A stretch of 64,000 nt of DNA from Nymphaea colorata (taxonomy: Eukaryota; Streptophyta; Magnoliopsida; Nymphaeales; Nymphaeaceae): assembly GCF_008831285.2 (NCBI RefSeq), contig NC_045146.1, positions 2,754,001 to 2,818,000 of the forward strand. The letters run 5' to 3'. Within the stretch, counting starts at the first letter, position 1; the number at the start of each line of letters is the position of its first letter. The notes below the pieces were generated by a model. It saw nothing but the letters and a program-made list of their open reading frames with translations. It had not been told where the DNA came from and searched no databases. A program made the translations under genes and the position numbers. Positions 1 through 64,000 of this stretch are shown here, in pieces.

Positions 1-476
1 GCCTTTTAGGGTTTTGACAAACATGAGTCCGACTTCCAACTTTGAAAACTAACTTGTCCATATAAACTGAATTGGGATACTATCATTAGCAAGGAGGAAG
101 AAGGGAGCCAAGGCTGGTGAGGTCAAAAGACCTACTTATGAGGTCAATATCCCAATACACACCTGAAGGCTAAAGCACATACAATTACCTCTACAATATT
201 TAATCATTTGACATGGTCTCGCAATTTAACACGGATTGCTTTTGACTGCGATGGACTTGAATGTTTTTTGTTTCAATCTCATGATGTTAACAACACCAGA
301 CCAGATAATTTGCAACATAAAGATTTATCAGTGTCAAAGCCACTAAAAACTCATCTTTAAGGCCCTTTTCTTTCCATTTTGAATAATATTACATCATTTC
401 AATTTTCCTTGCACACTTACAAGTAAGAAAGCTTATCAAAGCTTAAGAAAGGGAGACCGGATGGAAGAAAAATTAC
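1..476 (-). other. Last visible intron of VHA-E
   Basis: This stretch begins with the GTAATT donor of VHA-E exon 4 (read on minus) and runs to the window edge. I find no exon for the expected C-terminal VHA-E residues and no other gene signal here. Confidence 0.7.
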
Positions 477-2800
477 CAGGAAGGACCATGTGCATGATGG
501 TGGCTTGGAGCTGGAGGCAGGTAAACTTGATTGTCAACTATAATTTCGGGAGCATGAACCTTGGCTTTCTCAACATATTCTTGTTTTGCTGAATGTAAAA
601 TTGACTCAACCAGTTCAACATCAGCCTTCCGGCAACGCAAGAGTACAGCTGGTTCTTTTAATCGTAGCAAGCTCTGAGGGGGTGAAAAAAGAAAAGATAA
701 GGTCGAGTAAAGATTCACAGACAAAAATCACTATGCAGCAACCAGTTTTGATGAAGTTTTACCTGAACGATCAGGTCTTTCAGAAGATTCCCATAAGCAG
801 TGTGGTTATGGCTCACGTGCAAAAGCTCCTTTGCTGCTGCTTCTTTCATGGAGTTAACTAGATCATCCTGGGCTTGCAGGACCTTGATGCGAGATGCATT
901 CAGCTGCATGGAATACTCACTGCACAGACATAACACTTAGTTCCAACAAAAAAGTACATCAGCTATACGAAGCGAACATAAAATTTTGTGTTAACCAAGC
1001 CAACTCATTAGTTTGTGATAACAAATTCTGATAAAATAGTTGTTTAGCGGTACATCAGTTGGAACCTTTGTAGAGAAAATAACTCAAAGGAAAGGGCACT
1101 CACTTCTGCCATGGTTAGATATAAAGTATAGCAACCTGTACTACAAAGTACTTGGCCAAGCCAATTTAAGGCCAAGATCAAAGGCTCACCATGATTAATT
1201 CCAGTTCTAGGTTGAAGAGACAATCATATCTATTCTCATTCAACATGAATAAGCCATCCTGACATTTACAAATAACTTAACATTATTAAATTGCAACAGA
1301 GACTATGTTTTGAGAACCCTCTCTCCTCTCAAGGAACCAAAATCGCTGATAAAGAGTTACTGTACAATAGATAGTATTCCTTATCACATAGATTATCATC
1401 TAGGAAGTGGTTCAAGCAAAATATGCACCTAATATTTGTTTCACCCAGGAGGTACTGCCTAAAAACACAAACTGGTTTCATAAACCAGCTTCAACAAAAT
1501 CAGCAGTTCGAAAAGCTATTAAATGCAGATGAAGCATAACATATCCATCAGGTAGAAGGAAAAATGTGCTACTAAATACAAGTATGTGCCATACAGATGT
1601 TTGCCAATATCTCTTAGTTGCTACAAATCTATACAGCAGCATGATACCCTACACATTCATCAGACAATTCCATCAACAATATTATCGCAATCTGTAGGAC
1701 ATCTTCTGCAAAAGGAAACAAAAGAAAAGGAACAGATAGAAAGAGCAATCAACTAATGACCAGTCAAAATGTTCAGCACTTTACATTTTTTTGCGGATTT
1801 CAACCTGCTTCTCTTTTTTCTCATACTCCTGCCTAATCTTACGCTTTTCAGCTTCTACTAACTGCAGTTTCTCAATATTAAATTCCTGCACCAAGGTAGA
1901 ATTATAAAACCAAATCAGCATTCACAGGAACAACTTTCAATAGCTAGCAACATCTATGTAAAATACGAAAGTATAAAAAAAGACACCACGGACTTTATAT
2001 CCTCCACCTATGTCACATAGATACCCCATTTTGACAGCCACTCACTATTCCCTTACATAGAAATCATATTGGAAACATCGGACAAAATAACCATAATGGC
2101 ATATCACTGTATCCTCTGCAGTATTCACATGACATATCTTCCATTATATAGACAGTACAATTGTAAAAATAGTTTGAATCTCCAAATTACACAGGAAGAA
2201 TACAGATTGATGTTAACTCAGAATGATGAGGAAGTTCACTTAAAAACTAGAAACATCTCTAACTTACACCGGAAAATATGAGTGGATGTTAACTTAGGAT
2301 GATAAGGAAGATCACCCGAAAACTGAAAAGAACCACCTTTTAGCAATTCTTCATTCTAGTGCTTAGTATTTTCATGAATCTTATAGGTGTCATCATCAAA
2401 TATTATGCCTGTTTTTGCTCTCCTCTCTTTCCCTCTATCCCCACTTTCTGTTGAGGACTCCTTAGCGCTACTCAGGCATTTGTGTAGGGGTCTACCGCCT
2501 ATGGATGATTACAGATTGAAGCATATTACAGTTACCATGGTAGTTGACTACAATGTTGTATCGATTCAAGACCTGTCAAGCCAGCAACTTCAGCCAAAAT
2601 TAAGGTCATCCTGTACTTTTGCACATTAACGTGGAATCTGTAGTTTTCTATTAAGTACATTTGACATCAGGATGGCCCAATGCTTCCCTACAAAGCTCCC
2701 ATGTTGTTATCAGTCATATTTATCACTGTCAAGCTGGAAATGCATGCCTGAGACAGCCCTTACCAAATTTGGATCATTCAGGTGCCAATAGCATTAAAAA

Positions 2801-2836
<36 letters not shown>

Positions 2837-3796
2837 CATTTGAATTCCCATTTACATGGTAAAAATTTGATTTTGAGCCCGATGTTGCCGAGGAATTGCC
2901 ATTCCCAGACACAACTCTGACACGAGGATTCCCCAGCAACGTCATATCACCTTGTTCTCTGTATGAAGCCAACGGACAACCACCAGTTTACTTTTGTAAA
3001 CTTTTCATTGAGATCATTAAACTTCGGGATGCCTTCATGGGCATCAGAAGACAAGATTTAACGCTAATAGTGCAGTCTGTAAATGATTCGCCTCTTTAAT
3101 CTTAGTTACCGCCAACCCATTCACTATTAGACTTTTCTCCGAGCTAATCAAACTGGAGGATGCCCCTCATGGGGATTCGAAGCCAAGATATGACATTACT
3201 TGTTCATTCAATACACGATTCACTTGCTTCATGTTATTTACCGCACCTTCGAAATGTTTCAGGACAGCGTCCTATTCTAGACTTGGGTCCCTGTTGCCGT
3301 CGTCGATTTCTCCATAGTCTATCAAAATCAAACTACAGACATCATCCACACCTGGGAACCCTCTCTTCCCCATAAAACGAAAAATGGGACGGAAGAAAAT
3401 AGAATGTTAGATATACCAACTAGTCGAATAATTTATGAGCATCAAAGGTGATTCCTTTTCCCGATTAATGCGAAGAATAATCTCTATATCGTCAAAAAAT
3501 TATTTTTCGACGAATATTTAAATCAAACCTCAATACCGGCTTGAATGATGAGATGGAGCATAAAAACAGTCGGATCGACCTCGTGCAGAGAAATCCATGA
3601 GCAGAAAAAAGTAAACTACGGCCTTCCAATAAGCGAAAAGGGGAAAAAACCACTTGAAGAAAACCTAAAACGAGAAAAGGACGAAACAACGCACCTCCTC
3701 CGCGGAGATTGAGATCTCACTGGCCTTCTCCTCCGCTTCTTGGCGGATGAATCGCACCATCTGCTGGATCTGCTTGGACACATCTGCGTCATTCAT
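477..3796 (-). CDS. VHA-E: V-type proton ATPase subunit E (partial, C-terminal exon off the left edge)
   Basis: Subunit E forms the peripheral stalk of the V1 sector of the vacuolar H+-ATPase and links the ATP-hydrolysing head to the membrane part. Four exons are seen: 3695-3796 (34 codons, begins MNDADVSKQIQQMVRF), 1785-1885, 763-919 and 477-673. All have GT/AG borders and the phases join. Family landmarks in order: the N-terminal helix; the charged coil with EKLQLVEAEKRKIRQ and KKEKQ; SMQLNASRIKVLQAQDD; KDLIVQ; LLRLKEPAVLLRCR; and EIIVDNQVYLPP. This covers about 185 of the roughly 230 residues usual for plant VHA-E. Exon 4 ends within a Cys codon at a GTAATT donor, and nothing between 1 and 475 encodes the conserved C-terminus, so the last exon must lie beyond the window. 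Intron 1 is about 1.8 kb and holds an (AC)n tract. The start Met is the family's own N-terminus. Identity is certain from motif order; the paralogue number is not known. Confidence 0.95.
2804..2832. repeat. (AC)n microsatellite in VHA-E intron 1
   Basis: Perfect CA dinucleotide tract following an A-run, inside the 1.8-kb first intron of VHA-E. Confidence 0.95.
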
Positions 3797-4010
3797 CTTC
3801 GCCTTCCAGGAAGAAACGGACGGTGGAGATGGCCTCTGGTCGCACCCTTTCTCCGGCCGGCACTCAGAGAGAGCGAGAGAAAGACAGAGAGACGGAGGAA
3901 AATTTCTGGCTGTTCCGTGTCGTCTGATTTTCTAGCCCGTTGTTTTTCCAGGACTTTCCTCTTCCATGTTTTACGACAAAAGTCCTCCATATTTTTTAAA
4001 TTACATTTTA
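3797..4010 (-). promoter_or_regulatory. VHA-E 5' UTR and core promoter region
   Basis: This lies directly upstream of the VHA-E start codon on the minus strand. Positions 3860-3895 are a GA-rich run, which on the minus strand is the pyrimidine-rich leader (Y patch) typical of plant core promoters. An AT-rich stretch at about 3988-4005 (minus reading TTTAAAAAATATGG) is a possible TATA-like element. The transcription start is not determined; this is inferred from composition and position only. Confidence 0.4.
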
Positions 4011-4603
4011 GTGGTGAAAATTTAACACTTTCTTGTAAAGTGGCATCAGGAATAGGGGGAGTGAGGACCATCCGTCGCCTGAATTTGACGCTCATCTTTT
4101 GAATCAAAATTATGGGGGTTCCTATTTATCCAGATTCAATCATGACCTGGATCTAAGATCCATTTGGCCTTCTAAGAGAGGAAGGGGATACTTTGTCACA
4201 CTTCTTCCACTCTCTAAAATTCATCCCTGCGTGACTATACGCGGTTGTGGATACAAGTGAAAACTCGTCGTTAAGTGGAGCGATGGTCGGCCGCATTGCT
4301 TAATAACATATAGTTGACAACTAGTTTCGGTTAAAGACTTCCTTCCAATGGAAGTTTATTTCCACCTAGATTTCGTATGAAAGTATATAGGCGCTTGGAG
4401 GAATGGTAGTATTCTGACGGAGCCTCGTGGCTAAGGCTTGCCTGCACGATAATCATGGGTAATGGTTTGACTAGTCCAAAAAGTGAGGACATGACACACA
4501 TGATGGTATAGAAATATAATTGTTGGATTACCTAAGCAGGTTAGCCTGTTATGGGACGGCAAGAAAGAAGTCTCTCTCTCCTTCCAATGGCAAGCATGTG
4601 CTC
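4011..4603. other. Intergenic, no gene seen
   Basis: AT-rich non-coding DNA upstream of VHA-E. No protein or RNA gene signal was recognised. Confidence 0.6.
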
Positions 4604-4938
4604 TTCAGGCTGCACAATGAGTCGAGCTCAAGTTACTCACTTGTCAAAACTTGACTCCTTTATAATGAGTTGAGCTAGAGCTGTAATAACTCAACTCATT
4701 TAAACTCAACTTGGCTCGACTATATAATGAATATTAAAATATAATGAAAGAATAGATAAATGAGCAGCAACTAAACGAGTTAAGAGAAACTAAACGTGCT
4801 TAACATAAATGAGTTAAACAAGTCGAGCTCGAACTCAATGTTGTATTGTCAAGTCAAGCTCGAGTCTCTTGTCCAACAAAAACTGACTTGAGTTTGAGCC
4901 GAGCTCGTGCTAGAGTTTTCTAAATCAGTGTCGCCCTA
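4604..4938. repeat. Degenerate GAGCTCGA-rich MITE-like repeat, copy 1
   Basis: Dense degenerate repeats of GAGCTCGA, AACTCGACT and CTCAACTCG. The left end reads CAGGCTGCACAATGAG and the right end on the opposite strand reads TAGGGCGACACTG. They resemble the ends of the repeat at 6950-7559 (TAGGGCTGCATAATGAG). The pattern fits an old non-autonomous hAT-type element, but I see no clear target duplication. Confidence 0.5.
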
Positions 4939-5707
4939 TTCATGTTTCCCCATAACACACGTAAGATCATCCAGTTCTCTCCCCATTTGAAATTACACTT
5001 GATGCATGTGGTGAATTCAGTGATTAAAAAATCTACTTTCACTAACCAAATTTACAGGTCACATTTTTAAGGTTGGACTTAGAAAAAGTTAAAAAGAAAA
5101 AATTTGTTGTTATATCTTCAATTGATGTAAAAAGATTGAGCTTATGAAAATTTTGATGCATTTTTCATATCTGATTCTTTAGTCTTTAAATAGATCTTGA
5201 AACTAGTAGTTTTCAGTGACTGAAAAGCTTAAATCAACCTTGTCTATCACATATTTAAGGACAGATTTATGAAAAACATAAAGAAAGTATGGTGCTTCGA
5301 ACTAATTCTAAAAAGGATGAGCTTAAAAAATGTGGTGCAGTTCTTGCTTAATACAAGTGGATTTCAGTGGTTCTTAAACAAACGATGTAGATCGCGTCTT
5401 TGAATTTGATGTGTATATATAAGCTAAATCCTGGCCTTCGCATATGACAAGCCTTACTGTTGTGTTATCTTTGTTGTCATTCCAATGCTAAAATTAATAA
5501 TAATAATAATAATAATGATGAGAGAAAGAGTGACAAACGGAGTTATTAAAGTTGTTACAAATATTGCAAAAAGACAAGATCATTAATTAAATGAAATCGA
5601 CACTTCCTGGTCTACTCCATGTTTTCTCATTTCTGTCCTGGCCATCCATCCAAGCTGAATAAAAACCCTACTTTATCCTTGGTAGACCTATCACCTAAAC
5701 ACCTGGT

Positions 5708-5767
<60 letters not shown>

Positions 5768-5954
5768 ACTAGCTACTTTTATGGTCGAATGATTATTTCT
5801 TATTTTGTGTCACTAAAAAGCCATCATAAAAAGTGCATTCTGTTGTTAAAAACATGATCAAGCAACTGACGATCGTAAATGTGCATTTAGCAACGATTTT
5901 AGCAACATAAAATAAAAAATAACCATTTGAATATATAGGTAGCTGAATAATTTC

Positions 5955-5985
<31 letters not shown>

Positions 5986-6949
5986 GCTAACATACATCAT
6001 CAAAGCCGTCAATCTTTAGTGGATCTTGATAGTACAAATTAAGTTAAAAAAACGTAGGAGCCAAGTTGTTTTTTCAAGAGTCCCTAAAACATAAAACCTT
6101 TGAAAGAATGATAGAGAGAAAGAGCAACTTAGTCTCCTTAAATGAGAACACTTGCCTTTTTTGAAGGTATTTCGATCTATTGTAAAAAGTTTCTCTACAG
6201 CCTGATCTCCTTAGAGTTGTTAGCCGAGATTCTCACTAAATCTAGAGTATAAAGGTCCAGTAGCTACTTTTATATATATATATATATAAGTATTGGCTTG
6301 TCAACCGTTGATTTTTATCCTGCTTGCTTGTGAGGATTCTGGCAAGTGGACTCGGATCCAGATATATTTCTATTACGAACCATTGATATTGGACCTAAAG
6401 GGCTACTCAAACACAAATTGAAAATTCACAGATTTAGATTATTTACTTTCTTCATTTGTATTCTTTCTACCAACTTTGTGCCTTCTACATATATTTTAAT
6501 TTTCACAAAAACGAAACCATGTAGCCATCTTAAGAGTGAATACACGATTTCATCAGGCTTCTGACTTTACTTTTTCTTTTTCCCTCCTTTTTTAATCACA
6601 TAAGTTGTATCATATTCCATCAGCACCCTCATTTTTATATTAGGTCAGTTGATTAAAAGAACAATTAGAATTTTTTAAGTTCGTCAAATAATGCAATATT
6701 TTTTCCCTCTATAAGCCAATAGCATTGATCTTGACTTTTGGAATGGGTTAATTAAGCGAGTAAGTTAATTAATACGGAAATGGTGGAAGATCGTCCGCAT
6801 CATAAGTTTGGTTTTTATAATCGGCATCGTTATTTATAATTGCCACTACAAATGTGCCCTTCAACGTAAGAATAAAACTCGATTAAGACTTCAATTGGGT
6901 TTGATCAGAACCTCAATTAAACTTGGGAGAAACTTTTTTAGACCTGAGC
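4939..6949. other. Intergenic, AT-rich with microsatellites
   Basis: No gene recognised. It holds (AT)n tracts at 5710-5759, about 5958-5984 and 6271-6289, and a short (TAA)n at about 5492-5513. Confidence 0.6.
5710..5759. repeat. (AT)n microsatellite
   Basis: Uninterrupted AT dinucleotide tract of about 50 bp. Confidence 0.95.
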
Positions 6950-7559
6950 TAGGGCTGCATAATGAGTAGAGCCAACTCAGGACCGATTCAACTTCGCTTG
7001 TAAAAACTCGAGTTTGAGCTCGACTCATTTATAAATGAGCGGAGCTCGAATTTAAATTTATGCTCAAAATGTTAAACAAGTCGAGTTCAAGTGATAAGAA
7101 CTCTACTCGTTTAAACTCGATTTGGCTTGACTACATAAATATGTCGTGAATGAAAGATCTTTTGTTGCTAAGTTTTTTATTTAGAGGATATTTGAATGCA
7201 CTTTCTTGCCAAAACCGGTTCACTGAATCACTGGTCTTAACTTTTAGGGTAAAAACAAATTTTCACAAGTTACATGTCTTAACACTCACACGAGTTAAAT
7301 GCTTACACAAGTTACACTAGTTAACACTTACACTAGCTAATGCTTGAACGAGTTAAATGAGTCAAGTTCGAACTCGATTTTGTGCAGTCGAGTCGAACTT
7401 GAGCTTGCCATAAGGAGTTCGACTTGAGTTCAAGCCGAACTCGAGCTTTCTATAAGGAGCTCAACTCGAGTTTAAGCTGAGCTCGAACTCGAGTTTTTTG
7501 AGTCAAGTTGAGCTCGAGCTGGCCAAGCTCAGGCTCGACTCAGCTCATTCTCAGCACTA
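6950..7559. repeat. GAGCTCGA-rich MITE-like repeat with inverted ends, copy 2
   Basis: The left end TAGGGCTGCATAATGAG and the right end (minus reading TAGTGCTGAGAATGAG) form an imperfect terminal inverted repeat. The interior is a run of degenerate palindromic motifs built on GAGCTCGA and AACTCGAGT. The TAG-start ends and the length of about 610 bp suggest a hAT-type MITE. The 8-bp flanks (ACCTGAGC and CTCTCATC) match poorly, so the copy is probably old. Confidence 0.55.
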
Positions 7560-8532
7560 CTCTCATCTGGCGGAGTTTTCAACCTTGCTCACAAATGAAC
7601 TGGACCTTTAAATTGAATGATTCTATAAAGTTTAAAGCCTTACTATGACTAAGCAAGATTGATATATGGATCTATAATTTTCAAGTTATTGAATCAATGA
7701 TGCCCGAAGAAGCTGATAGAGGCCAAAAGTCATCGACTTGTATGAGCTAAACCCACCCCAGAATCGTATAAACATGCATCTTATAATTCTGGTTACCTGA
7801 TTCAAGAGATGGGATTTTTGGGGTTGGACCTTGGCCAATCAATCATAAACACTTTCTATGATCAATGCTTTGAATACCAAAGTGTGGAACTCTTGGAAGG
7901 CCAACATTCTCCCTAGAGGCTGTTTAGATAATGAAACGGTTACATACCGGTTCATGAATATGCTTTAGAATTGAGGCAAATTCACGAAACACTAAGTTAG
8001 AATCTGTCTCAGTTATTGAGCAAGTTCTTAGAACAGTATGTGTGACAATTCCATTAGCCAAACAACCTGTTAAAGGATCCAAATTTTTGTGGGTTGACAA
8101 TTCTGTTGCTTGCTAATAGAGCTCCATCTAGTTAACTTAACTATTTCAAGAAAATCTGCAGATGTATAATAAGATGGAGGTCGACTACCTGTTAAGGCCT
8201 TTGTCATTCGCCTCCACCGGTGAACAATAAAAGAATCATTCTACCCTCTAGTCTAGGGACATGTACACCTTATTACAGTTTTGACTTAATTGTGATACCC
8301 ATGTTTATATCATCTCGAAAGGTCTCTTGAAGGCATATTATCATCATTAGTGATCTCTTCAAGCTAAGCATCTTTATTCTCTTGACCTTGTCCTTCTGCA
8401 TGTACAATACTTGTCTTTAAACTCAATGTGTTGGTTGAATATAACATCACTTCATCGTGTGACATTTTTATTAATTTGCATCATCCCCTCAAAAGTGATA
8501 ACGAAAATAGTCAGATCAACTGAAATGTTTCC
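7560..8532. other. Intergenic, no gene seen
   Basis: Unique-looking AT-rich DNA with no coding or RNA signal that I can support. Confidence 0.6.
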
Positions 8533-8875
8533 GTGGCCCAGTTAGGATTTTTTTTTTTTTAGTACGGACCATGATATATAGTTTCAAAAATTTAATTTTG
8601 GTGAAATTTATTTTAAATTTCAATTTTTTTCGAAACTCATGAGGGGACAGCGCCCTCTCCGCCCCCTAGCTTCACCAATGTGTCGATGGATGCCTGTTTC
8701 GTGCTTAATAGTGGCCCACACCAGCCCAAGATTTTTTTTTATATGTAAAAAATCAAATTTTTTTAGTTTGGCCCGGCCCGTCGCTCCTCTTGGCCTTACC
8801 GTCGCTCCTCTTAGCCCGACCAACGGATGGTTTGGCCCGTCCCTAAGAAAAATCCTGGCTCCGTCCTTGCACCAG
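8533..8875. repeat. Short dispersed repeat with AGCCAGGATTTTT-type ends
   Basis: The left end reads GGCCCAGTTAGGATTTTTT. The right end, read on the minus strand, is GACGGAGCCAGGATTTTTC, so the two ends are inverted. The right half (TCGCTCCTCTTGGCC, then AGCCCGACC, then AAATCCTGGCTCCG) recurs at about 38555-38705, inside a transposon. Related ends occur near 53245 and 58820. It is a non-autonomous repeat family of undetermined class. Confidence 0.5.
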
Positions 8876-10189
8876 CCCATACAAATTTCATTTTTAATGT
8901 TTAATTTAATTAAAATTCTAATCCTCATTTTTAATGTCTAGTTTAATTAAAAATCTAATCTTCATATACTATAAGACGTGCCGATCAGTTGGCAGTTTAT
9001 GGGAAACAACGATGAGCTGGTGATAAATATTGGATTCGCCTTTTCTTTTCTTTTTTTTATCGTGTTTAGCTAGCGACATAATGATGATTGATGGGAAACA
9101 GCAATTTTCCCAGGAAAATTAGGCCTTTTCCTGGCTCCGATTGAAAGTGTTGCCCACAGCTTTCATAGGAAACATGTTCCTCTTGTTTCGAGGGGCCAAA
9201 AAGAACGCAGGAAATCACCAGGCGAAGTAATATTTCAATAATAACTTAATTTGTAGCCGAGACTTATTCAAATATATTTGCAAATCGAATTACTTTTCTT
9301 TTAAATAAAAAAATCATCAGAAGACATAAAAAATTGTTTTTTGGAAAACTCAGAAACTTTAAAAGTGAAAGGCTTAATAAAATCCAAAAAAATGTAAAAA
9401 AAAGAAAAGAATAAGAGGAAACAGGCGTTAACCAAGTTCAACCAGTTATGAATAAGGAACAATTTAATAATAGCTTTAAATATCAAATCCATGAATTTAA
9501 TGTCGAGCTCTTTCCTTTCCTCAAGGCCATCAAATGTTGTTTTCTCTAAATATAATTTAATAATAAAAAAAAAGTTTCACAAACACTTCATACTGCCAAC
9601 CAATAAGCCTTACGAGAAACGTAAGCGATTCATTTTTCTGAAACGTTCCCACCTCATTCTTCAAGTCTTCTGGATTGGTGGTGTGGGCCGGTGATCAGAT
9701 CCAGATGTGGATCCACATCGATCGAACCCTTCTATTGGTGTTACTGTGGTCGAAAGAACGAAACACCTTAGTGAGGCTCCGTGGATCCAAATATAAATCT
9801 AAATCCGATAAGCTTTTACCTCGCGCTCCCCGGTGCTTATGGCCCACATGTCGTCTCACAAGATCCGACCCGTCAAAAGTCTTTCGGGCCCGTCCAAATG
9901 GCTCGGCGTGTTCGTCACGTCGACGTAAAGTTTTCCCGTGAAAATAGGCAGTCTTTTGCAATTAATGGGAAAATGAAGTACTGAAAAAAAGTCTCGATGA
10001 TTTCACGATCTGCGGGACTTGGTGGTACAAACTCGGGTATTCTTAATTTTTCGAAAAAACCTCCATTCCGTAACTATTTCTAATTAGGAACTATACTTTT
10101 AGGAGTTCGTTGTTTGTTAGGCCCTTTCGCCACCAAGAGTTGAAGGCACGAACTGCCTGACGACATGCGACAAATTTTACCATGTTACG
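8876..10189. other. Intergenic, no gene seen
   Basis: AT-rich, with a GC-richer patch at about 9780-9930. No recognised protein, RNA gene or transposon domain. Confidence 0.55.
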
Positions 10190-10560
10190 ATGTTCACTGA
10201 GTCGAACCAACTTGGGCTCGACTCGGATGCACCAGGTGAAACTTGACTCTAATTCGACTTGTTTGACAAGCGAGCGAGTCGAGTTTGAGTTTAAAAAAGA
10301 TACGACAAAGAAAATGAGCTGATTCCAAGCTATCCACTAAACTCAATGAAACTCATGCAGGGAGAGGCTCATAGTTTAAACCTGTTGTTTTTGTCATTTT
10401 GAATAATAAACAGCTCGGTTAAGCTGAAGCTAGATCTCAACTCGAGCCTAAATGAGCCAAGTTTGAGTTAACTTGGCTCGAGCTTGAGCCAAACTAATAA
10501 CTCAAGCATGCTTTAACTATTAAAGTTGAGTTCAAGTTGACCCAAGAACTTAGTGTTCTA
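10190..10560. repeat. GAGCTCGA-rich degenerate repeat, copy 3
   Basis: Repeated GGCTCGACTCGG, CTCGAGCCTAAATGAGCC and GAGCTTGAGCC motifs of the same style as copies 1 and 2. The ends are not clear. Confidence 0.45.
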
Positions 10561-11141
10561 AACTCCATTAATATTCATCATTGTTTGTGGCGGGAGGTGG
10601 TTGAATTGGTTCACCGTCGATAACACCCAAGTCGCCCTTCCAGGATTTTGCAGATATTATATAAGCGAGCTCGTTTTAGTTTGATATTTTCTTAACGAAA
10701 CACTTGTTCTACAGTTGTTGACAAAGATGTCATACGAAAAGTTTTAGAGAACTGAGGCGGTTAGGGAAATTATGATGAAAAATTGGTCCTAACTACGGAA
10801 ATTCACGAAACAGAAGCGTTTTAAAAGGTAGAAGACCAAGAGCTTCGATTCGGCAGTGTCGACGATTCAAGGGACTACTTTCACTTCGTCTCTCTCCTCC
10901 TCTGCAACGACCGGGCGGTCCCTCTGTCTCTCTTCGTTTTCTTCGGCGTCTCCGCCTTTGTCTTCGTGCTCTTCCTTTGTCTTCGGAGTTGGAAAAGAGG
11001 GAAAGCAGAATCTTCTCCTCTGCTGGATGCTTGTGCTCTTTTTTCCCTCCCTTTCGTGTAGATTCGGTTGATTCCGGCCGGGGATAGTGGTTGGGCGTTT
11101 GAAACACCTGGGATGAGGTTTTGAGCGGGAAAGACAGAGAA
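10561..11141 (+). promoter_or_regulatory. HPGT upstream region and 5' leader
   Basis: A TATATAA-like site lies at about 10658-10665. A strongly CT-rich leader, the plant Y-patch type, lies at about 10880-10990, followed by the start codon at 11142. The 5' end of the transcript is not determined. The TATA site is about 480 bp from the ATG, so it may not be the one used. Confidence 0.4.
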
Positions 11142-14100
11142 ATGCAGAGCCGGGGATCGAGCAGCCGGCTGACCGGTTTTGTTCGGCGGTCGAGGATCTC
11201 CTCTCTGATGCTCTCTATGCTCGCGATGATGTCGACGATTTACGTTGCGGGAAGGTGAGTGTCTCTCTCTCTGTGAACAATTATGAAGAGTTTTCTGAGG
11301 AGGATGCATAAAAAAAACCACTTGGAGGATGAAACTAGCTTTCTTCTGGAACTAATTTTCCGACCAATTTCCGTCTTCTTTTTTTGTCATTTAGAGTTTA
11401 TATTGCGGTTAGGGATTGTCTCAGAGATCCGTAGAAAATCTTATGTTATTAGTAGCATATCGGCGGAGCTACATTCGCAATCTTAATTATTTGCTAGCGC
11501 AAAGTTTGTCCGGATGGTGGAAATATCTAAATCGATTCCGTTGATTGAATTTTGCTTTTACGGATGGGGTTGACAATTAGGGCGAAGCAAGGGAAAATTT
11601 CGTGGGAATATTGGGGAGTTTGGAAGCAAAATCATCACTTTTCAACTGTTGTCTCATACCTGGTCTCTAAACTTATTTTTTCCTCGAACAAATCAGGAAT
11701 CCTTTAGAATTTTGCTATGTTTGCGGTTTGAAGCTTCTGTAAATTTGCCTGGCTCTATGAAATTCCTGGAAACAGCCTTCCCCTCTGTTTGAGCAATGAT
11801 TTTTTGGTCCATTCTTTAGCGTGATTGTATAGCCTGAACAGCCCCTTTGAATGCCTGAAATCAGAGATCGCTTCTTTAACTTTGGATTGGACCACATCAA
11901 GACTAATAGAAAGCAACACTAAATGTCGGATTCCCTAAAACGTGGATTTTAAGTGCAATTCGAGTATATCTAGCTTGATAGTCTGAGAGGTGGGTTATTA
12001 GTCCAGAAATACGGGACTTTCTTGCTTTAACCTCAAGCCCGAGTTTGAAATCTATGCAAATAAAGCTCTTTGGCGTTATTTTTGTTGTTTGGACTGAATT
12101 TTAAGTGTTTTTTTCTGTATTTTGAGTTCTGAGTTTTCGATTCTGGATTTGTCTTTACTGTTTACTGATTATAATCAAGAGTTCTGATTTTGTTTAATTG
12201 AATTCGATCTAGACTCTGGCAGGATGCAGAAAACAGAGTCTATCTTATTAAGGAGATGGACCGGAGAACTGGCCAGGTAGAGACTTGACATGTTTACTTC
12301 CTTAGTTTGGAGCTGTATTCTTTTCCATGTCCTACTTGTTCTGTATTATTTACCCTTTGTAACTATTAATGTGAGGAGTTGAAGAAATCTGATGTTTAAG
12401 TACACTTGTGACTTTGATTATGCGTCAAACACTTTTGGTGTACCCTTGAGTTATGCTGCACATTCACATTTCTACTTGTGTTATTCAGGAGCTTCATGTA
12501 CCATTTTAACAACTGTCCTTTTGCAATGCTTTCTTAGTTGCTGAAACCGAATTTCAATGAAATGGCAGAAGGTGTATCTGTTGTCGTACTTGGGTTAGGA
12601 AAACTTCTCTTGTTAACCCCTAATCTGTTAAAGTTGGTGAATTCTGGCTCTAGTTAGTATTTTGAGGATCATGCAGAAGAGTTATTCTCCCTCCCCTATG
12701 CTCTGTTCTGGTATTATTTGCCAACTCCTTTGATCTGTGTGGTTTAATGATTGGTATGAACTTCTTAAAATGCTTGTCTTTGTTTTCAGTTGATTGTTGA
12801 AACTTAAAATTTCATCCAAATCTTTTGTTCAGGGACATCCAGCTATATCTGTTGATGACACCTGGAAAATCATAGCTTGCAAGTAAGCTAAATTTACCTT
12901 GGTATTTTCTATCCGATGTTTACTATGGATTATAGCAACTGAACTCAATTTCTATATGTTTCACCAGGGATCAAAAGAAGAAGTTATTGGCCCTTGAGGC
13001 AGAGCTTGCTACAGCTAGGGAAGAAGGCTTTGTTGCAAAATATACACCTAATATGAACGGGACATATCATAAACGAAGGGTATTTTTAGTGGTTGGAATT
13101 GCAACAGAAATTTCCCATAAGAAGAACCGGGATGCAATTCGGCGGTCATGGATGCCTACCGGTAGTGTATTTTACTGTGTTAGCTCCTAGTTCATACTTC
13201 ATAGATTACATAATGAAAGTTGCATCACATGTGTGACCAAATTCTTTAGTGCATCTCTTTGCTTGATTGGAGAAGTATGCAAGCTTTAAGGAAGGGGATA
13301 TCCAAATCCATCTCTGTTTATCTAATTCTGCATTGATTGCCAAAAGGTGTTGATTGCAAAAAGGTTCTGAAGGTGGTGGAACAGGGAAATAGCTTGTGGT
13401 TGATATTCCTCAAAATTTCATCTCCCTTTCTCTCTTACCACCACCATCATCCCCCTCTCTTTTCTCTGTGTTTGATTCCAAAAGTGGAGCAGACATGGTC
13501 CTTCAGCTGTATATGTCCTTGGATTGATTACTAAATTGTCATGAACCGCAAGTGGAAGGGTCTTCTTTTACCAAAGTTATCTTATTAACCCTACCTTATT
13601 AAAGTCAAATCATTATTAGAGGCAGAAGAGAAGGGTCTCCTTTTTATTAGGTACAGCATGCAATTACTAGGAGTACATCCTTAGTTTCTTTTGTTATTTC
13701 GTTGACATCAAAGTGGTAAAATTTGAAAAAAGTGTATCCATATATCAAGACATGAGTCCCCATACTTTGTAGAAGAAAAGCTGCAGATTTTGCAATAGTT
13801 GGCTGCTCTTAATACTTTTGTGGTGATTTGGGAGACATCGATGCTATCAGTTTGGATATGGTTCCTTTATTACGAAAGGTGTTTAACCTTCTTGGAATAA
13901 TATATTTCTATCATGTATGTTGTGTTAATGTCTCTCAGCGAGCGCAGGTTGCTTGCTTGCGCGTGGAGAGAAGAACCTAGGATTAGCATTTCGGGAAATA
14001 TCCAAACGAACAATTTCAACTGAAACACGTAGAGACTGTTCGTCATGCTTCGCCCCCCACCCCATTGTAGATGGTTCAGCCGCGGTGCTACTCCCTGGCT

Positions 14101-17100
14101 TTGCTATAACCCGTATTTGCAAAACAATTGCAAAGACGTTCTTCCAGAGCCCTGTAATCCCGTTCTCTGACTACCCCTTTATTGCATGCAGCCCTGACAA
14201 TTCCTTCTTTTCTCTTAGGTGACTCTTAAGACAATATTCTGTCCTAAAACAAATGGAAGACTAAATTCAGTGCATAGCAAGTTCCTGTTCTGGAAGGTGC
14301 ACAAACATTTCCCTATTCACAAACATTTCCTACCAGATTTAATTTCTAATTTGTGATATCGAAAGCTAAAATGAATCTTCTGAAAGAATGTGTAGCAATT
14401 CTGCAATGATGTGTTATTCCATGCACGGATGCACCTTGTCAGTTGTGAAGTGAATTAGTCAAGAATGTTGACCAGCAGTCTTGGACACCAATTTCACTTT
14501 CTTGCTTTTCAAAAATAGTAAGATGTTCATTTATCTGCCAATATATAGATTATGGATGTTATCAAATAATATGAAGATTTACTCAGCTGGTATAATAATA
14601 TGTTATCGGATAAATGTTCTAGCCTTCTAGGCCAATGGATATTTTCTGGTTTGCCTGCAGTTGGATCGGTTCAAATGAAGATTGTCATGCATTAGCCGTT
14701 ACTACATGTATCATCTATTTTACAAAAGCACAAATGGAAATGTACCAATTAGGCATAAATGACTTGTTCAAAAGATGGATCAGTTTTGGAGCATTTAGGA
14801 GATGAGAACCTGTCTACATGTCTTCTACATTAAAACTGGAAGATAGCAGGCATCGAGAGGTCACGGTTGGCCCAAGGTCCTGTTCTTGTTTTTCCTTTCG
14901 ATGTATTTATTGGAAAGAAGATGCACACTTGTTAACCACTAGTTCTGCTTGGTCTTGATTTTTAGCTTTTAAGTGTTATTTTGCGTTCACATGGTTCCTC
15001 TCCTTAAATTTCCACCTTAAATACCGATATATCAAAAGTTTGAACAGCCACTCCATTAAATCCTGATTGGGAATCTCATGTAGAAAAATCTACCATTAGA
15101 GCTGTGGCTATTAATCTCTACTTGTGTTCCTTTGTCCATATGACCATATGATTTGGTTTATTATAAGCAGTTAATCTGCTGAATTGTATTTTAGTCATAA
15201 TACTGTCTATAGGTGATATACTACTGTCTTTTAAGGGGCTTGACGGGGAAGTTCAATGATAGATCTTATGCTAATCGAGGTAGTGAAACCACAAAATCCT
15301 ATTCACTCGTTTCATCCTTGTTCAAGAAAGGTTCTTAATGGTCAGGCGGTGGCAGAAAGTTCCATAGTTTAGTGGATTAAAACAAGTTCTTTTCACAATA
15401 TCAATGTGATGGATGTGGCAACTTTGTTTTCTATTGGCCTTAATGATTTCACTATTTCACTTGACGCAGGAGCAGCATTGAGAAAAATGGAAGAAGATAG
15501 AGGAATTATTATACGTTTTTTTGTAGGAAAAAGGTCTGCATGTTTATTATATAATACCAGTTATCTGGAGTTTATATTTATTAATTTTTTGATATTTTGT
15601 GTTCAGTGCACGCCGCCAAGGTAACACTACTGACCCAGACATTGGTGAGGAGAATGCCAAGACTAATGACTTCATCATTCTTGTAAGTTGCTTTCCTTTA
15701 TTGTAAGTGATAAGGCGTGTCATGTTGGCATGGGAAATCTATTATTGGATTAGGATGTGAGAGAAAGTTGGAGGATATAATGTTTGGTGTGTGTGTGTAT
15801 GAGAGAGAGAGAGAGAGAGAGAGAGGACCGATTAAGTTAACTGGTCTTAACAGTGACAGTCTGGACCATTGGATGGTTTCATCTAAGGGTTCATATCTCC
15901 CTTTTGAAAAGGAATGGTGCTCAAATGGTAGCCATTATATACCTTGTCAGGTTGGTTCAGATCAACAGAGTTCATATGTGCTTCGCTTTAAGCAAATATT
16001 CATGATGGCTGGGGAGTAGTTCAGTGAACTGTATACTTCAACAAATATGTTTACCTATGCATTTACCTTTTTAAAGGAGCAAGCTTTCTGCTTTGCAGGA
16101 TGATTATATTGAAGACTCAGGTGAGCTTCCTAGAAAAACAAAATCATTCTTCGTTCAAGCTGCAGATAGTTGGGATGCAGAGTTCTATGCAAAGGTTAAT
16201 GATGATGTGTTCGTTAACTTAGGTTAGTTGAAGGAACATATGGTTGATATTTATTTGCTTCAAGTTTTAGCCTCTGTGTTTATTGCTACTTTTTCCAAAT
16301 TTTTCTCATAATTTGGTTTGTAGATGGTTTGGTTTCTACACTTAGAACATATCAGCGTGAGCCTCGTGTTTATGTGGGTTGCATGAAATCTGGTGAAGTT
16401 TTCACTGAACAGTAAGTTGAAGATGTTACTAACAGTTTAAGTTGAAGATGTTACTAACAGTTTGGTATATAATTTCACAATATAAAATCTGAATGATAAA
16501 TTTAGGTATTTCCTTTCTAAATTTTTATGATTGCATTGTTGAATTTCTATAGGAGTCAGAAATGGTACGAACCAGAGTGGTGGAGGTTTGGTGATGGCAA
16601 ATCGTAAGTGTCTTTGGGCTTCCTCCTTCCTCTTCTGAGGAACTCGTCTTATTGCTCTATGAAAAATTGTTTTGATTCATTGTCAGAAGATTTTTGCTGA
16701 AAGAGCATTATTCTTTGTGAAACATCATGCTGTTACTATGGAAATTATGATCTTGAAGTGTCTCCCAGTTGATGACCTCTAAAGGACATGTTTGCATTCC
16801 TTTGATTCAAGTCGAGGCCTCAATAACTCTTTTTCTGTCCTTAAATTATGCACGGGCTTGGTTTGGCTTTCAGAGTATGCCTTTGGGGTGTACCTTTAAT
16901 TTCATTTACTGGAAGTTATTTCCTTCCCAGCCCTATTTTATCTGTAAAATTCTTGCTTTATTTTTTTTTTAAATCCTTTTCAAGTTCCCTCTCTGATATT
17001 AAAGAATTAAAGTTGGCTCATTTTGTAAATGCCCTTACTTTGATGGTTTTCGTCCAGAGGCGGCTCTCTGAGATTTTTTTTTTTTTTAAAGTTGAATGCG

Positions 17101-17759
17101 TAGTTATTGATCCTTAAAAGGTGAGCCGTGTTTGCTATTTACATAAAAGTTATGCTGTTTTTGTAATTTTCTCAAAATATTTTCTATACCTAGATTGCTA
17201 TTGCTGTAGGTTCCCACTATGTATAAAGCAAATAACGAAATTTTTTGTGTATACAATTCCTTATATTGCTTAAATTTCAGGTACTTCCGTCATGCTGCTG
17301 GACAAATGTTTGTTTTGTCTCGAGCAGTGGCACAATTCGTGTCCATAAACAAGTATGTTCTCTTAGTCACTTCTCTCTTTTGTATCCTAAGTCCACGTTC
17401 ATTCAGTGATAATATACCGTCCAACCTTACATCTTTGCTAAAATGAGTCCTGATGGCAGAGCCTCTCTCCTGACGTATGCCCATGATGATGTTACTATTG
17501 GTTCTTGGATGATTGGTCTGGATGTCAAACACGCTGATGAAGCTAAGTTTTGCTGTTCATCATGGTCTCCAGGTTCCTCTCTCTCTCTCTCTCTCTCTCT
17601 CATGCACATTCATGGCTGTTGGCAGCCAGCAATTGTCGCAGTTTGCTTTTACCTCACTAGCTGCGTCATTGCCCTAAGAGCATTCATGGTTATTGCATGA
17701 ATACATTTCCAATGCTTAACTCTGTTGAGTCAGCAGGTGCCATATGTGCGACAGTGTGA
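11142..17759 (+). CDS. HPGT: GT31 beta-galactosyltransferase, hydroxyproline O-galactosyltransferase type
   Basis: HPGT enzymes are Golgi type II membrane proteins that add the first galactose to hydroxyproline of arabinogalactan proteins. Twelve exons with consistent phases: 11142-11254, 12213-12276, 12833-12882, 12968-13161, 15470-15533, 15607-15682, 16099-16222, 16324-16411, 16553-16603, 17281-17352, 17460-17572 and 17737-17759. They total 1032 nt, or 343 residues, the usual HPGT length. The protein has a short basic N-terminus (SRLTGFVRRSR), a single membrane anchor at about residues 19-36 ending YVAGR, then LWQDAENRVYLIKEMDR and ISVDDTWKIIACK. The GT31 domain follows: VGIATEISHKKNRDAIRRSW, the metal-binding DxD-type site KVNDDVFVNLD (residues about 219-229), YVGCMKSGEVF, WYEPEWWRFGD, YFRHAAGQM and AHDDVTIGSW. 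It ends with the Cys-containing SWSPGAICATV. Intron 4 is 2.3 kb. All introns are GT-AG. The HPGT subtype is inferred from overall layout; GT31 membership is certain. Confidence 0.93.
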
Positions 17760-18441
17760 TCTTTGTAGAGAAAGACCAGGTATGCAGTGACTTGGAACCA
17801 TGATCTTTCCTGAAAACACTGGGTTTGTGTGGCCACTGCCTGCTATTTGCAACTTCCAGAATCTTTCAGATGGATCATCCATCAGAGGCCCTGTTTACTA
17901 GTCGCAATTACAAAATTTAGGTCTTGACATGCTTTGCCGAGGCTGAACAGAAGTTCTTTTAAGAGATGGGGGTTTTCTTAAGCTAATGAGATACATGGAC
18001 AACAGAATCATTCAATGCCGCTGGTCAGGTGGAACTAGCCTTCGGGGCTCCCAAATATGTCAATTGTTTTTCATTCTTTCACTGTAATGTAGTGCAATCT
18101 CCATTCTTTGCTTGTTGGTTTCATTTAGAAGCCCAAGCTTGAGAACCTTACATTCAGTTTTCTCATCATTGGTGATTTTTTGGTCCTTTTACTTGATTTT
18201 TTGCTACTTTTGTTTGTTACGACTCTCAATTTACGAGCAAAGAAATTTTAGTGTGCCACTTTACTGAGGGCAATGATTAGAGCTTTTGAATTTTCGGGAG
18301 TTTCTGTCCAACAGTTGCTCGTTGCTGTCCCTTTGTTTTGTTCGTCTTTTGCTTTAGAATCTCTTAAGCACACTTTGTCACATATTGAACGATGGAAGTA
18401 CTTGTCTTACAAGATTGGCCTGATTTACATAATGTGCGTTA
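17760..18441 (+). other. HPGT 3' flank
   Basis: AT-rich, probably the 3' UTR of HPGT and spacer up to the transposon nest. I cannot place a polyadenylation site with confidence. Confidence 0.5.
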
Positions 18442-18446
18442 CTATG

Positions 18447-18689
18447 TGATAGCTTTCAAGGCTATCGATCGACTGGTACGGTGGAAGAACTGACTGGTAT
18501 GGTGGAAGAGAGGAAGAGAACGAGGGGGAGAGAGATCATGAAAGAGAACAAAACATCAGAATAATTTGCATTATGGCTAATCACGCCCAAAAAGAAATTA
18601 CAGCATAAGCAAAGTGGCTGCCTACTAAAGTTTCGATAGAAACTGACTGATCAACCCAAATATAACATAAACTAAAACAGAGCCTAACA
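18447..18689 (-). repeat. 3' LTR of the gypsy element
   Basis: 243 bp, bounded on plus by TGATAGC and CCTAACA and preceded by the duplication CTATG (18442-18446). It carries an internal ~20-bp duplication of the CTGGTACGGTGGAAGA region that the other LTR lacks. The purine-rich tract next to it (minus AAAAGGGAAGAGTAAT, 18690-18705) is a good polypurine tract for plus-strand priming. Confidence 0.9.
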
Positions 18690-18705
18690 ATTACTCTTCC
18701 CTTTT

Positions 18706-19159
18706 GAAAAACACCTTATCCTCAAAGTGTGAATAATGGGATGATAGTCACTCAGTAAGTCATTGGTGATGCCATTTGCTGTTTATCTTTACCTTATTCA
18801 TATTAATGCGTTGATAAGGTGATAGGTCAGTTGCTGCTTCTACAATGGGGGTAGAGTCGATATCTTCATCGGGGGGAGCGTTGGTGCAAAGCTTCAGTTT
18901 GGATACATGGCATACCATATGGATAGAGCTTCCCTTAGGAAGTAGGAGCTTGTAAGCAGGTTTACCTATCTTTCGGCTGATTTTCTAGGACCCAACATAA
19001 TGAAAGAGTAGCTTTTGTTGTTTGGATCCTCTTAATCGCGTGGTATGCTGCAGGAGGCCTCTTCAAAAATACCCAATCACCCTCTTGAAACATCATTGCT
19101 CTATGGTGGCAATTGCATTGTATGACCATGCGATTTCGGGCTGCAGCAATGTTCCTTTA
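18706..19159 (-). pseudogene. Gypsy integrase C-terminal region, broken
   Basis: Minus translation in two frames shows FQEGDWVFLKRPP, then HYVGS with a stop, KISRKIGKPAYKLLLPKG and SIHMVCHVSKLK. These are the usual post-core region of plant Ty3/gypsy integrases, where a GD-W-F-L-K motif is followed by the Y-K-L-P-x-G, I-H-P-V-F-H-V-S-x-L-K type tail. At least one frameshift and one stop are present. The reading continues from 26167 once the TTA-flanked insert is disregarded. Confidence 0.85.
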
Positions 19160-20260
19160 AAAGCCGTTTGATAGCAATGGAACAGGCTAGAACAGACAGG
19201 TGCGTTTCATTTATTAAAATGTGCATCAAACGCTGGACAGAGCAGACACTGGGACAAGGGTATATATTTCTCCCATGTCCTGTACCGTTCTGTGGTTAAC
19301 CACAGAACTGACAGGACGCTCGCTCGCTCGAGCTCGCCTCCCTGTCTCGAACTCTCGATACTCATCTCTCTCTCTCATTTCTCTCCATGAGTGCTTGCAC
19401 ACTGCTCGATGCTATGGAGATGAAGTCTGTCTCTCCCATCACTCACCATGAGTCGCTGCTCACTACTCCTCACAATGCGCCAGTGACGATATCCAGCGAT
19501 CAATTGCTATTTGCACTCTTTCTCCCTCTCTCAATACCTGGATTTCTCGCCCATCTCTTGCTGCTTACCGTAGTTTAGCAAGTATGACTGTTCTTCACCA
19601 TCTATGTTCATTCTTCTCTCAATCTCCATCTTCTGAATGATGAGTTTAGGGCATAATAAAAGGCTATGGTCTCATACTCTAACTGATGACCATGATCTAG
19701 AGCTTCATGAGAAAGTCATCGAGCTCTCTCAATCATTCTCTTTCTCTCCAGCTTCAGCCCTAAATCCCATGAGATGCTTCATTTGCAGCCCTTCTACAGC
19801 CTCTTCATAGCCAGCTTCATATCCGTCAAATGACACATTTCAACCCCTTGATGGCTAGCTTCATCCCTATATTCGTGGAACACCGCCTCATTGCAGCCCT
19901 TCTACAGGTAGGGCATAGATTTCTCTCATTCACTCTATCTTTCTTTCTCACCCTTTCTCACTCATTGTCTACTTTCCTCACTCAAATTGTATTTTAGTAG
20001 GAACAACACATTTGCAGCTCTTTCGAAATTATGTATCAAGACTTGCACTCCATGTGTTTGATAAAATGTTTGATCTAAGAGACTCTTTTGACAATAAAAT
20101 ATCTCGGGATCTCGCTATGATTTTTTTTTAAACTTGTTAGATTCATAATGTTGCTCCCTGATGAATGATGAAAATCTCGCTCTGTAAAATCAGTTCATGT
20201 CCATGCCTCTAAACGATAACTTACTACCGAAGGACGAAATTTTTATCACTCCAACTGTGC

Positions 20261-20268
20261 CTATAAAG
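20261..20268 (+). promoter_or_regulatory. TATA box of the 63-codon ORF
   Basis: CTATAAAG lies 96 bp before the ATG at 20364. That spacing would give a leader of about 65 nt, normal for a plant promoter. Function is inferred. Confidence 0.45.
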
Positions 20269-20363
20269 CGAAGAAGCAAAATCAGTCAGTTTCCACTCTC
20301 ACTCTCGGCTTTCACTTTGCACACATCTTAGATTTCCGTAACACAAGGCAGTACCACATTACC

Positions 20364-20555
20364 ATGGACATATTTCAGAATGTAAACAGAGGTTTGGAAG
20401 CTCCCCTGCAGTCCTTTCCACCAAAGAGGGGAAAAGTGAAGGCAAACATTTGGAAGAAGATGAAGGCAGCAGTTTTCTGCAAGAAGGTTCATGACTCCAT
20501 GGCTGCTGCAAAGTATTCTCGGTTGCCATCGTCATCATTGAAGGGTAAAAGTTGA
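20364..20555 (+). CDS. Small hypothetical protein, 63 aa, inside element A
   Basis: An intact ATG-to-TGA frame. It is rich in Lys, Ser and Ala, with a basic centre (PPKRGKVKANIWKKMKAA) and a C-terminal half KKVHDSMAAAKYSRLPSSS. No signal peptide or membrane segment is seen. It has a TATA box at 20261 and a CT-rich leader. The codons look more gene-like than the AT-rich surroundings. I do not recognise the family with certainty; the PKRG-K-K core resembles small plant proteins of unknown function. It could be a gene fragment captured by the transposon. Expression is unknown. Confidence 0.4.
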   Translation: MDIFQNVNRGLEAPLQSFPPKRGKVKANIWKKMKAAVFCKKVHDSMAAAKYSRLPSSSLKGKS

Positions 20556-20850
20556 CAAATATTGAAAGAAAAACTATCAAATACTATGTTCTTTATTTTT
20601 TCTTTTGAATGCATGTTCATATGGAATCTTAGTGAGGTGATAAACCAACAAGAATTGTGTAGCGCGTGCTTTTGTACTGTGCTTTGTACTGTGGGTTCTT
20701 GTAAAAAGGGCATGACTTGGTTCAAGTCTCAGCATATCATTGTATTCAGTTCTATAGCTTAAGCATAGAATTGGGGAACTGGTCAAGTGAACTTTCTTTG
20801 AACGAACTATCATGGCAAGCTCTAATAGATCAACTTTTCGAATTGATGAT

Positions 20851-20869
20851 CTCTTTCTCTCTCTCTTTT

Positions 20870-20947
<78 letters not shown>

Positions 20948-20959
20948 GAGAGTGAGAGA
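20851..20959. repeat. (CT)n(AT)n(GA)n palindromic microsatellite
   Basis: A CT tract runs into an AT tract and then a GA tract, so the whole block is its own inverted repeat of about 100 bp and could form a hairpin or cruciform. Confidence 0.95.
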
Positions 20960-21239
20960 AAACTATTGCTTCATCTTAGCTGTTCAAACACTTTTTTTGA
21001 ATATTGTTATAATGGAACAAGAGACTCCAAGAAACAAACATTGGACAGGACGAACAAGACAGACAATACAGGTAGAAATAAAACAAACGTTGGACATAAA
21101 GAACATGATGTTTGTTTTTAGAACTGTCAAATGATGGACAGAGAACAACATTGACAGGATGGACAAAATAGCAGTGTGATAGTATGTTCTGTGCTATAGT
21201 ATAACCATCGAACGACCTCTTAGAGGTCGTTTGATTGTT

Positions 21240-21600
21240 GTCTATTGAGACAGGACAGACAGAATGTCCTGTCCATTACACTACTATCTTATCCTCATGG
21301 ACAATAATATTGTTTGTCCACTGTTTGATGATTTAAGAATAGGATACTACGTTCTTCTTGTTTGGCGTTTGTTTTGCATATGTCTGTTCTGTCTGTTATG
21401 TCTGACGTTTGTTTTCGTCTTGTCTAATCTATCCGTTCTGTTTGATGTTTGTTTTTTCCATGGTTAGTTCTATCTATTTTGTTTGTCCTATCTAGTGTTT
21501 GTTTATGCTTTATTCGAACTGTCTGTCCTATCTGGTGTTTGTAACTTCTCTAATCAGTTTTGGTTATTATAATTGTTCTGTCCGCTATATGATATCTTAT
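21240..21600. repeat. Subterminal degenerate repeats of element B
   Basis: Many variants of GACAGGACAGAC, TCTGTTCTGTCTG and GTGTTTGTT in a row just inside the left terminus. Similar motifs in inverted sense lie just inside the right end of element A (about 21030-21200). Such arrays are usual transposase-binding regions; that role is inferred. Confidence 0.6.
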
Positions 21601-22282
21601 TTTTTGAACATGTTATATCAAAATAAATATAAAATTCATAACATGTTACATGCAAATCAATACATTTGATAACACGATCCATAATATTATAGCAAAATCA
21701 ACTCTTTCAATAGAGACATACATGTAACAAAAACATCATTACTGTAAAATATTCAAACATTTATATAATCATCAATATCAAGTAAAACTACAAAATATAA
21801 ATAGTCTAAAATGTTCAACTGTTCTAAGCCATATGTTAGAGTACATTGACACAAAAATATGGTTCTTATATAGTCATTTTCTGTCCTACACACTATTCTT
21901 TTCATCGAAACCATGTAATACTTGAGAAGAGACATCACCATCTGGTTCTTGCATTTTAGAAATTAAAAAGACGAACAAATAATTAGATTATCACCATAAA
22001 GTAATATAATAATCAAATACAATTCAAACAATGACATATAATATAATGAGAATGTTAGACAATGAGTATCTAACTTGAAACATAGTCATTCTACATTGTT
22101 CAAGTAATTTGCTCAGGAAGTTCATTGTTGTTACCAATCATATAATGCGTCATGAGCTGCCATCTAGTTATTCTATTATTCCAACTTCCTTTATATAATT
22201 AATAATTAAAAAACAGGTTGCCAAGTGAATGAAATCCAAACTTAACCATGTTCCTTTCCAATTCTATACGCACAGGCAATAA

Positions 22283-22420
<138 letters not shown>

Positions 22421-23516
22421 ATTGGTTCTTCCTATTGTCCAAACTGTACTGCACGTACCAATCTTCTATCACTATATATTGGGCACATCAGGCTCAACAA
22501 AATTTTACAACTTTTTTTCTATGGAAAAGATGATCTGTACAAAGAATTGCAAGCTTTTGTGTTTTGAATTTCCCTCAATGCTTGAAACATCTATTGGTAC
22601 TTAGATAATCTAATTGCCATCCTTACTAAACATATGATTCAAATAATGAATAGTGAACAAAGAGAAGAAAGAACTCAAGTCAAAGGAAAACAAAGTAAAC
22701 GGAAAATCATATATCAGGGATAATAGACAACAGAGAAGAGAGAATGGAAAACAGAGAACAAAGAGATGAGAGAGAGAGTGAGATAAAATTCATCAATGCA
22801 ATCGCTATCAGAAATGTCAAGCAACCTACGAGTTTTTTCTTTTTTTGAAAAAAAAAACTAGTAAAAGAAATGATCTCTCTCTCTCTCTCTCTCACTCACT
22901 CTGTCTGTGCCGACAAATCCTCACTAGAGGAAATGCACTTCATTGGCACCCAAAGAAAATGGCAGAAAAAAAACAGATCACGCTGTTCACGCCATGACAG
23001 TGTGTTACTGAAGCTTAGACATGTAGTTAAAAAAAAGAACTCAAAGAGATTAACATGGACCATACCATAGGCCTTGAAATCCATAAAACAAGCCCTTCAT
23101 ATTTATAAAGGATTTCTGCAATGATTTTCAAAGATTGTGCATCTCTTATTTTGAAAACCTTAAAGAAGAAGGAATGCCTCATCCAAATCGCTTTAGATCT
23201 CATATAACTTACCGATGTCTTCTATGGACCTCAGCATTTTGCAAGGATTGTTAAAAGAGAGGATATTCTCTCATGCTGGTGAGATGATGTGCCAACTTTG
23301 TTCTAATATATAGGTGTACATGTATCATATATCGGGAGTTAAAATTGGTCATTGTTAGAGAGCATCTACACAAGTCTCCCAACAATGCATGCTCATTGTC
23401 AAAGGACAAAATCTCACGTAGCTGCAGGTGCAAGTGTCTTTGCACAAAGCACAATAGAAAACCACTATTATAAGAACATGGGTACAGAAAGGAAGGCATC
23501 ACACATATACAATCGA

Positions 23517-23720
23517 TGTATGCATGCATGTCTTTGTTTCTGTACAAAGATATTACATAGGCATGAGTCGGTCATTCTCCATCCATTTGATGTATGTATG
23601 CATGTCTTCATTTCTGTACAAAGACAGATACAAACACAGGCATTGATGGGCCATTCTCCACCAATCTGTACAAAGACATATACAGACACAGGCATTAATG
23701 GGCCATTCTCCACCAATTCT
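23517..23720. repeat. Short tandem repeat array, 2.7 units
   Basis: Units begin TGTATG(C/T)ATGCATGTCTT at 23517 and 23591 (period 74). A third, shortened unit begins at CTGTACAAAGACATATAC (23666). Each carries TTTCTGTACAAAG or CTGTACAAAG and ends with GGNCATTCTCCA. The frame stays open on minus but shows no known domain. Confidence 0.75.
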
Positions 23721-26166
23721 TGTTGAAAAAATAGATCGGCCATACAATGCCAGAGGATGATACGACTAGAATAAAAAAGGCATTTTGCAAGAAGAACTGA
23801 CGTCCATTCTTTTTGTTCACATGACTGATAAATTTTCAACAAAACAAAAACGTCCAATATGCATACCAAATGCCTGACTCTTTCATGTTCGAGAAGAGCT
23901 GTTTCAACACAAGCAATCAACATAGATAGGACCATCTGGATTGTCCATGTAAATTGTAACACATACTGTCCAAAGTGAAGGGCCTATATATGTCCTCCAT
24001 GCTGACTTAAGGCTGTAAAGACGCCTTCCCAAAATTAAGTGATTTCAAGGACATATCATACCATATAAGCCCCAGAGCAACATCTATGAAACTGATATTG
24101 CTATTCAAACATCCCATAGAATAGTGCACTTTTTTTTTATCATTTACCTTCCTAAGTCCTCTTCAGTATTGAAATCATATTTGGGAAAACAAGCTATGTA
24201 AAGTGGACTAGAAGAAAGGTCAGGAATTATTCCTTGGGACATAGGTCATTTGATGGCATTCTATGCCTTCCACCGTGCATGCTTACAAAAGTCAAAAGTC
24301 TTGAAGTTGGACCAAAGGCACCCTTGTGACAGAACCAGAAAAGAAGCACATAAGCTAATATTCATAAAGTAAATAACTGAACCTGCACGATCAGAACAGT
24401 GTCATGACTTCAGTGATTAAGACAAGCATGAACTCAAGTCAGTCAACTTATATTTACCTTCTTATGCAAAACGGATGATAAATGCTTAATCTTTGTCATA
24501 AGCACTGTAACTGCCTATATACGCAGATTTGTGGTTTATGTTACAGGGCCTATGAAATCCACAATATTTTTAAAATGTTAGAAGGCATTAACCTTCCCAT
24601 TTTATATTTTCACTAAATTTTGCAATAAAGATCAACACAGACCAACTTGGTCAAATATATCAGTATATGCATTGGTTCCTAGGTATTACCATATTAGATT
24701 ACCAGAGAACAAGTTCTGGAATTATTTCAACACCAATGGCATATCGAATAGTAGCAGTTGCAGTATTATAAGTCCTCTACAGCCACCACAGTTTTGGCAA
24801 GGCTATCTGTGATGTCAAATTGCATTACCAGAACCATAATATGCCTTGCCTACAAAGATATATAGGACCTTACTGGATTATCTTTGGAAGACCTAAATTC
24901 AGAAAAACACGTCTCAATTATCAGATATTCTCATGGTTCTCATGGACTAAAAAAGTTACTGATTTTCACATAAGTATCCCCCGAAGACTTGATATCACAA
25001 CCTAAAAGTAATGGTCAGATAGAGCAAATCTCAATTGGAACTGTTATAAAAGCATTATCATAATGAAGGCAGGAAGTTTTACATTCAGTCGACATGGTAA
25101 AAATCTATTTCACATTATAAAGAGAAGAGGAAGAATCTTCAAAAGGCCAGAATCCCTTAGCCTTGGTGTTAGCGGACACCCCATAGAGACATGCACTTAT
25201 AAAAGCTTTTTGTTGTATGGTTGTACCACTTTTAATAAAAGCTCATTAGTTGATACTAATATGATCAACAACATTTTATTTCTGCAATCCTGTTGTGCTC
25301 ACTATTTTAGTATTTAGTGACAAGCCCCAAAAGCAATTCATCATCAGAAAATTCAATCATATTGCTTTGCTTAAGCTCTGTCAGCATCTTGATGTAAAGT
25401 TTTACAAACAGCAAAAACAGAAATTGGAATGGAGGAAATAGCTTAAAACATGCAAACAAATGTTCTTGCTCTGGTAGTTGGCTCACGTCAAAGTCTATGA
25501 GAAAAATGCAATTGACGAATCCAAAGCCCATACCGACAAGAAAAATGCAATTGACAAAAGGCAGACTTCAAATGGGGCAGTAGCTTTTAGACTTCGAGAT
25601 GATTTGGGAAGCAAAAATCAAGAAGAGTGGATTCCTCGCTTCACTGCCACTACTGAAATCTTCAATCACTCGGAAATAGAAAGCTCCATGTCTGTCTCTC
25701 CTTCTTCCTTCTTCCAACTAAAAAGGCCGATGAACGGCAAAGACCAACTGGCAGATAACTCCCTAAGTGACTCCATTCAGCAGAGGAAGAAGCAAAGGAA
25801 AGCATACAGCCATCGCCCTCCCGCGGAGATGGAGGAAAAGAAGAGAAACAGAAAGGGCTAGGGCAGCTCGGGTGATGGAAGAGAAGGAGAGAAACATGAA
25901 GGTATACGGCAGGTCGGGGGCGGAGATGGAGGAGAAAGGCAGGTCAGGGGGCAGAGACAAGAAAGGCAGTGGAGACAGGGGCGGAGATGGAGGAGAAGGA
26001 GAGAAAGACGATGGCATCGAGGGCTCAGGGTCGGGGGCTCGAGGTCGTCGGGGGAGGGAAGAGTTTTGTCTGTTCTACAGAACGGAATGGAACAAAAAAT
26101 CAGTTTAGACTCTAAAATTTGATTAGACAGGACATGCGTGTCTTGTGGTCATCAAACGACCTCTTA

Positions 26167-26784
26167 GGTCCTTCAAGATGACATCTCGGCAACGCAGCTG
26201 GGTGTCTACCGTGTAATCTCATGCAGTGCCCAGCATGTAACGGTGAACCGTAGGTGGTGGTCTCTCGTAGATGACCTCAAAGGAGGTTGTATTTGTGGAA
26301 GTGCGCTAGCCGGTGTTATATGCCAGTTTTGCCCATGATAAACAAGCTTCCCATGCTTTTGGACTCTGCCCTGCGAAGCATCGGAGGTAGGTTCTATGTA
26401 GCGACTTACCACCTCTGTTTGTCCATCCGACTGAGGGTGGTAGGCAACACTCGTCTTTAGTTTTGTGCCGTGTAAATGGAAATACTCTCTCCAAAACATA
26501 TTAAGGAACACTGAATCACGATAATTGTTAATGGACCAAAGCATGCCATGGAGCTTCCCAACATGTTCTTGGAAGGTGTGTGCGACAGTCTTGACTGAGA
26601 AAGGGTAACTCAGTGCAATGAAGTGTGCATATTTTGACAACCAGTTAACCACCATTAACACTACTGATTTCCCCTGCGAGTGGGGTAGGCCTTCGATGAA
26701 GTCCATCGAAATATCTTTTCAAATCTGCTTGGGAGTCGGTAAGGGCTGCAATAACCCGACTGGTCTTTATGTTTCATACTTATT
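26167..26784 (-). pseudogene. Gypsy integrase catalytic core, broken
   Basis: Minus translation shows VGLLQPLPTP, then DISMDFIEGLPHSQGKSVVL, WLSKYAHFIAL, AYHPQSDGQTEVV and, in a shifted frame, YLRCFAGQSPKAW and LSWAKLAYNTG, then TVDTQLRCRDVILKDL. This is the rve-type integrase core of plant Ty3/gypsy elements, with the first catalytic Asp in the MDFIEGLP block. Stops and at least one frameshift interrupt it. Its C-terminal continuation is at 19159 downward and its N-terminal continuation is at 32357 upward. Confidence 0.9.
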
Positions 26785-26789
26785 ATGCT

Positions 26790-27441
26790 TGTTGCTCTAA
26801 CTCCTGAAGTGGAGGAGCTCGTGAGAACGTGTGGAGCTCGTGGGAAAAGCGTGAGTGCGTGAAGGAGTGAAAAGTGGAAACAAGAGAAAGTGTGTGCGGT
26901 TCCAAATAGTGGGGAGTTAAAGAGAAATGGAGAACGTGAGGAGAATGTGTGTGCGGTTCCCAAGATCATGGGTGATGGAGAAAATGGTGCGAGACTTGAG
27001 GGCTGAAATGGTGGGAGTGACCAGCGGTTACTAAGTTGAGGGCTGAAGTGGAGGAGATCATGGAAAGCACGATCAACAGTTGCTATTATTAAGGATCAAG
27101 TTTTGCTTTTGTTTTAATGTATTTCCTTTATATAGTTGTTAATGAGATGTTGAGAAGTTAACGCCAAAAAGAGGAGAAGAAAGTTTCCTTTTTTCTCTCC
27201 CTCCCTCTTTACTCTCTCTCTCCTGCCGTCCTTGCTTCTCTCTCTCACTCTGCCCTAGACGCATCCTGCTCCCTTCTCTCTCTCTGCATCTTGTTTTTCC
27301 ATCTTGGAGTGCTGCCACCGTTCTTTCCCTCACACCCGCAGCACACCTCCACGCCTTGAGGCCTTTGTTTCCTCAAGCCACTCGACATCTTAGGAAAAGG
27401 CAAGCCTTGCCGAGCCCCCGAATCAAGGGAGACCACCAACA
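26790..27441 (+). repeat. 5' LTR of the copia element
   Basis: 652 bp, TG...CA. A TATATA box lies at 27129-27134, followed by a long CT-rich leader, so the LTR contains the element's own promoter. Compared with the 3' LTR it has 6 bp more at about 27049, lacks an 8-bp CT-rich insertion at about 27209, and has two 1-bp indels. Confidence 0.97.
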
Positions 27442-27443
27442 TT

Positions 27444-27456
27444 TGGTATCAGAGCC
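27444..27456 (+). promoter_or_regulatory. Primer-binding site for initiator tRNA-Met
   Basis: TGGTATCAGAGCC begins two bases after the 5' LTR and is complementary to the 3' end of the initiator tRNA-Met, including the added CCA. The tRNA gene at 41929-42000 has this 3' end. Confidence 0.95.
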
Positions 27457-27464
27457 AAGGTTGT

Positions 27465-30400
27465 ATGCCAAAGCTCCCTCGATTCAAGCCGATGTCGATC
27501 ATCACAAACGAGGCAGCGCAGGAGATTGCCAGCGGGACGTTCCAATATCCGCTGCTCACGGCGACCAACTACACCAGCTGGGTGATTAGGGTCCAGGCCA
27601 TGATGGAAGATCAAGGCGTTTGGGAGGCAGTCGAGCCGACGGCCGGTGTGGCTGTCGACACGAGGAAGGACAAGAAGGCGAGGTCGCATCTTCTCCAAGC
27701 CCTCCCAGAGGATCTCCTAATGCAAGTGGCGAAAAAGGCGACGGCGAAGGAGGTCTTGGATTGCCTCAAGACGAGATTTGTCGGGGCAGATCACGTGAGG
27801 AATGCACGCCTGCAGACGTTGAAGAGTGACTTTGACGCCATGAGGATGCAAGAAGGAGAGTCGTTGGATCAATATGCGGGCAGGCTCACCGGAATGTCCG
27901 TCATGTATGCCAACTTAAGGGGCACCCTAAGCGATGCCGCCTTAGTCAAGAAGCTATTTGACACCGTTCCAAATAGGTTTCTTAGTGTAATCGTGGGCAT
28001 AGAACAATTTTGTGACCTCGACACAATGTTGTTTGAAGAGGCTGTGGGACGACTCAAGACGTACGAAGAACGCTCTCGTCCCCGAGCATTCGGTACCGAT
28101 GGCAATGGCGATGCGCAACTGCTTCTCACTCAGGCTGAGTGGGAGGCACGACAGAAGAGAAGCGGCAGCGACCCGTCGTCGACCCGAAGGGAGACGGGTC
28201 ACAGGGAAGGCGGACGAGGCGACTTCCCACTGAAAGACAGAGCAGGTGGCTCTGGAGGCGATGGTCGTGACAAGAGTCACATCTGTTGCTTCAATTGCAA
28301 CGAATTGGGGCATTATGCGAACCGGTGCAAGGCTCCCAAAAAGAAGGAAGAGGCGCATCTCACACAAACTGACGACACCGAACCAACTCTGTTGCTTGCA
28401 GAGTTGGAAGAAGCAGTGCCTGCTGCACCTGAGAGACAAGAATGGCAGGAACGACAGGAAGCCGTCCTGCTGAATGAAGAGCAAGTATGGCCCGAACTGC
28501 ACGGGACCGAGCACGGTAAGGAAACTACCAACACCTGGTACCTGGATAACGGTGCCAGCAACCACATGACCGGAGACAAGGTCAAGTTTCGGGAGTTGAA
28601 CGAGGCAATCACCGGCAAGGTGAAGTTCGGCGATGGCTCATCGGTGCAGATCATGGGTAAGAGTTCAATTCTTTTTAAATGCAAAAATAATGATCAATGG
28701 CTGCTCCAGGAAGTATATTATATTCCAAAGCTTCGCAGCAACATCGTGAGTCTCGGGCAACTCACTAAGGTGGGCCACAAGGTGGTTATGGATGAAGACA
28801 AACTAGAGGTATTTGTCAAAAATTCAGGGCAGTTGATCATGAAGGTGAGACGCACGCCAAATCGTCTCTATCGCATCGAGCTGCAGATTGCAAGGCCAGT
28901 GTGTCTCTTGGCAAACCTCGAGGATCCGGCATGGTTGTGGCATGCTCGTCTCGGCCACGTCAACTTTCAAGCATTGAAGATGCTTGTAAACAAGAAGATG
29001 GCAACCGGGGTACCGCCTATCTCTCATCCCGCTCAGTTATGCCGGGAGTGTTTGGTAGCGAAGCAGACGAGACAGCCGTTCCCGTCGGCAGCCATCTATC
29101 AAGCGAAGAAGCCACTCGAACTCTTGCACACTGATCTTTGCGGCCCGATCACGCCACCCACCCCTGCCGGTAATAGCTATTTCTTACTAATAGTTGATGA
29201 CTTCACTCGTTGGATGTGGTTGTGCGTGATCAGAACAAAAGACCAGGCATGCTCGGCGTTTATGAAGATCAAGGCGCTGGCCTAGAACGCGTGCGGGCAT
29301 CGCGTCAAGACGCTTCGGACCAATCGTGGAGGCGAGTTCCTCTCTCTTGAGTTCGCCAATGTGTGTGAACAGGTGGGCCTTGCGCGACACCTCACTGCGC
29401 CATACTCACCACAACAAAACGGTGTGGTGGAGAGGAGGAACAGGACGGTGATGGTGATGGAAAGATCTCTCCTCAAGAGCATGAGCATGCCGGGAAGATT
29501 TTGGGGAGAGGCGGTATGACATGCAGTCTACCTGTTGAACCGCTTGCCTACCAAGGCCATGGGCGAGCGCACCCCGTATGAAGCTTGGAGTCATAGGAAA
29601 CCGGATCTTGCACATCTTCGATTGTTCGACTGCACGGCGCATGCCATGGTGACAACACCACACCTCAAGAAGCTTGATGATCGCAGCCAGCCAATGGTGT
29701 ATCTCGGCGTCGAGGATGGCTGCAAGGCACACCGATTATTCGATCCGCGGCGCGGGAGAATCCATGTAAGTCGTGATGTTAAATTTGAAGAAAAATTAAA
29801 GTGGAATTGGAACATGGATGCAGGAGGCCGTGATTCGTCGAATTTCACTGTTGAGGATGAATCAACAGTGGACAACTCAGTTGCAAGCGGACAAGCAGGA
29901 AGGTCGCTATCCATGGATCTAGGCTACCCTACTTCGTCATCGACACCGATGGGTGGCGAAGCAACGCCGGTGGTGACGCCGGCTCGGAGATTGCTGGCGG
30001 ATGAAACTGCCGCAACCTCGGAGATGGAGGACAGTAATGACGGACCCGTTCGGTATAGACATATCGATGATATCATGCGAGACGCTCGGCATGTCGAGCT
30101 CGATGATGAAGACGTCAAAGAAGAGGCCATGCTTGCGGCAATAGAGGAGCCATCGTGTTACCAAGAGGCAATGGGCCAACCGGCATGGGTGGATGCGATG
30201 GCCAAGGAGATTGAGTCCATTGAAAAAAATTCAACCTGGACGCTGACAACCCTACCGGTTGGAACCAAAGCAATCGGACTCAAATGGGTGTTCAAATTAA
30301 AGAAAAACTCAGACGGAGATGTGATCAAGCACAAGGCCAGATTAGTCGCAAAAGGCTATGTTCAACGGCAAGGGATCGACTTCGATGAGGTGTTTGCACC

Positions 30401-31672
30401 AGTCGCCAGGCTCGACACCGTGCGAGTCATCCTTGCCGTCGCAGCCAACCGTGGGTGGCAAGTTCATCACCTCGACGTCAAATCAGCATTCCTCAATGGC
30501 GAACTTGAGGAGGAGGTCTATGTAACTCAGCCAGAAGGTTTCATGGTGAAGAACAAGGAGCATATGGTGCTCAAACTAAGCAAGGCATTGTACGGCCTCC
30601 GACAAGCACCTCGTGCTTGGAACATGCGGCTGGATCGAAGCCTAAAGCACCTTGGGTTCTCAAAGTGCGCGCTTGAACAAGCCATGTATACGAGGGGAAA
30701 AGACCGCATCGGTATCATCGTCGGAGTTTATGTTGATGATCTAATTGTAACAGGGGAGGATTCGGAGGCAATCGCATCATTCAAGCAGCAGATGATGGCT
30801 GAGTTCGAGATGAGCGACCTCGGCCTGCTCACCTATTACCTTGGGATTGAGGTGGAACAAGGTGAAGACGGTATCTGGATCAAACAAGCAGCCTATTCAA
30901 TTTGGCATGTTTGATTGCAATCCTACTAATTCCTATGGAACCAAGGTCATAGTTGAACAAGGATCCCGAAGGACAACCGGTGGATGCAACTGAGTATCGA
31001 CGAGTCATCGGATGTCTAAGGTATCTTCTCCACACAAGACCAGATCTTTCGTATGCTGTCGGTGTAGCTAGTAGATTCATGGAGAGACCGACAGTGATGC
31101 ACCACAAAGCAGTGAAGCAGATTTTGCGTTACTTAAAAGGCACAATCAACTTCGGTCTTGTATACACCAGAGGAAAAGGAGAAGAAGTGATTGTCGGGTT
31201 CACGGATAGTGACCTGGCGGGCGACGTCGATGATCGGAAAAGCACCGGAGGCATGGCGTTCTATGTAAATGAAAGCCTAGTTTCATGGAACTCGCAAAAG
31301 CAGAAGACCGTTGCTCTGTCTTCATGCGAGGCTGAGTTCATGGCAGCAACTGCGGCGACATGTCAAGCACTTTGGCTTAGAGGACTCTTGGCCGAACTGA
31401 TTGGGAGAGAGCCGCAAGTGGTGAAGTTGTATGTGGACAACAAGTCCGCAATCGCACTGATGAAGAACCTAGTTTTTCATGGACGTAGTAAACACATTGA
31501 TACAAAGTTTCATTTCATTCGAGAATGTGTCGAAAGAGGACATATTATTGTGGATTTTGTACGCACTGATGAACAACGAGCGGATCTTATGACAAAGGCA
31601 TTACCAGCGGCAAAGTTGGCAACAATGCGACATGTACTTGGTGTTCGAGAGCTCAGGCCACATCAGGATTAG
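27465..31672 (+). pseudogene. Copia gag-pol, interrupted by stops and a frameshift
   Basis: The gag domain leads, with a CCHC zinc knuckle (CFNCNELGHYANRC, about codons 275-288). Then come protease (LDNGASNHMTG, about codon 359), the integrase zinc region (HARLGHVNF and CRECLVAKQ) and the integrase core (LLHTDLCGP and YSPQQNGVVERR). RT follows (LKWVFKLKKN, ARLVAKGYVQRQ, and YVDDLIVTG at 30729-30755), then RNase H (FTDSDLAGDVDDRKSTGG, ALSSCEAEFMAA and YVDNKSAIAL). Breaks: TAG at 29283-29285, TGA at 29517-29519, and a damaged stretch at about 30893-30950 where the frame moves. In addition, the position expected to hold the second integrase catalytic Asp reads Asn (29322-29324). The first Met used is uncertain: 27465 or 27492. 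Confidence 0.93.
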
Positions 31673-31681
31673 AGGGGAGAT

Positions 31682-32335
31682 TGTTGCTCTAACTCCTGAA
31701 GTGGAGGAGCTCGTGAGAACGTGTGGAGCTCGTGGGAAAAGCGTGAGTGCGTGAAGGAGTGAAAAGTGGAAACAAGAGAAAGTGTGTGCGGTTCCAAATA
31801 GTGGGGAGTTAAAGAGAAATGGAGAACGTGAGGAGAATGTGTGTGCGGTTCCCAAGATCATGGGTGATGGAGAAAATGGTGCGAGGCTTGAGGGTTGAAA
31901 TGGTGGGAGTGACCAGCGGTTACTAAGTTGAGGGCTGAGGAGATCATGGAAAGCACGATCAAGCAGTTGCTATTATTAAGGATCAAGTTTTGCTTTTGTT
32001 TTAATGTATTTCCTTTATATAGTTGTTAATGAGATGTTGAGAAGTTAACGCCAAAAAGAGGAGAAGAAAGTTTCCTTTTTTCTCTCCCTCCCTCTCTCGC
32101 TCTTTACTCTCTCTCTCCTGCCGTCCTTGCTTCTCTCTCTCACTCTGCCCTAGACGCAGCCTGCTCCCTTCTCTCTCTCTGCATCTTGTTTTTCCATCTT
32201 GAGTGCTGCCACCGTTCTTTCCCTCACACCCGCAGCACACCTCCACGCCTTGAGGCCTTTGTTTCCTCAAGCCACTCGACATCTTAGGAAAAGGCAAGCC
32301 TTGCCGAGCCCCCGAATCAAGGGAGACCACCAACA
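31682..32335 (+). repeat. 3' LTR of the copia element
   Basis: 654 bp, nearly identical to the 5' LTR. It is followed by ATGCT (32336-32340) and then by a 16-bp near-copy of its own terminal bases plus the target duplication (32341-32356). Confidence 0.97.
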
Positions 32336-32356
32336 ATGCTAACCACCAACAATGCT

Positions 32357-32440
32357 AGCAAATATCACACCCTTTAATGTAGTCTCCAAGTTGTTGTTTT
32401 GCAAATGATTTGATTTGCACAATCATGCAGCACGCTCTAC
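32357..32440 (-). pseudogene. Gypsy integrase zinc-region fragment
   Basis: Minus translation gives DYIKGCDIC just before the copia insertion point. The reading then passes into HNKYET and RPVGLLQPLP on the other side of the copia element. CDIC is the C-x2-C of the integrase HHCC zinc-binding region. The upstream limit (right side) is uncertain. Confidence 0.75.
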
Positions 32441-35400
32441 ATCGCAATAGTTAGATCTTCGCAGTACATACTTCAGGTTAGCGTTGCGTACAACAGTACA
32501 TCTCACTATTTTAATGTGCTGTAATCTTCAATTCTTGTCGAGTACCTTTTTGTTCACCTCTACTTCAAGTTGTTTACCTACATTTCATCTCCATCGAACC
32601 GTCTACTGCCTCTAAAAGTACATCTCCACGGGCTGCATTTCTTTAAAGAACATCTACCATTTTTCGATGTTGCATGTTTCATTTTTCTTCATAAAGCAGT
32701 GGCATCATCTTCCCGATCAAGAAGGAAACATCGACAGTTGCATTACTCGTGCATATATTCATTTATGTATCCATAATCCTCTACAGAGTGACAAAAACAT
32801 TTAAAACATTAAGTATGCTTGGATTCTTCTGACTGTGGGGGAATAAAAAACAATTTTCACGCTTTCTTTTCGCAAAAGATTAGAGAATGTAAAAACAACC
32901 TTTTACAAAGGTGAAATTTTGTCTCAATAGAAAAACATTCAATTCGCTCACATCCAAATTGCTTACTGATAGGAGTCCCTTCTAAAGTCTAAGCTTCTTC
33001 CGTTTCTGAGTCTTGATAAAAATGGTTCAAATTTGGATTCAACCAATCCTAGTGCATTTGTTCTTTAAAAGCATCCAACTTTCAAGCCTTTGCACACCAA
33101 ATGTTGCTGAGTTCTTCTTTTATAGACGATGAGGAAATTTCCTCTGTTATGTTTGTCTTTAGTGTGAGATTTGAGATCGGACGTACGCAGTGTCTGTGAG
33201 CATGCGAGATGCAGGTCAAAGGCGACATAATTTAGTGGGTGTGAGGTGATCATGGAGTGCTTAAACACTTTTGAAAACTTTGAACTAATAATCAGTAATT
33301 AAACCCAGGCTTCAAAGTGGTCTCTCTCTCTCTCTCTCTTTCTCTCTCTCCCTTTCTCTCTCTCCCTCTCTCTCTCACACACATATTTAGAATTAAAAGT
33401 TTCAGATTGCTTTCAGATTAATATCAGTAACTCTATATGACACAGGAAATCGGCAGTTCTTTTCCAATATATTGTGATTTTACCATAAATTAGAAAGCAA
33501 TAGAATTCCAGCAGAAGCATGCCATTTGCAGAATGCAACTAATTAACAATGTTCACCATCCACATTAGCATAATTTTAAATATTTAGTGATCTTATTTCA
33601 AAATATCCTAACCTCGATTTGTTTGCTTTAACTGAAAACAGGAAAGAAAAAAGGTCGAAACTAACTGATGAGGAGCACAGGAGACGCAAGGTTTTTGTGT
33701 GCTGACGTTAGCCTGTCAACATGACGGCCGTGGCCACTGCTTTCCCTTTCTATCGTCCAATATTTTAAGAGGCATTCAGAAGGTGATGTATGGTTGGTTT
33801 GATGTGAAACAAAATTCAAATTCCACTGCAGTTTATGGTTCATAAAGTACGAAAGAGACAAGCTTGATTATGTAAAACAACGTTGTGATAATGCGCTTGA
33901 GAGATGCTCTTGAACACAAGAACTGAACATGTACAAGCGTTTTCACTCTCTGAGCTGACATCAATTTTAATTAGTTTCCACTTTCACATAGAAATAAAGA
34001 TTCCATTTGGTGAGGTGGGTGGAGAAAATAGAAGAAATAAAGGGTTGTTCGATCTCGTGAGCTCAGACTCTTTGAAAAAACTTGCACGTGTATAGCGGCT
34101 GTAACTTTCTTTCGTATGAAATAGGTAAGACTTTCCCGCGGCGGCATTGGACGGCGGCAATATTCTGAAAGTTTTTCCGTGATGAACTTTGCTGTTTCCA
34201 AGGGAAAGTTTTCTTGCTACCGCTTATTCAAAGTGGCCCATTTTACAATTCTAACTGGTATAACAAGTAGAAGGCTCCTAAATCCAGTTTCAATCCTATC
34301 ATTTTCTGCGTGAGCTTTCCCACCGTCAATAATTCTCTTTTCTAAGAGCGTTATATAATAGAAAATGTCATGCCAGTCCAAGTGATTCCACATGGTCCTT
34401 CTGCAAAAAGGGACGTGGCGCTTACAAACGTAAATGAAATATAATAGGTAGTTGCATATAAGGTCAGCGTACGGTCCTACTTTCATCATAAAACCAAGTT
34501 TTGATGTAGTAGAAGAAGGTTCAAAGGTTTTAATGATTCATGAAAAAAGATGTCCCTATCAGAACTTTTTACATAAACTGATATACATTTTGTAAGGTCT
34601 TTTGACATATGCCTACAGTTGCTAATTGTGCTCACGGAACGTTTGCTACTTTAAGATAAGTACTTAAATTAACCATTAAAAAAAGTTGAGTAGTTTTACA
34701 TTGGTTATGTACTCCGCAAAAAAAAAAAAAAAAATTATTTATATAACGATGGAAAGGAAGATATTGTAGTATTCAGGGTTCCAATAGTGACTTCAAGGTT
34801 TGGCATAGCGGGTCGGAATATATAGTGAGTAGTAGAAGGTTAGTTCCTGATTGGATTCCTTGAAAGGCGATGCAACCCTAAAGTTACATTTGACGACGTT
34901 GGATCTCAGATTTTAGGTCGAATATGCTGCAGAAATCTGACGTTTGTCAAACTATAGGTTTAAGAACCGCAGATTTCGGACTTGTGAGAATGCTGATATC
35001 CATAGATATCTAAAACAGGAAGGGGGTGAGGGTTCTGACTTCACTTCAAGTGTACACATGAAGGTAGAGAGGAGAGGAGAGGAGAGAGAAAAGTAAGGGA
35101 GTGCATAAAACATGGGCTTTTAAAGCGTAAGATTTTAAAACCTTGGATCTCAAATCTGAAGTTTTAAAAGCAACTCTAAGTGTATGATTCCAGGCAGTCA
35201 AACGCAACCTAAAGCGTGTTGAAAAAAAGGGAACCACTGGGGACTTTGCTCCCGGCGTTAAAGTCCGTGCATTCCATTGTCAGTTGTTGATGCATTTCTT
35301 TAAGTTTCTGAAATAGGCCCATTTCTTGTAACTAAGTAGTTATTTAATTTGCTCTTCGCAATTTTTCAAAATTGGCATTTTGTATATCTTTGGTTTTGGT

Positions 35401-35908
35401 TTTCATTTTGAATCGCTGATGGCTGGTAATTGTAAGTTTGTTTCCTTCCAAGTACTTTTTGTCCACCCTGATAAGTATTTCCGGCTCCACCACATGCTCA
35501 TGATATATATTGATGGGACTTCCAAAAGGAAAAAAGACAATTTGAAATTTTAAATGAAACAACATTTCTACAAAATCGTCGATTAGGACTTCACTTGCAC
35601 TAATAAAATGTGGGACATATAGTTTGACAACATAGCCAATCAATATAATTAGCAGCCAAAGTCGAAAACTTGGAGCTGATCTAGTGATTATACGCGTCCC
35701 TCTATATGATTTGCTGCTCCCATCATAAGTGACCCTTAAAACAGGTAACCCATGTTTTCATACTTAAATATAATATTGGTGATTTAATGCATATATCTTT
35801 TTTTTTTCAGTTGAGAAATGCAAAGGGTGGGTTTCAGGTCAGATAAACACCTAATTCCAAATAGGCATCTTTATTTAGATGGCTGGATGACTCTACATAG
35901 CCAAAGTC

Positions 35909-35946
<38 letters not shown>

Positions 35947-37631
35947 TTTCTCTAGTCATGGAAGAAACATTATTTACATGAATCACGTTGATTTAGGAGG
36001 TGATATGTTTAATTGTTTATATTATAAAGATGTCCCTAAAAACATTAAAGTTACTGAATAAGTTCCCCTTGCTTCGCTAGTGCCTTAGTCCTAGTCCAAA
36101 CATGAGCCATGCATGTGCAAGGCTTTTGAAACGTGTTGTGGAAAAACCATACTGGACGTGTCATTGTCTAAACGATATATTCGAAGCATGGAGTTTTATC
36201 CAGACTTTCACTGCCTTGACCACATGGCCTTCCATCTGATTGCATGCTGTAATGTTGCTCATATTGCGTGACTGCAAGAACAACTTGACATGTGCGGCGC
36301 TTTTACATCCCTTCCTCAGTCGTTATATCCTAATGATAAGTAATGTCTCAAGAGATGCTCTGCTTTCTTAAAGCAGCATATATGTTCATGCTGCAGTCTC
36401 ATTCCCAAGAGTTGTATATAGTTGGGGACCTCATTTATGAGGAACAATTTCCCCCTTCCATCGTTAATAAATTTACACTCGCTTTCAGTAGTTTTCTGCC
36501 AAAATCACGTTATGATGCTTCGTCCAAGGACTACCCAAAGCAAAGGAGTGGTAATTGCAACAACAGTTAGTTCCAATAATGAGAATAATACATTGTTCCA
36601 TTGTACGTTGGGATCATTTGATCGTGTGCAGCAACGTCAGAGTAATTGGTGTCATGCTTTTCACTTGAAAAACTCTAATTTTAGGCTTGAATACTTGCCA
36701 AGTTCCTTTTGTGTGTGTTTGAATTCAAGAGTGCGACGCACATGTGTCTATGTGCATTGTCAGTGTTCGTGTTTTTGCGTCTGCGTGTTTTACATATTTT
36801 ACTCACATGACTATGTATATACGTGTATGTGCCTGTTTGTGTTTCTATGTGCGACACTGTTTATTAGTACTATGATTTATATTTCAGTTATTTTCAAAAA
36901 TTCAAAATACCGATTTTTGTTTACTTTTTTTAAATAATAATTTACCATGTGATATTTTGTAGAGGATCGACTAATTAAGTTGTTGACTACGGTGATGTGG
37001 GTTCGGGTACATTAATTTTAAAAATTATGGATATGGGATACGACTACAAGGAAGTATAAATGTATACATAATCCACAAAAGTTTTCAAAATTAAAGAAAA
37101 AAGGACGAAAGATTATGGAATTTATGTGGACGAAAAATACAAAAAGGCAAAATCAAAATCAAAGCAAAAATTAAATTTGAGAAGGTCAACCTGACTACAT
37201 GCTTCAGACTGAAGCGGTTCAGATTTAAGCTGATGAATTGAAATATGAAAAAAATCGGAACTTATTTACATGGGTATGCCTGGTTTCAAGTCAGGGACGG
37301 CTAAAAATTTTTGGCTAACAGATATGAGCAATAAATTTTAAATTTCTAAACAATATCAACATGTAAATAAGAAAAATTGGTGTAGTATGTCAACATAAAA
37401 AAAAAAAAAAAAAGGTATTTTTTGTGGTGGAGTCGATATGTCCCTTCCACCCCTTCGTGTCTTTGGAGTCATGGAAATGCACTATGCAAGTCCGTGTCGG
37501 TGGGTCTGGAAATACAATACAGATAAAGGGGCCTCCATTCGTATCTATATTTGCACGTGGGGTCATCCTGCACGGCGGTGCGAATGTGCTGAACCGAGGC
37601 TGCGGGTGCCGTGAGCCTGAGCTATCCGATC
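32441..37631. other. Unidentified insertion inside the gypsy element
   Basis: About 5.2 kb separates the gypsy RNase H and integrase zinc fragments. No coding domain is recognised. It contains CT-rich microsatellites (about 33320-33375), an (A)n tract (about 34719), an (AT)n(AG)n tract (about 35909-35946) and, near 37300-37415, an A-rich stretch. The borders, any terminal repeats and the origin are not resolved. Confidence 0.5.
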
Positions 37632-37639
37632 CCTAATTG

Positions 37640-39060
37640 TATCAAAATCGCAGCAAAAAATTGGCCAGATGATTCCCACTTCCCTTTCTTGCAACGACGT
37701 TATCTCTACCCTTTCTGTGTTTGATCTCAAAATCAAAGCTATTCAGTTTTAACACACACTTTTGTACCTCCCAAAGCAAACTCACCCATTGCAGACAGTT
37801 GCATAGGCTATGGTGATCTGTGAGGACCACAAAATGTCACCCCAAAAGATAGTGTCACCAACTAAAACTATAGCAATCAGCTCATGAACATAAGTTGATT
37901 TGTTGTGGAAGGCAGAGCCCATACAGGAGTGGGTGCCAGTTCTGGCTTAAAACAGCTCCAATGCCAACGTCTCATGCATCACCTCTACTTCTAAAGGGAT
38001 ATCAAAGTTGGGCATTTTTAGTACCGGTGCCGATGTTACCGTTGCTTTAATGCCTCATAGGCCTTTTCTGCTTGGGGGACTCCAATGGAACTCGTTCTTC
38101 TTTGTCAACTCTATCCTATCAGCAGAGCTGCTATGGTTCTGAAGTTATGTACGAGTCGTCGGTAGTATCCTGCTATGCTAGACCATGAAGTTGCTTGACT
38201 ATGCAAGGTAACGGGCTTTTCTTTACCGCTGCCACCTTGTTCGCCCCCATCAGCACACTGCCTCGACTGATTGCATGGCCAGGTACGTAACGTGAGACAT
38301 GCAGAATGCGTACATGTAAGATGTGCTGCCTCAAGAGAGATAAAACGGTGTGCAAATGCTTGAAATGTGCCTGCGCTAAACACCAAAATGTCATAAAAAA
38401 AGACAAAGACAAACCTGTGTAGATAGCACGTCATTCATAAACGTTGCTAGCGCATTGGTAACACCAAAAGGTCATGTTGCCTGAGAAAACGCCATCGGTG
38501 GCTGTTTTGACGCTTGTGCCGGCAGCGCCGAAGGTGCCAAAGGAAACGCGCAAGCGAGTGAGCCTAGGAATTTTTTGTTTTTACATTGAAAAAATCAATT
38601 TTTTTTATTTTAGCCCGACAGGTCGCTCCTCTTGGCCCAATCTTAGCCTGACCCGTAAATCGTCTTGACTCGACCCTAAAAAAAAATCCTGGCTCCGCCC
38701 CTGGCTCCCTTCGTGCTGCCGTTTTGTGGGTGGCTGTGTAGACCTATGCTCAACAGTATGCCGTAGCCCACACCCGGTGTGCCGAGGAGGGAATCGCCAG
38801 TGACTGTGTGAGGGGGCGGTGGCGGTGGTGTTGTAGGTGGGCCGAACAGAAGACAGTGAAAACTGGAGGGCATCATGGAGACCAGCGGTCACAACTGCTT
38901 GGATGGTGTTATGCAGTCTGGCGTCAGAGTTGGCTTGCGAGCATTCCATCGTCTGCAAGCAGCGGTTAACTTCGATGATAGTCTCTTCCGTCCAAGCGCA
39001 ATGTGCTTCAAGGGCGGCAAGCGTCACGTTGTCTTCAAGGGCAGCAACAGGATCTTTCAT
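37640..39060 (-). pseudogene. Gypsy gag, RT and RNase H fragments, degenerate
   Basis: On minus, an open gag-like start (ATG at 39060, just after the PBS; LEAHCAWTEETIIEVNRCLQ) runs to about 38705, where a short dispersed repeat (about 38555-38705) is inserted. RT remnants follow (FVFVFFYDILVFSAG, with Tyr where the first Asp of the usual FFDDILVYS block is expected; 38111-38434). RNase H remnants come next (LTDHHSLCNCLQ and FDFEIKHRKGRDNVVA; 37640-37830). Much of the pol between gag and RT, including protease, is missing or unrecognisable. Confidence 0.85.
38555..38705. repeat. Dispersed repeat copy inside gypsy gag
   Basis: Shares TCGCTCCTCTTGGCC, AGCCTGACC-type and AAAAAATCCTGGCTCCGCCCC segments with 8750-8875 in the same orientation and order. 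Confidence 0.55.
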
Positions 39061-39061
39061 G

Positions 39062-39074
39062 GCTCTTATACCGG
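39062..39074 (-). promoter_or_regulatory. Gypsy primer-binding site (degenerate)
   Basis: Minus reading CGGTATAAGAGCC lies directly after the 5' LTR. It differs at two positions from TGGTATCAGAGCC, the complement of the initiator tRNA-Met 3' end. Confidence 0.75.
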
Positions 39075-39075
39075 T

Positions 39076-39322
39076 TGATTGCCTTCAAGGCTATCAATCC
39101 ACTGGTACGGTGGAAGAGAGGAAGAGAACGAGAGGGAGAGAGATCAACAGAGAGAACAAAACATCATAATAATTTGCATTAGGGCTAATCACGCCCAAAA
39201 ACAGATTACAGAATAAGCAAAGCGGGTCCCTATTAAGGGACCACTCCAAACTGATTGATAAACCCAAATATAACGTAAATTAAAACAGAACCTAACATAT
39301 TAAACTAAAACAAAGCCTAACA
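39076..39322 (-). repeat. 5' LTR of the gypsy element
   Basis: On minus it begins TGTTAGGC and ends GGCAATCA. It is about 247 bp and is followed by the 5-bp duplication CTATG. It matches 18447-18689 over its length with many substitutions. A terminal ~25-bp segment is duplicated (39273-39297 and 39298-39322, both ending CCTAACA on plus), which the other LTR lacks. Confidence 0.9.
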
Positions 39323-39840
39323 CTATGTCAATCAATGATTAAGCAAGTACGGAATTTAATTAACCATTGGTAGTCCAAGAACTACATTAAAAAATATGGC
39401 CATTCAAATGCATGATTAAGAATTCTTTCTAACAAGACATTTCTTTGTCATGTTTTACAGTGTCAGACAGGTTTTAGCCTGGCTCACAAGACCTTTGTAT
39501 AGTAATGCTGTTTGTTATCCAACAAAGTCTTGGTTGCACGATTATGGATTTGAATAACAACGATAAATTCATAAATCCTGAAACTTGAAAAGCGAAGCCA
39601 CAGTTTTAAGCTAAGCACATACCCTGTCATTTCAGCACCATTGGCATTCATATTGCACTTTAGCAATATCTAGTCGGCTATGTCACACTAAATTTTCCCA
39701 TTCACATGCTGCCACGTCCTAGTCTCGAACTATTTTGATCTGTTCATTAGGCTCGTGCTTTGGTTATGCAACCCATGTCTGAAATGGCATTACCAATAGA
39801 ATGTAACACAGTGGTTGAACCTAAGGCTAAGTTTAATCTA

Positions 39841-40277
39841 GCGAGGCAACAGCTCAAAGGACTGATCGAATAGATTTAAGGCCATTATCTATTCATAAAG
39901 TATTTTGCATGGGTATGCATAGTTGGCAAAATACATATTATTAGGCCAGGTAGGAGAATGTTAGAATTACTGGTTTAATTCAATCTTAAGTGGCCACTCA
40001 TGATATGATAAAAGAGGTTCACTTTATCCTTAATGATTAAGATTTTTAGTGAAACAACGGCATAATGATGAACTGATTGAATAGATTGAAGATCAGTCAA
40101 TTCATAAAGTATTTTGCATGGGAATATATGGTTAGCAAAATACATATTACCAGGCCAGGTAGGGGAATGTTGGAAATATTGGTTAAATCCAACTTTCGCT
40201 AATGATATGATAAAGAGGGTTCATTTTATCGTTAATGATTATGTTTTTTAGTGAAGCAGCAGCTTAAAGGACCATTT
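39841..40277. repeat. Two-unit tandem repeat, period about 209 bp
   Basis: CATAAAGTATTTTGCATGGG occurs at 39894 and 40103. The following GGCAAAATACATATTA, GGCCAGGTAGG and ATGATATGATAAA blocks also recur in the same order. A short third start (AGCAGCTTAAAGGACC) matches the beginning of unit 1. The copies have diverged. Confidence 0.85.
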
Positions 40278-40849
40278 TTTAGCAAATTTTGAATTGCAGG
40301 TTACTGAGACAAGCTATTGACTTGTTTAAAATAAACGGCCTTTTACAAGTTCATCCCTAACCCGATCTTTTTTGTTAATATATTTAACCATAATTCTCAA
40401 GTTATATAGTCATGTAATTTGGGAAATTTGGCCAATGTCATTTTAAAAACATTTTTGTGCATTCTAAGGACTTCTCCCTTTCATTCTTGTTGGTACTCTT
40501 GGCAATTTGTAAGTGTGGTTCCTCTTTTATTGGATCAGGAAATCAAATTAAATATATTTTTATTTGAATGATAAATTTTAGAGTGTTAGGAGTATTATCG
40601 TAAAGTATTAGAAATTCTATCATTTACTTTCCTTTCTATCCAAACAAGCTTTGTAATCACCTCTTTCATTTCCTTTTCTTTCCTTTCTCATTGTTTTTCT
40701 TTTCCTTTCCTTTCCTTTTCATCCCTCCCTTTCCTTCCATTTCCCTCCATCCAAACAAAGCCTTAAGGATGAACTTGGAAATAGTTAAACCGAACCTAAG
40801 CTTTGATGCCTCATACCGTTGGCTTATAACTGTCGATACATGTTGGTCC

Positions 40850-41170
40850 TTAATTAGGATTGCTAATAAGTCCAACTCATATCCAATATCGAACAGAGCC
40901 ACTTCAGATATGGAAAAAAAAAATCGATATCCGATTAAAAGATTGTATTGGATTCAGATTTCAGAAACGACATCCGGACGGATTCAAATTTGAATTCAGA
41001 TCAAATATAGTTTTAAATAGACATCCTGTAGCTAATGTTCATAAAGCAATTTGGATTTGGTTTAAAAGTTGGTTGTGGTGGATTTGGCTGTTAATCTCAA
41101 AATCAGGTTAAGATCGATTTAGATTGTGAATTCAGATTTGGATTTGGATATGATATAAAAAAAAAAATTC
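40850..41170. repeat. Degenerate dispersed repeat (GGATTTGGATTTG family), copy 1
   Basis: The segment with TTTTAAATAGACATCCTG and GCTAATGTTCATAAAGC matches the order of segments at 58150-58360 (TTTTAAATAAACATTTTATA, then CTAATGCTTTACAT). Both are surrounded by GATTTGGATT motifs. The element class is unknown. Confidence 0.5.
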
Positions 41171-41928
41171 CTTCATATTCAAATCTAAATATATGAACAT
41201 CTGAACACTGGATATGGTAAAGAGTAATATCTAATTCGAACCCAATGACCTAACCCATAAAAAAATAGAAAGGCTCTGCCCATGTCATCGGATCGGAAAA
41301 CAGTTAGACCAGACACGACCACCAGCTTTGAAACGTGACGCCATTGACTTGTCACTGGAGAAATATGTTGGCTCTTAACAAGAACAATAGAACTATGTGT
41401 CTAACCAGCAACCACATTGGATTCAATACGGTTGAACTTGATCTGACCAGTTTTGAAGTCTGATATCGACTTTGTGTAATATCTTCAGTGAAAAGAGTTG
41501 AACCGACCGATACCCTGCTCGGGTAACGGCAGAGAAAGTTCAAATTCAAGATATTGACCATGAAAAATATTTCTATCAACTATTTTTTGTTTTTTATTCT
41601 GTTTTTTGTTTTTTCTTTAGCAGCTTGCGTACTAGAGTCTATTAAGCAACTACTCGACCTGTGCTAGCCCGAAAGTGGACGGACTGATACCCTCATTCGT
41701 CTATAGATACCCGATCCACTACAGGGAAAGAAAACAGTGGTCAGATCCGGATCCAAACGATCCCCTCGGCTTGGTTTTACTCCATGTCCAGACCTACTCC
41801 AAAATCAGTCTACTCAACTGTGAGATATCTTTAATAGTGAGAACAAATATATTAGTGCTGAGGCATTTTTGTTAAACGTTAACTTAAATGTTTGGATAAA
41901 TTATTATTTGGAACCCTTTTAATAACTA

Positions 41929-42000
41929 ATCAGAGTGGCGCAGCGGAAGCGTGGTGGGCCCATAACCCACAGGTCCCAGGATCGAAACCTGGCTCTGATA
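41929..42000 (+). tRNA. Initiator tRNA-Met (CAU)
   Basis: A 72-nt gene that starts ATCAGAGTGG and ends GGCTCTGATA, so the acceptor stem pairs 7 of 7 (ATCAGAG with CTCTGAT). Box A is AGTGGCGCAGCGG. The anticodon loop is GGGCCCATAACCC, with CAT flanked by the GGG/CCC pairs typical of initiators. The T arm AGGATCGAAACCT has AUCG in place of TTCG, another eukaryotic initiator mark. There is no intron and CCA is not encoded. A T-run at 42035-42041 can serve as the Pol III terminator. It starts cytosolic translation, and its 3' end is the primer for the LTR elements here. Confidence 0.98.
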
Positions 42001-42034
42001 GGCTCTTCAGAGAAAAGGCTTCTTCAACCATTGT

Positions 42035-42041
42035 CTTTTTT
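42035..42041 (+). terminator. Pol III T-run terminator
   Basis: A run of T residues about 35 nt after the tRNA gene, the first T4+ tract downstream. Confidence 0.6.
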
Positions 42042-43647
42042 GTTAGACCTAACCAAAAAAAAAAAAATATAAAATTAAGTCTTATGAATGCGGCCGCATT
42101 CTGAAACTGATGATTTTGACATCTTTCGTCTTTCTTACTTTGGGTTTATTTGTCTGAAATCGACGACGACGATAAGGATGCTCGTCACAATTATCACCAG
42201 TTCTTTGAGTTCTACCCGTTGAAAACTCATGCGTTTGAAAACATGTTGGACACCTTCTGGTAGCAATTTTTTCTTTAATGTTTATTTAAAGAAACTGTTT
42301 CGGGGTAAAGCCCCAAAAGCCATATATATATATATATATACCTTTATGCCTTTAAGGTATTATTAGATTGCTTTGAGGCTTAAAAGGGCTTATAATACTC
42401 TCTCTCTCGCTCGCTATTATCAGCATTTAAATCAACCAGGTCTTCGAAGATCTAATCGTATTCCTACCTAGCGGCCACCCAGTCAGAGAACACTCATGAA
42501 GAATAGGCGGTCGGTGCTGATTACTCCTACCTGGGACAATCTTTCCTCAATGATTTGTTCTCGCAACAAAGATGGTATAGCATTAGCACATATGTTTCGT
42601 ATATACAAATAGAAATAATACATAATCTACGACTCTCTGTGAACCACGATTCGTATGAGCCACGAAAGCGTAACACGCGGCAAGCTCCGTGAGGAATCGC
42701 ATCAATCAACTCCTATAGCCTTCGTAAATCGATACATTTATATAGTAAATGCATACGTCACACAGAAAATGCATTTTTTGCAAGTGAACGAATTTGAAAC
42801 TCATTTTTCACCTAGGCGTTGGCTTGCAAGAACTTTTTTCAAGGAAGATGGACTTCAAGACTCCAAAGTTTTGACCCAAGAGGTGGACTTTCAAGACTTC
42901 AATATGTTTTTGATGAGGCCAAAGTTAGATCCCACCTGATATCCAAGCTGTACGAGGGCAATATTCAGACTAGTCACCGGTTGGCGCAAAAAGTAGGGAG
43001 TGCGCCCAACGCCAGCTTCCCTATACAAAAACAGAAAAAATCTCAAACGTCCGTAAGTTTTACTCGGTAAAATTTCCCCGATCTGCCGCGATTATGATCG
43101 TAGTTGTATGATTATCTCACTTCGTTGACGGCAAGCGCAAGCCAAGCTGTGATTCGTTGGGCGGTTGAGCAAGCCCGACTGGATAGCGACGTCCTTGGAC
43201 TCCACCGTGAAACAATGTGGACCCATCGAGTGAAAGAGAAGAAGACGCAAACCAAGCATAAAAAAACTGCAACATACCAGAGACCAAGCAATAACTAAAA
43301 TACATAAGGCTTCCCTTTGAAATATCTCAGATATACAGAAGGAACCGAGTCTCAACAAGCAAGGAGACCCGATAACCTATTATCCAACCCTTAAAAAAAG
43401 ATCAAAGAACTGAGTCAAAAATTAGTCCTTTGTTCGTCTATTAAAAAAAAGAAAAGGAAGAAAAGACCTCCACCTTGTTCCTCCCTTCACAAGAGAGCCC
43501 AGATGCTCAGATGAAATATCTGATCCGTTTCTGTATGTGCTTCGACTATTTCCTAGTTACCGTTAGATTTGATAATTTCAGGCGAGAAGAAATTTTGCCA
43601 AAATTACCAGAAGATCAAATGGGGCGACCAGAAGGCCTTGTTAGGCT
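42042..43647. other. Intergenic spacer and GBF 3' flank
   Basis: No gene recognised. An (AT)n tract lies at about 42323-42341. The part next to 43647 is the likely 3' UTR of GBF (minus), but no polyadenylation site could be fixed. Confidence 0.55.
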
Positions 43648-44277
43648 TCATCCGGCGGCCACAGCATCAGTACGCGAGTTTGATTCCAGCAGCTGGTGGA
43701 GCTTGCCGGTGTTCTCATGGCCCTCATCATCCCGCTGCCCACTGCGATTCACCTGGCTGGCATTACTCATCCTGGACAGGAAATTCTCGACGCCCGCAGG
43801 CTGAGCTTCAACCTTATCCAGGGAAACACCTCCTGCACGTTCCATTTGTGCCTTCTTGACCTTCTCCTGCAGTTCCAAAGCATAAACTCGATTCATTTTC
43901 TGTTCCTCGAGTTCATGTTCATAAAGTTCACCCAAAAAAGCTAAACATATGCAGAATGGGCTTCTGAACGAAGATAAAATACAGCCAGACAGCCCATAAT
44001 CTCAGAAGCCACACAATGCATCGTCAACCACCAGTAGAAAACAAGTAGACTCTGTGGGTTAATCTCAAACTAAAACAGGGTAAGGATGAAGAAACTACCA
44101 TTAGAGACGAGTTCTCTTGCTTCAATTTCTCAGATTTTTCCCTCAAACGATTTAGTTCCTCTCTAAGATCCAGGTTCTCACTATTGAGTGACTCCACTTT
44201 CATTGCTAGCTCCTCGGTCTCCGCCTGAAAAGAATATGAACGATCAGCTGCGTGCATGCATTCGAGAAAAAAGAGGG

Positions 44278-44342
<65 letters not shown>

Positions 44343-47300
44343 TCCTCAACCTTGACCGCCTTGCAGACTCACGGTTAGACTGTTTCCTCCTTTCTCGCTT
44401 CAATTCACGCTCATCCTGCAAAATGAAATTGAAAGCGCCATGAAAAACTATACTGCCAGTCTAAACTTAAAATAGAAAAACTTTAGCCAGGAAAGATGAT
44501 GCTCTAACTTCAAATAAGCTATTAACTAAATTCCTCCATCTTGTCCATGACAAGTAACATTAATTTCCACTACTTCCTAGAACCCTTCTGCCAATTCTAA
44601 GTTTCTAACTACCAGCTGTCAGGAAATATAACTTCGTAAAACCAGAAATTCAGACTTACTAGTGACTAAGATGGGACCTGAAGCCAAAGAAATGCTAATC
44701 AATATGCATGATAGGTTGAAAAGGAAAATTATTTATGGGACCATCATGAATTCAAGATTGATCTGCTTTTGTTTATACAACAAAATCGTTTAACGCTGAA
44801 TTCCACCACCCGCCTACTGAAACCTATGCAGGATCCATCTTTGGAAGTGGGGAATGTTACTCGTGAATCAAGATCCTCATTCCTGCTAAGATACTCAACT
44901 GGTAACTAAAAGGCGCCAACTTCCATGTCTAGAATAGCAGAGAAAACTTCTCTTTTTGATGGGCAGAAAACTCAGACATGCTTTCGAAGAGGAAGGTACT
45001 AACTTAGAAAATCCATACCTGCAGCCAGAGTTCAGAGGGCAAGCCCTCACGGGCAGGAACCATGACACCTGCTGCCTGAAGACCAGGGGCTGCAGTTCCA
45101 GCCTTTGATTTTGGCGAGGTGAGGTTTCTGAATTCCATTCCTGGAGTCATGCCAGATACGGACACACACTCCGCTGTCTTGCTTGCAGGTGGGGTTGCAG
45201 CAACTGCTAAAGGTCTACTGGTAGAGGTGTGCGACTCTCCATTCGCCTTAGAATCACCGTTGCTGGTTTTCCCTGTCAATAAGGCAATAACTTCAATTTT
45301 AGTCCATCTTGTGTTTTCTATGATCAAGTTTTATCTTACTTCTTTAAAACTTATTTTCATATCTTAATTGTTCTATATTCATCTCGCTTCCTGCCCAGAT
45401 CCATAATCCCACTTCTTCTTCTTGTATGGCTTTCTATATCCATTTCATGAGTTGGTAATTATGGGTCTGATTGCACCAGTGGAACTTCTCTGCTGAAGCC
45501 GCCTAACAGCAGACCCAAGTTGGCCCCAGCAACAATGGCCATAGGAAGCTGGCATCTGAGGTCAAACTTTATCCCTTCTATTTATGTCTTGACTCTTGGG
45601 CTTTTATCTCTCCTCTTATTCTCTTTTTCTTCCTTTTCTTTCGAGCACATTTTTTATTAAATTCTTGAACGTACATACCTACTAGCTTCTCTTTAAAATG
45701 GGGGATTTCCGAGTAAGTAAAACATAAAAATTACGAATTAATATTTCTAACAATTACCAAACCTGAAAACACGGAAATTTACATGAAATGCTTCTATAAC
45801 ATACCGTTAAGTGTTAATTCCTCAGCGATCCTTTTCCTCCCACCCGTATTTCCGTCGCTTCCCTCACTGGAGCCTTCTGAGCCACTATCCCCACTGCTTT
45901 TTTTCCAATTAAAATTTTTAGGGAACTAGTATTAATATGGCAAGCCAATAGAAAGGAACAAGCATAAACATCTGCAATTATGAATACCTGTAGCGAAACC
46001 AAACACAAATACTTTAAACTTTTAAAGACAAAGTTGCCTGGTAACAAGTAACTAAAGTGTGAAAGCTATTCTTTGTAACATCAGACATAGACAAACCTCT
46101 GTGATTGTCCGTGTGTCTGGCCACCTGATGCATCAACATTTCCGTTGCCAATTGAAACAGCAAGTCCTCCAAACCCTTTCAGTTTTTTCACCAAGCCTTG
46201 ATCCTTACTGTTGGATGATTTACTAGGTGTTTCTGTGCTAGCACCCTGTATAGAAACATTTATAAGATGGCATATTTAGATACTCAATTATCTAAGCTCC
46301 AGGCAGTAAATTTAATTTGAAGCCATGTTATTGGTTGATAATTCACCAAGTTACCCAATCAAGGTCCACCTTAGAACACTGACCTGGTGTAACTCGGTTC
46401 AGGTTATCCGTTATTACAGTCACAGAAGTTTCGAGACGGTAAAGCCTCACAACTTCTAATTTCCACCTGATTTCCCAGATTGCCCAAGTTCTAGACAACC
46501 TTATCATTCAGTAAACCATGCGACAAATCTTAGAAAGATCTAAGGAGGCTTATCGAATCAGGTTAAATACCGTAGCTTCATTTGTTGCAGGTGTTGAAAC
46601 AACATGGCCATGTGGATGTGCACCCTGTAAAAATTAACAGTCCAATATGTTAATCTAATATCTATGGAACAGATTCAATCATCAGAATATTCACTGTACC
46701 TTTCTCCTTTGATTGCCTTTAAATTGGTAAAAACAATGTTCCTAAATACATGGGAAGAAGAAAGTGCTAATGCTAGTGTTAGAAAGTAACCAGGACTCAC
46801 CAGAGCCATTGAAGGATGATGAGCATACATCCCTCCATGAGAATACAGTGCCGCATATGCTGGTGATCCATAAGGTGGGAGAAGAGGCTACAAGGGAAAA
46901 TGCAAATACATCAGCAAGCTCAGCTGCTAATTCAACCAAGGATATTGTCCAAACAAATTAGGTGGGAAAAAAATTTCACCATGTATGTGCCAATTAGTTC
47001 ACCACACATTAATGGCCTTGAAAAACATTAAAAACGAAAGGCTTAATCCATTAAATGTCACCATTATCGTCTTTATAAGAAGAAAATAATGCATTTATAA
47101 CTGTAAGAATAGTATTAAGTGTAATACTGTAATGTGTTCCCAACATGTCATCCTCTTAGAAAATCACCATTTCTGTTTAACTCTTGTTGTCTGTAAATGG
47201 AAGCCTGACAAAGACAGAAGCAACGCCATGGAAGAAAATACAAAAGAAAGGAGACCTCTTTCATAGACTGAACAAGAATAACTGATCTTATACCGTACGT

Positions 47301-47816
47301 TACTGCGACTCTACATCTACATCTCCCTCTCCCTTCTCCCTTTGTGAACTTGGCCTCTGAAGCCTTTGGGCCTTGGGTAGATAATGTAACTTGATAGATC
47401 CAGCTATTTAAAGATTTCTATCAATAACAGCAAGAGGCATGTACAGACTCTATACTCACAGTGGTTCACTCAAAATAAAGAAGAAGACCAACCTAAATGT
47501 CTTCCATGGTTATCTATTCTTTTCTAAGGACCTTTACATCCCTTTACCAGTGAGTACGCAAACACACATTTTGTTACTTACTTTTACATATATCTCACAG
47601 TATATGGTAGCTCAAAAGAAAAAGCTCAAATACCTGCGGTCCCCATAGGTATGGATGAGGGGGATGACCGGATGCAACAGCAGATCCAAAATAAGGGGGT
47701 GGCATGCCAACTCCTGGGTAATATGCCTGAACAGCCAACAAACACAACAATGTGTTGATTAAGACACTGCTACAAAGAGAAAGTCGAAGGAGTGACAGAG
47801 AGAGAGAGGGAGAGAC

Positions 47817-47855
<39 letters not shown>

Positions 47856-48444
47856 CTGAAAAGCTGTCCAATCAGGATAAGCAGGTATAGCAGAATGTTC
47901 CTGCACATTAGAAGTTTAGGTTATTTTAAGGTGCCAATCTAAATTAAGGAAGAAACGTAAAGAGAAGCAGTGAGAGAATGGCACTGCAAATATCCTCACT
48001 ACTTCAAGCGATGAGTACAGCATATTCTATCCATATATTCAGTGGCCAGTTATATTATATCCCGTCCACATATTTAATCGCCAGTCATATTACAAAAACA
48101 ACTGAAAGATGCAGAAAAGGAATTGAGACTTTAAGGCCACGTCGTCAGTAGTCAAATGCTTTGCTGTCTTGTCATTTTCAAAGAATTGAACCACCTAAGA
48201 TTATAAGATAAGCTAAAATTGATCATAACTTTCTAAACTGATGAGCTGAAACCGAACTATATCGATAAAATTAAAGCATACAAAATGTTGAAATAATATA
48301 TTTTTTATTGCTAGAGAACCTGCAACAGTGAATAAGTCGTCATTGTGAAAATATAGTAAGATAACTAAACTAAGATCAACTAACCTGTGCAGGAGAAGAT
48401 GCTTTCTCGGACCTTGTTGGGGTCCCACCTTCCGTGATGCCCAT
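43648..48444 (-). CDS. GBF: G-box-binding factor, group G bZIP transcription factor
   Basis: GBFs bind CACGTG elements in light- and stress-responsive promoters as bZIP dimers in the nucleus. Eleven exons on minus: 48385-48444, 47856-47900, 47634-47726, 46801-46887, 46571-46624, 46097-46245, 45805-45893, 45019-45272, 44338-44415, 44099-44224 and 43648-43866. All borders are GT-AG and phases agree. The total is 1254 nt, or 417 residues. It starts MGITEGGTPTRSEKASSPAQ. The Pro/Tyr-rich MFMR activation domain follows (IPAYPDWTAFQ, PPPYFGSAVASG, PHPYLWGPQ, PPYGSPAYAALYSHGGMYAH). Then come a Ser/Gly-rich middle (LVKKLKGFGGLAVS and SGDSGSEGSSEGSDGN) and the basic region (ERRKQSNRESARRSRLRKQ, N-x7-R). 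The Leu zipper (LAMKVESLNSENLDLREEL) and the C-terminal KLHQLLESNSRTDAVAAG follow. Length and order fit GBF1/GBF3-type proteins; the exact orthologue is not resolved. Confidence 0.96.
44278..44337. repeat. (GA)n microsatellite abutting a GBF splice donor
   Basis: The tract runs up to the donor of GBF exon 9, so on minus the intron starts GTCTCTCTCT with the repeat beginning at intron position 2. Confidence 0.95.
47796..47855. repeat. (GA)n microsatellite abutting GBF exon 2 donor
   Basis: On minus the intron after exon 2 begins GTTCTCTCTCTC and continues as a CT tract with GTCTGTCTCTCC interruptions. Confidence 0.95.
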
Positions 48445-48519
48445 TAAGCAAAGTTAGGTCTAGTGTGCTAACCAAAAGAGTAATACGACAGTCTTCTCAC
48501 ACAAAACAGTTCGATATGC
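48445..48519 (-). other. GBF 5' UTR exon portion
   Basis: On minus a good acceptor (TTTGATTTCAG) ends at 48520. It is followed by 75 nt without an ATG up to the GBF start codon, so the 5' UTR is very likely spliced. The upstream UTR exon should lie near 50.6-51.05 kb. Confidence 0.6.
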
Positions 48520-50600
48520 CTGAAATCAAACAGAAAACTGTATTATCAGAAATTTAAAACAGAAGACGTCCTCAATGTAGTTCATGAAGATCATCACGTA
48601 CATATATTAGAATGACAAAACTAAAAATCTTGTCATCGTAAGATATTTGCATGGACAAAACTAGTGTAGTGTGCAACATTAACTGAACTCTCACACCTAA
48701 GACACTGAAAGCAAACTTATTGTCCATAGCATTGATTAAAAGAGTTCAATAGACAATTATATGTACAAGAACACACAAGAAACTCAGGAAAACAACAACA
48801 AAAATGGTGATGATAACGACAACGACAAGATACAAAAGTACCGTTCATGCTATATCACATGAATAGGAGGTGGCAGATGCATGGACATGGCCAACTTGGA
48901 GAAATTTTCCATACAAAAAAGACGGATAACACAGGGACTGAAAAATGTGCTACACAGATCAAATGGATAATATGTTGATTGCCAAGTGCCTACATACACA
49001 ATATGCTTTGAAGTAATGAACACCACATCCAAGGACAACAACGTGGGCAGAAGTAAACACGACTGCTAGCAAACTTTGCTTATAAGTTGGTTGCCTCGAC
49101 AACTTTGTCAACAAAAGAAGAGGAAAATAAGAAGATAGATCTTCACAACTGTCAAACTCAGGCTTGACCTTACACGAAGTGATGGAATTTTACTCAAGTA
49201 TAAATTTTACTCAAATATGGTTATACGTTAATTTATTTATCCACTAATGTTTCAAAGAGTTAGTAGAATGTAGGATAATAAGCCACCCTCTTGTCTGCTT
49301 ATGCTACCAGCACAGGTAACTGGACAGTTCATGCAATGTTGCTCAGCGAATTGTGATCAAAGATATCGATTAAATTATACTTATTAATTCGGTAGCGTCC
49401 AAACTTATAGAAGAACCTGCATAGGTGAAGAAATTAATCATACTTGCCATTATTCATGGCTAACGGACTTGAAGCTGTTACCCGCAGAACTTGTTTTTTT
49501 GCTAGGTCTTCCGTTGGGGCAGAGCAGCCGACAGTTGAAAATCTATGCGCTCACAAAAATTTGTAGAGATGCAGCCAAAGGTAGGAAGCAGGTTAAGAAT
49601 ACACAGGACCATGAAGAAGACATACCCAGCTCAAACAACCTGGACACACACAAACACAAACAAGGCGTTTCCCTTCTCTTTGTGCTTCTATTATTAGCAA
49701 GTCACTTCCTTTCCTCCGCTTTCACAACCTAAATATTTGCTTTTCCTCTTGCAGATTAAAGAGGTCACTTGTATTTGATTCGTTGCTCCTTTTCCTCTTT
49801 TCTCCTTCCTTCCTACAGCCACGATTGCACATGCAAGTGCTTGTGACTGCCAACTCTCTCTCTCTGTGTTCGCTCTAAGGAATAACAAAAAGAAGTATCC
49901 TCTACTCGCTCCGCACCCACAGTTCCGTACTTCATTATAGCTTGTCTCGTACAAAGAGATGGCAGATAACGAATCTATTTCTCCATCCTCTATCCAACCG
50001 TTCCTTACTCTCCTTGCACACGAGAGCGTAAACGTGATTGGTCTCGTCCTATCAGAAGTCATCAAAGATTTCCTTTTAAGAGAGGTCACGAAAGCGATTA
50101 CATATCTAACTAAATAAATGAGTAGTATTAGATCTCTGCTCTCAAACTGCTTCATCCTCCCTTTGTCTTCATAAATTGAATAAATTTCTGCAACAAACTT
50201 CGTTTTTCTACTCAAAATAACTAATTTATCAAGTAGTCGAGAACTGCAATCATGAGGTAAAAGAAAGCAAAGAAACTGTGACTCGATCCTCCATTGCATG
50301 AATGCAAGTAAATATATATTTCCGCCTAACCAGGTTCTAATCTTTTACAAGAAAAAGAATATGTCCCTAAAGATGCAAAATTTTCCCAATCTTCGAGCAC
50401 TTAGCGCCACGAACTGAAACAAAAATTCGTCCGAAGCACGAACAGGAAGCACAAATCCAGGAGCCACACCATCCAAATTGCATGACAGAGCTCTCAAAAC
50501 CAACGATTTCCCAACAGATCCGAATCCCGACAGAACAAGTCAAAGCATAAACAAAGGAATATCAAACATGAGCAGAAAATTGAAAGCAAAAAGAAAAGAA
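48520..50600 (-). other. Probable GBF 5' UTR intron
   Basis: About 2 kb without a recognisable gene, between the acceptor at 48520 and the pyrimidine-rich (minus) leader near 50.6-51.05 kb. A donor candidate on minus is GGAG|GTGTGTGTC near 50610. The exact donor is uncertain. Confidence 0.45.
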
Positions 50601-51340
50601 AAGACACACACACCTCCGCCTCCCGGTTCAGCTTTCCCTCATTCCCCCGAGATCTCACCGGAAAGAACCCGCTGCAAAGACCTACACAAGAACAGAGAAC
50701 CGGTTCCTGATAACGATCCGCAATCAGCCCGCCCGAGTCGAGTCTCAGGCCGTCTCGCGGAAGTATGATTCACCCCCGCCTCTTCTTCGCCCTCCTCTAC
50801 CTCTCCTTCCTTTCTCCGCCCGGCCTCCGCGTCTCCTTCCTCCCCGGCCAGAGAAAAAAGATAGAGAGAGACGGCAAAAGGAGACTTCTGCTTAGAGAAA
50901 GAGAGATGCAGAAGAAGCACAGTTTTCTTGCTCACACCGCTTACAGAGAGAGACAACGAGGCACGAAAAGCTCCTGCTTTCACTCTTCAGGGAGAGAGAG
51001 AGAGAGAGGTAGGGAAGAGGGAGGGAAGAAGAAGGAGAGGAGAGGGAGGGAAGGAGGAGGGCCAGAGGGGAGGAGCCAGGGAGGTCGCCACGTCATCGAA
51101 CGCGTGTCCGTAGAGCTGAGGGTGAGTATAAAAATACGGAGGGCGGGCGTATATACGGTGTCGTGGAGGGCGAAAAGGGTGGTGGTTGGGGTTGTCCATC
51201 GGAGGACGTGCACGCCATTTATTTTTATTCCGGGTCATCTGCTTTGTACACGTGTCCGGCGGAGACGTTGCCTACGCGTCGTCCTTCCCCCGCCAGCTAA
51301 TCCATCCCGTCATGTGGCTGACGTGGTCGCGGATTTAACC
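50600..51340 (-). promoter_or_regulatory. GBF leader and promoter with ACGT-core elements
   Basis: GC-rich. 50980-51060 is GA-rich on plus, i.e. a CT-rich leader on minus. Upstream lie CCACGTCA (51088-51095), a perfect G-box CACGTG (51249-51254) and TGACGTGG (51319-51326). AT-rich TATATAC (51150-51156) could be the TATA element. The transcription start is not fixed. G-boxes in front of a G-box-binding factor suggest self-regulation, which is inference. Confidence 0.5.
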
Positions 51341-53883
51341 GAATTGGCATCTCCCTCTCGCGTCCGTCAACTCTCTCTCCCCCCACCTTCCCTGCCCCTA
51401 CTCATTACCCAAAATGACAAACCTGTCCTTTTCGTTTTCTTCTTGACGAAAATGCCCTCGGTTCTCGGTCTTTGACAAGTGCGGGGACGGGTCGGACAGA
51501 TGGCCACTGTGATCCGTATCAGTTTTCCCTTTCTTTCCTGCTTGATCCTTAACGCTCCTCCTGTTTTAAACTGGGCATTCGAATATCCGACGGATATGGT
51601 ATTTGGCCTAACTTAAGGTCCGGACTTAAACCCAGTAATTGAGCACTGAACCGATTTACCGATTTGATAAGTTGTTGAACCCGTTTGAGTTGACCCCACT
51701 CAGTCTAAAACTTATTTTTAATATTTTATATATTATAATTAGTTATATTTTATATTAAAAATATATATTTTTTAATTTTAACTAAGCTACGCCCGAACTC
51801 TAATTTTAGGGTAATATGAATGAGCCCAAACTGTAATCACGAACTGTGACCCAACCCGAGTTCAACTTTTTAGCCCGATGTCTAGCCTTGCTGTTTTTTT
51901 TTTTTTATCGTAAAAAAAACATGAGGAAGTTATTGTTGTCTTTTTGAATATTTTTAAGAAATTCAGGAGAAGGTGATTAATAGTTTTTAAATTAGTAGCC
52001 ATTTTTTATAAAAAGTGAGAAACTGGAAAACCTTGCGAAAATTATCGGTTATCCGATCATTATAACTTTATTTAATTAGCAGTGACGATCTTTCAGATGT
52101 GTAAGAAATCTAGGGCGTTGTGGAAAAAAAAAAAAAAAAGGGTCCTAAGGATGAGTAAGTAGCTAGTTATATAGATTCCAATACCTCCCATGTTATAAGG
52201 TCATATGCCCTTAAGGTGTGTGTGTTTGGATGGTATTTCTTAAATTTAAATCTAATCCAATTTCTTAATTGAATATTAATTTTTTTTTATATCCAATTTT
52301 CTCGGATTGGTTCGGTCAAATATCTATTCAATCGAATGTATTGACATCCCTAATTCAGAGTATGACCTCTTTTCTTTAGGGTCATAAGCACAACCTTTTT
52401 TGCAGTCTATGAACATTGTTAAGGTCAAATGCAAGGAAAATTTTCTCGTGGATGTCCTTTTTTGTGTTTCATGACAAACTTATAAGATTAGACCCTCTCC
52501 CCTCCGATCTTAAATCCAATCTTTTCTCAAAACAAAAAATAATAAAACAAGGATTTTAGGTTTTATGAACCAACAACACATCATACCCACATCATTTCTA
52601 TTGATTTCAAATCCGGAGTAATCAAACGCTTCCTATACTCAGTCTTCTTGCACTTCATTGATGCAAGTGATCTAAACAAAGTACTACGCAACTCTTGTAA
52701 TTTACATGGCCCTGTAAAAGGACTGGCCATAAAAATCTGATCAACTATTTGGACAGATGTTCAATTTACAAAGCATGTTCTATATGCCAATGTATGGCTT
52801 CCAAGTACACCCATTTCATATGTGTGGGGCTGCTTGGATATGACTAATAACAAATGGAGAACTGATGTGGAAGGGGCACACTATGGTAAAGATAATTCAA
52901 TGGTTGAAGAGGTGGAAGGGGAACATACCTAGTTATAGCATCTCATGGCCCTCAATAATTGGTTGTAGGCCTTAGTTGGGGTTTTTTAGATGATGCTAAG
53001 TTAGTGGAAGATGTCAAAGAAGTGGGAAGATTTTGACATTGCACATCATAAAAATCCAAAATGTGGAGCTCTTTTCTAGACTGTTCCTTGATTAGGTAAG
53101 GGTGGCATGGTGCTTTTCCTTGGGCTTCAATGACATAAGAGGTTTGGGAATCCAGGTTATACATGTATAATACACCAACATGAATGTAAATTCAAATTTA
53201 GCTTGCATTAGTTTGTTGTTACAAGTGACTTAGAGTTTTCCCATGGGTGGAGCCAGGATTTTGCCCTTAGGGGAGTCGAACTATCTTGCGGCACTTTGAA
53301 TATAATTTTTGAATAATTTTCACTGGGGCTAGGACCTATTTTTCAAAAGTTTTATGGGGCCAAACTCAGATTTTTGAAAAATGTAGAGGGTAGATTTGAA
53401 TTTTTCAAAATGTGAAGAGGCCCCGCATGGCCCCTGCTAGCCCCTCAGCTCCAGCCTTCTGTTGCTTTACGAATCATTTGCGCGTAGGCTCACTTTCTTT
53501 CATTCTTCTCAAAAGAATTTTCTACTTCTTTTAGTGGGGGGAGAATTTTTGTTTGTTTTGGTTTTGGATTTGCATGGATTGAACCACAAACATGAATTTC
53601 ACAAAAGATTTGCATTTCCTTGGGTCTCCATAAATTGAGAAGTTGACACTGAATTGCATATGGAATTTGAATTCCTCAATGAATTTGAAGAGGGAGTGTT
53701 GCATTGGAGTGTCTTGATTGGAGGATATGGCAAAGGGCTTGACATAATTTTTGGCCAAATGAATGAAATACATATGCCTAAATGCATTTTTAGGCATGTG
53801 TACATGCATAGTTTTTATATAACGTTGGTTGCATGATAATTGCCCTGATGACCGAGTGCGGGTTCTGCGCTTTAGTGCCACCC
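51341..53883. other. Intergenic, repeat-derived, no gene seen
   Basis: AT-rich DNA. It includes a CCCGAAC and GAGTTGACCC-rich degenerate stretch (51570-51890), a MITE-like segment bounded by GTGTGTTTGGATGG (52218) and CAAACGCTTCC (52625-52635), and a dispersed GTGGAGCCAGGATTTT repeat (about 53245-53460). Confidence 0.5.
53245..53460. repeat. GGAGCCAGGATTTT dispersed repeat, inverted copy
   Basis: Begins GTGGAGCCAGGATTTTG and ends near GGCCCCTGCTAGCCCC and CAGCTCCAGCC. The sense is opposite to the copies at 8533-8875 and 38555-38705. Related DNA lies at 58820-59005 (GAGCTAGGAATTTTTTG ... GGCCCCAGGTCTGC). Confidence 0.45.
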
Positions 53884-53891
53884 ATTTTAGG

Positions 53892-54401
53892 TAGAGGTGA
53901 ACACGAGCCAACTCGAGCTCGAGTTCAGTCAGTTCGACCTCCGCTCGACTAATAAAACCTCGAGCTTGATAATAGATCGATGGAAGCAGCTCGAGCTCAA
54001 CTCGGCAATTACGTGTTGAACTCCAGCTCGACTCGATTAAGGCTCGACAAACTCGTTCGAATAGAATTGTTGAGCTTGAGCTTGACTCGATCAAGGCTCG
54101 ACAAACTCGTTTGAATAAAATTAATATTCATCATTATGTGTTGAGCTCGAGCTTGACTCGATTAAGGCTTGACAAATTTGCAATCTCATTGGAAGACTTG
54201 ATTAGGGCTCGACAAACTCAATTAAGGTTCAAGCTCGACTCGGCAGTTACATGTTGAGCTGGAACTCAACTTGATTATTTGAACGAGTCGACTCATGAAC
54301 TCGAACTCGACTCTTTAAACAAATGACTTGGCTTGAAATCGTTCACGAGCGGAGCCTTTAACGAGTCGAGCTCGAGTAGCTCGACTTGTTGTTCACCCCT
54401 A
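53892..54401. mobile_element. hAT-type MITE with perfect 8-bp target duplication
   Basis: A 510-bp element. The left end TAGAGGTGAACA and the right end (minus reading TAGGGGTGAACA) are an 11-of-12 inverted repeat. It is flanked by the identical 8-bp sequence ATTTTAGG at 53884-53891 and 54402-54409. An 8-bp duplication with TAGGGGTG ends is the hAT pattern. The interior is a run of degenerate CTCGAGCTCGA and GGCTCGACAAACTCG motifs. No coding capacity; the mobilising transposase must come from elsewhere. Confidence 0.88.
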
Positions 54402-54409
54402 ATTTTAGG

Positions 54410-56239
54410 GCTAGTTGATTCAGGTCATACTAGTATATATGTTTGTAATAGTTTATTTTGCATCTTCTGCACCCAAGATTGACATGCAAATGTGTTTTTT
54501 CAAACATCATTACAAACTTTTATGGGACAAATTTCTAGAAAACCTACTTCAAGTCCATCCAACGCCCTCTTAGTATGTAGCTTGGCAGTCTCATGCACTT
54601 TCTTTTAATATTTTAACACTAGAAATTTATGTTACTTGCACTCAAGGGAGCGCAAAGCCAGAAATTTTCGTTTCTGGGACACTAAATATATAGGTAACAA
54701 ATCTTCAATTGGGCTTAGGGCAGTGACCGAGTCTGGTGAGGCCGACCCTCATTTTCATGACCTAGGCATCCTTTGGCTTATCGTTAGCATAAAATACTTT
54801 TGCATCTAGAAATTCAACATGGTTTATAGTCGAAGGGTGTACCATTGTCATCACTGACACCAACACCATCAAGTACCCCAAAATAAGGAAGAATTGAGAG
54901 CTTTCCGGCCTCTCTTTTGGGCGATGGTTTATTAAGTTCTTGCTCACCCAGAATATGTTCTAAAGTTGTCAAAGTCAAGTGGTTAAAAGACAAAAGAGAG
55001 GGAAAGAGAGAGAGGACTCCTTTGTGCAATAATAATAGTTCCCTTTTTTAGGGTCGTCAACGATTAGGTTTGAATCGGCGGCCGGGGCCACCCCTTCTAC
55101 CATGGTTTGCACTTGCCCATCCTAATCCGTATCCCCTCTCTCAACCGAGCCCATGAATGTAATTGTGTCTCTTATGATTCCGGAAGGTTTGCGTGTTTTA
55201 TCCGTATGGTAAATTTCTTTTGTGAATGTGAAGGAGGAATATTTCATCTTTATCGTCTGGTCTGACTAAGAATCAAAGCCAAAGCGACCACCCTTTCTTA
55301 CCTCATCACCCTAAAAAAGAAGTTTTTCTTCTAATTAATTTCAAATATATTTTTCTCTCATTTTCCCCCCCTTTTCTTTTTTTTCAATGTTGTTTTTCAA
55401 GCTCCACTTGCAGTCTAATTGCAATATTAAATTCATTATATTGGGATTCAGGGACTTCTCGCACCCGAAACTGAGCCCAGATCGTGGTGGCACGCGTTGA
55501 ACACGCATAAGGGACATTTTGGTCATCTTTCTCATCCTTGACCTCCAAGGAGAATTTCATGACAACCAAGTTGGACAAAGAGGGAAGCTTCGCGTGAACT
55601 CTGGAAAGGGCAAAAAGTGGCGACAATGGACGTTTTTGAGCTTTGACTTCTCAAACTGACGCAACCATGACAGGCATGAGCGCAACACGCAAGTTCGTGT
55701 AGATGTTTCATATACTTTTTTATTATAGTTTTGCATAAAATATTGGGTTAATAAGATAAAACGGCCAAGAAACCTTGGTAAAAAATTTGTATTAATGACA
55801 AAAGAATGGTATTAATGTTGAATTATTTTGTTATAATGTCATCAATTTATACTTCTCGTAAAACCTGGAGATAAATTTATTGTAATATTTTAGTCATTTC
55901 AAGAAAATGACAGTAAGCCAACAAAGATTTAGATTTCACGCAAGAATAAAGTCAGCGGTAAGAAGTTCACGTATTCTTATGCACCGTAGATTGTGCGTGA
56001 CCTTCAAGATTTATTTGATACACTCGAATCTGAGGTTCGAGACTGATATAAGATTTTTTTTTTTATGTGGGACCCACTGTGCAAACAAACATCTGAATTT
56101 TACCACTGCGTGAAAAAAGAATTAAAATCTTTATTCTTTAACATTGCATTTGATGAGATCCGTGGTGATCTCATATTACTGCATATTTGAAATTTTGTTG
56201 TTTTCAAATCCGAGTCCCCCTCCCAAGCGGTACGTGTTA
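54410..56239. other. Intergenic, no gene seen
   Basis: AT-rich DNA with a fragment at about 54654-54770 resembling dispersed-repeat ends (GCCAGAAATTTTCG). No supported gene. Confidence 0.55.
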
Positions 56240-56697
56240 AAAGCTTGACTCGAGAACAAGTTCGAGTTGAGTCTTTTGCTTAACGATCGAGTTAAGTTTG
56301 AGTTCAACACGTAGCTACCGAGTGGAGGTCGAGCCTTAATCGAATTTGTCGAACCTTAATCAAGTCGATATATTCAAACAAATTTACGAGTTTGTCGAGC
56401 CTTAATCAAGTCGAGTTTGAGCTCAACACGTAACGATGAATATCAATTCTAGTTTGTCGAACCTTAATTGAGTCGAGTTTAAGCTCAACACGTAACGATG
56501 AATATCAATATTCAAACGACTTTGTCGAGTTTTAATCGAGTCTAGCTCAAGCTCAACACATAACTGCCGAGTCAAGTTCAAGTTGCTTCCGTCGAGCTAT
56601 TCTAGAGCTCGAGCCTAGTCGACCTCGAGGTTTCATTAGTCGAGCTAAGCTCGAGATGACTGAACTCGGACTCGACTCGGATCGTGTTCACCTCTCA
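56240..56697. repeat. hAT-type MITE relative, left end degraded
   Basis: The same internal CTCGAGCTCGA and GTCGAGCCTTAATC motifs as 53892-54401. The right end (minus reading AGAGGTGAACACGA) matches the left terminus of that element. The left end (GCGGTACGTGTTAAAAGC) is poor, and no 8-bp duplication is seen. Confidence 0.65.
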
Positions 56698-57338
56698 TGT
56701 GATTTCAAATCCACATTTCTTTATGTTAAAGTATGGATTTGAAATCCATGTTAGGGGTATAAGCTGAAATCGACACTTTGATACAACTGTGGATTTCAGC
56801 TATTACAGATTCGAGATTCCCTAGGATCTGAGATCCATGGGCAATCAAACACACCCCAATTTATGACCAAGATCTTAGATTTGAAGGCCAATGGAAAGAT
56901 GGTCTCACCATGGATCTGATATTATCAATGATCTATAATCATCTTAGATCTCAAATTCGAGGTTGTCCATGGCCTCCTTAGTAAGATAGATAAATATTTG
57001 GTCGTGTACCAACTTTTAGGTTCAATTTCTTTAAGTTGTGAAAAACCAGAACAAATGCATAAAAAGGAAAATGAAAGGTCACTTTCATATTAATAGTAAA
57101 TGGTTTATTTTAAGTATGTTCAAACAGACATGTAGCTTTCATGCAACAGAATCTTACGGCTTTCTTTTTATGTGAAGTTTATTCATGAATTTCAAATCGA
57201 ACCGATAATACAGGTGCATGTCTAGAAACCTACAAAGAATATAAATAAACGTCCCCAAAATCAAAGAATTTAATGCAAAGAGGGATCAGCTGATTGAGTG
57301 CTTGATTGCTTTCCCTTTTTTTTTAACTCCAACATATA

Positions 57339-57340
<2 letters not shown>

Positions 57341-57398
<58 letters not shown>
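57341..57398. repeat. (TA)n microsatellite
   Basis: Uninterrupted TA dinucleotide tract of about 58 bp. Confidence 0.95.
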
Positions 57399-57402
<4 letters not shown>

Positions 57403-57894
57403 CCCATTCAAGTAATTTTAAGAAACCCGTTTTTGTTTTTCTGTGCACTCAATGCTATTTATTTCCCATTAAATGGGGAAATTGGAAGAAGAGAAAGTTG
57501 TTAAATACTTAAACGTACGTAGATTGAGTGAATATAAAGCTATGAGAACTCATTTATAAGATAGTCAAAGAAAATATTGTGTGAAAATATACCTTTTTGA
57601 AAATCAAAATAGAAGTTGTACTCATATTTTTCTGAAAATAACTTTACATATAGCTTCTTGTGAATTATTTGGCAAGAATAAAATAATTAGTAAAATTGAA
57701 TGTCAAGAGTCGCTGAGCTTACTCAAGAGAGAAGAGGGTCATCACATCCATTATGATGAATGGTTAAGAGAAAAATAAGGAGAAACATTTGACAAGTATT
57801 TTTGTTATTTAGTATTAGTTCACATATTTTTATTCTTATTTTTCTCTCAATCGTCCTTTACAATGGATTGGATGACCATCAAGAGTAAGCAATA

Positions 57895-57901
<7 letters not shown>

Positions 57902-57952
<51 letters not shown>
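57902..57952. repeat. (AT)n microsatellite
   Basis: AT dinucleotide tract of about 50 bp. Confidence 0.95.
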
Positions 57953-57955
<3 letters not shown>

Positions 57956-58139
57956 CGAACATCCATATATGGTACTAAATTCATAAAAAAGAAAACTTAA
58001 GTAGGAGGCAACGCTTGAGAGGCAAATTTAAGATATAATATAAGGATTCTCCTTCTCTACAATATCTCCTATGTACATTAACAATCTAACTAGAAATGAT
58101 CCAACTATTTGAATGCGTGTGTGTGTAGGTGCTGAATTC

Positions 58140-58360
58140 CATCGCCCATCGATCCTCTACATGGGATTCAGATTTGGATTCGTATCGGATTTATTTTTAA
58201 ATAAACATTTTATATCTAATGCTTTACATTTTGAAAATAGACCGGATTTGAGTAAAAAATTCAGATTTGGATTCTAATAAGAATGTAAAAATCGAATCCG
58301 GATTGTGAAATCAGATTTAGATTTGATTTACCTTCGAATCCAAATATATGAATATCTAAA
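58140..58360. repeat. GGATTTGGATTTG dispersed repeat, copy 2
   Basis: Homologous in segment order to 40850-41170 (TTTTAAATAAACAT, then CTAATGCTTTACAT), embedded in GATTTGGATTC motifs. Confidence 0.5.
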
Positions 58361-58375
58361 AAAGCAAATACAACT

Positions 58376-58628
58376 CTTTGTGTTTGATAGTAGGAATTCT
58401 GATTCCAGAATTGACAATGACATGTTTGATAAAACATGAAGCAAAATTCTAGAGTTGATGAATTAAAGAATCATCATGACATGTGCACATGAAAATGGAA
58501 TCATAATTTGACCCCCAAAGGCTATAATTACGGAATCCAAATTCTTTGCTTGATAATGAAATTTTTGTTTCATAAAAACTGAGAATTTTAATCTTAGAAT
58601 TCCATAATTCGAGCCTCATCAAACGCCT
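58376..58628. mobile_element. MITE candidate, about 250 bp
   Basis: The left GTGTTTGATAGTAGGAATTC and the right end (minus GCGTTTGATGAGG ... GGAATTC) are imperfect inverted ends. The GTTTGAT start resembles the termini of elements A and B. No convincing target duplication. Confidence 0.4.
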
Positions 58629-60429
58629 GAGTCCAACCCTAGGCCAACTACTTGGCCTCGTTAATTCCTAGTTTTCATTTGATGTGATGGTTGGTTATAC
58701 GTACATGTCCTCATATATATTGCTAGTTTCACATTTATATGCCATTATGAATATATAACAAGGATACGATCTTGATGTTCATTCAAAATTATGTTATGAA
58801 CATGGAGATTCTTTATGCAGGAATAGAGCTAGGAATTTTTTGTTAGGGGGCCAAATTATGGTTTTAAAATTTTAACAAGATTGAAATATAATTTTTTGAA
58901 AAATTTTATATGGGATAAATGATTTTTTTAAAAAAAATTACATGCATTTTTTTAAAAAAAATTTGATGGAGGACCATGGCCCCAGGTCTGCTCCCACCTG
59001 CCTATATGATTTTAAAAGCCAATTGTATGGTCAATAAAAATCAATTTAAGAACATAATTTTTATGTTGGATTTTGTTCATTTTAATTGTGGCCGCATAAT
59101 TGACACCTGTGTATACATAGTCTGGCTTGCTAAAAGCAGATTCACATGTAAGATTGCACCATGTATGAACAAAAGGCTGACCTTAAAGGTATCATATCAA
59201 AACTTATTTGATGTCCAGCTCCCCCACCGCTGAGCTCCATGTGATGTTGATCTCCACGTGACAACGATGCTATTTTTTTTTGTTGTCGATGTGGCGGAAC
59301 CAAAAATTTTTGGCTGAAGGGCACTATCCTTTCTCATTGGATTAGTGGTTTCGGCGCTTGAAGGGCACTGACCCAGGTCTGGTGTGGGCACATTACATGG
59401 CTGGGTGGGCCGGGCCGGGGTCCAGCTTTATTCTCATAATTTTTACATTTGCTCAACGCATGTATTTCAAAACGGATGCCAATGAATTAGATTTGAAATT
59501 GATTTATTCGTATCCGGAATCTGAATCAGTTTTATAAATTTACAGTTTCATGTCCAGATCCGACTCTAGCTGTTAATTACATAAATCATATAACTTTTGA
59601 TTTGATCGTATACGTAAATAACTACTGTAGATTTTATTGTGGAAAAACCGTGTAAATAATTTAGTCGTGCCTTCTTTTCCCGCAATTCAGTAAACGAAGA
59701 CCTAAGGAAAAGACTATTATGCCCTTGGAGGACTCAGAGTCGCCGCCGCGGTCTGATGTGTCGCCAACCATTTCCCCCTTTTATTGTCCTCACGATGCCA
59801 ACCAGGCCACGACGGTGGCCGAATCTCAGCCGTCGATTTCACTGAAAAAAAAAGCAAAAACCCCCAGCGCATCAACTGAACCCCAAATCTCGGTTCCTAA
59901 TCAAAATACCGGCACAAACTTTTCTGTATTTCCAAATACTGAATCTAAACTCGGGTTATACCGGCGACCACTTTAATTTATTCTCCACAAATAGTGTATG
60001 ACAAGCAACCTAAGTCACCTTTAAATTTTTAATGAAGGTCCAACTTCAGCAAGTTCCAACTCTGGTTTCCGTTTATTAGTAACCTGAATACTGGAAAATG
60101 CTATATGTACGTTACTTGTAAAGCAATCCAAGAGATATTAATGGAAAATGTTTTCAAGCAAGTAGAAGCACAAAAAGTTTCGGAATTTGGCCGGTGAAGT
60201 CCTTCATGATTAATTTATTAGTGAGGAAGACGTTACCTGTTTAAACTTTACTTGGGAACCTGTTTCTTTTTTTATCAGTCATTTTACTTCTAAACATGCG
60301 ATTGGACCATAAGAAGGAGAATTTGAAGCAAACGAAAAATAAAGTAACTTTGTGCCAGCTAACCAATAAATCCTAAATTTGGCCACTATTCCGAAAAAAA
60401 GCGAAAGGGGGCGGCCCCTCCCCGTCACC

Positions 60430-61125
60430 ACCCACGTGTAAGCTGATGAGATCACGAGGTCGAAAGCAGCCCACCGAATGGGTCCCCACTCCCTCCTCCC
60501 TTAATGCACGGCTGCGATGCGGGCCACGTCATACATGAGTTCCGCATCTCGGATCTGCGGGGCCCACTCTAGTGAAGGAGTCGACACGTATAAGGTCGGG
60601 AGGGCCCCACAGCATCCTTTGCGGAGGGCGTCGGTGGGTGGTCCCGAACTAGACGTGCCTCTCTCTAATTGGGGTAGACTCTGAAGTGGGTCCCACCGCG
60701 AGAAAAAAATGGACGCCACGACAGCTCATCAGCAGCGACTTTTCGGTGGTGGTACTGGTGGACGTGGCGCTCCTGGCGTCCCACGTGGTCGTCGGGTACG
60801 CGGCGTCGTTTCATTGGATAAAAAGACGCGGCCCCGCGTTAGGCGATGAGCTGGCTTTTGTATTAGTTAAATCGGTGCATGTGGGTGGGGGCACGAGGAA
60901 AGGCGTCTGGTGGATGGTGACGTCATCGGGTCGTTCTTGACACGTGGACGGGGCGAGGCGTGCGATGGGTGGATGGATGACGTGGCTAGATAACCTCGAC
61001 AGCTCACCCGGCAGCGTGACGTGGCCCGTAGCGCGGGATGCGCGACGGGCCGCGTGGGCCCCACACGCCGATCATGGACGTGGCGGTGGGTGGTGTTGAG
61101 GCGGGCCCCGCTGTTTACTGCGACG
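60430..61125. promoter_or_regulatory. GC-rich island with dense ACGT-core elements
   Basis: About ten ACGT cores in 700 bp, among them CACGTG at 60433-60438, CCACGTGG (60780-60787), TGACGTCA (60918-60925), CACGTGG (60941-60947) and several GACGTGGC or CACGTCA sites (about 60525, 60761, 60979, 61018 and 61077). This composition is that of a bZIP-responsive (ABRE or G-box) plant promoter. No adjoining plausible coding exon is seen on either strand inside the window. Role inferred. Confidence 0.45.
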
Positions 61126-64000
61126 TTTCCGTGGAATTGACGGGAATGTCCGCTGGCGTGGTGGGTAAGGACGGATTTGGGCTGGACCCGATGAACGTTT
61201 TGACCATATTTCGTTTTGACATTTTTCTTGTTTAGATTAGCAACTTCAACGGTCCAGGGTTTCAGTAACGGTGGGTTCACTTTTCGCTACGCAGTATCGG
61301 ATCTGTTTTGATATGTATCTCTGAGTCCAATCCCAATTGGTGGTCTGGTATTAAAAATAGTGGTCTTGGATCCATCTCTCATCTCATTATTAAGATTTAG
61401 TATAAGTTCGAGCGTTCGACTCGAATTTTTTTTTTTTTTTTTATGTGAATTGAAGATATTTCTACAAGAACCATTCTGACGCACAAAATTTGGTGTGCCT
61501 ATAACCAAATTTAACTACTAATTAGGATTCCATGTGTTGGTGATTTACTTACTGTTTTGAATTGCAAATGGTGGAAATGTTTGAACGTGGATTTGACGCA
61601 TGACTTGCGTTTCATTTTCTCTGCCTTAAAAGCTGACTCATCGCTAAGGCATGCGACTTTTCAAGATATTCGTTTACATTGCTCACATATGTTCTACAAT
61701 ATATATATATCAATACAAATGTTAAAAAAATATTTTAAACAAAATATGGATAATATAGAATGTTCATAAATACTAATTCCACAAAAACCATATCTTTACT
61801 CAAGTTTTTAATATAAAAAGATGATTTTTCTACAAGATGGTACGAGACCTCTTGATTTTTCTATAACTATAAGAACATAATTTGACTAAAAAGAGATCAA
61901 CTTAATATAAATTTATCATCAAAACATTCTTAAGTTCACATCTGTTTAGTTAATTGTTTAAGAAAGTTAACGCATTGAATGGTGTGTTATGTGAGGTTGG
62001 AGTGAGAAATCCAGGAATATATTATATATATATATATGTATATGTGTGTGTGTGTGTGTGTGTAGAGAAATTGACAGATCCCATACCACTAGATTAGAAA
62101 TAAAAAGATATCTTAAACAAAATAAAAACATCCTAATACGTTTATAGAAACTAGTTTGATATAAAACATGCTTTAGTTTTACATGTTTTTACGAAAAATG
62201 AGGATTTCTCCACGATTAAAATTATGATTTATGAGCCATTCAATTTTACATCTTATCAAAATCATATTAAATTGAAACAATGATTTACTTAGTATGGTTT
62301 CCCATCAAATCATCCTTGAGATCATATCTCTAAGGTTAAATTGCAAAAAAAAAAAAAACACACACACACACACATTAATCATATGCATTTAAGTAGTTTG
62401 GTTTTTACTCCTGACCTATAGGTATAGGACTACCAATTAATATATATATATATATATATGTTACATTTTTGTATAGATAAATGACAGATTCTGTTTTCAC
62501 ATCAGGTTTGAGCAAGCTGGTACCAATCTTCTTTCTACTTTTCTGTGATTCTCGGGCTTTCCTAATATTAAACGATAGCTCATAATGTAGTACGTAGATG
62601 GCATCCGTAGTTGGCAGGTTCTTATTGAAGACACCTTGTCTTGGAATCTGTACCGGAAGCGCTCCTGTAGAACTTATTCAGTGGATCTTTTCTTCTACGT
62701 GGTAGGTAAGTTTTCAAGAAGGACGATTAGCGTGTACATACAACTTTGATGAAGACTCCGTGTCCATCAACTTTGGCCGTGCAATATTCCTGTACTTCAC
62801 CGACAGTCTACAGCAAGCTGCAAAAGGAATCGTTACATTCCATTGATCATGCATGATGAATATACAATACTTTGTCAAGTGGTAGTTGGTATCTTAAAGA
62901 ATAATCCAGAGAAATAGGAAATTTAGTAGTATATTAAGTTACAGGAAACAGTAATAAGATCCAGATCTGAATATGATGTATATACAAAAGTCTAAATTTT
63001 TTATTGAAAGGCATTCCAAGTTTAAATTGCGCACTCATATGTAAAAAACTGAAAAAATTAATAATTTAAACAAAGTAAATTTTGTGGATTGCTCAAACTT
63101 GCTACAATGTAGCTCTGCCACTGCACCCAGATAATATATCAGACATGGCTGATTTGCTTCCAATCAAACTGCATATATAAATGAAACTTGTCTTCAAATT
63201 TTTGTGAAAAACATATTCAAAAATTTCAGTCAAAACTGTTATCAAGTGTTTCTTGAATCTACCTCAATTTTATCGAAACATTAAGTCAAACAACACCTAG
63301 ACTATCATCAACCAGAGATGACATTAAGAACACAAAATCTATGGGAAACCATGTCGAAGGCTTCTCTCCGTCTGATTCTTCGTAACTTTTTAACTAAGGT
63401 ACAATTATAAGACAAATCCGCCTCTTAATAGCAGGTTTAAATTGCCCCTTCTTCTCAAGGGCACTTCTTGGTTTTTTTTTTTTTTGCTACTATGAGGCTT
63501 GAGGCAACGAGCTTATTCTATCTGTTCGAATCATGCGGCTTGCTTTGTGGTCAGAAGCAACTTCAAACATGAATTTTGAAGCACTTATTCGCAGTTCCAA
63601 AGCAGATCATACAAAGCAATGCAGTCTTACGAGTCCGCCAATCAATTCGATTATAAGAAAGATGTGCGAAATATAAGATAGTTTCAAGAAGATGGAATTT
63701 GGTAAATTTCATGGGAATCGTATACTCTTCTGACCGTGCTTGTTGTCACGCCGTTATTAGATGAATGTATTCATTGGCGGAATTTGATCATATTTCTTGT
63801 TGATCGGCATTTTCTATAATCTATGAAGGGGTTGGCGTAATAGAGTTGGGGGGCAGGATGCGGTGGGGTGTTGTAGGCAGCCAGTCTTGGTTTCGAATTC
63901 TCGAACATCAACTCTCTTTTACACAAAGGGCTACAGATGCACAAGTTGAAATGCAGCGAGAGTAGCACATGTAGGCAACAAAAACGAACCTTGTACTATA
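61126..64000. other. Intergenic, no gene seen
   Basis: AT-rich DNA with (AT)n and (TG)n tracts (62019-62063), (AC)n (about 62356-62374) and (AT)n (about 62441-62459). No supported gene reaches the right edge. Confidence 0.55.
62019..62063. repeat. (AT)n(TG)n compound microsatellite
   Basis: An AT tract passes into a TG tract. Confidence 0.9.

What the first reader, a model, noticed from the sequence alone, without database searches (positions are those of the whole stretch)
18442..39327. One old gypsy element stretched over 21 kb by nested insertions, bounded by a shared CTATG duplication
Seen: LTRs of about 245 bp at both ends, identical outer 5-bp CTATG, and gag, RT, RNase H, integrase and PPT fragments in correct minus-strand order. 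Known: Ty3/gypsy integration makes 5-bp duplications. Inference: everything between is later insertion, so most of the HPGT-to-tRNA spacing comes from a single retrotransposon site plus its parasites. A domain-only annotation would call these unrelated fragments.
Basis: partly seen in the sequence, partly recalled or inferred. Interest (0 to 1): 0.8.

Follow-up and report, generated by a model that had tools for sequence, protein, structure and literature searches.

The report
Old gypsy retrotransposon stretched by nesting
The 21 kb stretch is one old, broken plant retrotransposon into which other DNA has inserted several times, which is an ordinary process in plant genomes, here resolved almost to the base.

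Summary
A Ty3/gypsy (chromovirus-like) element on the minus strand has LTRs at 18447-18689 and 39076-39322, flanked by CTATG on both sides. Of nine relatives fetched from the same genome, eight match the remnants in one colinear order (L057 has a segment out of place), and those that keep the region run straight across the insertion points.

Corrections. (1) The 7 kb insert is two abutting PIF/Harbinger-like elements, 19160-21219 and 21223-26163, each bordered by TTA. (2) The copia element is 26790-32335 with ATGCT on both sides. (3) The third insert is about 32420-37424. I found no transposon hallmark in it; it is a ~5 kb copy of a tandem array at C1:24.60-24.70 Mb. (4) A small hAT-like element lies at about 38547-38703. 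(5) Protease and roughly the first half of RT are deleted at 38470-38473.

Later DNA makes up about 84% of the span. The LTRs are of one subfamily. That they are a pair rests on the target duplication, the ends and colinearity; the LTR tree neither shows nor rejects it (p-AU 0.25). No empty site was found in this genome. Ordinary nested transposons; low novelty.

The parts
18442..18446 (.). left copy of the 5-bp target duplication, CTATG
   Evidence: sequence; chance 0.0014 for two random window 5-mers to agree
18447..18689 (-). 3' LTR of the gypsy element
   Evidence: alignment; 48 genome matches to the LTR query, own copies included
18690..18705 (-). polypurine tract next to the 3' LTR
   Evidence: sequence and relatives
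18706..19159 (-). gypsy remnant: integrase C-terminus (SH3_Tf2-1) and chromodomain-like tail
   Evidence: Pfam SH3_Tf2-1 1.1e-6, 29.1 bits against a cut-off of 30; colinear relatives; weak Chromo hit in relative L056
19160..21219 (.). PIF/Harbinger-like element 1 (2060 bp), TTA at 19157-19159 and 21220-21222
   Evidence: independent copy at C1:43403900-43405945 covering query 4-2064 at 88%
21223..26163 (.). PIF/Harbinger-like element 2 (4941 bp), TTA at 21220-21222 and 26164-26166
   Evidence: 27 of 93 rows start at query 2052-2069; near-full copy on C6 at 21.22 Mb (query 2060-2847 and 3038-6954)
26167..26789 (-). gypsy remnant: integrase core
   Evidence: phmmer to Ty3 Gag-Pol E=3e-9, (no Pfam hit); 40 genome matches, self included
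26790..32335 (+). Ty1/copia element, LTRs 26790-27441 and 31682-32335, TSD ATGCT at 26785-26789 and 32336-32340
32326..32357 (.). 16-bp tandem duplication that doubles the copia LTR end and its TSD
32358..32419 (-). gypsy remnant: integrase zinc-finger region
   Evidence: colinear with L052, L055, L056
32420..37424 (.). about 5 kb ectopic copy of a tandem array at C1:24.60-24.70 Mb; borders uncertain by some 10 bases
37425..38470 (-). gypsy remnant: RNase H and 3' part of RT
38470..38473 (.). deletion junction with CAT microhomology: protease and roughly the first half of RT missing (1.3-1.9 kb present in relatives)
38547..38703 (.). hAT-like miniature element with one clear end; left border uncertain
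   Evidence: 23 of 45 rows match only the query's first ~57 bases (38554-38610); sequence
38704..39059 (-). gypsy remnant: gag-like region
   Evidence: matches in L054, L055, L056, L059; no Pfam hit
39060..39074 (-). degenerate primer-binding site (initiator tRNA-Met)
39076..39322 (-). 5' LTR of the gypsy element
39323..39327 (.). right copy of the 5-bp target duplication, CTATG

Best explanation
A roughly 5 kb Ty3/gypsy chromovirus-like element integrated once between a galactosyltransferase-like gene and a tRNA-Met gene, duplicating CTATG. It then decayed: an internal deletion through short homology removed protease and about half of RT, and a small hAT-like element landed in the gag side. 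Two PIF/Harbinger-like elements inserted at one TTA in the 3' part of pol, the second into the TTA beside the first. A 5 kb piece of a tandem array from another contig was copied into the RNase H-integrase spacer, most likely during repair of a break. A copia element, whose LTRs are nearly identical, inserted into integrase recently. Shown here: the borders, the target duplications of four insertions (gypsy, copia, two Harbinger-like) and the match with relatives. Inferred: the order among the older events and the repair origin of the 5 kb piece.
For: Exact CTATG at both outer ends (chance 0.0014); the same family makes exact 5-bp duplications at L056 (CAAAG) and L054 (GGAAG), 2 of the 4 two-LTR relatives tested. 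PPT and PBS sit on the correct sides. Of nine fetched relatives 8 align colinearly. Relatives read CCTTTA then GGTCC where the window has TTA, 7 kb and TTA. The copia TSD is ATGCT, and L052 and L056 run across the site with overlaps of 3 and 6 bp. Independent copies define the border between the two Harbinger-like elements. Insert 3 matches the C1 array in 32 of 58 rows, 27 of those 32 at 72-89%, and at 89-95% once gaps are left out in the five alignments made. LTR divergence K80 is 0.149 for gypsy and 0.0047 for copia.
Against: The right LTR is closer to several other family members (up to 92.2%) than to the left LTR (84.5%). No site is shared uniquely by the two among eight subfamily LTRs, and the best tree does not pair them, though pairing is not rejected (p-AU 0.25); of three control pairs from single elements, two do pair in that tree (support 89/76 and 74/30) and one does not (p-AU 0.415). 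Two of the four two-LTR relatives tested lack an exact 5-bp duplication at the LTR ends. One of nine relatives, L057, is not colinear throughout. No empty site was found; the joined flanks match only the window itself.
Confidence: 0.92

Rival explanations
1. The two ends belong to two different insertions of one subfamily, and CTATG agrees by chance or through an exchange between copies.
For: LTRs not sisters in the best tree, and each is closer to other members; two of three control pairs do pair there; no uniquely shared sites.
Against: Exact 5-bp match at the canonical ends (chance 0.0014), correct PBS and PPT sides, remnants that together make one element in order with no domain seen twice; sisterhood not rejected (p-AU 0.25); the control pair of L054 is likewise unpaired in the tree without being rejected (p-AU 0.415).
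Confidence: 0.06
2. Insert 3 is an undescribed non-autonomous mobile element whose main home is the C1 array.
For: Fragments of it match many places (58 rows, self included; 26 of them outside the array); an A-run lies near its right end.
Against: No inverted or direct terminal repeats found; no clean target duplication seen; the two array copies read at the insert's ends (L071, L073) continue past those ends with unrelated sequence, and the A-run is part of the array sequence.
Confidence: 0.15

Closest known systems
Nested LTR retrotransposons of plants (Jedlicka et al. 2019, PMC6911290; abstract and one results section read)
   Same: An older Ty3/gypsy element carries a later LTR retrotransposon; such nesting is described in 1491 pairs from 12 plant genomes (abstract).
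   Different: Here the copia sits within integrase, which that paper reports among the least-hit regions, and DNA transposons and a host segment are nested as well.
PIF/Harbinger-like elements of Medicago (PMC2213677; passages read)
   Different: No transposase domain was found in the 8 ORFs scanned here, so these are probably non-autonomous or decayed.
Copying of ectopic DNA into breaks in plant genomes (double-strand-break patching; recalled; one search gave a search listing only)
   Same: Arbitrary segment of a distant locus, arbitrary ends, short shared bases at the borders.
   Different: The event itself cannot be observed here.

Membership tests
Ty3/gypsy (Metaviridae) LTR retrotransposon | Two LTRs with TG...CA ends | tested here: met
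Ty3/gypsy (Metaviridae) LTR retrotransposon | RT-RNase H before integrase | tested here: met
   order in the window; L056 domains in order; only the 3' part of RT is left in the window
Ty3/gypsy (Metaviridae) LTR retrotransposon | 5-bp target duplication | tested here: met
   CTATG; relatives 2 of 4 exact
chromovirus | chromodomain after integrase | tested here: inconclusive
   Chromo E=0.00051, 20.3 bits against a cut-off of 25.1, in L056; no Chromo hit in the window piece
PIF/Harbinger | TTA/TAA 3-bp duplication | tested here: met
PIF/Harbinger | TIR motif G(N)5GTT | tested here: met
   3 of 4 ends fit exactly; the left end of element 1 has A for G (motif from PMC2213677)
PIF/Harbinger | DDE transposase | tested here: inconclusive
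   No Pfam match at its cut-off in the 8 ORFs of this insert that were scanned, only two weak unrelated ones at E 0.044 and 0.053; not all frames were scanned. Non-autonomous copies lack it, so the elements are called 'like' here
Ty1/copia | gag, integrase before RT, LTR pair, 5-bp duplication | tested here: met
   Pfam (rve itself below its cut-off; gag, gag_pre-integrs and RVT_2 above); LTRs and ATGCT
hAT miniature element | two TIRs and an 8-bp duplication | tested here: inconclusive
   one clear end, decayed other end, no clean duplication; the end motif is recalled

The most novel reading that the evidence does not exclude
The third insert is not a transposon but a 5 kb stretch of a tandem host array from another contig, copied into the retrotransposon by break repair through about 4 shared bases at each border, so an old transposon served as a landing site for host DNA.
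Probability: 0.55. Interest if true: 0.3.

Novelty: new member of a known kind. Interest (0 to 1): 0.17.

Why it matters
It shows that a stretch that a domain-only annotation would list as unrelated fragments is one insertion site with a readable history, and that same-genome relatives fix each border. The biology itself is standard for plant genomes. The one less usual part is the ectopic copy of a tandem array.

Tried and rejected
Rejected: insert 3 ending at 37631 (relatives match from 37434); insert 3 as a polyA retroelement (a shorter A-run stands at the same place in the array copy L071); insert 3 as mainly coding sequence (no Pfam match at its cut-off in the 4 ORFs inside it and 1 across its right border that were scanned, one weak hit at E 0.079; of the indels against array copies 13 of 54 are multiples of three); the 7 kb insert as one element. 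LTR sisterhood: tree, AU test and shared-site count did not settle it; two short LTR rows were dropped before the tree (26 of 28 used). Rfam at gathering thresholds gave only the tRNA in 17000-43000. Ten ORFs of the flanking DNA gave no Pfam hit. Copia copy number and a genome-wide galactosyltransferase search did not complete.

Full report
The window lies at C9:2754001-2818000 of a 407.8 Mb genome in 783 contigs.

Observation. The outer LTRs are 18447-18689 and 39076-39322 on the minus strand, with CTATG directly outside both. They align at 84.5-86.5% depending on the columns used, K80 0.149 over 222 columns (14 transitions, 16 transversions). At the three rates that I put into the script (2.5e-9, 7e-9 and 1.3e-8 per site and year, recalled as used for plants) this is 30, 11 or 5.7 million years. 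The left LTR lacks about 25 bp at its inner end that the right LTR and other subfamily members carry, and has a 21-bp duplication of its own among those eight rows. The PPT is at 18690-18705 and a degenerate PBS at 39060-39074; the tRNA-Met at 41929-42000 has a 3' end whose complement, TGGTATCAGAGCCAGGTT, matches the PBS of relative L054 over 14 bases.

Relatives. The LTR query gave 48 matches (40 of 42 candidates scored; own copies included), the integrase piece 40 (40 of 77 candidates scored) and the RNase H/RT piece 45 (40 of 121 candidates scored). I fetched nine places with LTR matches, eight of which also align to the integrase (L052-L060), and mapped them against 18001-40000. Eight are colinear over what they keep; L057 has a gag-side segment out of order. 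L053 and L058 show the 3' part only, and L059 lacks the integrase. L056 shows protease, RT, RNase H, integrase zinc finger, SH3_Tf2-1 and a weak chromodomain in order.

Junction A. 19159 and 26164 are neighbours in relatives, which read CCTTTA-GGTCC; the window has TTA on both sides of 7004 bp. Overlaps of exactly 3 bp are seen in L053, L054, L055, L056 and L058 (5 of 9); L052 overlaps by 8; L057 and L060 have 2 and 8 bases between the two matches; L059 has no integrase. Inside, CATCGAACGACCTC-TTA-GAGGTCGTTTGATT at 21206-21236 is a right end, a TTA and a left end. So two elements of 2060 and 4941 bp abut. Independent copies bear this out: C1:43403900-43405945 matches element 1 (query 4-2064, 88%) with no element 2 row beside it; 27 of 93 rows start at query 2052-2069; C6 at 21.22 Mb holds nearly all of element 2 (40 of 667 candidates scored).

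Junction B. The copia element 26790-32335 has LTRs of 652 and 654 bp (3 substitutions in 645 columns, K80 0.0047; 0.18-0.93 million years at the same rates) and duplicates ATGCT; a 16-bp tandem duplication follows at 32326-32357. It split the integrase between the zinc finger and the core. By BLAST L052, L055 and L056 are contiguous here (3 of 9), L054 by eye.

Junction C. Relatives have 33-39 bp between the counterparts of 32394-32400 and 37434 (L052, L055, L056), so the insert is about 32420-37424. It has 58 rows in the genome, self included (40 of 509 candidates scored), 32 of them at C1:24.60-24.70 Mb in a tandem array. Four array pieces fetched match at 89-95% without gaps in five alignments. 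The two that reach the insert's ends continue past them; TGCA at the left border and CGAT at the right are common to array and gypsy relatives, by eye. No Pfam match at its cut-off was found in the 4 ORFs inside it and 1 across its right border that were scanned. I read it as an ectopic copy made in break repair; that is inference.

Deletion and hAT-like element. Relatives carry 1.3-1.9 kb more at 38470-38473 (L055, L056, L059), which in L056 includes protease and about the first half of the RVT_1 match; the window joins through CAT. About 38547-38703 ends in CCTGGCTCCGCCCCTG, the recalled hAT end motif, and its stretch inside the query matches 23 of 45 rows.

Are the LTRs a pair? For: the target duplication, orientation marks, one set of remnants in order. 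The LTR tree of 26 rows does not pair them; holding them together costs 0.75 log units (p-AU 0.25). Of three control pairs, two are paired in that tree with modest support and one is not. No site is unique to the two among eight LTRs, but for the other pairs the number is 0 or 1 as well, so these data say little.

Setting. Galactosyltransferase-like exons are readable at about 12.9-17.6 kb (by eye; Pfam Galactosyl_T E=0.00057 on one of six pieces, below the cut-off). The span is 20.9 kb, of which roughly 17.6 kb is later DNA. The joined flanks match only the window itself and no empty site was found. Two papers were consulted: PMC6911290 (abstract and one section) and PMC2213677 (passages). 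Nested elements of this kind are well described, so novelty is low.

Noticed in passing
41929-42000: tRNA-Met gene whose 3' end complements the primer-binding site of gypsy relative L054 over 14 bases and also the bases just after the copia 5' LTR; it lies 2.6 kb from the gypsy element.
   Followed up: partly
L060:1733-7182: Another member of the gypsy family has its integrase split by a 5.4 kb insert with TG...CA ends and ATAGT on both sides: probably a second nested LTR element in the same domain.
   Followed up: partly
54556-54572: A further Harbinger-like end (CATCCAACGCCCTC followed by TTA) outside the finding.
   Followed up: no
39888-40267: Direct repeat of about 180 bp with a 202-209 bp spacing, 83-85% alike, just beyond the right flank.
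   Followed up: no
L071-L074 (C1:24.60-24.70 Mb): A 100 kb tandem array that is the likely source of insert 3; its genes, if any, were not identified.
   Followed up: partly
18447-18689: The left LTR carries a 21-bp duplication and a patch of about 30 bp not seen in the other subfamily LTRs.
   Followed up: no
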